Shown in pieces: positions 1 through 64,000 of a stretch of DNA of 64,000 bases. This DNA comes from Pegea sp. RAD2-039. Lineage: Eukaryota > Chordata > Thaliacea > Salpida > Salpidae. Each line of letters begins with the position of its first letter. The first letter of the stretch is position 1. The notes under the pieces were generated by a model. The model made no database searches, had not been told where the DNA came from, and was given only the letters and a program-made list of their open reading frames with translations. A program made the translations under genes and the position numbers. The stretch lies in NCBI GenBank assembly GCA_034620365.1, contig JAQGEQ010000322.1, positions 310,001 to 374,000 on the forward strand, given 5' to 3'.

Positions 1-154
1 CAAGAATTCATTCGGTTAATGTGAATTTAAAGAAAATGATAAAAATATGGAAATGAAGTTAGGTAGAGGGGTAACATTAGTTGGCTGCTAGATAGCAAAT
101 TATTTAAGTTTTCAAATGTTCAATAATTTTGTAACTTTTATCAATTCTTTTGTC

Positions 155-3100
155 TTATCTTAAACAAGTCTTCAGCACCCTAGACCACTACAATTTGCTT
201 GTTTCATAAAAAAGATATTATTGAATTATATTCAGTTTGTTTTGACTAAGATTAAAGGATAAATCAACTGAATTGTATAAAAACTATTGAAGATTTTATA
301 ATAACTATTTGTATCAAATGAAGCAGCTAAAATAACTGAAACATTAAAGTCTAGTTTAATAATCTTTTTCAGTCTTACTTCTTTGGTGGTGACTTGGGTA
401 TGATTAGTTCTTATATGTGTCTCCAACTGTTCATATGTCTGTTGAAAGAAGAAAATAAGATGAAGAAGCAAATTCAATCTGCCTAATTTACCTGAGTTTC
501 AAAATGACAGTGTAAACATTTATAGGATGTAGAAGAAGACTTTATGAGAGGATTTAACGTCGGTGAGTTTAAATGGTGTTGAGAGTTTTGATGAATGAGG
601 CTGAAAAGATAGAAGATCAGAGATGAAGATGAGGATCGTTTGAGATTACTTCATTTCTTTCAAATGAGTTTTCATCGCATGCTCGTTTAGTTGAAGTGAA
701 TTTTTGAAAATTTGTCCACAAATATGACACACAACTGTAGTTGAAGTGTATTCTGTGGATGTAGGACAGGTGGTTGGAGGACATGTGGACAGGTTGGACA
801 CTTACCTGATTCTAATCTTACTTCATTAAACGGGAAAATGGAACCTAAAAAAGAAATTTGTGAATTAGTTTGAAGGAAATCACAAATCTCAACCTGAAGA
901 AATATTTCCATTTAAATTACTTTCAACTGTAACTTCTCGACCAACTGTTTGAGGGTCTAGTACGTTATTAAATCTGTAAAAAATAATGAAAAATTACCCA
1001 CAATGCATTTAATGTGTACAATCATAATCACAAGTCGAAAAACTGGATTTCATTCATAAAAATTTGTTTTCCACCAACGCAATTTGGAATCAATTTTATA
1101 AACGATGATTTGAATAAATTTAATGAAAACTAACTAAACTTTTATTTCTTTATCATTTAGAATAGAATTGAAAAGAAATTAAAAGGAAGTTTTGAATAGA
1201 AATCAATTTGATTCAAATCACATTTCGTTTAAAGACGGGTTTTTAGAAATCAATTGAAACAGCGTATTGTCACGTGGTGCGTGATGGCAAAAATAGATTT
1301 ATCATCAAATTAACTACACGATAATCAGGCAAAACGGAAAGCATACCCCTGGTTGAAGTCAGTAGTTGCGTCTAAATGAACCAGCTTATCTGAAAAACAA
1401 CTGATTAAAAAGCAGCAAGCATTTAAGCTCAATCTCTACTACAAGACACAGAAGCATCAGAGCATGGTGGTTACGTCACGTTGCAGGTTGGGAATTGATC
1501 GAATTTTTCAGCTACAAAGTTTGAATTAGTGGCAAATATTAAAAAAAAAATGATTGAAACTTTATTTCGAAAGTTGGATTGACAATTTAATATAAAATAA
1601 AATCAGAATTTTTTTTGGAAAACAGCTCAAAAAACCGGATATTATTTAGGATTTTTTTAATTAAAATTGTAGCAACTAAAAATTAGATTAATTTTTGTTT
1701 TGTTTTGAGATTTTCTAAGCAAATTAGTGAAGTGAATTAATTGGAATGTTACTGACCTGCCGCTGCTACTTCTTCATTTGAACAATTTCTATCAAATAAA
1801 AATTAATTAATTTGAAAATTGCAATAATTAAATAATCAGAAAATATATATTTACTAAACAATTAAAAAACTTCAACAAAATTGATTAACTTTACATGAAA
1901 CTTGAACAAGCATATCGAAATTGGAAATAATGAATATATCGGTAACTGATACTAAAAGGTCAGTTTGTTAATCAATTAGAAGAAAGAAAGGTAGAAAGAT
2001 GTAGAGAGAAAAGCAAGTAAATTTCTTTTTATCAAAATTCGAATAGTTATTAACTAATTAATTAAACTAACGAAGCCACTTACGTTGTTTTTGCTTCTAA
2101 AGACCTACACTTCGGTTTAATATCTCCTGTAAACATAAACGATTAAATTAAATAATTGAAATTATTTTAAGCATTTAACATTAAGCCAGCCACTATTAAT
2201 TCTTATTCATTAACTGTAAAATCTTCTCAACAATTTTGTGATCTTCTCATAAAGTTTCTGACTGCCACAAAAAGTTTTGAAAAACTAACCTGGTAAGGTT
2301 TTGTTGGTATGGACACTGTCATTGATGTTCTAGAAATAAAAGAAATCTAATTAAAACTGATGTTGCTATTAAGTAAGGAGCTTGCAACAGTATAAATGTA
2401 GTTAAAAGGTTGGTGGGTGGATTTATGAAAATAAGAAGATTAGATTAGTGCAAGCAAAAAGATCGATTTAGTCAAAATTAAACAAACGTTTTATGTAGTT
2501 GAAAAATTGAGTTTGAAAAAATAAACAAGATAAAGGAAAGATTAGTTGTAAAAATCTACCTTAAAAAGGAGATTTTTATCATTAGAAGACTGATCTGATG
2601 TTAGATTCTTAACAAAGTCACTCCTTTCTCTTAAACAATATTTCATAACCTAAAAGAGAAGATGAAAAAGAAATTTACGATTAATAAATTGAGATGATGA
2701 ACTGACAGTTTCAGCCGATAAAGCATCTGCTGCTTGTAAAATTTGTACTAAGTTGTTATCACTGAGACTTGAGATGCCTTGAAGTTTGCCACAGTACAGA
2801 ATCTCAACAAGACATTCGAATCCATAGTAGGAGACGCCGACGAGTTGAATCTTGTCAACCCCCTGAACAAAAGTTGATATTTCAGAAATATGATTTGTTA
2901 AAAATATTGTAAGTTTATAAGAGTGAAGTTTATAAGAGTGATAAAGATAATCTTCATAAATTAAACTAATTAGAAAACTTGGATCTTTAGGTTGACTAAT
3001 ACAAGTTATTAAGTAATTATTAATCAAATAAACTAAACTGACATCTACTTGTGAATCCAATTTAGTGGAAGCAGCAGCAAGTACACATCTGTGTACACTA

Positions 3101-3309
3101 TATTCTCTCTCACCAACTAACACTTTCAAATCACAATGTTTTCCAAGCTTCTGCTGTTGGTACATTGTATTCATAACTATAGCTGAATAGATGATATCAA
3201 TCTGAAGAAACACAATTATATTTTACAAGTTTAGTAAACTATTAGTTAAATTTCAAAAGATTACTTTTCTGTCACCAAAAATTCCATCAAAGTTTTGATG
3301 CAAAGCCAT
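155..3309 (-). CDS. BTB/POZ and C2H2 zinc-finger protein (14 predicted exons)
   Basis: Likely a nuclear transcriptional regulator. The BTB domain would mediate dimerisation or co-repressor binding and the C2H2 fingers DNA binding; this is family knowledge. Exons read on the minus strand: 3309-3265, 3201-3049, 2862-2707, 2649-2560, 2329-2290, 2126-2084, 1788-1757, 1389-1347, 973-894, 844-806, 752-650, 600-492, 438-379 and possibly 187-155. Phases join throughout, giving about 341 aa. Exons 2-3 carry the BTB core (HCDLKVLVGE, HRCVLAAAS, then GVSYYGFECLVEILYCGKL). Exon 11 encodes finger 1 (CHICGQIF...HAMKTH) and the exon 12/13 junction encodes finger 2 (CLHC...HIRTNH), both C-X2-C-X12-H-X4-H. 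The linker is poorly conserved and spread over tiny exons. The last exon and stop are weak, so the true 3' end may lie beyond the left edge. I cannot name an ortholog. Confidence 0.78.
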
Positions 3310-6148
3310 ATTTAAAGTTTTACTTATCAGAAATTATCCCTAAATTTGAAACAAAAAAAATCAGAACCTCATAAATGAAAAAATCTATTAGTAAATTATA
3401 ATAGAAAATAATTAAATGAATAAATTTTTTTACTTTCTAAATATTATCAATAAAGCAAGTATAAAACTTGAAACTAAATTCTACCAATTTGTTAAAAGAT
3501 GGAAAGGTTTTAAATATAATCGATTTTTATTATTATAAATGTAATTTCATTATTTATCAAAATATTGTTTGATTTCGAAAATAATAAACCATGCTTCTTT
3601 CTAAAAATGTAAATAATTTAAAAATGATTTCATAACATCTACATATTTGAAATATATAATAATAATAATAAATAATTATGCAATAAAAATAGTTGAATGT
3701 TAATAAAATCTTTTAACTAATAAATAACAAAAAGAAAACAAAATAAACATAATACATTTGTTTAAAATAAAGAGTAATTTAGTTTTAAAAATTAATAAAC
3801 ATTGAATTTAAAAGATAACTTTTGATCAAAGTATTTTATAAACAAATATAATTTATAATGAAATTAAACATTTATAATTTTATAATTAGATTAAAATATT
3901 AAATAAAAGCTTTTAAAAGCTTTATAAATATTTTAAGATTTTATTCTAAACATATTTTTTTTTGAAATATATAAAGAAAATAATCAAAAAAATATATATA
4001 AAAAATTTCACTCTTTAAAAATAAAAAAGTTCTTTGAAGCCCCTAAAATAACCAGATTGTAAAGATAGATGAAAGATTATTTTACATTAAAGTTATACAT
4101 TTTTACATACAAAAAAAAGCTCAAATAATTCAAAATCTTTTCAAGTTTTGCTTTTAATAATAATTACATCAAATATATCACAAATTTCTTATTAATTTAA
4201 TTTCTATTTTATCGAATTAAGTCTTGTTCCATTTATATACTTTAATAATGTTAATGAAATAATTGAAAATCATTAATTGACAAATTTAGATACAAAAAAT
4301 TGCTAATAAAAATGTTTATAAATGGTTTTATCAGCAGTCAGTTTTAAAAACTACAACAATATTTTCTTAATCTTTATTTACTAATGTTTATATTTAGATA
4401 CTCATCCAAAAATTTAGGAAAAAATATTAAATATTCTCAAAACAATAATTGAAAACAATTGGTATTTTGATTTAGTCTTAAAAACATCTTGATATGTAAA
4501 AAACATGTATCAAAAAATGTTGTTTATTTTCATACTAATTAATTAAAAATATCACATTGACTTATATAAAAAAATAAGATTAAAGAAAAAAATGAATATA
4601 AACTTTTGTAGCTTTTCAAAAACATACTTTATAATAAATTGATATTAATATCATAACTTATTAGCAATTATTTTTCACAGTAAAAGCAAAAATAATTATT
4701 AAAAATAATTAAATCAACATGCTTCTAACAAAAGATAATTCATAACTAATGAAAAACTTCAAACAAACAAAAAATATGAAAATAAAAACTTTAAATAATT
4801 AAGTAATAACCAATTATGGTATAATCTAATAATTAAATAATAAAGTAATTAAATTTTCATATTTTTTTATTAACGATATTACTCAATTTAGAAAACTAAA
4901 ATAAAAAATTGCTCAAAATAAAATTTGATTATATTTTAAAACATTTGTTCAAAAATTTAAAGAAAATTTTTTAAATATTAAAAATAGAATTTCTCACATA
5001 AATAGAAAAAAAAATCAAAATTAAATTAAATAATCAAACCTTTAAAACAATAATTTTTATTATATAAAATCTTTAAAATAATTTATCAACACATGGTAGG
5101 GCTTATTACAACATATTTTTAATGTTGCATATAAAAATCATAAAAAAATTACAAATATGATAAAGAAAACATTAAGATTGCTGTAAAAACTTCAAAAATA
5201 AATAAGTGGAATGGTCGTAATAACTTTTTTAAATGATAAAGTATGCTTTGATGTCAAATTTCAGTATAAAATTTTAATCATGTAAAATTATAAACATTGT
5301 ATTTAAATGAAATCATTAAAAAAACACAGCAAGTCAATAAAGAAAGTTTAATAATTTTGTTTAGATCCATAATATACAAAAAGCAAGAATAAAATATGTG
5401 TTTAAAGTTACTTTACATCAAGAATATCAAAAATGCAAACAACAAGGTTTAAATAACAATTAATCAGATAGTAATTTTAAAGTTTTCAAATTTTCATTCT
5501 AAAAACTTCTCAAGTAAAGAATTCTTATTCAAAATATTATTAAAAATCAAAAGTTTAAAAAATACTTATATAACTTTTTTCATCTATTTCTACTAACTTT
5601 TCACATTTGTTATCACAGTTGTAAATAATTTAATTTTATTAAGTAAAAACCTTTCGAAAAGAATTAGGATAAATTATTTTATTAGATTATTAAATTAATC
5701 GAGAAGGCAGTAGAGAAAATTTCTGACAATTAGCCAGACCAAAAGACGTTTACAAGAAAATGTCAAGGAATTTAAGTAAAAAATAAAATTACTATAATTA
5801 CAAATAAAGAAACATAAAACTATTAGACCAAAAAAGTCTATTAAGTACAAATGACAACTAGCGTATTCAAACGATAATTCATGGAAGCAAAACAATGCAA
5901 ATACTCTAAAAAGAAAGTACATGCATGAATTTAGCACATAAATCATTCCTTGGACCATCTGTGAGGAATAAATTGAAAATAATAACCAAAACTGGCTGTC
6001 TTAAAATAAATATCGAAACTTTAGAATATGATTAACTAAACAAAGTTATTTATAAACTTTCAAGTATCGTATTATTTATAAGTATTAATAAGTGCTAAAG
6101 AATTTTTAAAATAAAATAAATTTTTTGAAAAATTTACTAAAAGGTTTT

Positions 6149-6237
6149 CTAAAAACATAATAAGTAAGGCAATAATGATTTAAACTAGTTGTTCAGTAGT
6201 ATTACTACAAGTGAAAGCTTACTTATTATGTTTTTAG
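6149..6237. repeat. Perfect 20-bp inverted repeat (hairpin or MITE-like)
   Basis: The left arm at 6149-6168 reads CTAAAAACATAATAAGTAAG. The right arm at 6218-6237 is its exact reverse complement. A spacer of 49 bp separates the arms. It could form a hairpin or be a small non-autonomous DNA-transposon relic. No target-site duplication is obvious. Confidence 0.6.
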
Positions 6238-6859
6238 TAAAAATATGCACAAAAATATGTTTATTAATTTGTCTTTGCAACCAGTAATTAAATTTCATAA
6301 CAATATGCAATTGAAATGACTTGAGAGTACATTTTTCTTATAAGTCAACCTCATACAAAATAATTACAGAAAATAATACAAGATGTTGATTGTTATATTT
6401 TGGTATTTGTTAATTGTTCTCAATGCCTTCTCGAAAATCAAAGTACTAACTATAAATTTTATTATTAGCTAAGCTACTTTCTTTTAAAGAAGAATTATTG
6501 GATTGATTTATCAATTTGATCAATTCTTCATTCATAAAATCAACTGATAAAAACCAATGATCTTCTGTTTGGTGGTTGAAGTTGGTAAGTAGGTATAAAG
6601 TAAGTACAAAAGTAGGTTGATGTGCAAATAAACAGAATCAAAATTTTCTTCAAGGAATATGTTTAATTGTAAAGTCTAACTTTATTTTAATCGGAAAATT
6701 ATATTTTATTATTTGATGCAAAAACTATCAGCACACCTATAAACACTTTTGCCGTTTGTTGATAATTTATTTTGTCTTTTTCAATATATTATTTCGTCAT
6801 CAATTAACCTTTTATACTTCTTCGTAGTGTATTAGTTTGTTTCTTGGTAGTGTATCACA

Positions 6860-7105
6860 CTCGCCGGATACGTGGAAGATGTCGGACTTTAGAACAGTGG
6901 ACACATATTTGCGACAAGGCAAAGTTAAAAAAAAACTCGGGCGGAGTTTTTATAGTCAGCTTAATGACAACACATCATTCCGTCTGTTCAGCTGGATAAC
7001 CTTGTTGGTGTGAAAAGTGGAACCCTGCTGCTTGGGCAAGAGCTGGCTATCCATAACCTCTGCCCTGGCTTACGGCATGGCAGCTCTCGGTCGAAACAGG
7101 CCATT
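6860..7105 (+). mobile_element. LINE 3'-tail fragment
   Basis: This GC-richer island in AT-rich DNA ends with CATGGCAGCTCTCGGTCGAA followed by ACAGGCC near 7076-7102. An almost identical string lies at about 59237-59263, directly after the decayed LINE coding region at 57600-59110, and a weaker match lies near 57442-57467. I infer a 5'-truncated copy of the same retrotransposon tail. No open frame survives here. The left boundary is approximate. Confidence 0.5.
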
Positions 7106-8721
7106 TCTTCTTCTGTACCTAGTTTTAGTGACTGAAAATGGTTTTCAGTGAAACAAACCAAATACTGTTTTTAAAAATTAATATTTTTTACATAATCGAA
7201 TTAACGTTTCGTAAAACCAATGATTATGGCTTGTATAATATATATCACATTTTTGGACTATAGTAAAATAGTGATTAAAGGATATTTGTTCCTACTATAG
7301 GCTACTAAAAAATTATTTTGCGCTTATTGATAACTTTAGATAGAGCAAATTTAGATTGTAAATAGTTATTTTAGAATGTGCTTACTAGCTTATCATGATA
7401 AGTTTACACAGCTAATTAGATAATAATAAAAAAGCCATGAGTTGTTGTTACGCTTCCATAAGAGTAAAAACTTTCATAATAATGAAGCAGTTTGCAAAAC
7501 TTTTTTTAGTTTTAACACCTTGATGTACTTAGATTAATATAAGCTTTTTTTTAGTTTCTTATTGTAGCACTCAACATTTGTATAAAGTTTATTTCAACTT
7601 TAGGGTGACTTTAAAAATAAAAAGATGTTTAATAAATTTCTATTTTTTGTTTATATGTTTACAAAAAAAGCAACGGACAAATAAAACATAAACTTACCTT
7701 TTGTTACTCAAACTAAAACTTTATTGAAAGTTGTTTTATATAATTATTTTAGTTTATTATCCATATTTTAAAAGTAAAAACGAGGTTTTAGGAGTTTAGA
7801 CAAGATATAAAAAATAAATTTTGTAGAAACAAAACATAAAACTTCCATTTTAGGCATATAAAAGTTAGATAATTTATAGCTCTTCAAAGAAAATTACATG
7901 GCTTGATAGATTAATTAGTTACTCGTTTATAATAAATGACATTATTATTTACTGTGTTATGAGCAATTTTTTTAATTTACTTTTTTTATTGAAATTTTTA
8001 TTTACTTAGTACAGATTTGATTGTTAATAATCTCTGCTTTTTTGTAAGAAGTAATTGTAATAAATACAAAATACTTTTTATTAGAGTTACTTAAAAGTTA
8101 CCAATTACACTTTCTTATCTATAAAAATGTCTACATATTTTTGTTTTTTTGTGATAAGAAACTTCATTCTATATTTGCTTTTAAATTTGGGATAATTTAT
8201 TTGTGTCTAAAGATAATTTACTATAGCTTGTTGAAAGGTTTATTTGTAAATAGATTCTTTAAAAACTTTTTAGTATTTCTCTCATGAAAACCTTTTTCAT
8301 CAGTTGTGATTTAAAGTTGTGAAAACTAATTATTTTTTTATATGGTAATCTTCTTATATTTAATGTAAACATTATAAATTTATTGTAGTAAATATTTTTA
8401 AATAATTCCTTATTTTTAAATAAATAGTTTCTTATAAGAAATTTATGAATAAAACTTATAAATTTTGTCTAAAGTTTAATAAAACCTTTTATCACCTAAT
8501 TATAAAGCTTGCTTTTAATTGTTTTGTTGAATAGTTAGATGAATGATTTTAAGATGAATTTATTATCACTGATAAACTAGCATTCAATTTACATTACTTA
8601 ATAATCTTATAGTTATAATTTTGATATAAATATCACATTAATTAGAAAATTTATAATTACTTATTTATATGTCAATTTAGAAAACATTGTTCTCAATTCT
8701 TCTTACATAAACTAACCAACC

Positions 8722-11634
8722 ATGGCTGATATTGAAGAGGGCCAATATTCTTTGACTCATAAAAGAAAATATAAAGTTATTTTTCAAGTAAAATTAACTG
8801 ACACTGCTGTAAAAGCTTTAGATACATATCAAAGTCAGGTATGCTGGTTTATTTTATTTTAAATACTTGTAATATATTTCAACTTTAAAAGTTTAATAAC
8901 AGATTGATTTTGTTCAAGTATTTAGTTTAGTATTAGATGATTAAATGTGTAGAAGTTTTTATGACTAAGGATTCTTACAAAATGATTTTTTTTTAATTAG
9001 ACTAATTATGAAACAATCTTGTTTTTAGATTTCTTAGATATTAATCCACAATTAAAAAGTTCTCTTTTATTTATAATTTAATTGTTTTTTATGTTATATA
9101 CATTTATTAAATTTCCAAATATAAATTTATAAATATAATATAATGTTTTAAGATTTAATGATTTTAATTTTTATGTATTATAGGGGTCACCAAGTCAACA
9201 AATTACAATTGCATTAAACGATAAACAAGGGGTAAGTTACACATTTTGTTTCTGATCATTATTTTCAATCTATAGTTACATTTTAATACCATTCTCAGAT
9301 TATTTACTTTTTGTAGCTTTACTTATTCATTACAATTTTTGTAAACCTCTATTTCTTTTTAACTTATGAAATAGAAAATTGAAATACCTGGTAAAGCTGG
9401 TACAGGCAAAAATATGCCTTTTCATTTTACTATAAATGATTCAGTCAGTGAGTTATTAGGAATGGAACATCATAAAACCAGGTCAGTTTGTAATTTTAGA
9501 AATGAAAAATTTGGTTTAGTCTACACTTAGTGATTTTCATCTTTATATTTGTAAAATTTGTGGTTGATATCTTAAAAATGTCTTCATACTTTCATAGATG
9601 ATTACTAAAACTTGTTATTTGTTTTAATTTTTTTCAAATGATTGAATTTTTAATCAGTTATATTTAATTTTTGAGTTGTTCAAAAACAAATCTTTGAAAG
9701 TTCAAAATATTAAATGAAATATCAAATTTAAATTTTACTTAACTCTGATTGGCTTATTCAGCCACCAATCAACAGACGAGATGAAAATCCTGGGAGGAGT
9801 CGGATGCAAGATGCAGATCAGTGCTACATCAGACTCTTTTAAAAATACTTACAATAAAATTAAACAAGTAAAAGTAAACGAAAAAAGATCTCAGTGAGTC
9901 CGAACATCTAAAAGATCAAAAATTTGATCTTTATCATTTTAGCACTATTAGTCAGCCAGGAGTAACTAAACCTTTAAAGAAGAGACCTCGACCCTCACAA
10001 CACTCGCCTACAAATCAAGGTTTCGTTCATTCAATCACATCAACTGTTAAAAGTGACACGTCATCATCTACTACTAACAACGGTGACCAAGCTGGAAAAA
10101 GAACTCGTACCAAACCAAAGCACTCAGGTGCTGGGATTGTAACATCCACAAATCAAATCACTTCTTCCACTAACTCTTTGCTGGCATCTAGTGACAACAA
10201 TCGTAGTTTACAGTAAGTGTTTGAAGTTTCAAAAAACTTTTCTAATAAACATCAATATAGAGAAACAATCGTACATATTTTAATGTTGGGTCCTCAAAAG
10301 ATGATAAACATCCAAGCAAGAGTCCTTAAACATCACAAACAACTCGATCGAAACAATCTCTCCTCTGCTATTCTACAAGTAAGCTACGTCATCACTGCAA
10401 CACATCGATGACGTCATCAACCTAGGTGGCAACTTACGATCAAATACATCGATTCTACAAGCTTCAAGCTCAGCATCACTCCCTCATCAATCCAGACTGG
10501 ATCGGATACACCGAAGACGAAAAAGTAATCATCAGAAGGTACTTGCGGGTGTTGATGACGTCACCAGTTGATGACGTCACTCATAGGAAGAAAACGGAGA
10601 TGTTGACTACTCGTAAGCAACCCACTCCTCGCATCGAACCAAGTCCGCGTCGTCTTGACGACGAAAGTACAAACGCGATTCAGACGAAAGTCCGGATCTC
10701 TCTCTATCAAACCAACGAGAAGAAGGATTCGCCTCTAGATGAACCTTCCGAGACCCTGTTGCCTTCTGATTACGCTCCTAGTGACGTCATCAGCAGTAGC
10801 ACAGTGATTTGTGACACTCTAGTCGACAAATATCACCCATCTGATGACGTAGACTCAATGACGTCATCAAAAGACGAAGCTCAATCACCTCCTTGGCAAC
10901 GTGACGTCACTGTTTCCAGTCGTCACGTGACCAGTGATTGTGAGGTCAAAGCGACGTCATCATCGAAAGGAATTGAAAAAAAGTCTCGAAGCTCAGAATC
11001 TTTCCGAAAAACTCTCAGCGTAGATTTCCAAATGTAAGTCACGTGACGTCATCACCGTTCCGCCTCGCTGAGTTTCAGTTGTTTTTCAGAAAATTTCCTG
11101 AAATTGAAAATGATGAAGCACGTGATACCTACATGAAATACGGAGCTGACCTTGAGATTCAATATCTCAAACACAAACAGAAGGTGATGACATCATTATC
11201 GCGTTGATGACGTCACTAATATGTCGATTATAGTTGATCGTGTATCAGAAGCGATTTCAGAAAGTCTTAGATCAGCATGTGGATGCAACGACCTCTAGTG
11301 GCAGAAATGACATCGAGAAATACATCAATGATCAATTGGACCAACTCTTTCAAGTAAGACTCTCTACTGCCTCCTGGTGGCCAATTTCAATCTACTTCAT
11401 CTTCAGAGAAGTGACTACAAAGCAGATATGTCGAGATATATGATGTGTCACTCGCAAATGATCTTCATCGCGAAACGAATCCACGATTATGACGTCATGA
11501 CGAAGAAGCTAGTGGGTAAAGATGCAAATTTTAATGTGGAGTGTTTACTCGTACATGATGAGACTCAAAGTAATCCTCTAATCTTGGATATTTATCGTCA
11601 TTCGAAATATGAATTTCTTCAATCGAATCATTGA
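8722..11634 (+). CDS. ELL: RNA polymerase II elongation factor ELL
   Basis: ELL suppresses Pol II pausing and is a subunit of super and little elongation complexes in the nucleus. Ten exons: 8722-8838, 9184-9231, 9375-9481, 9762-9893, 9943-10212, 10261-10378, 10426-11033, 11090-11183, 11234-11353, 11407-11634. They give 613 aa with phase kept at every junction. The N-terminal ELL domain is visible as VIFQVKLTDTAVKAL, then KMQISATSDS, then the helical stretch TIVHILMLGP...ARVL and DWIGYTEDE. A Ser/Thr-rich disordered middle (exon 7) follows. The C-terminal occludin/ELL homology domain begins at KFPEIENDEARDTYMKYG and ends near IAKRIHDYD. Exon 7 and adjacent short introns are packed with TGACGTCA. 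The start is the first ATG of exon 1. The tail after IHDYD is about 45 aa and has no family match I recognise. Confidence 0.9.
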
Positions 11635-14600
11635 ATCCGAAAGGAACCTTGTACTCTCGAAGCTGTTGCTTGCCAGTTTTCCGATAAACTCGTAATTTAT
11701 ATTTTTCTCTTTTTTTCTGGGGTGTAAATAAACCTTTTTTCGGTTTCTTTGTCACAATTGTAAACAGGGTTTGTTGTTTTTTGAATAAATTACTTTCCTT
11801 ATTTATTGAACGCACATGGCTGCAGATGACATTGTACAGATCTTATAGAGAACACAAAACAATACGACCGCAGAAAGATAATTAAAATGTTTTTAGTATC
11901 CCAGTTTTACTTAAATATTGTAAAAAAAATTGGAACATTCCAAAAGTAAGAGTTACAAATGAAACTGGTAAGTCACGTGATAACCAAATTATTTGAATCA
12001 TATTTTTATAGCAGAAGTGGAAAAGAGGTTTTGATGAAGCTGGAAAGGATAATTAAAACGGTATTGAAAAAGTAGTTACTGCACAAGACGCTATTAAAGT
12101 TGCTAAGTAGCTTGTTTAAAAAAAAATCATTTACAAAAATCATTAATAATTCTAAACTGTAAAACGAAGTTAGAAAAAAGCGTCGATATTCAGGGATTTA
12201 TTATTGAGCTTGCAAAGACAGACTTTTTATGAAGAAAAGATGTAAGAAAATCTTTCCTGGTAAACAATCTTGGGTTTTATCTTTTTAAAGGTGAGGTTTC
12301 TATAAAGAATATTTGAACTCTAATTAAGTACTGATGGCGAAAAGCTCTCAGAGTCAAAATATTTCTGATCTTAAAACATTTGAGAGTTGGGTTTAGTGGT
12401 AGATGAACCAATTCTAAATAAACAATTTACGTTATGAGCACATTTTACATGATGAGATATAAAGATGACCAGTTATTTAATAATAGGACATTCGATTATT
12501 TGATCGTTGTTGACATAAAAGTCAGGTGATGGCAAAGGGGCCGACTTTGAAAGGTGGAAACATTTGTTGGTAGCTAGCTGAAATTGTCTGGATTGAAGCT
12601 ATAGGTTATTAGACTGCAAAGGTTGAAGAATTAATGATTGAGTATTAAAAGCTTAACATGGTCGACAAAAAAGCTATAAATTTCCAGAAAATTCACAAAA
12701 ACTAAAAAAAGTTGTTTGATATATTGTTGCTTATCAACTTTTTGTAGAATGCCTTTTTTGAATGTTTTAATTTTTGTATTATACTCTAAAAAGTACCCAT
12801 AAAACAACTTAACGACAAAATAGATAAATTTGATTTTAAGATACATTACTACCCGACAAAAAACTTCTAAAATGACTGAAAAAAATAAAGCTTCAACAAA
12901 TTCTCAATTTTTATATTGAAGAAGAAAAATAAAAATCTTTACCCCCTAATAATAAAGAAAGGGAAATATCTAATTAAAAGTTTCGTATAAAACTTAAAAA
13001 AAATATATTCTTCTTTCAACAAAGTTTTATCTGGCATAAATGATCATTTTAATCTGCTAAAAAGAACTATAGCAAGGATGCAATCTAATTTCCATACAAA
13101 ACCACCAAAATCAATACCACCAGAGTAGTATTTATAATTATTTTAAATTAATTAATTGTAGTAATCGTGCAATAAGATTATTTCAAAAGTAACAAGTAGT
13201 CCACTTTTACTGCAAACTACTTGTCCTAATAACGTGAATTCAATACTTTTGTTCTAAAGATTTATTAAGACAACTTAAGTTTATTCAAAGTAAACAACTA
13301 TATTTTGAAGCTTTTTTCATTGAACAAATCTAGTTATAATGTTAATTTAAGAAGACAGTTTATTTAAAATTAAGTTTGAATTATGTTGCAAAGTTACTAG
13401 AGTAAGGCTTCCTAACCAAAGATTTATTTTGTAAGTGGATTTATAATTGAATTTAAACTATCATTGTTTATCTAAATAATGATAATAATTTGATTTGGCT
13501 TTTGAGAAAAAATTCTAAACTATCTAAACGCAAAAAAAGGTGCAAATACTGATTAGGGGTTTTCAAAAAGAAAAAGCAGGTAAAAAGATAAAAATCATTT
13601 TACTGAAGTTTTGTTTGATAATAATAAATATCTAACTATCTTCAAATTATTTAATTTCTCTATTTATCAAATATATAATTGTTTTCGAAATATATAATAT
13701 ATTTGTTAACTTTAAACATCAGAAACGTCATCGTTTCCAAGCATAAAAAAGTGTACCGATTAATTGCAGCAATATTAAACGAACTTTAGAAAGTCTTTCT
13801 ATTCTTTAAATATATTTATAAAAATATTTAATAAATATATTTTAAGATGATGTATACTAGAAAGGGTGTTTTGGTAAAATACTAAAAACAATTTCAAAAA
13901 GTTTACATAAACAACGCCCCTATGCCTAAGCGCCAACAAAAAACTTTTCTTAATCTTGTCTTCGTAGTAGCAGCTTATTAATGAATATATGTTAACAATT
14001 ATATATTTTTCGTTTTATATTATTTCTGTGTAATAATTTAACACAAATTTTAGTCTTTTTTAAAATTATCCATGTGGTATTACATAATTAATTTTTTTAA
14101 TTTAGCTTTTTTAAAGATTAGGAAAAAAACTGTTTAAATGAAAAATTAATTGTTTTATAAATTGTATAAAGTTTGTTGATTATTTCAATAAATTTTTAAA
14201 CTTGAATTTTTACACAGATTAATTAGAAGTACAACATTTTTTTAATTGTATTTCTTAATTCAATATTACTTTTTTACAAATAATTCTTACTTTGCAAATG
14301 TTGAGTTAAGATTGAAATATAGTAGTTATGAAAATACAATTATTAACTCGTTTATTTGATAGTTTTTATTTTTTGGGGGGTTAAATGGCTATTTTATTAA
14401 ATTTTAGTTGTAATAGTTATTATGAATACAATTTATATTTATAAATATTTATAAACTATTATCATTTTCTATATCTTTATACAGACTTTATATATTGAGT
14501 TGATTTATACAAAGGAAAAACAGTAATTATTTTTGTACTTTGAGCAAAGTTTTAAATTGTTTTTGACTTTGAAATTTTTAAGTTCAAAAAATGTAATTAA

Positions 14601-14840
14601 TCACTCACATTTTTATATAATAATTATTCACATAATGTCTTAAATATGATTATATTTTGATTGAGAATAATAGTAGGAAGTAATTAAAACTCAAGTGCTT
14701 CCTCATTTGATATTTAGTTTTTCCTTAACTAGTAACTTATTTTCATAAGAAATTAGTTATTTATATTTTGTATATGAGTTGTGTGTATCAGCATTTTTTC
14801 AATGAATAATTATGGGATGTTTTGTAGGAATTTAATTAGT
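11635..14840. other. Intergenic ELL to EPB41L5
   Basis: After the ELL 3' UTR the sequence is AT-rich. Between about 12000 and 12640 there are short gene-like stretches in several frames, all broken by stops and with no family I recognise. A possible 5' UTR splice acceptor for the next gene is seen at 14824-14827 (TTTGTAG just before the start exon). Nothing else is supported. Confidence 0.5.
11727..11789 (+). terminator. ELL polyadenylation signals
   Basis: Two AATAAA hexamers (11727-11732 and 11784-11789) follow the ELL stop codon by about 90 and 150 nt. These are suitable poly(A) signals for the transcript. Confidence 0.6.
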
Positions 14841-17800
14841 ATGTTGAGGTATCTGAGAAGGACATTTAGTAGAAGAGGAAGAAGACCTAAAGCTGTTGCT
14901 ACACAGAGAAACACTGTAGCTGAATCTGGCATTCATATTCCAGAATCAAAAGGGAAGAAAGGAAAGCATGTAATAACATCAAGAATAATTTTATTAGATG
15001 GAACAGATGTGTCTGTTGATGTTGATGTAAGTTATTTCATTTATCAAGCTTTATAAATGACTTTTTGTTAATAGTAATTTTTACTTGTCTTGTAAAGTGG
15101 ATATTTAGGACTTATTTGTAACGATATTTAAGTGTATCTTTTAATTGTTTATGATTTTATAAAACTCATAGCAATTAATTTCTATTAACTTGTTGATTAA
15201 TGAGTTAAAACTAGTCAAGGTATCAAATTGACCTTAACTAAATCTTGTAAATCCAGTTTCTAACCCGTAGACGTAATTTTAATTTACTTTAGTAGCTTAT
15301 TGTAAACTAGCCAAGCCTAAAATTGTTATTAGTAACAAAGGTGGTTGGAATTAATGTTTTTGAATCTTAATCTTTTTTAATAGAAAAAAGCTTTGGGAAA
15401 AGTATTATATGAACAGATATCATATCATCTAGACCTGGTTGAATTAGATTATTTTGGTCTTCAGTTTATGGATGTTAACCAGGTATAAATTAAATTGATA
15501 ATTTCAAATTAAGTTAGTTTAATAACCACATAGATATGATTATGATTGAACTTTTATATAGCTGTAAGAAACTTTAAAGCTTTTTAAGCAAACACAAATT
15601 TCTAATATTGATATAAACTTTTTTTGGTTATCAGTTAGTTTAATTAAAATCATATCTATAAAAACTTTGGTTTTAGCTCAATATAAACTACAAATAACTG
15701 TTTATGAACAAGCTACTTTTCAATCAAGATGTTTTTGTTCAGTACTACAACATATTTTTTTTTAATTTTAGATTGTTTCATAAGTTATTTGTTTTAAGTT
15801 TTTAAAAAAGTATTTGAAAAACCTCTAAGATCTAACAGTTTATCTAAAAGCTATTATTCATTATCTTTTCTGTCAATCTGCAGTAAACTTTAATGAATTA
15901 ACATCATTTTAGTTTGATTATTATTTAAAGACAATTGTTAAATGTATATCTACAAGCTTTATCTCATCATTGTTTATCATGTATCATAGTTAAAATCAAA
16001 ATTACATTTTTGGTAATATAAACAAAAGAAATTTTATAACTAGTTAAACATTCTGAAATTAAATTTGTGGATCCTATCATTTAATAAATCATTTTATTTT
16101 TTACAAAACTGTTTTTTGGTTTTAGGTTCCTCATTGGTTAGACAAAACAAAGAAAATAAAGAAGCAAGTTTTGATTGGACCTCCTTACACATTCCATTTT
16201 AGAGTGAAGTTTTATTCATCAGAACCAAACCTACTTCAAGAAGAATTGACAAGGTTGGAATTGTTCAAATATTTCACATTTCTTTGCTTACTAGTCATGT
16301 GACTTCAGATATCAGTTCTTTCTACAATTAAAGCAAGATGTAATGACGGGAAAGATACCGTGTCCATTTGAAGTTGGCGTCAAATTAGCCGGTTTTGCTC
16401 TCCAATGTAAGTTGATCTTCATCATATGATCATCACATCATGATTAATATCACAGCTGAGCTTGGAGACTATGACCCAGAAGTACATAATCCCTACCTAA
16501 TTTCTGAATTTCGGTTTGTTCCTGATCAAACTGAAACGTTCGAACTTGCTGTGATTGAAGCTTACAAAAGTTGCAAGTAATTTCCTTCTATCAGCACAAG
16601 TTTACTGAAATCGACGATTCATATCTTTTAGAGGTCAAACTCCTGCTGATGCAGAACTGAATTACTTGAATATAGCTAAATGGAGAGAAATGTATGGAGT
16701 AGATATGCACAAAGTTGAAGTAGGTAGTTTGTTGATTATTCCAATTTCATCTCATTTAACTTGTGTAGGGTCTTGATGGCAATGAATACAGTTTAGGTTT
16801 GACTCCTACTGGAGTGCTGGTCTTTGAAGGGGACAACAAAATTGGTTTGTTTTTTTGGTCACTTATAAAAGATTTGGATTTTAAAAAGAAGAAATTATAT
16901 TTGAATGTGACTGATACAGAAGAAAATGTAAGTTTTTTTATTACCACAATGTTTGGTTTGAATTCTATTTTATGTTTTGAATGTTTGAAAAACTAATAAA
17001 CAAATTTGAAAAGTAGTAAAAACTTTACAAATATTTTCAAATCTTTTATTTCATCTGCTTCAAAAAGCTTTTTATCTTGAAATTTGTAGCCTCAGGGTCA
17101 ACAGTTTACAATTTTTTTCTCTCTACCTAAATGACAAACTTTGTGACATTTAAACTTTTTCAATTTAATTCTTTTTGATTTTCAGCTTTCAGAATCGTCT
17201 AATATTTTTATTATCCTCAGAAACAACTTGTTTTTTACTTTTCTAATTTCTTCTAAAACTCAATCACTCACAAAGAAATCGCGATTCGCTTCATCGAACA
17301 CTCTTGTTTATTTAAGTTGTAACACACGGACCATGAGTTGATGTATTGGGCTGTTAGACACATTTCATTATCATACAAACATGTATAAGAAAGTTTTATT
17401 GACCTTTGACACCGCTAACACTACTCGTGACGTCATCAGGGCGAAGTCTCTACCAAGGAGTTTATTTTTATGTTGGAATCGATGAAAGCTTGTAAGCATT
17501 TATGGAAATGTGCAGTTGAACATCATGCTTTCTTCCGTCTCAAGCAAAATGTTTCATCACAAACAAGAAATCAATTTATTAGACTAGGATCAAGGTAACA
17601 AGCTCACCACTTCTGATCTTCATCACTTCCTGATCTCCATCACTTCTTGATCCTCATCACTTCTGATCTTCATCACTTCCTGATCTTCATCACTTACTGA
17701 TCTTCATCACTTCCTGATCTTCATCACTTCATGATCCTCATCACTTCCTGATCTTCATCACTTACTGATCCTCATCACTTCCTGATCTTCATCACTTCCT

Positions 17801-18970
17801 GATCCTCATCACTTCCTGATCTTCATCACTTACTGATCCTCATCACTTCCTGATCTTCATCACTTCCTGATCTTCATCACTTCCTGATCTTCATCACCTC
17901 CTGATCTTCATCACTTCCTGATCTTCATCACTTCCTGATCTTCATCACTTCCTGATCTTCATCACTTCCTGATCCTCATCACTTCCTGATCTTCATCACT
18001 TCCTGATCTTCATCACTCCCTGATCCTCATCACTTCCTGATCCTCATCACTTTCTGATCTTCATCACTTCCTGATCCTCATCACTTCCTGATCCTCATCA
18101 CTTCCTGATCTTCATCACTTCCTGATCCTCATCACTTCCTGATCCTCATTACTTCCTGATCTTCACTTCCTGATCTTCGTCACTTCCTGATCCTCATCAC
18201 TTCATGATCTTCATCACTTCCTGATCTTCATCACTTCCTGAACTTCATCACTTACTGATCTTCATCACTTCCTGATCTTCATCACTTCATGATCTTCATC
18301 ACTTCCTGATCTTCATCACTTCCTGAACTTCATCACTTACTGATCTTCATCACTTCCTGATCTTCATCACTTCCTGATCTTCATCACTTCCTGATCCTCA
18401 TCACTTCCTGATTCTCATCACTTCCTGATCTTCATCACTTCCTGATCCTCATCACTTCCTGATCTTCATCACTTCCTGATCCTCATCACTTCCTGATCCT
18501 CATCACTTCAGGAACTTGATGCTTTCAGATTCCGACCTAGCGGAAGAACAGAGATCCAAATAACGCGACGCGCGACTCACCGGAAGTCGATCAACTTCGA
18601 ACGGAAGCCGAGTCGAAGATACTCCCGAAGACCCACATTCACCGCAGGCGGAGGTAGCTTTTTTATTACATCCTGATCTTCTGATCCTGATCTTCATTTT
18701 CAGCATCTTCAAGATCACGAGGATTTGATGAAGATCAGTACTTCAGTCGTCACATTCCTACATCCGGACCAGCGGCTCCTCCTCAAAAATCTGCTCCGAA
18801 CAATAAGTGAGTTGATGACGTCATTGCTTCAAAATTTCATAGAAATTTGCAGAAGAATTCCGGCGCCCTTAAATGGGGCGAGACAAGTGGACCGCGGGCG
18901 TGTTTCCGCAAACCGGTCCGCACCCTACATTCGTCAAAGTGCCCGACAAGCTTATGGTATACCAGTTTGA
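14841..18970 (+). CDS. EPB41L5: FERM-domain protein, EPB41L5/Yurt type
   Basis: A cortical adaptor of the band 4.1 superfamily. Family members bind Crumbs-type tails and organise epithelial polarity and actin. Exons: 14841-15026, 15384-15482, 16126-16253, 16309-16406, 16456-16576, 16632-16719, 16769-16927, 17440-17594, 18529-18653, 18704-18806, 18853-18970, giving 459 aa. The FERM domain runs from [18 protein letters not shown] (about residue 45) through [18 protein letters not shown] and [15 protein letters not shown] to [14 protein letters not shown]. The FERM-adjacent region follows ([20 protein letters not shown]) and keeps the RKS-type serine. The tail is short compared with vertebrate EPB41L5. 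The final exon is uncertain: an acceptor at 18843 puts it in another frame, and the chosen frame ends in YGIPV, a possible PDZ ligand. Upstream ATGs at 14781-14814 exist, but MLRYLRRTF best fits the family start. Confidence 0.88.
17598..18516 (+). repeat. 17-bp minisatellite in EPB41L5 intron 8
   Basis: About 50 tandem copies of the unit CACTTCCTGATCTTCAT, with a T/C variable base and some units carrying TACTG, TCATG or GAACT. The array fills almost the whole intron between exons 8 and 9 (17595-18528). Later units show a higher-order period: the GAACTTCATCACTTACTG variant recurs 85 bp apart (18239 and 18324), which is five units. The next intron (18654-18703) also contains TCCTGATCTTC remnants. 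Confidence 0.95.
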
Positions 18971-20154
18971 GTCCACAGTCAAGTGGACTGTTTTTAATTT
19001 CAATTCATCACTATTATGGTCGTTTTTTATTATTCCTTTTTTGATTTTTGGCTTATTATCTCATCAGCTTTATTCTTTGTGTTTGATAGTCAACATATCT
19101 GCCTTTTGTGAGTTTCTTGGGGTTAATTGAACCAAATATTCGACCATCAAGTCATTTTATTTTCTGACCATTTTGTTGCTTTTGTTAAAATCAGTTTATT
19201 AAGAAATGTTTTTATTCAATTTTGAACTTTCCTGACTTTTCACTAATTTGTATATTTTATACATCAATTAAATCAAACCAAGTCTTTAAAACAATTAGGA
19301 ATTTTCGTTTTTTTGTACAAACTAGCCTTTTTTGTCAATTTACCATTTGACGTTTTCATGTTTCATTCAACAAATACCTTTTCAAGTGTTTTAGTATCTT
19401 TAAATTATTTCGAATTATGCTAATAAATTGCTAGAATTATTTTTGTAGAAGCTTTTATTCAACTTCATTTTCAGCGGAAATATTTGTTAAAAAATCACTT
19501 AGTTAAGAATATTTTTACTTGTGCTTTTTAGTACACTAGATGAAAATAGTTTGAAGATAGTTTTAATGGTTTTCACAAATGATTTGTTAACAATTCCCAT
19601 CAATACTTTAATGGTGCTTGTTGATTATAAAGCTAGCTAAAGTGCTTGTAAAAATAAACAAACTTGAAACAAAGTAAACTACCAACAAGCCAAGTTGAAA
19701 ACAGAAAGTCAAAAAATTGCAAAAAGAACTATTTAAGTCTCAAACTAATAAATAGCTATTTAGAAATAATTAATATTTGAAAATTAAATCATTTTTATTT
19801 GAAAGACATTTAAAAAAGATATAAAAACTAATTTTGCTCATTTTTAAATTACAAATTATGTAATCCTATCATAAATAGTAAGGTAGAAAAGTTTAGATGA
19901 ACAACAGCAAGATAATGTTACGTTTCTTTACCATACAGTTAAGTGCTTTTTTGTACGTAATTGTGGTCTTCTTGGCACCTTTGACCACCAAGTGCTTCTT
20001 CATAATTACTTCTGGTTGCTTATTAAAGCTTGATCATTCATGAAAGAGTTTAGAACTGAATTTGTTGTGTGGCATCTTTGCTTGTATTACAAATAATATT
20101 TCTTATTGCGCTGCCAAATTTTGATTAAGCTAATTGTCTTACAAGACCTTTATT
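18971..20154. other. Intergenic, AT-rich
   Basis: This stretch holds the EPB41L5 3' UTR and T/A-rich spacer. An open frame just after the stop (third frame, to 19130) is hydrophobic, but its upstream is blocked by a stop at 18870. I see no other gene. Confidence 0.5.
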
Positions 20155-21700
20155 TATTCACTTATTTCAATATATGCGAAGGAGGGTTGCCTAGAGAAAG
20201 CACCTCCCGCTAACACACATTCTCACAAATAACATCTATTTAGTCAAAAATATACAAAGCAAAAGATGTAACACATGGCATTTCAGTAGTTCTCAAAGCA
20301 TATAACAGTGAACAATTACATAGAATGTTGATAATATAACCAAGAGAAAAAAATCACAGTTTAGAAATGACAATTGTGGCAATATTATAACGGTTCAACT
20401 TCTTCTTGAACCTAAGCTTGTGATTTATGAAGCCAAAAAACGTTTTCTTGCTAGGTGAAGATAAAACTGCACTTTCTTTTCCTAAAGAGAAATTAGAAAT
20501 AAATTTCTTGTAAACTATTTAAAGATCTTTGTACAGAGATTTGATGGAAGGATCTGTTTTAGTTTGTTTGTTTAAGAGGTTTTTTAAATGTTGTAAATTC
20601 TTTAAATTTTTGGGTAAATGTGCTTTTTTGTTGACTCTATAAAAAGGTATGAATTTTTCGATTGACTCTGTATCGATTTTAGTAAACCTTGAGTAAATAG
20701 TATTGATGTCTTTGGAAGAGTTGAAAACAGAAATCCAGTCAACATCTGATAGAAACTTTTTAATAACATTATAATTTCTACAGTAAAAATTCCTTTTGCT
20801 TGAAGTTTTAACGTTCACAGAAAAATTTTGATGGAGCTTGAATTCAATCATGTTGTGATCGCATGTCAGAGCAAAAGATTTTTTTTGATCAACGTAGATA
20901 AAGTTCTCAAGTTTTGATGTGATAAGAAGATCCAAAGTATTACCACTAACTTGGGTTGGAAAAGTAACCATCTGAAATAGGTTATTGGCATCGAGAAAGC
21001 TTACCAAGCCATGACTTAAAATGGCTAAACTATGAGTGGCGCTATCCAAGAAATACGTAATGGTAGATGATAGATATTCAGAATAACATCCCTAATGTAA
21101 TGTTTTGTAAATTACGCAAACACCCCTGCCTCTATCATACAGTCTGTCACAGCACAAAACAAAAAAAAGATTACCAGAAAAGAATCAGGATAAAACGGTT
21201 TCAACCAAGTTTCAGTAATAAACACAAATGTGAAATCTTGAGAATGCGAAAGAGCTTTCAAAAGGAAAATCTATCAATATAATGGAAGGATGGTGCGCCT
21301 TAATTGTGTGCGGAGAGAATGTAAAAAAAGAAGATGTGGGCCCAGTGGTTATTTGCCACTTTCGTTTTTTGAAAAAAACCTTGAAGATTCTCAAGGCCCA
21401 TGGTGGGTCTCGAACTTTGTATTTGAAATCAGTTGGTTGTTCCTTCTGGTTTCGGTTATACTTCTCTTTTAGAAGACGATTATTTTCTAAGCGATCATCT
21501 TCACACATATCATGCGCTACTCTAATGCGCTCGAATTTTTTGTCAAGTTTTAGCTTATACAGCTTGGTAAGAAACTTGCGTTTGTCCCAACTTTCCTGAA
21601 AGGATACTTTCAGCGGTCTTTGATGATCTGAGCTTCTTACTACAACTGGTCAACTTAAGCACAATACAATAAAATATACCCTATAACCTGAAAACCTTTT
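20155..21700 (-). mobile_element. Internally deleted CR1/L2-like LINE
   Basis: Read on the minus strand from about 21700 down. First comes an ORF1-like piece (FERIRVAHDMCEDDR, then KYKVRDPPWALRI), then a piece of APE-type endonuclease (RGRGVCVIYK and LANNLF-like text; open frame 21049-20519 with GNTLDLLITSKLENF). Next is the linker to reverse transcriptase (KKTFFGFINHKLRFKKK near 20420) and directly a 3' UTR (20412-20165). The reverse transcriptase itself is missing, so the copy is dead. Stops interrupt the frame at about 21090 and 20518. The 3' UTR recurs at 58550-58778. Clade assignment is by resemblance only. Confidence 0.72.
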
Positions 21701-23410
21701 TCAATTAGAGTGAAAATGAATTTATTTTCTATATAGCATATGCATCTAATTACTGGAAAAGTAATTTTGATTACTGTTTTTCGTATATTTTAAAGATAAT
21801 TTAACATAGTTTCAGATATTAAAAAAAGTTTATAAAAAATTGCTTATAGAAAAGAAACTAAAGTTAAAAAATATCATAAGTTAATGAAAATTAACATATT
21901 TAATAAATTAACAAAAATGATTAGTTTTAATATGTATTTTTTTAGTAAAAAGAAGCCTGGCAAATTTTTTAATAGGTTTTATTAAATCTAAACTAATTGG
22001 AGCTAATATAATTGTTGTTATTTAAATAACTCTTTTATATAACTTTCTTGTATGGCCTCTCACTTTGTTATCAGCAATACTTTCAGTAAAAGCCAATTTA
22101 GTATTTAGTATTTAGGTAGTAATTTAAGCAATTTTTTACTATAATTTTTTGCTAATTTTTTCTACTTTTCTTTTAGATTTTTTGTTCAAATATTATTATT
22201 TTTTGCATTTATCAAAACTATAATGTGTTATTAAATAATTGTGATTTTAATAACTCTTTTTCTGTTCTATTTGTCGCTTATTATTATTGTTTAAAAAAGT
22301 GATTTAATGCTTCATGAATTTTTGGAATTTTTTCATAAACTTGTGAATGAATATTATTCCTACCCTACTTGATTCACAAATACTTTTTTCATTCTTTTAT
22401 TTTCATTTTCATTATTTTATTACCCATTTTTTTTCTTATGATTTTATTTTTTCACTTTTTTTTCTCTTAGATTTCTTATCAATTCTAATCAGCAATTTTT
22501 TATACAGATTTAATTAATCTGGATGTTTATTTAATATTTTAGATGGTTGTAAGTTTATATGTTTTAATTCTATATACTTTTTTAATTCAAGATTATTTTT
22601 TTAATAAATTAAAATTAATTTTTTGTTTTTGGCAATCTAACTATTTTTTCATTTAAAGTTTGAACATTAATGGAAAAAATTAAAATAAAATTGTTTTCTG
22701 CTGCTTAAATTACAATTTTTTTTTAAGTTTTCTATTTTTGTTTTTATGAAAAAATAGATCAACAAAAGTATCTAGTATTTGTATAATCAGTGTATTTTGT
22801 TGTAGTAGCAAATAGTTTAGTACAGATTGAAATGTAATTTATTTTTAATATCTGTTTTTGATTGTAATCTATTTTTAATTGAACTTTATATTATTTGTTC
22901 TTATCTTTATTATGTCTGATAATAATCTTATGAAGACTTAAGCACAAAACCTTATTGTAATGATTCAATAACTACCTTATTTATTATGACTTTAATTAAC
23001 TTTGTTTCTCATTTAAAAGTAATCTTTTAAATTTTAGGTATAAAACAAATTTTGATTATTTATTATAAAAATTTTAAAGTATTTTGGTCTTTTGTTTATA
23101 ACAAAATTTAGTTGAACTTAAACAACTTTTTAATGTTTTAAAATTTCGTCTACAAGTATTAATATATGTTGAAGATAAAAACTTTCTTCCATCTTTCATA
23201 TTTCAGTTTTTTAACATTGTTATATCTTATATTATCAAATTATTTTAAAAAAGTATCTTGTAACTTAGTTACTGAAATTTAAAAATATTTTTGGGTAGTT
23301 TCTGTTAAGTAATTTTAACTGTAGATTATTGATTGGAATTATATTTTTTCATGATTTTAAGTTCCATAGGTTTACATTTTTTTGTATGAAGTTTTTTGTA
23401 AAACTGAATA
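21701..23410. other. Intergenic, T-rich
   Basis: Extremely AT-rich spacer between the LINE remnant and GRB2. It presumably contains the GRB2 promoter and 5' UTR, but no recognisable motif or gene was seen. Confidence 0.5.
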
Positions 23411-25709
<2,299 letters not shown>

Positions 25710-28700
25710 GAATCATTTACGGCACCCGACAAATATTTGCAATTTTTTTCTCTTGCAGATGAAGTATCACTATTTTTGCAATTTTAATTATTTTTCAGTA
25801 ATCTGTTTTCAATCTTTACCCGTCCTTCATCGTCTACTCCATGTTTCTAACAATGAAGTTACTAACCAACTTATTAAATCCTGTAAATTTTCCGAATTTT
25901 TTTAATTTTTTCCTTGTAAGTTTCTCCAAATTCAATTTGTAGTATCAGATAATTTTGTATTATAAAATAGTTGACAAATTTGGCTTTTTTTTTTCTTGTC
26001 TTTTATCTAACTTGTAGAAATGGACGTTTTAACTTGATCATTCATTCAAGCTATTTGTTTATTTCCTTATTTGTTGCTTCTAATATTTCTATGTATTTCA
26101 AGAAAACTATTATTTTGGTAAATATTTTAACTTCTAACACAATTTATTTCATTTGTTTATAATCCTGTTGGCAGTACTCTGCAAAAATACTTTTATAAAT
26201 ACTCTCTATATGTCGGCGGCATTTTCATAAAAAGTGGTTTCTAATATTTGAAAATAAAAGATTTCCATTAAAGACTTGACTTCTTTTGCAAAACTTAAAC
26301 TGGATTTTGTTAATCTTTACATGATTGTTGTTGAAGAGCAATCTTCTTTCAAAGTTTTCTTTAAATCAATTTTAGCTTTTTATTTGTAAACTTTTGAAAG
26401 AAAAAACCCAAATTTTGAAATGTGGTTCAAAAAAATTAATCAAAATAAAGTTGATCACTAAAAGATTTTTCACAAACTAAAATCCAACAAATATTTCTAA
26501 ATTATCATAAAAACTTTTGTGATATTAGGTACTTGGATTAATTAAATCTTCCTACTTCAGGTATTTTTAGAGATAGAATTGAAATTCCTTTTTAATAACT
26601 TTGAAAATGTTTGAAAATTTTTTGTTTAGAAAATATTATTTGTTTTGTATAAACAAGAAATTAAAAAGATTTTTGAAAATTCTTGCAACGTCTTCTTTTC
26701 GTAGATTTAATGAACATTTTTTACACGTTTTCAAACTGCTTAAGGCAAACTTTAGGAAAGTTCATTGTCTCAAAGATTTATTTGGATAATTTTTATTAAC
26801 TTCTCATTTATATATTAAAAGAAAATACAATTTCAAAGAAAGTTAAAGGAAGTAATTATTTTGTTATTTAAATAATAGAATTTGTTTAATATTTTGCTCA
26901 AATATCTCGTTTTTATATTTTTAAAACAATTTTTTAACATTTAAAACAGAAATTTGTTCCTTTTTTAATTGGAAGAAACTAATCGATTTATGTCATTATT
27001 TCTTATAATCCACTAATGAAAAACATTTCTTCAATTCTGTAAAAAAAAACAATTTTTTTAAATAACAGATAAATTTCTCAATATTTTAGATAAAATTATA
27101 GAAAAAGATTAACATTAAAACTGAAATTTTATTTTCTTATCAAATATTTTAAATGTTTTGACAAACTTATGTTTAAAAAAATTTACTTGGTAACATAAGC
27201 TACTTAAATTGAAGCATTTTCACATTTAAGATGATAATTCTTTATCTATTATATATATTATTAATTTTATTTCTTAGTTAGAATTAAATGAAAGAAGAAA
27301 TTAACTTTATTTGAAATTATCTTCAGCATAATAAAACTATTATCTAATAATTTCTTATCAGTAATTATAAAAGTTTAAATTTATGGAGGTTGTTTTTCAA
27401 GTCTTTTCGAAGAATAGTATGGTTTTATCTTTTGATTTTAAGATATTATTTCTATAACCGCAAAATATATCTTTAAATTAAACTAGTTTTAACCACGTAA
27501 GATATGATAACAAAGTTTGTGAAGTTAAACAATTAACTCTTAGATTAAATTAATGTTTTTCTATTTGCTGTAATCAAGGTTGCCTTGCTAAAAACATTTT
27601 CTGAGTATAAAATTATTTAAATTCTAATTAAAACGAATCTAAAAGCTGAAAATACTTTTAAACAATAATAATCTCACTAGTGACGTCATTCTTTAATAGA
27701 GTACAACGTGTATAATGTCAACAGAGGTAGCTGACGTCATGTTTGTGACTGGTAGTAAATGACCAATTTTATTAAACAGATTGAAACTTACAGTTGAGTT
27801 TTAAGTTGAATCGTCATTAAAATAGTTTTAAGAAAGTTTTTATACTAAAATTTAAACATTTAATTGTATCTATATAAATAAACCAACAATATTTTAAAAA
27901 CAATAACAGCAAAAAAAACATTTTCTAAATTTTATGATTGATTTTTAATTGAAAATTTTTGTATATACCTTACTAAAATATCAAATATATTTTTTGCTCT
28001 GCTGCGAGAAAGGTTAATGTAGCTTCATTTTAGTGAGCACAGAATTAAAAAAGAATTATCTAAATTTCAATAGAGTTTCTATTTTTAAGTTCTAAAAAAA
28101 ATTCAAAGTTTACAAGAAAGTTTTATCATTATTTTTGATCTATAAACTTCAAAGCAGACTTATAAAATAAACACAATAAGTATTTTTACAAAAATAAAAA
28201 TATTTTATTTTTAAATCTCCTTTTTTAAACTCTAATCTAAAATTATTCTCTATTTTAATTTTTTATTGTTACTTTATTGTCTGCAAGCTTTTTATCTATA
28301 AATCATGTTTTAATTCTTTAGAACTTTATCAACAAAATGTTTTTAGTGTATAATAAAGCTTGGAAATTGGTCAGCTTAAACACATGACTCAAAAATAACT
28401 ATTGTCAGTCGAATATAAATATAATCTTATCAAATATTAAGACTCATTAAAAAATCTTTTACATTAGTTTTAATATCCAAATTATTAGTCAAATAATTAT
28501 AAAGTTTATATTTTGTTTATAAGTTAAATTAATATGATTTAAAATATTATATGATAACGTTTTTTAAGTAAGGAAACAAAATATTCTGGTTTCTTTGTGA
28601 CAAAGATATATCTTGAAACTTCACGCTCTATCTTGCTACGTACAAACAATACATGTATTGTTATGATGTTAGCTTCTTTCTGGTATTTAAATAAAACTTG

Positions 28701-29225
28701 AAGGTTGTCGTTCGCAATTCGATAGCTAACTAGCCAATGTAACAAAAAGAATTAAATGAAGTATTTTAAGAAACCGATTTTTTTTGAGACATTTGTAGTA
28801 CAATTTTTAATGATAATTTAGTGAATAAGTGTTATTGATACTGTACTAAAAATCAGTTTTTAATGTTTAAATGAATGTGAAAAAATGACGTAAAAGTCAG
28901 ATACTTTGATAAATTAATCTTTAAAAAATACTTAGAATTATTATTTGGTTAAAATCTGAAATTTAGGAAGTACCTAGTTTAGCTAACGAGTAAAAAAAGT
29001 AAACAGTTTCACAGTTTGATAAGTTTTATTGAACAGTTTTAGAAACCAGCATAAATTGATAATATTTGATTTTCAAATCATCAATTTTAAACTAATTTTT
29101 TGCCTTTGGTTAAAAAATATTTTGACTTAACTGCTAACGATGTGTTGCTAGGGGTGTTGTTAGGTGATGATCAGTTTAAACCATATTTAAATAAATTACT
29201 AATTTGGAGTTTTGCTTGTTTGGAA
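25710..29225. other. Intergenic GRB2 to TIR gene
   Basis: GRB2 3' UTR (AATAAA near 26252), then 3 kb of AT-rich spacer. Open frames at 25971-26162 and 26601-26789 are F/L/K-rich low-complexity reads without family signals. The only distinctive sites are two TGACGTCA palindromes near 27.7 kb. Confidence 0.5.
27681..27739. promoter_or_regulatory. Pair of CRE-like TGACGTCA sites
   Basis: Two perfect TGACGTCA palindromes (27681-27688 and 27732-27739), 51 bp apart, in otherwise AT-rich intergenic DNA 1.5 kb upstream of the TIR gene. They match the CREB/ATF consensus. The word is over-represented across the window, so a promoter role is only inferred. Confidence 0.35.
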
Positions 29226-32200
29226 ATGGGAACAACAGTTTCAAAACAAAATAAAAAAGTTGTTTCAAAAACTTTGGAAATGGATAAAGTCGCAATAGAA
29301 GGTAATTGATTTATAAAACGTTTCTTATAATTATTGAATATGAACCACCACTGTAAATTGAACGCTTTAATAACTTACGTCAGAAGTTATCCATAACTTT
29401 GAAATTTTGTTTCTAGTCAACTTAAAAAAAGATGAAAAGATTAAAAGCCAAGCGAAAGAAATCAGAAGACTTAAAAAAGAAAATGGAATGCTAAAAGAAG
29501 AGATAGAACTTCTCGAAGAAAGACTTGGTCAACATGACGATATGATTACTTACCTTGAAAACTCAGCTCCTGATAAATCAAAGGCGAGAAAATAATTTAA
29601 AATTTTTAGTTTTTTAATTGATGATTAGTTTCAATAATTTATATCAATCAGAAAACGGATCGAATTAAAGACTTGAACGATCGTAATTTACCTGAAATTG
29701 GTGACCCTGTAGTGTCGATGTGGTCCTCAAGTATGTGGCAATACTTTACTGGTAAGTGACACTTTGATTGAAATCAGTCATGCGTGAATTATAATCTTTT
29801 TATGTTTTGCCATTTTCGTTGTAAGTACTTTCTAGCGTCAACTCTCGGAAATAAAAAAATTCTATCAACTTTTTTGAAGCTACAATTGAAAGTTTCGACC
29901 GAAACACACTTCGTTACACAATTGATTGGGACGATAACGACCCAACTGGTCGAGAAGTGGACTATTTCAATCTAGCTCTTGATAAAGTACCATCAGAAGA
30001 TTCAGTAGCGGTGGGTTCAACTGTTCTATTCCATCAAGGAAGGTAGATATTTCTTCTATTGATCATAAAATATCAAAAAGAAGTTTTTATGATTCAGTAA
30101 ATAATCAAACCTCACGACTTCGATAAAATCCAATTTGACTTTAAAACTATTAGTACACTGATGTAGTTGCTCACACTAACTGCCAGGTTTTTTTGCTACA
30201 AACTTCTTTTAGCTTTGTTTTGTTGGTCAAGGAGCTGAAGTCAACTGGCTTCTGCAGGCGTCTCAATCCACTTTTTCCGATTCACAGATCTGATCTTTCT
30301 TCAGGTACAACGCCACATTTATTCAAGGCGTGAGCAGAAGTGGAGGTCTTCGTTGGCATCAAGGGGTCATAGAAAAGGTCTCGACTGCTCCAGATGGATA
30401 TAAATCGTATTTTGGACGTCACACTAAATCTGAAGCAGATGGTAAATGGATCACTTATAAGGTGCCCCAGATTTTTGCCTCTGTGACGTAATCATCACGT
30501 GACTCGTTCAGGATTACAACCTCAATTTTGAAGGATATAAAATTGAAGATTTAAGGATGCCACCAAATGTTTTTGACATTCTGGTGGAAGATGAAGGTTT
30601 GTTCAATCTTTTACATGATGATGTCACAAATCAGTGACGTCATAGATGATGAATCTGATGATGAAATTGAATCTCATGACGTCTACATCTCTTACACGAA
30701 AGTAAACAGTCCTTCTGCAATCGCGAATGAAGAAGTCCGGGAAGATCTTCCTCCTTCGTATGAAGAAGTGGTTCTGGAAGATATTTGTGATCCACGAGAC
30801 ATAGCAAAGAGTCTGAAAGATAAAGGAGTGAAAGTGACTAGTATGGAAGATGAAGAATATCTCAGGATCGTGGGCAAATTGAAGAAGAGTAAAGTTTTCA
30901 TCGCGTGTCTTAGTGATGAGTATGCAAGCAATGAAAGATGTAGAATGGAGTTTCAATTTGCAAAAAAGACTCTGAAGATTCCAGTGATCCCAGTTGTGGT
31001 GAGAGAGCTCTTTCAGAATCATTGATTCTCAATCTTCTGTTGTAGGTTGGAACCAATTCATTTCAGTGGCAAATGACTGTTGTGGGATTACTAATCGCTG
31101 GTGATCTCTACATCCATTTTAAAAATAAAGATGTTGAAGATCTGAAGATGTTGGAGCTGTGTAAGGCGCTCAAAGAGCTCCTCCCGGAGTTACAGATCGA
31201 AGGAGTCCAGCATCTCGCCACCGGTGATGCTAAGATGTGTCTAGAAGTTGATCCCAAAAAATCAATTACAGGTCTACAGCGACATCTAGTGTCAAAAGTT
31301 AACTTAAATACCTCTTCAGGAAGAGAAACAGCTCAGGGAGGCTCTGATCTCTTCTTCAGTTATTGCTGGGCAAACTCTAAAGATTCTTTCGAGCGTAAAG
31401 AGATCTCTGAGCTCCACGGACACAAATTCAATGACCCTCGGATGTTGCTGAATCAATTGAGCGAGAAGACAGGGATGAGATCTTGGATGGATGTAGATCG
31501 ATTGAGTGGATCAGATGAAATGGGATTGGTTAGTTACTGAGTCTTAGGAAGTTTCTGATTGGTTGTTGATAGTTTGGGCAGATTGCTTCAGGAATCACAT
31601 CTGCGAAGATAGTCGTTTGTTGTGTGAGTTTGGAATATGCAAATAGCGATAATTGCCGGATGGAGCTTCAATTTGCAGTGAAGTCCCTAAAGAAGCCAAC
31701 AATCGCCTTGATAGTAGGTGAGTGGGGCGTGTGAGGGATTATTTTCAAATCAGGGGCACTTTTTTTTATAGGTGATTCGGATAAATGGATTCAGACTTCA
31801 ATTGGGAAATTGATCTTAGAAAAGATCCCGTTCTTTAATCTCTTATCAATCTCCAATCAGCAACAATTAGATGACGTCATCACTGATATTACGTAACAGA
31901 CATACAAATATAAATCAGAGAGTTAAAGTTGTGACGTTACAGCTGTGAGATGACGAAACAATTGAAGGAAGCGGATTCAAAGAACCAACAACGCCCCAAA
32001 CATATCTTCCGTGCCCCTGTTAAAGGAGATCACGTAATCTGTTTACATCGCGATTGGGCGTATTACATGGCAACAGTCGTTGCCTTCGACGAAGCTCTGA
32101 TGTCATATACAGTTGATTGGGATGATGGAGATCCTTCTGGAAGAATCCAATCTTACCAGGTGAGAGCATCTTCCAATCAATCCACAAATGATCTTTAGTG

Positions 32201-32637
32201 AGGATCGCAAATTACAACAAATTAGATTTTTGTAGAAGTTTTCTAAATGATTTTTAGGATTTGGCTCTGAATAAGATCCCGGAATCCGATAGTTACATTG
32301 GGATCGGGACGACTGTGCTCTTCAGTCAAGGAGCATATTCAGAGACTGCTGGTAATAATATAGGAGGTGTGAGGTTTCATCAGGGAAAGATTACTGAAAT
32401 ATCAACAGATGAAGTTGGAATTATAAGGTTTGGGACTTTTTTATCACTTTGATTGATCTTCATCTTCATCTTATTTGTAGATATAGTGGGAGACATAGTA
32501 AGAATGAAGCTGATGGCAAATGGATTAGCTATAAAGGATATGAAGAAGAATTCTTCAACAAGCCAAGAGAAGAACTTAGGCTTACTCCAAATGCAATGGA
32601 TGCTTTGATGGCTTGCAGGAAACAATTTGCTTTATGA
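29226..32637 (+). CDS. Tandem-TIR protein with duplicated WDD (Tudor-like) modules
   Basis: Exons: 29226-29301, 29417-29583, 29652-29751, 29880-30042, 30305-30461, 30512-30596, 30646-30998, 31046-31528, 31573-31717, 31772-31892, 31943-32159, 32258-32427, 32481-32637 (797 aa). The start is the first in-frame ATG and gives MGTTVSK, a good N-myristoylation signal. Order: coiled coil (about 25-80), module A (about 90-245, with TIDWDDNDPTGR and SEADGKWITYK), LPPSYEEV, TIR-A (DVYISY to IPVIPVVVG), TIR-B (DLFFSYCWA, SWMDVDRLSG, ALIVG), module B (TVDWDDGDPSGR, NEADGKWISYK). Both TIRs keep CRME, the position of the catalytic Glu of SARM1-type NADases. TIR-A lacks the W-x-D BB-loop strand. Intron 2 seems to use a GC donor (29584). 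Reading through the intron at 31893 would stop after TIR-B. AATAAA follows at 32653. Likely innate immune or NAD-related signalling at membranes; this is inferred. Confidence 0.82.
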
Positions 32638-34467
32638 TCAGTTTGAAAAATTAATAAATTAGATTTGATAAAAAATATTTTAGAATATTCTATGCAAATG
32701 TTTATCTTGTAACTGATCTACGAGAAATAACTTGTTTATAAACACTCGTGTTCTTTTATTATTGGTTTAACAATTTTCACAATTTATGAAATCGCCAAAT
32801 ATTTTTATTAATTAATAATCAAGAATATTTTTTTGGTTCACTTTTTTTATAGTAACTAAAACAGATTAAGTTTATTACCTTGACTAGAAAAACTTTGTAG
32901 CCAGCAAACAAAATTTCAAATAATTTTCGTGTTTAATGGTCAATGTCAACAGCTACCATGGCAGTCATTATCCTAATACTTATTAAAATTGGCTGAAACC
33001 CGTTTATTAAATATGAGTTGCTGGATACATTTGAAACCATTATACAAATTTTATCGACGAATTTTTTAAGGTGAGGTTACTTTCCAGCATAATAAGGAAT
33101 TTTTGTAACAAATTTGACGTTTTAATGGAATTCTGAAGTTTTATTTCTTTTTTATAAAAACTTTGTTCCTCTTTCTTTAGATATCAAGTTGAAAACAGAA
33201 ACTCAAAATGATACTTTTTATTTGGGAAGAGTTTTTAATTAAGAAAATTAGTCGTATTTTATATCTATGGGTTTTATTCTAGAAGAACTTTTAATGTATA
33301 CAAAGCAACAGTTTGCAAAATTTTGAAATCGGAATGAATTAATATCATTTTCTTTATTGACTTTAAATAACTTTCATTTGAATTAAGTACATCCTTATTC
33401 GAGATAAATTTTATGAATCATTTAGAAAAACGTTTAATTCTTAATCTGAAGACATCAAGAAAATTAAATAAAAACAAATATTGGTTTACTGCAAAATAAA
33501 ACAGTGATATAAAAATTACCTTTTCAAAATAATTGAAAATAATCAAAAAGTATTATAAAGTATCCTATCTGTAAAACAATTACTTTGTAGAAACTGTATT
33601 CTAAACAGTAACGAACAAAAACGTTAAACTGCAGAACAAAGTGTATGCATCACGTGTATGTCTACGCCAGATACAAGTGACATCTACACAAGCGGTAAAA
33701 ATATTTTCTGTTATACAGTTCAAATATATCACATTATAATTTAGTTATTTTCAATCCCTTTAATGTGAGGCTGTTTTTTTACGTTTTGATGTAAATATAA
33801 CTATGATACAATCTGAATACCATATGAATAAATAAATAAATTGATATTTATATTATTCAAATCAATATTATTATAAAAGTATTTGTTTTTGAGGCATTAT
33901 GTAATTAAACAATAATGACTTTGATCTATATTTCTATAAAGTGTTTATGGTTTAAAATAATATAAAAAAAGTAATCTTATTTATTTATCTAAATTAATTT
34001 TACTTACTAATTAGTATGCTAAACTTTCTTAAATTAAATCATTTAAACCATTTTGATTGCATAAATTGTCTTATATACATATCAAAAATCAATTAGTTTA
34101 AAAACTAACTGTAAAAATATTAAGTAATTGTTGAATGAAATAAGTAAAATCTCTAAAATGTTCATTATTCAACAAAATATTTATTTATTTTAAAAATAAT
34201 TTGTTAAACTGATTTCAGAGATATAATCAAATTTTAAATTTAAATTTTCCTTTTTTTATATTTAATAATTGAACAATGAAAAATACTCTTGTAATTTATA
34301 AATAACAGAAACTGATTAGGCAATATTTTTTTATGTAGCTTGTGTGTTCGCCTAACATAAGAACTTTGGATTGTAATTCCAACAAAACAATTTTAATTCT
34401 CTTCTCAATATCTACTTGAAAACAACTTGGTAAGATCCAACATTTCAGTTTGAAAGCCTTTGTAACT
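32638..34467. other. Intergenic between convergent TIR and integrin-like genes
   Basis: Contains the AATAAA of the TIR gene at 32653-32658, 16 nt after its stop. The rest is AT-rich. I searched the minus strand for FG-GAP repeats, stalk or transmembrane exons that would continue the integrin-like gene and recognised none. The open frame at 34296-34514 on the minus strand overlaps the proposed last exon in another frame. Confidence 0.5.
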
Positions 34468-37093
34468 TCAACCGAAAACTTGACGTACAGATTTATCTTG
34501 TGCTTGGCGGTCAACAGCGTTTAGAAGATTCACAACTTCGTAAAGACCCTGTTTTAACGTTGACGTAGTGATATTAAGTTTGGATCAATTTTGCAGCTTA
34601 TAAAGACATTAAAAGAGCTTTTTGATGATTCATTAAAAACTGTAAAAACTTAAACTTAGCATAAATTATGAAATTTATTTACTTACTTGAAATAAATTCG
34701 GAATTTGTTGAAGTCTGTCGATTCTTGCCGGACTGAAAGGACGATCTTTCCAGCTCTCTCACACTCACAATCACACACATAACTCAATTACTTAAATAAA
34801 AACAATTCTCAAACCTTTGTAGTTGCAGATGAAGTTCCAATTTGAGCGTATTCAAGATTGTAAATGACAGTTGAGTTTGAGTCATTTATTCCTGAGTATA
34901 AATATAAACTGAATTATAAAGAGACTGGGTCGCAGTTAATATTTGTCTTAAATAATGCTTGGCTAAGTTGAAAGTTATGAATTAAAAAGTAGTATACCTT
35001 CAAGGTTCATTGACATAACTTTATTTTGTAAACTTTTTAAAATCCTTTTTAATGATATAAACTTATTAACGTAGAAGTATCGGCTGGTGTCGTTGTTGGT
35101 TATAGTCTAGATAAAAAAAAATTCAGAATTATTAAACAAAACTATTTTTTCAACTGTTTAATAAATATTTAAATTTGGAATATTTAAGTTTGAAATATTT
35201 AAATTGTTTATAATTTGTTAGTTTAAAAAAATTTTTTAATTTTAATTTTTTAAATTTTTTGAAAATTTTAGTTTAAAAAGTTGAATAAAGTCATAATGGT
35301 GGTGTTACTTGGGAGTGGATACTTACCATTAGTTCGTCTATAATTACATTACCCACTCCAACAGCAATGGTTGTAATATTCAATGATTTAAGATAATTTG
35401 AAGTTTGCGGTAAATATTGTGAATCACTCGATCTGTCATGAAATTTTAATGTTAACAAATTTAATTTTTAAATTTTAATTTAATGAAATTAAGTTGGCAA
35501 CTTACGCCCCATCAGTTAACAAAATAAGAATTTTCACTGTCGATGATAAATTATATCTATAGGAAGATTTAAAATCTTCAACTGTTTTATTCAAAGCATG
35601 AGCTGTGTAGGTAGTGAAATTATGAAGAGTGATTTTTTGAACTGATTCCTGTAAATGAATCATTTAAATAGAAATATAATCTTTGATGTAAATCAATTAT
35701 TACGTTAAAGCTGGAAAAATTGCTTATTTCATTTAAATTTATTTCTGTTTTCAAAAATCTTTCGCTTTCACTTTTAGTGTAGTTCTTAGCTTTGCTGTAA
35801 ACATAGAAAGAAAACTTGGTTAGAATTTAGAAACAGAAAATCATTTCTAATAATTTCTTACGTTGAGTAGAAGTAATGTGAATACTGGACTACTCCAATT
35901 TGCGTTCGATTGTTGTATTTTAAAAATGAATTTGCGAAAGTACTTATCCATTTTTTAACTGTATTAAAGTTGTCTTCGCCAACAGAATTTGATCCATCCA
36001 ACACAAACATTATATCCATAGGAAATTTTTTTATGCATGTATACTCTGTGCAATTCGATTTATAAAATTGTTTACCTTTTAAAATATATTTTATTTCAAC
36101 TATTTTTTCAACTTTCATTACAACTAATCAGTTCAAATAACACCTGAGAAATTATTTATATAATAAACTATATTATTATGAGAAATAAAAAATCAAGTTA
36201 CAATTGTAATATGCAGAAGAAGAAAACTTGAAGCTCTAATAGATATTATTAGAATTTTAATCGAATTTGTAAACAGATAAATTTATGAAAATCTTCAATC
36301 TCACCAAAATTTCCATTTCTTTTTTCAATCTGCCAACTTTGCTTCTTGCGAAAATCTTTACGATTATAACAAATTCCTGGCAACATTTTCATTCCAGCGC
36401 AATACTTAGGCTTTGTAACAGAGCACACCTGTAATCGAATCAATAAATCTAAATAACAACTTTTTCAGCTTAAGAAAGAGTTTGAATCAATTTATTCTAC
36501 AATTTTGTGAAAGTTGAAACTACTTAAAAAGTTATCTACCTTTTCACTTTGATTGAATGGTTTTGAAATGCTTAATCCAAAGTTACCAGTAAAAGTAGTT
36601 TGCGTCTTTGTACAAGTGTGTAAAACATTTTTAGACATTTTAAAATACTTTTTATTCACTTTACATTTAAACAGTCCATTTAAATCTGCACAACAATTGA
36701 AACATAAATTAATAAAATATAAGTGAAGTTTAAAAAGTTATTCATAAATTCTGAGAACAACTCTTCAAACAATGAACATTTAAATTGCTTCTTATAAAAT
36801 TGTTCACCTTTTTTTGATTGCTCTGGCTTTTTCGGGGCACCAACTATTAAGGTTCTAGAAGTTAAAAAGATTTTCAATTAAAAATGAAATTATATAAAAA
36901 GTGATTATATCATAAAAATGTCTTACGTATTATTCAGTACAAAATCATAACCAAAATAACGACGTATTTTAATGCCTTTTCGTATTGCAGGAAGTCGAAT
37001 AATTTTTGTAGTATTTTGACGAGCTTCCAAATTAAACGAAAAGGAAACAGAAATTAGTCCCGACAGTATGAAAAATAAGCCATAGAGGTTCAT
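34468..37093 (-). CDS. Short integrin-alpha-like protein with I (VWA) domain
   Basis: Exons on the minus strand: 37093-36927, 36854-36808, 36685-36540, 36428-36305, 36045-35862, 35794-35704, 35648-35506, 35432-35327, 35106-34998, 34891-34815, then weaker 34755-34687 and 34548-34468 (447 aa in all). A signal peptide (MNLYGLFFILSGLISVSFS) precedes FNLEARQ and RRYFGYDFVLNN...TLIVGAP, the hallmark start of the alpha beta-propeller. Further propeller text includes GNFGLSIS and PGICYNRKDF. The I domain follows: MDIMFVLDGSNSVG (MIDAS D-x-S-x-S), a Thr in TTYTAHAL, LLTDGA, TIAVGVGN and the terminal Glu in NLEGIND. Family knowledge: a cell-surface, metal-dependent adhesion receptor paired with a beta subunit. 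Oddity: no remaining propeller blades, stalk or TM. The tail ends VRQVFG. Skipping the last two exons gives a stop at 34811-34809. It could be a secreted form, a fragment or a decaying gene. Confidence 0.72.
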
Positions 37094-38186
37094 GATAATA
37101 GACTTCCTGATCGATAACAAAATCTAATTATAGTTATTTTATTTGATATTCATTTTATAATTATTATAGAAGTATGTTTAAAAAAAGTATAAAATTCTAT
37201 TTAAAGTTTTTCATTTTAAGCTTTAGAATACTGACTTTAGTTTTATCTTTATAAAATAAAACATTTATAGAAAAATTATTTGTGATTCTTGACAATCTAG
37301 TCTTGATCAATTAAATTCTGTGCTATTTAAAGATTCAACTAATTACAATTTCAGACAAAACTCTTATACAAATCAAATTTTCATTTAATGAAATACAATA
37401 AACTATAATTGAAGCTTTTTCTGTAATTTTTCATCTCCAAAATTTTCTTAATTAAGCTTAATAATAACCAAAATAAATTGTTCTTCTATCAATGACTAAC
37501 TTAAAATTAACAGCAATACTTTTGATAGAGTTTATAACATTTTACCTTAACCCTAGCTTTGCACATAATAAATTTCATGCATTCTTTTAACTAAACGTTT
37601 TATTTTGAAATAATTTAATAAACAGATAAAAACTTCCTTATTAGCTTATTATCGTTTCCATATTTCTATTTTCTAATAATAGCTTGCTTTGTAAGAAAAC
37701 TTTAAAATGATAAGATTTAATTTTAAATAACTTTTTCAATTATATCTATAAAAGCATTTTTTGTTTAAAAATCTAAACTGAAAACTCTCCGTTATATACT
37801 TAAAAATATTTTTGTAGAAATGAATCTAATCAGACCTATAATAAAACTGAAGTAATTTAATTTATATATAACTTATAAATTTATTCTTGCGTTCTTTTCT
37901 TGGTTTGTTTATCAATATTTATAGAGTTATTTTAATATTCAGCAGTTTAAACTATTTTTACTTTTATCAGTTATTCTGAATCAAAATGTTTGATTTTAAC
38001 AGAAATTTTATTTTTAGTCTGAAATCTATAATTTCATTGACTCTAAATTTGAAAGATAATAAACTGGTCATATGCTTCTTTTAATATTTTGTATTTAAAA
38101 TAAAGTTCAAACGTATAAAATTGGTAGCTAAAAAAATAAAATTAAACTAGAAACAAAAAAAAATAGACTGAATATTAATAAACGTT
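37094..38186. other. AT-rich spacer
   Basis: About 1.1 kb upstream of the integrin-like gene. Very AT-rich, with no gene or clear promoter motif recognised. Confidence 0.5.
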
Positions 38187-38249
38187 TTGAGAAAATATAG
38201 ATATTTTACAACTTTACATATCATCTTTTACTTTTTATGGCATACAAAC

Positions 38250-38351
38250 GCCGTGAAAGCGCTCTACTACGCCCTCTATCGAGAGCAGAAAATATCCTTT
38301 CCAGCTACGAGTGAAAATGCCACTACTTGGGGATTCTTCGGGACAAGCAAA
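38250..38351 (+). other. Exon-like segment of unknown origin
   Basis: A GC-richer open stretch, followed by a GTAAAA donor-like site at about 38361, reads NAVKALYYALYREQKISF and then ATTWGFFGTSKDYK. It has normal codon use and no family I recognise. It lies just upstream of LINE debris, so it may be part of a mobile element or an isolated exon. Confidence 0.25.
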
Positions 38352-38429
38352 GACTATAAGGTAAAACCCACTGACAATTTACTCACAATTTACAATCAAA
38401 TCTAAAACCGCGATGTTACTGTCTCAAGT

Positions 38430-38640
38430 CACAATAGACCTAGAGAGAGAGGATTGTTCTAAAATCTTAAATTTTTTCCATACCACATAATCAGTACATG
38501 GAACAATCTGCCATCAGAGATTGTCATGTCAAAATCACTTATGCTGTTCAAGAAAAAGCTGAATTGTTATATGAGTCAGCAAATATTCCACAGTTATGGT
38601 GGTAAAAATGACATCTGTAGTAAATACTCGTAATATCGAG
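38430..38640 (+). mobile_element. 3' end of a CR1/jockey-like LINE ORF2
   Basis: The frame from about 38472 to 38633 reads FFPYHIISTWNNLPSEIV followed by MLFKKKLNCYM and a stop. This matches the C-terminal motif common to CR1/jockey-type ORF2 proteins (F-x-R/H-x-I-x-x-W-N-x-L-P, then F-K-x-x-L-D). Upstream is RPRERGLF with a stop, so the copy is truncated and inactive. Confidence 0.68.
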
Positions 38641-38739
38641 TTTTATTCAAACTATTAAGGCGACTAATGATACAAACGATACTGCAACAGTCTATTACCG
38701 AAAGACAACCGTCTAGTAGAGAATGACAAATAACACATT

Positions 38740-39135
38740 TACGTCAGCGGTAAAATAATCATTTAAATCCCATTTGCTTCATCTGGTTGTTATCAAATAT
38801 ATCATAAAACGTTACAGGTGAGATGAAAGCAGGTGAGGCATTTAATGCATTCTGTTGCCGGATCTTCACTAGAGTAAATTTTATTGCAGGATTGCCAATG
38901 CCATTGCAAGCTTGGTTTGATGAGGTCGGTTTGTCAGAATGTTTCTGTATACTGGAACGTAAGTTCTTTCTACATTTATTCAGATCCACCACAATTTTTA
39001 TTTTCATGAAAGATTTTAATTCAACAAAACCAAAAAATTCGGATCGATTTCTTATCCAGATAGAATAATTTTTCTATTGGTAGCACTATTCAATAAAATA
39101 TAACCTGAAAACCTTGTTCTAATAGAATATATACT
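38740..39135 (-). mobile_element. Further LINE-like debris
   Basis: The block around 39086-39124 (AATAAAATATAACCTGAAAA and following bases) matches 21668-21705, the 5' side of the minus-strand LINE at 20155-21700. An open frame on the minus strand (39007-38759) has no clear family. I infer a remnant of the same or a related element; boundaries are approximate. Confidence 0.4.
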
Positions 39136-39542
39136 ATTCTAAAGAATAAGAGTAGAACAAAGATAGTATATTATACATTTTGTATATATAATATTCAAAT
39201 ATAATGTATTTATTCTATGTTGTTTGCTATAAGTGTAATTTAGCAAAGAAAAAGGCTGTGATTAACATCCTTTTGTAAAGTCAAATGTATAACTAAAAGA
39301 TAATCCTAGATATGTTATATTTAAACTGTATATCAGAAGAGCGTTTTACCGCAAACTGAAATACTGTTGAGGACAAAAAGGTGTGTGCTGAAACTTATAA
39401 ACCTACTGGATAAAAATTGGGGGACGATGTTACCAGAGCCGTTAAGTTATATTTGTTTTCCTTTGACAAATGAAACTTTTCAATCAAGATTCACCAGCTT
39501 TAGTAGAAACAAACCTCAGACGCGCAGTATTAGATTATATTA

Positions 39543-40196
39543 GCTTTGCAAGTTAGGACCGGTACTCGTACTAAACCTTATACGCAAGAGCAAGAAGAGA
39601 AGGTCGAACAGCTTTTTCTAATAGATCTTTGGCTCCTTACAAATCCAAGTCGTTACAGAGAACGCAGGGAATTTGTTGCTTATGAAGATGAGTATGTAAA
39701 TTGTTGGATAAGGTCCATTAATTCTCCATGAGTTAGGGATAGATTTGAAAAATCAAGAAAAGAGCTTCATTCTATCACTTAGGAAACAGAAACGTTAAGA
39801 GTTCTTGTCCTTATTCTAGCCAATAAATATGATGATGATAGTGTAAAAAAGTTAAACTGCTGGAGGCTAATCCATTGTAAGTGTGGATTTACTATCCAGA
39901 TGGTAGGGAGTCCAATGCTTCATTGAGAAAGCTAGCTAGATACCCAAATGCTTATAAACAGAATTTTACATTCATTCTGTACAGAGTAACAGGGGACAGT
40001 TTGCTTGACCAAGTGAAGTTTTGATAATTCAGACGACAACGTGATGATGACAACGGAAGAGGGTAAAAAGTTGGACGAATCTACTCCCAATAAGGAAATA
40101 ACAACCAGCTTTGACGATCAGAGTACTAGAAGTATATCCGACGTCGATTTGAAGAACAGCGTAGAAGGAACAGCAGAAGTCCACCAGATCATTTAA
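39543..40196 (+). pseudogene. Broken coding-like region of unknown family
   Basis: Two open stretches have coding-like composition inside AT-rich DNA. 39546-39731 includes TRTKPYTQEQEEKVEQLF and NPSRYRERREFVAYEDEY. 40044-40196 includes MMTTEEGKKLDESTPNKE and ends at a stop. The sequence between them has stops and no tidy splice pairs. It could be an old transposase or gag-like gene, or the relic of a host gene. I do not recognise it. Confidence 0.3.
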
Positions 40197-43100
40197 AGGT
40201 ATACATCTAAAGCGCTAGGGATAAGACTAATTAGTGCTAATCGTAATCTGTACAATATGTGATGTTTTTTTGCTTTAGACTCGGTTATTTATTTGGGGAG
40301 GTTGTATAGTATATTTCAACTGTATAACAAATGAGTATTTTACCGCATACGTAAATGTTGTTAGAACACAACTACTACTAAAAAGTTTATAGATTATTAA
40401 TATTTAAAACTTACAGTGAAATTATTTTCATCTTAATGATACAATATGATGATATAAATATACAATTTTTGTTACAATTCGATATTAATTAACAATTTTC
40501 TTGACTAAATATATTTTACTTTTATTTTAAGAAAATTTAATTTAAAGCCTTTAACAATATTTAGAGATGATACGATTATTAAATTATTTCTGCTTCAGAT
40601 TATTGTTGTTAGTCACCTCTACTGTTTGTTCTATTGTGAATTTATTTATTCGTAGTAGTAATTTTCAAAATTCTAACAAATTTAATTTATACGATTATAT
40701 AACAATTTTTAGAAATACTTTTAAGTACTAGTTATTTACTAATTCTAATGTGCAATTGAATAAGTTGCAATGATAATAACTTTTTAAAATAGCTTTATCA
40801 AAATGTAAAGGCGACTAGAAACAACGGTAAGTAACAATTAGCCACAGTCAGCTACAGAATGAACTAGATTATACTGTTACCATATTCAAATATACTGTAC
40901 CAATTTAGAACACATTTTATAATTATTTTCAAATCTTTTGTTCTCATTAAAGTTAGAAATGATAAAACATATACCCATTTATATTACCACAGAAAATAAT
41001 CTCCAATAATCTTTAACACGTGACTTTGAACGCAACAAAATTACACATTTTATTGTAATGTCATCTTGCTATAAAAATTGATTTTATAACTATTTGTATC
41101 AAACGTTACTTCAAAAAGACTAAAATAAAAAACAACTAATAAAAGTGTCTGTTAAAGCCACATATTATCTAATACTTTTTGCAAAACTCAGCGCTATTAA
41201 ATTTTTGCAAAATAATTCTTTTTTATAGCCTATGTTAGCCAATTTTTCTTGAAAATTTTATTAAAAATACAAATAATTTATCAAGTTTAAAAATAAAGTT
41301 TTCAAGGATATTTCTTATGGGCAAACTATTTGTTTTCAATGTAATTTTTAATTTATATATCATTGTTAACTTTAACGCAGAAGGCTCATCTAGTTCGAAG
41401 GAGGCCTATATTTCTAATATCTGTTAGCCACGCATTCAGATATTGAATAGTAGAAATTTAATTAATTACATTCCCAGGTGCTATAATCAGTTTAAAAAGC
41501 TTTAATATTTTTTGTAGACCAAAACTAAATCAAGTAGAGTTATAAACGAAGCTTTCATAGTTTGTAGCTTTATAGTTTCTGTAAAAACTAAGAACTGATA
41601 GAGATTTACTTGTTGTAAGATAGATGGTACATCGAACTATTTTTATGTATAGCTGTATTTATTATTAGAGTTGTTTTATTGACGGAAAACTATTTTTTTC
41701 TCATATATAAAGATTTGTAATTAGTGCACATGTTAAAAAAAGATGTTGATTTATTGGTTTTTTTGAGTATGTTGTGCTTTTACTTTTATTTTATAAATGA
41801 AAAATTTACATTTTAGAGTTTTGTAGGAAATTAGGTAGCATCAGTTGATATTTGTTATGTGCCACTTATAATTTTCAAGTTTATAACATGGAGAAAGCAA
41901 ACAAAATCCTGATTATTTTTTAATGTGCTTTTTTAAAATATAATAATTTCTCTTGTTGCTCATATAATCAATTTAAAAAACGTGATATCTTATTGAGAAT
42001 AACAATTTTGTAAAAAAACTTATTTTTTAAATTTACTTTCCAACTTTAATTAAGTGAACTTTTTAAATAAAACTTATATTTCTCTCTGGCACTTCTATTT
42101 TTCGTTTTAATATTTAAAACTTCCAACACTTTAAAATGTAGTCATATATTAAAGAACTAAAAGTTTTTTTAAATGTTTTTTTTTACTGTAAAACAATTTA
42201 TTATAATCTTGATAATAAATAGTATTATGCTGGGCTTCTAATTTAGTATATAGATTATTTGGTGCCTGATTGACCACTGAATTATATAAATGATTTTTAA
42301 ATCATATAAAATAAACCATTTAAAACTTTTTCTGCTCTATCAAATTAAAAAGTTGTCAGTTGTTGTTTTTATTTTTTCAACTATGCTTAATATTCTATAT
42401 TAATATATTTCTGTAAATATTTCATCATGATAAACATTTTAAATTATAGTTTAGAAACTGTTAGCATATATAAATTTAGTTTACTATCTTATTAAGTCAG
42501 AATAAATGTGTTCAAATAATTTTTAGAAGCTTTTTGTAAAATTTATGTTGATAATTAAATGTTTTTATTAAAACTTTGGAAAAACATCTATAACTATACA
42601 TAAAATCATGTTTTTTAATATATTTTTTTAGTTTTCAACAAAAGTTAAAATGTCATGAAGTTAATTAGTAATGTTATTTGTGTTTTTTTTACATGCTTTT
42701 TTGTTCACTTATTTATTATTGTAAAAATGAGTAAGATGTAATATAATTTTTTGTAACTATTTTTGGAATAAATGACTTATGATTATACTTAACTAAAATC
42801 ACCGTTTTAATGCCATTGGCAACATTTAATAAAATCATATGAACTTGTGTTTGCATTATTTTGATATTATTTATTAGTAGGTATCTAGTAAATATAAGTT
42901 TAATAGAATAATTTTGTGAAACTCTTAGTTGATAATCTTCTATAATTAAGTTGGTAGATTATCATTTTATTATCTAAACTGAACTTTTATTAAATAAATG
43001 AATATTATACTCAGTTAGTTATTTTTATAATCTATATTTTGTAGCTATTTGTTCTGATGTAGTAAAACTCATTATTATTTTGAATAAAATAAATAGAATA

Positions 43101-43588
43101 TTTGTTGATCAAATGCTTCATGATTACAGTAAATTTCTTATCAATTCTTTCTCACTATTTATATATTTTAGTCACTCCTTTAAAATGTTATAAGTCACTT
43201 GAATAAGTTTATAATACATAAACTGATTAAATTTTGTTCTGTAGCATTTATCTGAACAAAATTTAACTGTCTTAAAGTTATTATAAAATAATGAAGTTCC
43301 ATGTTTTATATTTATTTAACAAATTATTTGTTTACCTAACTATCAGCAAACTGATAAAAAATTATCAGTAAAAAATATTGAATAAATATTCTATGAATTT
43401 AGTATAACAACTATATATATTATTAATTAATACACTAGAGATAATGTTTCTAGATTTTTTATGAATCTTTTTTAAACATAAGCCTAAAATTTATTTAAAT
43501 ATCTTTAACCATTATAACTAATTTTTTATATAGAGAATAACTGATAACATTGTGGTAACAGTTTTATTTAACTTTCTTTAATAAAATT
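40197..43588. other. AT-rich intergenic region upstream of ANKHD1
   Basis: About 3.4 kb of highly AT-rich DNA with no supported gene. It would include the ANKHD1 promoter and 5' UTR, but no specific element is recognisable. Confidence 0.5.
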
Positions 43589-46500
43589 ATGTCACTATCA
43601 GACGATGAGGATAACACAGAGGTGAGAATATTTGCTATTTTAACTTATGTTTTATTCTATTTTTTAAACATTGGCAAACTTTACATTTTTTAATATAAAT
43701 TTTTGAGTAACTTGTCAAGAATTATAAAGTCAAGTTAAAAGGTTGATAAAGATAGATGTAGCTATCATCTTGACTTATAAAAACAGTCAGTTAACTTCAC
43801 TCAGCCAATGAAGATGAACTTCATATTAACATAATCTTGCACTTATTGATTAATATTTTTAGGAAGTTTCAAATTATTTCCAGTAAATCATTCACAGGAA
43901 AATTTTTCTAAATAGATTTGTCAATAATTTTTCTTTGTATTTATGGTTTCTTTGTTTGTATTAACCATAAACATAGCTAAGTTTTTGAGTTTATTTATAT
44001 TTCAACATCAATATACAAAAGTATTTATTTCTATCAAACTTTTATATGTTTTTATTAAATTGAGTCCTCTGATATTTCAGTTTTTATTCTTTTAATTTGA
44101 TTATAAATACTAATTGAAATATACTTTAGAGCTTGTAAGATTATATTTCAATCCAATTTACATTTTTTTAGATTGATCCTATAATTTCTGCTTTAAGAGA
44201 TAAAGCAAGATCTGGGAACGGAACCGCAATTTTTTCAAGAATTCAAAACCTAAAAGGAAACGAATCGAAAGACGGAGCATCCTCAAGTACCAACGGTATT
44301 GAGCGGCAAGCTGAAATTCAAGCCCTTATAGAAGCTGCGGGTTCATTAATTTTTTAGTTTTTTTCTAGTGGATTATTCATATTTCTTATTGAATGTTTGA
44401 AATGAGTAAAAGAATAATTCAATCTTTATGTTTTTTATAAGGTATTGGAACTTTTTCCACCTCCGACGGCAAAAAAATTACTGACCCAGGAGTCTTACAT
44501 CGGATATGTTCATCTGTTTCAGGCTTAGAAGAAGCAGCATCTAAATCCAGAGTTGAACCCCAGACCTCCGAGTCCAGCCAAGACCGGTACTTCAAACCAA
44601 CCAATCAAATTACTTTTTCCTTTTCTAATTCCAATCCGATATTCACCAACTTCTTTGCAGAACATTAGTGGATGCCTGTAATAAGCGAGATGTTAGCGCA
44701 GTTAAAAGCCTACTAGCCTCTGGATGGAGTGCTAATGAAGCTACTGATGATGGTGAAAGCCTCTTATCTTTAGCTTGTTCATCTGGCCAGTACGAGCTAG
44801 TAGAAGTGAATATATATTTTATTTATTATTTCTAACTAATTACATTTCTTATTTTCTGCTGAAAGTTTAGAGATTAGAGTTTCTAGTTGTTTTTTTAGCT
44901 TTTTTAATTACTTTTAGTCTATTTATTTATGAACGTGAACAAATTCTGATAAAAATAAATGAAGATATTTTCTAATTCAAATATTCTTACTTATTCTTAT
45001 GCTGTGGTGGGGAGTCGTTTATTTACTGAGTTTATACAAATTGCTCACTGCTTTTATGCTTTTCAAAAGTGCTTCAAAACCTCCTTAAACGCTTTATCAG
45101 TTTTTTAAATCTAATAACTGTGCTGAAATGACAACTTAACTAAAAAAACGACATCAAAATACTCTTATCATATTTTCCGTAGCTTTTTATTTGGTGATTT
45201 TCTTGAAATGTCTTTCAACTATTACAACCACAAAGCTTGCCCCTTAGTGCCACTTCACAGCCTTGCATGACTTCAAACCACATACCTACCTGCCTTCCTG
45301 CATGTATATTGCTGAAATTAACTTGGATTTGAGTTGCTTCATCACCCAGAACTTCTATCGTCTGTAATAGGCTTTATTTTATATAGGTTTTGCTTTGTAT
45401 ACCTCCATTTGCTGATGAGAGCAAATACCTTACTTCACCTACTGGCAAGGATCTCCGAAAAAAACTCACCGCAGATTATTTAGAACTTCTTAAGTCTCAA
45501 CTAACACAGGCACTTCTTTCTTTGCTTTCAACTTATTTTTCTTCTACCAACAAAATTCCTTTTAATTGTAAATAAAACTGAAAACCCAAGTTGATAGGAG
45601 GCAAACAATTTTATGTAAATTGTTTACCTTTAAAACATATGGCGACCATAACTTCAAACCCCACATGAACGTCATGCTTGATCTAACCCGATCTCATTTG
45701 CATAGGTGCTGTTACAGCATAATGCAAATGTTGAAGACTGTGGAACAAAAGGTGAATGTACCCCGTTGATGGAAGCTGCTTCTGGTGGTTACGGAAGTGT
45801 TGTTCAATTGCTATTACGTCATAATGCTGACGTCAACGCCACCTCAAGTACCGGTATGTATGTCCAAGTGTCCAGCTACTGTTAGTTGACGGTTTACTGT
45901 CCAGGAAACACCGCACTTACCTACGCTTGTTGTGGTGGTTTTGTCGATGTTGTTAAGATTCTAATCGACGCCGGAGCCGATCTTGAAAGCCATAATGAAA
46001 ATGGACATACACCTTTGATGGAGGCGTCCTCGGGTGGCCATGTCAACGTTGCTGCCCTTTTACTTGATAAAGGGGCAGGGATTAACACCTCATCTACTGA
46101 ATTTAAAGAGTCTGCCTTAACCCTTGCCTGTTATAAAGGTTTGTTGCATCTACTTTTGAAGTTTATGCTTGATGGTATCACTTAATGATTCTTTTCTTAA
46201 AAATCTTTTTGTACATTTTTTAAATTGACATCAGCTGATTTTAAACAAATTTCTCAAACCATCGACTACTTATTTATAGAAACTTTTTATTGTTTATCTT
46301 TTCACAAGCTGATAACTTGCTATTTTTTTTCTAATTAATTGTGTTTACTAACACCTTAAAGTTTATTTTTGATTTATAACTTGAGGGCTTGTAACAATTG
46401 CAACAATCTAATAATAGTTTCAACAAATATATCTTTTTTAAACTTTACTGCTAGCTAATAATCTACTTAAAAATATTCAATTAAGCAACACTAATGCTAA

Positions 46501-49500
46501 TGATCGAAAGTTTGATTAAGAAAAGTTTAAAGCATCAAATTTGTAAGTTTATATCTATGTGTAGTTTTAAATAATATATTGCTCTTCAAATGACATCATT
46601 ATTATTGTCTATTTTCTTATTTTCATTTTTAAAGTAATTAGGATAAAATTTGCCGACTAAATCAACTTTTACAGATCTTCAATACAAGTTATTAAAAGTC
46701 TTTAGTTGAAGAGTTGATCTATAAAAAATCTCTTTCTAGTTTTGTACTTTGTACTATATGTAGAAAAACATTTTTAGAAATCTACTAAATACTTGATTGC
46801 CATCTCTTACTTATCATTTACTTTTGTTTGAAATCAAACCATCTACTGGTTTTCATCGAAGTCTTATCGTCAACTCTCTACAAATTTCTAACAATTAATC
46901 TTCATCTAATTGATATTGAATTGAAGATCAAGTTTTATAATAGAAGTTTGAAATTAAATATTTAAACGACATAAAAAGTGTATTTCTTCCAACAACATCA
47001 CCTTATATACGTCAATATTTTCATTTCTTCACCTGATCAAACTGTATAAATTCCAGGGCATCTTCCTATGGTCAAGTACCTGTTAAGAGCCGGCGCTGAC
47101 CAAGAACACAAAACTGATGAAATGCACACAGCCCTAATGGAGGCTTCCATGGTCAGTTCATCGCTCCTGTCCACCATACTGTGGTTAACTGTGGTCTGTT
47201 TCACAGGATGGTCACGTTGATGTTGCCAAACTACTACTGGACTCCGGGGCACAAGTTAACATGCCTGCGGACAGTTTTGAATCTCCTTTGACGTTAGCTG
47301 CTTGTGGTGGTCATGTCGAGTTGGCTCAACTGCTAATTGCACGAGGTGCCGCGCTAGAAGAAGTTAATGATGAAGGATACACCGCTATTATGGAAGCCTC
47401 TAGAGAGGGCCATGAAGAAATGGTCTCCTTGTTGCTGTCCAAAGGTCAGAGGTCCCTGAACACTTGTCTGGGTTGCTTACTTTAGTATTTGAAGGTTGTA
47501 ATGTAAACGCTAAGACGGAAGAGACGCAGGAAACTGCTTTAACATTGGCATGTTGTGGAGGGTTTTTAGAAGTTGTTGAGTTGTTGGTAGATGGTGGTGC
47601 CGATATTGAGTTAGGTTCTTCAACTCCACTGATGGAATCCTCACAAGAGGGTCAATTAGAAGTTGTGAAATATTTAATCGGCAGAGGTAAGATCATGATG
47701 ATGAGCGACAGGCGGTGATGACGTGGTGTTTCAGGTGCTGACGTAAAAGCGACAACAAAAAGTGAAGATACCGCACTCCATTTCGCTTGTGAGCAAGGAC
47801 ACACTGATATTGCTGAAGTATTATTGTCACGAGGTGCAGATATTGAAGCAAAAACAGAATGTGGTCGCACACCTTTAATGAAGGCTTCTCGCGCTGGTCA
47901 TCTCTGCGCTGTTCAGTACCTTATAGGACGAGGTAGATGATCACGTGACTGATTCTAATACTAATGCGTTGTGATTCAGGTGCAAATGTAAACCACGTGA
48001 CAAACAGCAACGATCATTCAGTCTTATCACTAGCTTGTGCTTTTGGTCATACGAATGTTGTAGAAACCCTTCTATGTCAGGGGGCTGATCCCCTTTATAA
48101 GGTTTTATCTTTAAAAATTTATTTTTATCACGTGATTAATCTGTAATCAGTAGACTGATAAGCTTTAAGTGTTTGTTTAAAATGTGGTTCTTTAAAAAGT
48201 GTTTAAGTTGGTGACCAACAAGTCACTTGATCCTCATCACTTGTAGATCGTCTCCTTTCACAGAATCTTTTCTATTTCAGTTGAAAGATGATTCCAATAT
48301 GTTGATAGAAGCATCTCGAAACGGTCACGTGTCAGTAGTCAGATTACTTCTGGAGTTTCCTGAAAACTATGTGGCGGTAACCCCCGAAAATCAACAGGTA
48401 ACCAACAACAACCAATCACATTTGTAACAACTCCTTCAACAGTCTGATGGAATCCTCCATTCATCTTGTGATGAGCATGAAGATCAACTAAACAATCTTT
48501 CTCCTGGATTCCAACTAGATTCAAATAGTTGTGGGGAACAAGTAGATCCACAATTCACTCCCCAAGCAGATGGATGCGAAGAGGTGTTCCTGGAACATAT
48601 GTCTGAACAAGGTAAGTGAAATTCCATTTGATTACATGCTAGATACTATCTCACTTCTGTAATTATTGTCAACTTATTTTTGAATTCCAAACCAAGTTTC
48701 TATGTTAGCTGCTGAGGTCGTCAACCGACTCATCCGTCATGGAAGCGTGTTAACTCAAACAGCAGAAGGGTATCTTCCACCAGCAGCAAAAGAAGAAGTT
48801 GAAAGTGACATCACTCTCCAAATAGAAAACTTCTTGAAAACAATGGCGAAAGATCCAAATGGTCAGTTGGCATGGAGACTTGAGATCAATTGAATCTTGT
48901 GTTCGTTCGTTGAACTAAATACTTTGAATGCGTTTTGTTTTCTATTTTATTTAGTTGTTCTTGCTCTTGTTGAAGGCAACTGTAAAGAGTTGGAATCTCG
49001 AGTGATGAAAGCGGTCGAGAAACAGTTCTACGCTTTATATGGAGATCGATCACCGGTAATAAAAACTCCTCACTAAATTGAAAATAAAATCTTCCTAATA
49101 TCTTGATGATGCTAGTGATGTAAATTCCCGGTTAATTAGAATGTAGTTTTCTGATGTCTCTAAATTTTTAATTCTTTAATTAGGAGCTAATGAGGAAAAT
49201 TCTCGATGAGAAAAATAAAGAATATGAAAACCGTGGTGGGTTTACTTTCACGCTTATCATTTTTACGTTTAATTTCTCATAAAAGTTATTTATAATTGTC
49301 TCATTCAACTAATTATGACTTATCTAACGAATTGTTGCTGCTATTTATCAGGTAACCCTGATGGTGGTGACCAGGGTTTTCTTCCAGTTGAAGTAAGTTT
49401 TTATTTAATTGTAGGATGTTTTTGTGGCTTCAACTACTTCAATTATATCATTTAATTGAACGTTCTACAGACCGCTACTCCACCAACAGCCTCCTATACC

Positions 49501-52500
49501 TCAAGTGAAGAGAAATTAGGTGAGGATAAATAGTTTTGTTTTTCCACGATTACAAACACTCTGTATAAAAAGTTTACTTTTTTTTGTGACATCTGTTTTT
49601 TTTTTCAGTTAACTTGGTCGAGCTGAAAGCAAATTCAAAACATGTTGGTATTTTCAACGTTCTGTCTTCCACTTTACAAACTTATTGTTTTTATGCTAGG
49701 TTGGAAATGGAGACCATTTTGAACCAAACCCAAGTTTTCATGTCATCAACAATGGTGGGTACTTTTGATAAATACCAACAAATTATTTAACTCACAAATC
49801 TAGTTGATTACTGCTACTGTTGCAAGTAAAATTAATCCTAATGAAATGAGAAAAGTCCTTTTTAAGTTTGCTCATCTTCACAAATAGCTCAGTTGATATA
49901 ATTTCAGTTCACTTAGATTGTTTAGTAGAAAATATTTCACTAAATTTGTGCAATCTCACACAGACTTGATTTAATTGATATTTCAACAAATTCTTGATGA
50001 TTAGTTAGTAGACAAGATTTGAAGATAGATGTAAATTTGATGAGACATATTTGTGTAGGTACTTCTGGTGGCTGTGTTTCACAAGCTCAAACTGAAAATG
50101 ACACGGATTATTGTCAATGCAACAAATTGACTTGTACAAATTCACCTGGTAAAGGTAGTTGAGTCTTAGTGTAGTGTTGTGAAACCAGCTTTGAGGGCAT
50201 TTACATCATTAGGAGGCAATTGAGATCTTCTTATTAATTTATTTATTTGTTTAGAAAATGAAGACATAGTTGCATCATCTTCTGAATCTTCATCTCGACT
50301 TCTTGTTCCTAATTATCGTCAACCTGATGTAGATGCTTGTACCGAATCTAACCATGATACTCCTCTTACCCTAGCATGTGCTGGTGGTCACGAAAACCTG
50401 GTCGATTTATTATTGTTAAAAGGAGCAAATATTGCACACCGGGATAAGAAAGGTCATTTGATTATTTCAAAAGACTTCCTCATCTAATCATCTCAACCAG
50501 GCTTCACACCCCTTATTCTGGCGGCAACTGCGGGTCACGTGATCGTTGTTCAAGCGCTACTAGAGGTACACGCTGATATCGAGGCCCAGTCCGAACGAAC
50601 TAAGGACACTCCCTTGTCATTGGCTTGTTCTGGTGGCAGAGTTGTAAGTTGGTTGTTATAGTGACAGCCATCAGCAGTCAACTTGTAAATTTAGGATGTA
50701 GTCGAAGTCTTACTTCAACACGGAGCTAATAAGGAACACAGGAACGTTTCCGATTACACTCCCTTATCTCTAGCGGCATCTGGTGGTTATGTTGTTATCA
50801 TCAGACTTCTACTTACTCATGGTGCTGAGATCAACTCTAGGTGAGAGCATCGAATGATCTGAGGTGACAAACAAGTAAATTATGTTGGTGTAGAACTGGA
50901 AGTAAACTCGGCATATCTCCTCTTATGTTAGCTGCTATGAACGGTCATGCCCAAGCTGTCCTCTTACTCCTGGACATGGGAGCAGATATCAATGCCCAAG
51001 TACATTATTTGAGGTCCACCTTGTGTTGATGGTGACCACGTGTCTGTTTACAGATTGAGACCAATCGCAACACAGCATTGACGCTTGCATGTTTTCAAGG
51101 ACGGCATGAAGTCGTCAGTTTGTTAGTTGATCGGAAAGCAAATGTAGAGCATCGTGCTAAAACCGGACTCACCCCATTAATGGAGGCTGCTTCAGGCGGT
51201 TATGCTGAAGTTGGTCGAGTCCTATTGGACAAAAATGCTGACCCCAATGCTGCCCCAGTACCTTCATCTCGTGACACTGCTTTAACTATTGCGGCAGATA
51301 AGGGTCATTTCCGGTTTTGTGACCTCATACTGACGCGGTAAGTTGCATATTGACTCAAAGTCGTCATCGCCACCTGGTGGTTGGTTACAGAGGGGCGCAA
51401 GTTGAGGTCCGTAATAAAAAAGGGAACACGTCGTTGTGGTTGGCGTGTAATGGTGGACACCATGAAGTGGTCAAGTTGTTGGTCAATAAGGGGGCAGATG
51501 TAAACGCGGCGGACAATCGAAACGTGACCCCTTTAATGGCAGCGTTCAGAAAAGGCCACATACAGGTGATAAGTCCTCATACTTGCCACATTTACTTCAT
51601 CGGTTTGTTTGTGAGCAGGTGGTCCGGTTCCTGGCAAATGTTGTGTCACAATTTCCTTCGGAAAACGAATGTGAGAGGTTTATTGCGAGTGTGAGTTCGG
51701 AAAAGGACCAGGAATTGAGGAATTTGTTGCAACAATGTAAAGAATGTATCGAACAGTCAAAAGCTCGTCAAGCTGAAGCTGCTAATAAGTTTGCTGCAAA
51801 TCTACTAAAAGAAATTGACCGTGAACAAGTCAGTTGATGATGTGATGATCTGTTGGTATTAATTTGATGTTTTAAAGGTGAATGAACAACGAAAGAAGGC
51901 GAAACAAGCGAAAAAACGCGAGAAGAAAAAGTTGAGAAAGAAGAAGAAGATCGCGAAAAAAAGTGAAGAAGAAAACAAGAAAGGTTAGCAGCTCCTCAAA
52001 CACCTCGTCAATTACCACGTCATGTGCTTACACAGATAGTGAAGTTGGTGTAGAAGATGTTGAAGAAAATATTGCTGAAAGTAGTCAAGTAAATTCAGAT
52101 CAAGTTAGTGAAGATGTCGCTGATAGTGCTTCGCGTCTTGTTGCTACTGACAACGACGAAACGCCATCTTCATCTCCATCTACTCGCACGAGTAAGTTGT
52201 TCGTTGATGACGTCATAACCACGCGATGACGTCATTTCTATAGAAAAAGAACGTCTACCGACTCCTCCAATAGAAGACATCATTGCAGCAGCTCCTCCAC
52301 CAAAGACACCTCCTCCACCAAGGACACCCCCTCTTAGATATGAGAAACCTCCCAGAGTAGCCAAGTCTCCTGTTTCTAGGGCACTCGTCAAAAAACTCGA
52401 TGAAAGTCTTCGATCTTTACGTCTCGAATCCAAACCTGTTGACGTCATCACCAGGTTAGTTGTTGAAGCTTCTATTTCAGTTGATGACGTCATACATCAG

Positions 52501-55500
52501 TAGAACGGAAGTTTCAAAATCGAACTCGCGAGTATCATCCACCTCTTTATCGGCATCTACGCGTCTCACTCCTTCGCGATCCATCCAGAGTCCCAGCAAA
52601 CGGAACCAGCGTCGCGAAGAAGGTTGGAAAGAAGTTGCCGCTAAAAAATGCTCGTCGAACGGGTAAGTTGAGTGGTAGTGACGTCACACAGCTAACGCGA
52701 GATTTGATTGTTAGATTAAAGTTATTCGTCAACTCGCGACTCGTGTCACGTTTGATTGGTCGCGCCGGATGTAACATTAACGCGATTCGAGAAGCGACTG
52801 GCGCTCATATCGATATCGACAAGCAACGAAAAGGAAGTACCGAGCGAACTGTCACTATCAAGTAATAGCGAGTTGGTTGCCGTGGTAACCATCGATTAAA
52901 CGCGCGATGTTAAACAGGGGTAGTGTGGAGTCACAAAACCACGCGTATAACCTCATCACAACCATTATCAGAGAAGACGGCTGCGACCAAGATGTTCAAT
53001 CAATCATCACGAGAAGCTTAGCGATGAATCAATTAAATGAGAGACCAAAAAATCAACAGAAACCATCAACTCACGTCCAAGTCATCGCCGCCCCAATCCC
53101 AACTAAATCAGCGTGGAAAGTGCCCCCTGCAACCTCCTCTAAATCTGTAATCCTAATTTGTTGTCGTGTCATTTGTTGGGGATTATTTAAAAACGAGCAT
53201 TTTGTTGTAGATTGCACCTTGGGTGATGTCATCATCTTCATCTTCTTCTAATCGTAATATAACAACTCCTTCAGTTGTTTATACAAACAGCAGTTTGAAA
53301 ACTCATACTTTTGAACCACTAGCGCCACCTACCGGTTAGTATCAACTACATCATCATCTCATCATTAAAATATTTGTTACAGAGACAAAAACAAGTGAAA
53401 AAATTGTAGTTAACAAAGAAGACACATCAAGAAAACTGTTATCTGTCGATAGTTCTTCTGATAATGTTTCTGAAACTACATCAATTGGTTACGACCAACC
53501 ATCACCATCTGAAACCATTTTATCATCACCTATTACAACACCAGATCATCCACCAAACTCTTTAAACCAACCAACAGTGATATTACCGAGTTCAGCTACC
53601 ACTATTTCGCACAATATTTTTACCAAACCAACAAAATCACCAGAAAAACCAGTACACACAGTTGCACCTATGATTTCAAGCAAAAACTTGGTCCGTTTGT
53701 CCTCTGTGTCAACGCACACACCTACAACATACTCCATGTGTGTCACTCTATCAGGCAGTGATGATACAAGTCCTTGTATCTCATCTTCATCTCTGCTTCG
53801 TTCAAATGATGATGTCTTGTCAAAAACTCATCAAATCCCACTGTTACCATCTTCACTTAAACCTACTGATGTTAATCCGTCAGCTAGTAACCCTATCATC
53901 GCTAATCTGACAAATGCTTGTCCTCAATTTGATACAAGGAAAATCGAAGCAGAGAACGACTCGCGAAACGCTTCGTTTGATAATCTCACCAAAGTCGAAG
54001 TAAACAACAAAATGGCGTCGCGATCGATGAATCGTTTCATTACTGATGTCCATTCGAGTGAGTATTGAGAATTAGCCGACTTTTTGCTTTTATTTTCCCG
54101 CTGAATTTGTAGCTGGCTTCCCTACAATTGATGTGCCGACGACAACGAATGAAAGTAAGTTTGGAAATTTCTATCCGAACAGTAACCAGCTTTGTTGGAG
54201 TAATATGAATACTATCAGTCGAGGTAAGTTCACTGAAGCGGAACACGTTGATTTGTAAAATGATTTGTGAATGATTCAGACACAATTGCATCTGATTCAC
54301 AAACTTCTGAAAGTAGTGAGAATGAACCAAAGCCTCAAATGAAACCAATTGGAAATGTTAGTGGACACCATATTTGACGTATTTCTATTTTTTCATCTTC
54401 TACTTCTTAGGAACGTCGTCAGAATATCAAGATCTCAGCTGCCACCTCTACACCAACGTCAATGGTACGAAATCCCATATGGCCCAGTTATGAACCAGTG
54501 AGTGCCTGGTCACCGGACACGCAAACCAACAACAACCAAACCGCACGTCCAACGTCCACACTTTCACAATCACAAGTAAGTTTTCTACAAAATCTCTGAA
54601 ATTGATGAAAACCAAACAACAAATTGCTAATCAGATAATGTTAGCTGATGTGTTACGTAACCAAATACCACCTCAGAACAATGATTGTCGTAATTATCTG
54701 CCAAAACATTCTGTGGAAATGAACTTCTCTCCATCACAAAGTAATTATGGCCCAATTGGAAGTGGACTGGGTCGTGGTAATCGAAATAGTTTGATTCATC
54801 ACAAGCAATTAAACCATCATACATCGAATGTATTACCAATTAACAACCAGTACAACCACCAGTACCGTGCTCCACCACCAGCTGGTTACACGCTGCCTGT
54901 GAGTAGTCACGTGCTTGCTTTTTCAACCAATCAATCGTCGATTTACAGATCACACAACATCGAGAACAAACCAGCAACGCTGTTCATAAAATGCTTTCCT
55001 ACCCCATGCCCCCTCAAACTATCTCCCAGATGCAACGATACCCTACTCCACCTTCGTATGAATACAGCAACGATCATTTCTCACAATATAACCTCTCCAA
55101 AAATACAGCAAATCCGTCTAGTAGTAACGATGTAAACTGGCAACAACGAGCTAATTATTCCCGTAATAAGATGCTTCCACATCAAACAGTAAGTATCAAT
55201 CTGTAATCATCAATTATTTATGTAAGATTTTCAGGAAATGATGCCAGCTAGTATTTATCCGAAGATGCAAAACCCTCCTAATGGAAGTGGTGCACGAGGA
55301 AGCCAACCACCTTACAACCAGCTTGAAAGTTACCCGCCTCTTTCTCAAGACACTAATCTCTTCCCTGGTCAGTCAAACACCAGCTACGTGTCGCGTGAAA
55401 ATCCAATATTACCACCCCCGTCTCATTGTAATGATAATGAAATGTATATGCGAAGTGGTACAGGCAACGCAGCTCCTAACCAGGTGAATAACATGTGGAG

Positions 55501-55714
55501 ATCTAACTACCGCCTTCCTTTTACAATCAACCCAGGTGATTGAATCATTCAATTATTCTTTAATCATAACTTCATCTATTTACAGAATCATTAATGAACC
55601 AGCACCGTCAAGAAAACCCAGAAGTAAGCCAGGTTTCTACATCATCAAATCCATATTCATAATTTCTAATTTCAGTCTTGGAAAAATACCAACAGTAGCT
55701 GGTCGTTGCAGTGA
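43589..55714 (+). CDS. ANKHD1: Ankyrin-repeat and KH-domain protein (Mask family)
   Basis: Large scaffold and RNA-binding protein. In flies and mammals Mask/ANKHD1/ANKRD17 acts in receptor tyrosine kinase signalling and as a Yorkie/YAP cofactor. I trace 44 exons from ATG 43589 (MSLSDDEDNTE) to TGA 55712-55714. Phase is preserved at every junction and the total is 6906 nt (2301 aa). Ankyrin block 1 covers about aa 116-612 (exons 4-12, 44661-48397; for example GNTALTYACCGGFVDVVKIL and FESPLTLAACGGHVELAQLL). A helical and acidic spacer follows. Ankyrin block 2 covers about aa 867-1287 (exons 22-28, 50255-51828; for example NRNTALTLACFQGRHEVVSL and SSRDTALTIAADKGHF). Then come a K/R-rich linker, REEGWKEVAAKK, and the KH domain at about aa 1500-1560 (LVSRLIGRAGCNINAI, TGAHIDIDKQR). 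The rest is a Ser/Pro/Asn/Gln-rich tail. Exon 19 ends at 49643, not at the nearby GT at 49648, because only that keeps frame. Orthology to the single invertebrate Mask is clear. Confidence 0.93.
45387..45575 (+). other. Candidate alternative terminal exon of ANKHD1
   Basis: Inside intron 4 (44806-45705), after the acceptor TTTTATATAG, a frame opens in phase 0 with VLLCIPPFADESK, starting like the normal exon 5 (VLLQHNANVED). It runs 62 codons to TAA at 45573-45575, which overlaps an AATAAA signal at 45571. Use of this exon would end the protein near residue 226, inside ankyrin block 1. No transcript evidence. Confidence 0.35.
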
Positions 55715-57420
55715 ATTCTTGAATGAAAATCCTCTAACTGCCGTCTGCCATATGATCTTTTGTTCATCAAATTGCTGAGTAAATCAGCATCATCAGCATG
55801 ATGTTTTGATGACCACTTTGTTTCGTCCTTTCATGCTAACAACTTTGAAAGTCTTCTGTATGTCACCTGTTACATCTGTGTATATATCTTGATAACTTTC
55901 AGCTAGATTATTATTTAGTTCGCAAAGCTCCAGCGTGGTGTAATTACTGATCACTTGCAAACATTGGCAGAAAGGTGGGGCTAGTGATGCTCTTATTATA
56001 TATAAATTTTATGTTGTCTTTATTTTATTGTTTGAGTGTCAGTTACCAGTTTCTTTCTCAATATGTTACAACCAGTTTTTCTTCTTTTAGATATAATGTT
56101 TTATCTCTTCAACTACCATTTGCATGACTTTTATCATCAACTTATCAAGTAGATACTTGTGAGATGATTTAGCTACTGTTTGCAGACGTCAATAGAGCGT
56201 TTGTGTAATGAACTATCTTGTGAGAAGATCTTATTATTTGATCATGCATACAGGTGTTTCTCATATTTCTGTGTTAATATTTGAAAAGTTTTCAACATCA
56301 GATGATTTTTTTTGACACAAAGAAGTGGATAGTAAGAAAAATCGGATAAAAATAGCATCAATTAGTAAAAAGTTAAATTCCATAAATTATTGAGATGTCA
56401 ACTAATTTTGAAATTTTAAAAAAAAGTATTTTTATATTCAAAATATCAAACTTACAAAAATAACTCTCAAAACTCATTTTTCAAATTAATTTTTTATCAA
56501 AAATCTCCATTAAACTCGTGATCTTCAGCAGCTGCAAGCCATCATTCGTTTGGTTTCTGGGGATCAGACTAAGAGCCAGCAAAAGTTGCTGATCAATTTT
56601 AAGAAATTAATTGTAAAAACTGAGTTTGGAAAATGTGTAAACGGATTATCTTGTACATTAGCTCATTGTACAAGTTTCTTTGCTGCCAAAAAATACAATG
56701 AAGCTTATCATTGATAGAATAAACATTTCTTGTAATCCATTATATCCATTAAAAGAGTTAAAAAATATTCAAATAAAGTTTATGGAGGCTTCAATGTAGG
56801 CTTGAAAATACAGGTAACCTCTCTGGTTAGGATTGAGCTACAAAAAATTTGTGTGCAAGATTTTTAAGTTGAAAAAAAGTATTTGAAATAATTTTAAAGT
56901 TTATCAAATTACTATAAAGTTGATTATTTTGTTACTACAATTGTGAATCTGTCCGATTAGCGGTTTTACCGCAAAGATTTAGATTTCCAAAAATTAATTT
57001 ACAATTTTTACCATCTATTACAATTTTATGACTATAAATTATGCTAGTAGTAGGCTGCATGCCACTCAGCTTTTTATTAGTATGCCTACATGTGTAGCTA
57101 ACAGCAAAACTACTGACCAGTCCTGTATGACCATCACTAAGATACATCTAGAAGGTGTTTGACTAATTTAAGACAAGGACACTTTAAAACAGAGAAATGA
57201 TAAGAAACCGATATTTATGGAAGCAATTTCATTGTAGAACTTCCTCAGAAATCTGAGCAAATTATTAAAGTAATCATGGAGTAAATACTTCACTGTGTGT
57301 CGTTGTAGATCTTGTGAATATAAGATGTATAAAAGACAAGTTTTTTCAGCTTGATCTAATTAACAGAAGTGGTTTGTTGACCAAATTTCTTTTGTTCTTT
57401 GCATCTCATTGTGTTTTGCT
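55715..57420. other. Region downstream of ANKHD1 with orphan exon-like blocks
   Basis: ANKHD1 3' UTR, then three coding-like blocks on the plus strand with splice-like borders. About 55919-55975 reads FAKLQRGVITDHLQTLAER. About 56187-56251 reads TSIERLCNELSCEKILLFDH. 56529-56714 is described separately. Their phases do not join simply. The remainder is AT-rich. Confidence 0.35.
56529..56714 (+). other. Orphan terminal-exon candidate with half a CCCH finger
   Basis: After the acceptor GATCTTCAG an open frame of 61 aa starts QLQAIIRLVSGDQTKSQQ and contains GKCVNGLSCTLAHC, which resembles the second half of a CCCH zinc finger (C-X5-C-X3-H). It ends with TGA at 56712-56714, and AATAAA follows at 56718-56723. 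It looks like a last exon, but I cannot join it to an upstream gene. Confidence 0.35.
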
Positions 57421-57599
57421 TTGTTTTCAATCGCACATCTAGCATGGCCGTTTCAGTCGAAGTATTCTCCTATTATTGTTATTATTAGTTATTACAAAGA
57501 AGTTTTCTATTACTTTCTAATATCCTTCAAAAAATTACAGTAAGAATTTTAATAGCAGTAACAAGGTAACACTGCACTGTATAAAATCATACCGATCAT

Positions 57600-59265
57600 A
57601 CAAAACCCTGATTGGAACCAACAAACTCAGCGATAGGTTCTGGAAAAGCACCAGGTAGCGATACCACCAGACTTACCATCTGCGCCTTCTCTACGATAAT
57701 TTAATTAAATGTTTTGGGTATATTCTAGAAGACATGCGTTCGCTCGTGTGCTACTTTATCGCCTACAAATACTAGTTTCAGATCAAGTCGCTCAACCATG
57801 AACACCAATTACAGAAAAAATGCAAAGAACAAAACAGGTCTTTGTGTATTGAGTTCATCAACTTCGATAAAGCTAGTAGAAAGGGTCTGTTTCGAAACTG
57901 TTGAAGATTAGCTGCCCGCCTAGCATCCTCAATATGGCAAAATTATCTCACACGAGAATTAAGGGAACAGTTTAGTAGGACCGGGAGCTACTCTGTACCA
58001 TTCACCATCAAAATTAGAGATATTTTTTCAACGCTATCATACGTATTGTTTTAATATTTCTAAAACAAGCGTTTTCTGAAGGAATTTACCTCCATTCAAG
58101 GACCAATAAAAGCCTTTCTAATGTAGTACATCTAAAGGCGAAAAGCAAGGTAAAAAAGATCTACATCTGCGACCTACTGTTTGCTGATGATGCAGCAATT
58201 GTTTCACAATCAGCAAGAGAACTACAGACGCTGATAGACCGATTCTCAGCATCCAGCAAAGACTTTAGAATGAGAACTCAAAAATAACGTCATCAATATC
58301 AGTAGAAGTCGAGATAAACTGCTGCATCGGTAAAGAATCTGGCATATCTACAAGGTTCACTTTCAGGGTTTGAGATAATCAAAGCTAGTTATCAGAACCA
58401 AGGCTGCCATCTATAGAGTCTTTGTCTACAGTACGTTATTGTACGTCAACAAAGCTTGAACTTTGTCGAAGACTAACGAAAATAAACTGAACACCTTTTA
58501 TTTTCGTTGTCTTGTCGTATATTACGTTTAATTTGTTAATTTATTAAAATAAATGCGAAGGAGGGTGCCTGAGGAGAGCACTTCTCGCTAACACACATTC
58601 TCACAAATAACATCTATTTAGTCAAAAATATAGAAAGCAAAAGATGTAACATATGGTATTTCAGTAGTCCTCAAAGCATATAACAGTGAGCAATTACATG
58701 GAATGTTAATCATATAAAAAAAAGGAAAAATTCACAGTTTAGAAATGGCAATGTTGGCAATATTATAACGGTTCAACTTCTGCTAACGTGGCAGAAAAGG
58801 ATCTCAAACAAGAAAGTCTTAATATCCACTGGTTTGACAACAATGTACAATATGCTAAGCAAGCAAAGACTTCGCTGGCTCAGACACGTCCGTTGAATAG
58901 AAGACGGACGGTTCCCAAAGAATCTGTTACACGGGAAACTATCTAAAGGCAAACGCAGCATCGACTGTTCCTGTCTACGTTTCAAAGACACATGCAAGCG
59001 CGATATGAAATCGCTTAACATCAATACTAGCAACTAGGAAGATATCGCAGCGGATCGCTCCGAATAGCGCTCCCTGCTTCGCAAGCAACTGAAAAAGATA
59101 ATAAACCAGCTTTAAAGAAAAGAACAAAACCCTAATTTCCATTCTATTTCACTAAGTCTTGCTCGTATATTTTGTGCATATTTCACTATGTTTTTGCTTT
59201 GTTATTTTAACGTCATCACTCAGAGCACAGCCCACATGGCCGTTCTCGGTCGAAGCAGGCCCTAG
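57600..59265 (+). mobile_element. Decayed LINE with reverse transcriptase remnants
   Basis: The plus strand shows the palm region of a non-LTR reverse transcriptase. KCKEQNRSLCIEFINFDKAS is near 57818 and LLFADDAAIVSQSARELQTL, with the F-A-D-D catalytic box, near 58170. Further 3' (58860-59100) comes the conserved ORF2 end: LRWLRHVR, then EDGRFPKNLLHGKLSKGKRS and FKDTCKRDMKSLNI. Several stops and frame breaks show it is inactive. It is interrupted at 58550-58778 by another element's 3' UTR. The tail at 59237-59263 recurs near 7076-7102. Confidence 0.78.
58550..58778 (-). repeat. Inserted LINE 3' UTR (copy of 20165-20412)
   Basis: This block aligns end to end with 20165-20412 in the same orientation: ATGCGAAGGAGGGT at one end and AATATTATAACGGTTCAACTTC at the other, with small indels. 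At 20 kb the same sequence is the 3' UTR of a minus-strand LINE. Here it stands alone inside the plus-strand LINE, so it is a severely 5'-truncated insertion that came later than its host element. Confidence 0.8.
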
Positions 59266-60124
59266 TAGGTTTGATTTTTCTAGCTTTGCTTTTATTTTAG
59301 TTGAACAAATCAAGTAATTGTTTGCAAAGAAATACTTTACAGTTCTTGTTTTATGCTTAGCTGTTTTTTAATGAATAGGACAAATTCATATATAATGAAA
59401 ATATATGCGAAGTCATTAAAAAGTAAGGAATTTTCAAAAGTTGAAATAATGAAAATCATATTAATTAAAAGCTTATCAGATTGTGAAAAGTGCTATTTGG
59501 AAATCAGCTACATAAATTGTTTTCTTGCTTTTTATTGTAAAAAAGTTTATAAAAGAAACATATTTATGTTTAGGCATTTTTTAGTTTTTCATAAAGTGTT
59601 TATCTTTTTAACTTTAAAGTTTTTTTTATAGCTAATAACAAATATTAAAATAAAGCTATCAGCAAGAAAGTACTTTTGCAATAATCTTAAGTTTATTTTT
59701 GAACCTACCAAATTATGTTATATAAATGAAATATTTCTATAAGATTATTTGTTTGGTATATTAACTTATTTAAAATTACAGTTTTTCTAACTTAATTCAA
59801 AGTCTTTTTTTCAGCTGAATTTATGATTGTCGTTTTATTATATTATTTTTTTTAGTCAGTTGATTTTTTAGAAATTGTAAATAAAAAACCAAAGCATGGT
59901 TTTGAAAAAAAATATTTTGTTTAAAGTTTTTATGATATTTTTTATCAAGTTTTCTGATCTACTTAATTTTATAAATAAAATATTTTAGTAGTAATGTTTT
60001 AAATGCTGGTTTCTTGTCAGCCATAAATTTAGAGTTTCTTTTTAATAATCTTAATGTTGCTTATCTTTTATGTCAATAAAAATTAGTACACTTACAACAG
60101 AATTTTTATTTATTTATTTATAAA
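59266..60124. other. AT-rich spacer
   Basis: Spacer between the LINE tail and the pseudokinase gene. The open frame at 59353-59631 is F/L/K/C-rich with no family signal and no splice context, so I do not call it. Confidence 0.5.
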
Positions 60125-61449
60125 ATGAATAATTCTGACCAACCAATATTTTTTGAAACAACCTTTCTGGCCAACTACCAACGAATCTCCACAAAGACTC
60201 AGTTGTTTGCTTACAAGAAATGTAACCTGGGTAAGAATTATTTGTTATTATTTATAAGACAAAATATAACAATATATTTACAGCAATTAGAAAGACTGAC
60301 AGTAAGACTGTGGCTTACCAAGTTCTTTCTAAATTTACTCCATTAATAAACTGTCAAGTGTTGGAATATCTGCATACTTGGAAAAGCGCTTGTATATGTA
60401 GTAAAAATGGTCAGATTTTACTTTGTAAATTTGTCATTTATTGAAGTATAAAATTTAAATAGAACTTAAATTTTTTTAACTGAACTTAACAACCAAATCT
60501 ATAATCTTAAAGGGATTCTTCAACTTTTTGATATCATTGAAGAAAGTGATAAAATAATTGTAATAGTTGAATACAATGACTCCTACCTTACTTTGAATCA
60601 ATATAAAGATGATTACTTGAATTTCAAATATGAGTCAAATATTCAAAAAGAAAAAAAAGTTCAACAAATTTTAATAAAGGTAATTGTAAGAATTGGTTTT
60701 AACTTTTTCAAAACTTGTTAAAACTGCCTTCAGCTTATTAATATCATTCAAAAATGCTATGATAATAATATTCGTGTTCGGAGATTATGCTGTGATATCA
60801 TACTTGTTGATCCTGAAACACAAGAAATTAAGATATCTGGACTAAGTGATGAACCATTTGTTGCTGTAAGTTCAATTATTAAAGTTCAGTATTCCGAAAT
60901 AACTTATAAATTAAAAATACTTTTAAACCTTCAACAACTTGAAATATATTTCAGCTTTGAGTTATAAATCTTACTTAAATTTTTTCCAAAGAAATTAAAC
61001 AACTGAAATTATTCTAAGATGTCGTGAATATTTACAAGCATTTACCAGATTAAATTTTTAAAAATATAATGTTATCAAAATTTTACAATCTTTTAAAATT
61101 GTATAAACTTAAAACAAGTTCTTTTTTTTGTAAACTAAATTAGTTTAACTAAAAATTAATTTAATTTTAATAAGTGTTGTGACCATGGATATCAAAACTG
61201 AATAACTGTTTATAGGTTGATAAAAAACCGTATTACATAAATGAGTTTTTCGATTTAAAGAAACTAACTCATAAATTACTTGAGAGTGTATTTGCTGATG
61301 AAAAAGGAAGAAGTAATCCAGAATTTGAAAAACATATTTCATCTGATTGCAAAAGTTTTTTGAGACTTGATAATAATGCAAAGTTTTTGGATTTCAAACA
61401 GCATCCATTCTTGACACTTCAACCAAGCTGGGAGTGTTTACTTGCATAA
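60125..61449 (+). CDS. Divergent PIM-like pseudokinase
   Basis: Five exons: 60125-60230, 60284-60409, 60513-60679, 60734-60865, 61216-61449, giving 254 aa with phase kept. The N-lobe shows the beta-3 lysine strand (TVAYQVLSKF) and beta-4/5 text GILQLFDIIEESDKIIVIVE, which resembles PIM kinases. The catalytic loop is eroded: HRD-x-K-x-x-N is replaced by RVRRLCCDIILVD, and DFG by SGL in IKISGLSDEP. Most of the activation segment and the middle of the C-lobe are missing, and the end keeps an HPFL motif like the family's final HPW. I infer no phosphotransfer activity; a binding or allosteric role is possible. AATAAA lies at 61549-61554. Another kinase family as ancestor cannot be excluded. Confidence 0.65.
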
Positions 61450-62575
61450 CTGCTGAGTATAAAAAAATCTTTCAAAAGTTGAAGTGATGTATTTTAACTT
61501 TACTCGAAATATAATTTTTCTTTGAGTAATTGCGAATTTTTACCACAAAATAAAAATGTTGATGCAGTATGTATTCAAGAAAGCATATTAGTTTTCTAAC
61601 TTATTGACATAAATGTTTAATTAAAGCCCGATTTTGTTGCAGGAGATATTTTACATTTACATTATACACTTAGATAGTCAATTTTCAAAAACTATTCTTT
61701 GAATTATAGATTAAAGTTTATTTAAACGTTTATTTATATTTCATTCGAAGCATGATATCTCTTATAGCGAAAAATACAAAACAATATGAGCTGAAAAATA
61801 ATGAAAAGGTCTTAAGTATCACAATTTATCACAGTTAAGATAGAAAGAATAGAATACTCTAGAAGCATAAGCAAAATATAAATTGTGATTTAAAAAAAAT
61901 TGGTGTAACCAAACAAGTGAGAAAACTGGCAGTGTATTTATATCACTTGTTAAGTAAACTGCTTGGGTCATTAAAATAATTTTTTAAAGAAGGGATTAGT
62001 TTTGATGTAGTGATAAGGTCACCCTGGTAAAAAGCTGTTGCTCCAATTGGTGTTAATAAAGTTGCTGGTTTATTTTCCTTAAAGATTTTAGTAGATGAGT
62101 ATAATTCACGATAGAAAAAAGCTGAAAAAAAACTTAGTAATAGGACAATTTAGAAAAGAAGTATACACTTTTAACTACAAATGTAAACTAACAAATAACA
62201 TAGAAATTAACAAAGATAATAGCAACATTTTCATGTTAGTATTATAAAAAAAGTTTGATAATGTTGGTTCATGCATATATTCAAATTAAAAGTCTGAAAA
62301 AATGAATTATCGACCAAATGTAAGTTGTTTTTCGTAGTAAATGCAATGGATTAAAACGTTTGTTTAAATTGAACTCTTTTCAAAGACATTCCATCAAAAA
62401 TATGCTGAGGTTTTAGCTTAATTGCTGAATATGAATAATTGATTAGTTATATGGTTTTAGCATCATGTAAAAAAACAAAAAAAATGAAATAAAAATTTTG
62501 TGCAGTAGATAAAAACTCTGAGTTAAATAAATGAATGTCTTCAAAGGAGTACCATATGAAGCATATTAATAGAAT
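61450..62575. other. Intergenic spacer
   Basis: Pseudokinase 3' UTR, then 1 kb of AT-rich DNA up to the 7TM-like gene. No gene or repeat recognised. Confidence 0.5.
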
Positions 62576-63466
62576 ATGGAATTGTACTTTTATGTTCTCT
62601 TGGTTTTTGTTTTTTTCACATTTTATGTATCGTTATCATCACTATTTTATTATGTGAGAACAAAATCTGACCCACTACAAGCGAATAAATTTAGCTTACT
62701 GCTTTTGGTTTCATCTGTCTTAGTGAGCTGTCAAGCAATAGTTTTGTTTGTCGATGAGGTAATTAGTGATTTTAAAGATCAAGAATCAAGCTTTTTTCTT
62801 GTCAGTTTACCCATTCAGAAAGCTTTTATGTATATAGCAAGATGTGTTTTACAAATCAAAATTTGGTATCAGCTGAACATGATTCTTAGAAAACGAGCTA
62901 ATAATGTTTACAAAATTCTCTTGGTAACTAAAATTGCTTTTATTGTTGTTTTAATATCTTCAATTTTACTTATTTTTCTTCCAAGCCTCAGTAACTTTAT
63001 TGAGGAGACTGATGGTGCTCCGAAATACTTTAGTACTCTTTTGATGCTCAATATTTTTATTCCGCTTCTTTACATTCTAAATTCTTTATCAAGACTATTC
63101 GTGATCGTTCTTGTAATAATAGAAGTCTGTAAACACACAAAATGCAGCCTTAGAAATAGTTTTGATTGTGGGAAACTGCAGAAACTCTTACGCCGCCTTG
63201 CTGTATTTATTTTGGTAATTTTTATAAATGATTTTGCTTTCTTAGTTATTGCTATGACTTTAAACAAAGAAAGAGTAAATATATATCGAAACTTTCTACC
63301 TACGATTGCACTTTTTAACAGTTTTTTAAACATTATTTTTGTTAACCTGATTTTTGCTGATTACAAAAAACGTCTTTTATTTTTACAATGTAAATGTATT
63401 TGTAAAAAACGATTGCCACCACCTCAAGTTATCATTTTTTTGATATCTTTGAAACGACATAAATAA
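62576..63466 (+). CDS. Intronless seven-helix membrane protein, orphan GPCR-like
   Basis: A single open frame of 296 aa starting MELYFYVLLVFVFF. Hydrophobic segments lie at about residues 3-27, 41-60, 75-98, 115-138, 155-188, 205-228 and 240-263, with basic loops (RKRANN, KLQKLLRR) on the side expected to be cytosolic. The last helix ends NLIFADYKKRLLF, which recalls the NPxxY plus helix 8 region of rhodopsin-like receptors without keeping NP. The tail has a Cys cluster (CKCICKK), possible palmitoylation sites. No DRY motif is obvious. I cannot place it in a known receptor family. AATAAA lies at 63468-63473, two bases after the stop, and there are no introns, unlike its neighbours. Confidence 0.6.
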   Translation: MELYFYVLLVFVFFTFYVSLSSLFYYVRTKSDPLQANKFSLLLLVSSVLVSCQAIVLFVDEVISDFKDQESSFFLVSLPIQKAFMYIARCVLQIKIWYQLNMILRKRANNVYKILLVTKIAFIVVLISSILLIFLPSLSNFIEETDGAPKYFSTLLMLNIFIPLLYILNSLSRLFVIVLVIIEVCKHTKCSLRNSFDCGKLQKLLRRLAVFILVIFINDFAFLVIAMTLNKERVNIYRNFLPTIALFNSFLNIIFVNLIFADYKKRLLFLQCKCICKKRLPPPQVIIFLISLKRHK

Positions 63467-64000
63467 TAATAAACTAAACTTGATGCCCCTCAACCATTGG
63501 TGAATCCTAATGTCTAACTTTGAGAACAAACTACTGACTGAAAAAACCGTAGAATCCTTTCTAAAATATTTAAATATTCTATTTCTACACTTCAAATCTT
63601 TTGAGAGAGCTTTGTTTAATTGATCTTAATTCATAAGTAATATTTTGTTGTATACTTGTAGAAATAGTTTGTATAAAGAATAAAAGTAATATTTATTGTC
63701 TATTTCCTTGTCGTTTATTATTAGTCTATCAAGGCTTAAAAGTAGAGGATATAATACACAAGCAAGGGAGGTTCATCTTTAAATTTATTCAAAAGGAAAT
63801 CTAAGAGGTGAGACAAAGTTTTTCTATAAAAAAAATTTACGAAAAAAAACTGATTTACTTCTGCAGTGTAATGGATGTTAGATTTAAGTTGTGATATTCT
63901 TCTGATAAAATAAAGTTTGTTTAATAGTTACAAATTTATCTTTATTTTTTACAGTTTATAAAATTAAAGCTGCGACAATAGTTCAGTGATTTAGAAACAA
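63467..64000. other. Right-end spacer
   Basis: Poly(A) signals at 63468 and about 63679 serve the 7TM gene. The remainder is AT-rich with no feature seen. Confidence 0.5.

Follow-up and report, generated by a model that had tools for sequence, protein, structure and literature searches.

The window, i.e. the whole 64-kb stretch of DNA analysed, contains a gene that joins a pair of TIR domains to a module with a seemingly Tudor-like first half, and probably to a second copy of that module on the far side of the pair. On the forward strand, 13 exons can be spliced together to give a single open frame of 797 amino acids, which starts with the ATG at 29226 and closes with a stop codon ending at 32637. 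The order in the joined chain is a charged N-terminus, module A, TIR-A, TIR-B and module B (Table 1). Our analysis shows the parts and their order as far as TIR-B, subject to the assignment of intron 2 as GC-AG. An earlier note, made from the letters of the window, had proposed a 13-exon single chain. The open frame of 797 amino acids agrees with this proposal, whereas the join between exons 10 and 11 is insecure owing to the weakest donor of the gene, a stop codon and an ATG located there.

Table 1 Features of the TIR gene in window coordinates
Feature	Position	Strand	Remarks
Exons 1-2, N-terminus and charged segment	29226-29301, 29417-29583	+	aa 1-81; joined frame
Intron 2, likely GC-AG, 68 nt	29584-29651	+	in-phase donors to exon 3 are GC sites, none GT
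Module A, exons 3-6	29652-29751, 29880-30042, 30305-30461, 30512-30596	+	aa 82-249; first half apparently Tudor-like
TIR-A	30646-31192	+	aa 259-416; exon 7 (30646-30998) and start of exon 8
TIR-B	31337-31892	+	aa 465-617; end of exon 8 (to 31528), exon 9 (31573-31717), exon 10 (31772-31892)
Doubtful junction: intron 10 (50 nt) or space between cistrons	31893-31942	+	weak donor; TAA on read-through at 31894-31896
Module B, exons 11-13	31943-32159, 32258-32427, 32481-32637	+	aa 618-797 if one chain; otherwise a separate gene from the ATG at 31950
AATAAA poly(A) signal	32653-32658	+	3' of module B

Exon structure and N-terminus

Eleven of the 12 introns are of the GT-AG type and intron 2 is probably GC-AG. 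Introns 5-10 and 12 measure 44-54 nt, and the remaining ones 68-262 nt. The assignment of intron 2 follows from the frame. Exon 2 would have to join exon 3, because the first in-frame ATG of exon 3 comes only after the P-x-x-x-G-D-x-V start of module A, which is common with module B, and because exons 1 and 3 do not fit together in phase. As exon 2 offers three GC sites in phase with exon 3 (i.e., 29452, 29566 and 29584) and zero GT sites, intron 2 is likely GC-AG, given the frame and the conserved start of module A. The donor at 29584 reads AAAG/gcgaga (the slash marking the end of the exon), and its AAG/GCGAGA is the best fit among the three to the usual GC-donor pattern. Among the Ciona KH gene models, 556 of 113,879 introns are GC-AG according to the available text of PMC2760879.

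The N-terminal residues MGTTVSK fit the N-myristoylation pattern, as judged from a pattern match. A coiled coil had also been claimed for the N-terminus, and the evidence for it turned out weak: as many as 913 of 5000 shuffles attained the same heptad a/d occupancy, which is thus not significant, and the Pfam coiled-coil matches all remained under their cut-offs. RNA families numbered zero in the 64-kb window.

The duplicated module and the TIR pair

Modules A and B are 45% identical over their aligned stretches, and W29, Y31, W50, D51 and D52 (alignment numbering) are invariant in both. This likeness is not a matter of chance, as module B employed as query retrieved module A at E-values of 1.1e-12 and 2.1e-9 from the genome of 105.7 Mb. 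The duplicated module of the earlier note is thereby confirmed. At E up to 10, module B found itself and module A (5 places) and module A found itself and module B (7 places), in each case on the same contig. No further copy of module A, module B or TIR-B was found in the 105.7-Mb genome at E up to 10, in a search that scores the best candidates only, exon by exon, and may miss small exons and distant copies. The conservation of the same motifs in both modules at this level of identity, together with 797 codons in 13 exons without a stop, argues against decaying or mis-assembled pieces in place of a working gene. The weak donor at intron 10 and the GC donor at intron 2 would fit such a scenario, which we nevertheless regard as extremely improbable.

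The first half of each module (lobe 1) appears Tudor-like, on modest evidence. The Pfam family Tudor_3 matches the whole chain in two stretches with 28.0 bits (cut-off 25.8), while the single modules stay below this cut-off with 18.6 bits (A) and 20.3 bits (B). Over the whole chain, PTM_DIR17_Tudor reaches 27.0 bits (cut-off 27.2) and Tudor_2 19.4 bits (cut-off 31.4). Lobe 1 has the pattern G-D-x-V ... Y ... A-T ... Y-T-[IV]-D-W-D-D in common with Tudor domains, and we take W29, Y31 and W50 to be a possible aromatic cage, going by known Tudor structures. Thus, the W-D-D module described earlier is indeed present twice, but it is not wholly new, its first half appearing Tudor-like. Both modules differ from Tudor domains in adding a second conserved half, lobe 2, which carries E-A-D-G-K-W-I-[TS]-Y-K.

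Searches with larger parts of the module gave little beyond this. By sequence, the best PDB matches to module B were two KDM4A chains at chance level (E 0.15 and 0.3). A profile of lobe 1 yielded a transcriptional regulator chain (E 0.28), the lamin-B receptor (0.47) and PsaE (1.3), and a profile of the whole module only proteasome chains (E 0.59 and 0.87). For the whole module, PDB matches were at chance level only and NCBIfam gave no match above its cut-off. Lobe 2 retrieved nothing from the PDB at E up to 5, and its exon 5 matched Tudor_4 weakly (E 0.1, 12.7 bits, cut-off 25.8). A structure prediction of the first exon of module B alone by AlphaFold2 contained four strands of at least three residues with a mean pLDDT of 45.2, which is too low to use. 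Two suggestions on the origin of the module were discarded. A descent of lobe 2 from lobe 1 by copying received a probability of 0.4% in a profile comparison, a weak test with two sequences per side, and none of the 98 and 83 pattern matches obtained in viral contigs and genome contigs, respectively, was confirmed as a sign of prokaryotic or viral origin.

Both TIR domains, claimed previously as a tandem, exceed the Pfam TIR_2 cut-off of 28 bits, TIR-A with 37.5 and TIR-B with 37.0 bits (66.5 bits in 2 stretches for the whole chain). They are 32% identical to each other, and TIR-B, employed as genome query at E up to 10, hit 4 places, all of them on the same contig and belonging to TIR-B itself or to TIR-A, the latter at an E-value of 3.4e-8. 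At E up to 10, TIR_2 has 9 listed places in the genome, two of which are the gene described here, and six others were found at E up to 0.002 (L011, L012, L013, L015, L017 and L018). Reading of the translations suggests that L011 and L012 are TLRs, L013 and L015 ARM-type TIR proteins and L017 a SEFIR-type receptor, and L019 (TIR_2 E 1.15) looks IL-1R-like. In L013 and L015, which look like ARM-repeat TIR proteins, the TIR starts with M-I-S-[YF]-Q-W. When six TIR pieces were compared, TIR-A and TIR-B were each other's best match with 49-50 bits, followed by the ARM-type L015 and L013 with 12-24 bits, the E-values of such a six-sequence comparison meaning little. An unrooted tree of 6 short TIR pieces placed TIR-A and TIR-B, as a possible clade, apart from the other four with a split support of 0.61.

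At E up to 1, a profile of the TIR pair retrieved seven matches from the PDB. The first is Cat1 at 0.0031, the only one below 0.01, and the other six are chains named as plant TIR proteins or as ADP-ribosyl cyclase/hydrolase at E 0.093-0.52; none is a TIR of a TLR, an IL-1 receptor or MyD88. The single domains gave matches at chance level, i.e. Cat1 at E 0.064 for TIR-B and, for TIR-A, three glycoprotein chains (E 0.22-0.27) ahead of Cat1 (0.42). The structure prediction of the TIR-A exon alone (mean pLDDT 42.2) was too poor to use. Weak PADLOC matches of the ThsB type (TIR-A and TIR-B) and to PD-T4-6 (TIR-A), at E 0.0003-0.005, were set aside as general TIR similarity. TIR-A furthermore has an acidic insertion after its first TIR strand, in which PPSY is found at 30750-30761 (aa 285-288). 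Motifs of this type are bound by WW-domain ubiquitin ligases, and PPSY could recruit one here.

The intron positions bear on the age of the two duplications. None is common to both modules, module A being interrupted after aa 114.3, 168.7 and 221.0 and module B after 689.0 and 745.7, and the comparable introns of TIR-A (after aa 367.0) and TIR-B (after aa 576.3) are displaced by about four nt in the alignment and do not have the same phase. Judging from this, the duplications of module and TIR look old. Copying an M-T block once in tandem (M, module; T, TIR) would not produce the order M-T-T-M. The simplest route to this order is one TIR duplication plus one module duplication, each of which would have occurred at the gene's own locus.

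The junction between exons 10 and 11

The mirrored layout that had been read from the sequence holds in so far as the exons join in frame. It is insecure because a single poor splice junction carries it, and because the genome has spliced leaders and so may have operons. The donor at exon 10/11, TAC/GTAACA, scores lowest of the 12 (leave-one-out score 0.96) and is the only one without G at position -1. Of the 210 GT sites in 29000-33000, 30% score as high, and the donors of introns 4 and 5 are also low (26-27% of the GT sites as good); donor scores from so small a sample are rough, and acceptor scores separate true sites poorly. Alternative in-frame joins, inspected by eye, have worse donors or cut domains. 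Reading on past exon 10 meets an immediate TAA, and the in-frame ATG at 31950 follows 7 nt past the acceptor of intron 10.

These features would also fit a two-gene operon, in which a first gene for the N-terminus, module A, TIR-A and TIR-B stops at 31896 and a second gene for module B starts from the ATG at 31950 after trans-splicing at 31943. The weakness of the donor argues for it, and the succession of a stop codon and an ATG shortly past the acceptor resembles that at a Ciona-type operon junction. Ciona-type spliced-leader sequences also occur in tandem in this genome. The Ciona spliced-leader sequence, followed by GT, had 585 genome matches at up to 2 mismatches, compared to 77 for the reversed control, and contig C4 contains a spliced-leader-like tandem array at ~1135044-1142219 with one unit per ~200 bp. 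By these spliced leaders and by its cellulose synthase-GH6 gene, the genome looks ascidian and Ciona-like. In Ciona, ~20% of the genes belong to operons whose members abut directly and tend to be fused by gene finders (PMC2760879, available text). Weak paired donors are moreover reported, in the accessible part of PMC11155486, for non-operonic Ciona genes that are trans-spliced at their first acceptor, a parallel that applies only loosely because the acceptor at 31943 is not a first one.

Against the operon stands the gap of 46 nt between stop and acceptor, which would have to accommodate the entire 3' untranslated region and contains neither AATAAA nor ATTAAA, whereas an AATAAA lies 3' of module B. 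The gap (31897-31942) does include the variants AATATA (31907) and TATAAA (31909); among random 46-mers of the window, 16% contain AATAAA or ATTAAA and 39% any of 11 variants. Furthermore, cis introns are far commoner than operon junctions in Ciona, with 112,989 GT-AG introns versus 1,310 candidate operons in the text available of PMC2760879. A helix that spans the exon 10/11 join has an amphipathic character, which for two segments was equalled by 81 and 203 of 5000 shuffles. The portion ahead of the join shows this character by itself as well (equalled by 212 of 5000), and the halves on either side of the join have hydrophobic faces that point ~68 degrees apart. The helix seems to be weak evidence either way.

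By our judgement, and not by a computed value in either case, a single chain carrying both modules is reasonably probable, and the operon is a possibility well short of an even chance. If the operon were true, the mirrored layout would be an artefact of two joined genes and a warning that such layouts in tunicate DNA can be two abutted genes.

Possible function and relation to known TIR proteins

With the single chain as the preferred structure, the gene might encode a cytosolic signalling protein of the order N-terminus, module A, TIR-A, TIR-B and module B, for which no close copy was found elsewhere in the genome. We give this explanation as a whole an even chance. An N-terminal myristate would tether the protein to membranes, and the Tudor-like modules might bind a partner, be it a methylated protein or another peptide. 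The modules could either restrain the TIR pair or cluster it, and the clustered covalent pair may then seed a TIR assembly, with signalling either through a scaffold role or through NAD+ cleavage. TIR assembly underlies both scaffold and enzyme signalling, and enzyme TIRs require a conserved glutamate (PMC8635717, in the portion available).

Both TIR domains have a Glu in the catalytic column, i.e. E351 (30948-30950) in TIR-A and E559 (31663-31665) in TIR-B. In the four alignments compared, out of the 7 matches, the Glu of C-x-x-E-L in Cat1, SNC1, AT1G72930 and L6, which in Cat1 and the plant TIRs we take to be the catalytic one, falls on the C-R-M-E of the present domains. SARM1 as well as plant and bacterial TIRs cleave NAD+. 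A corresponding activity of the TIR pair, gated by the modules, would be compatible with either gene structure and is favored by this Glu and by the profile match to Cat1 and, weakly, to plant-type TIRs. However, the same Glu is also kept in the two TLR pieces of the genome, and thus leaves the choice of enzyme or scaffold undecided. The motif of enzyme TIRs is W-x-x-x-E, and the W four residues ahead of the Glu is lost in both domains, where it is replaced by R in TIR-A (R-C-R-M-E) and by N in TIR-B (N-C-R-M-E), no W...E being present in the chain. The BB-loop region of TIR-A is shortened and altered, which also argues against an enzyme. NAD+ cleavage by the pair can hence be put forward only tentatively.

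A cytosolic adaptor that acts through TIR-TIR contacts without catalysis comes close to an even chance in our view. It would resemble the ecTIR-DC proteins, cytosolic TIR proteins of invertebrates that were reportedly described by Gerdol et al. in 2017. By description, these are alike in combining a TIR with uncommon partner domains in proteins that do not belong to the receptor families; the chain here differs in having two TIRs and Tudor-like modules instead of a match to ARM, LRR or death domains. Among the pieces compared, TIR-A and TIR-B are nearest, after each other, to the ARM-type proteins, in favor of an adaptor, while the lack of TLR, IL-1 receptor and MyD88 TIRs among the PDB matches speaks against it. 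Eight of 16 placozoan TIR proteins are of the ecTIR-DC type, for which the available part of PMC6321704 hypothesises an adaptor or regulator role. A bolder proposal is a new class of cytosolic sensor, in which two Tudor-type readers would clamp the covalent TIR pair until a methylated or otherwise marked ligand frees NAD+ cleavage or a membrane TIR filament. We consider this unlikely.

In the literature matches listed, as far as their text was available, no known family with the order module-TIR-TIR-module is described, in line with the earlier note, nor is a TIR combined with a Tudor domain in one protein; subscription papers lie mostly outside this search. A term search in the available text of the Ciona TLR paper PMC12816324 gave neither 'tandem' nor 'two TIR' nor 'cytosolic'. 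To speak of an undescribed signalling system, however, was too strong, as odd TIR combinations are already known from amphioxus, an invertebrate chordate: 20 of its 28 TIR combinations occur in amphioxus alone, and the sea urchin has only about six (PMC2575513, available text).

The joined chain has no Pfam match to LRR, ARM or SAM domains at E up to 1. SARM1 combines one TIR with ARM and SAM domains. The chain resembles it in that TIR is joined to other domains, the Glu column is kept and NAD+ cleavage appears possible, but it has two TIRs and no ARM or SAM match. TRAM/TICAM2 is a myristoylated TIR adaptor; it has the MG-type N-terminus in common with the present chain, in which myristoylation is a pattern prediction, but contains a single TIR and no Tudor-like module. 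Two TIRs per chain are also found in mollusc Toll-2 receptors, which, unlike the chain here with its lack of an LRR match, are Toll receptors with C-terminal tandem TIRs (PMC4929906, as available). In Dictyostelium TirE, a partner domain likewise accompanies two tandem TIRs that have diverged, although RCC1 repeats take the place of the Tudor-like modules (PMC13142454, as available). If confirmed, the present architecture would tie Tudor-type binding modules to TIR signalling in the sister group of vertebrates and provide a natural covalent TIR pair for the study of how TIR assemblies start.

The surroundings of the TIR gene contain several further coding features. Upstream on the same strand, SH2 and SH3 exons at 23886-25709 (+) probably belong to a GRB2-like adaptor. 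Downstream, ankyrin repeats followed by a KH domain at 45886-55775 (+) are probably ANKHD1/mask-like; both names are our reading. The reverse strand carries a BTB/POZ domain exon (2653-3222) and a von Willebrand factor A domain exon (35861-36127). A hydrophobic open frame of 297 aa at 62573-63463 (+), without Pfam match at E up to 0.01, is possibly a multi-helix membrane protein. Elsewhere in the genome, GH6 matches on contig C14 with 27.5 bits, just over the cut-off of 27, and is preceded by a Q-x-x-R-W stretch and hydrophobic segments as in cellulose synthase; among animals, the fusion of cellulose synthase to GH6 is a tunicate feature.
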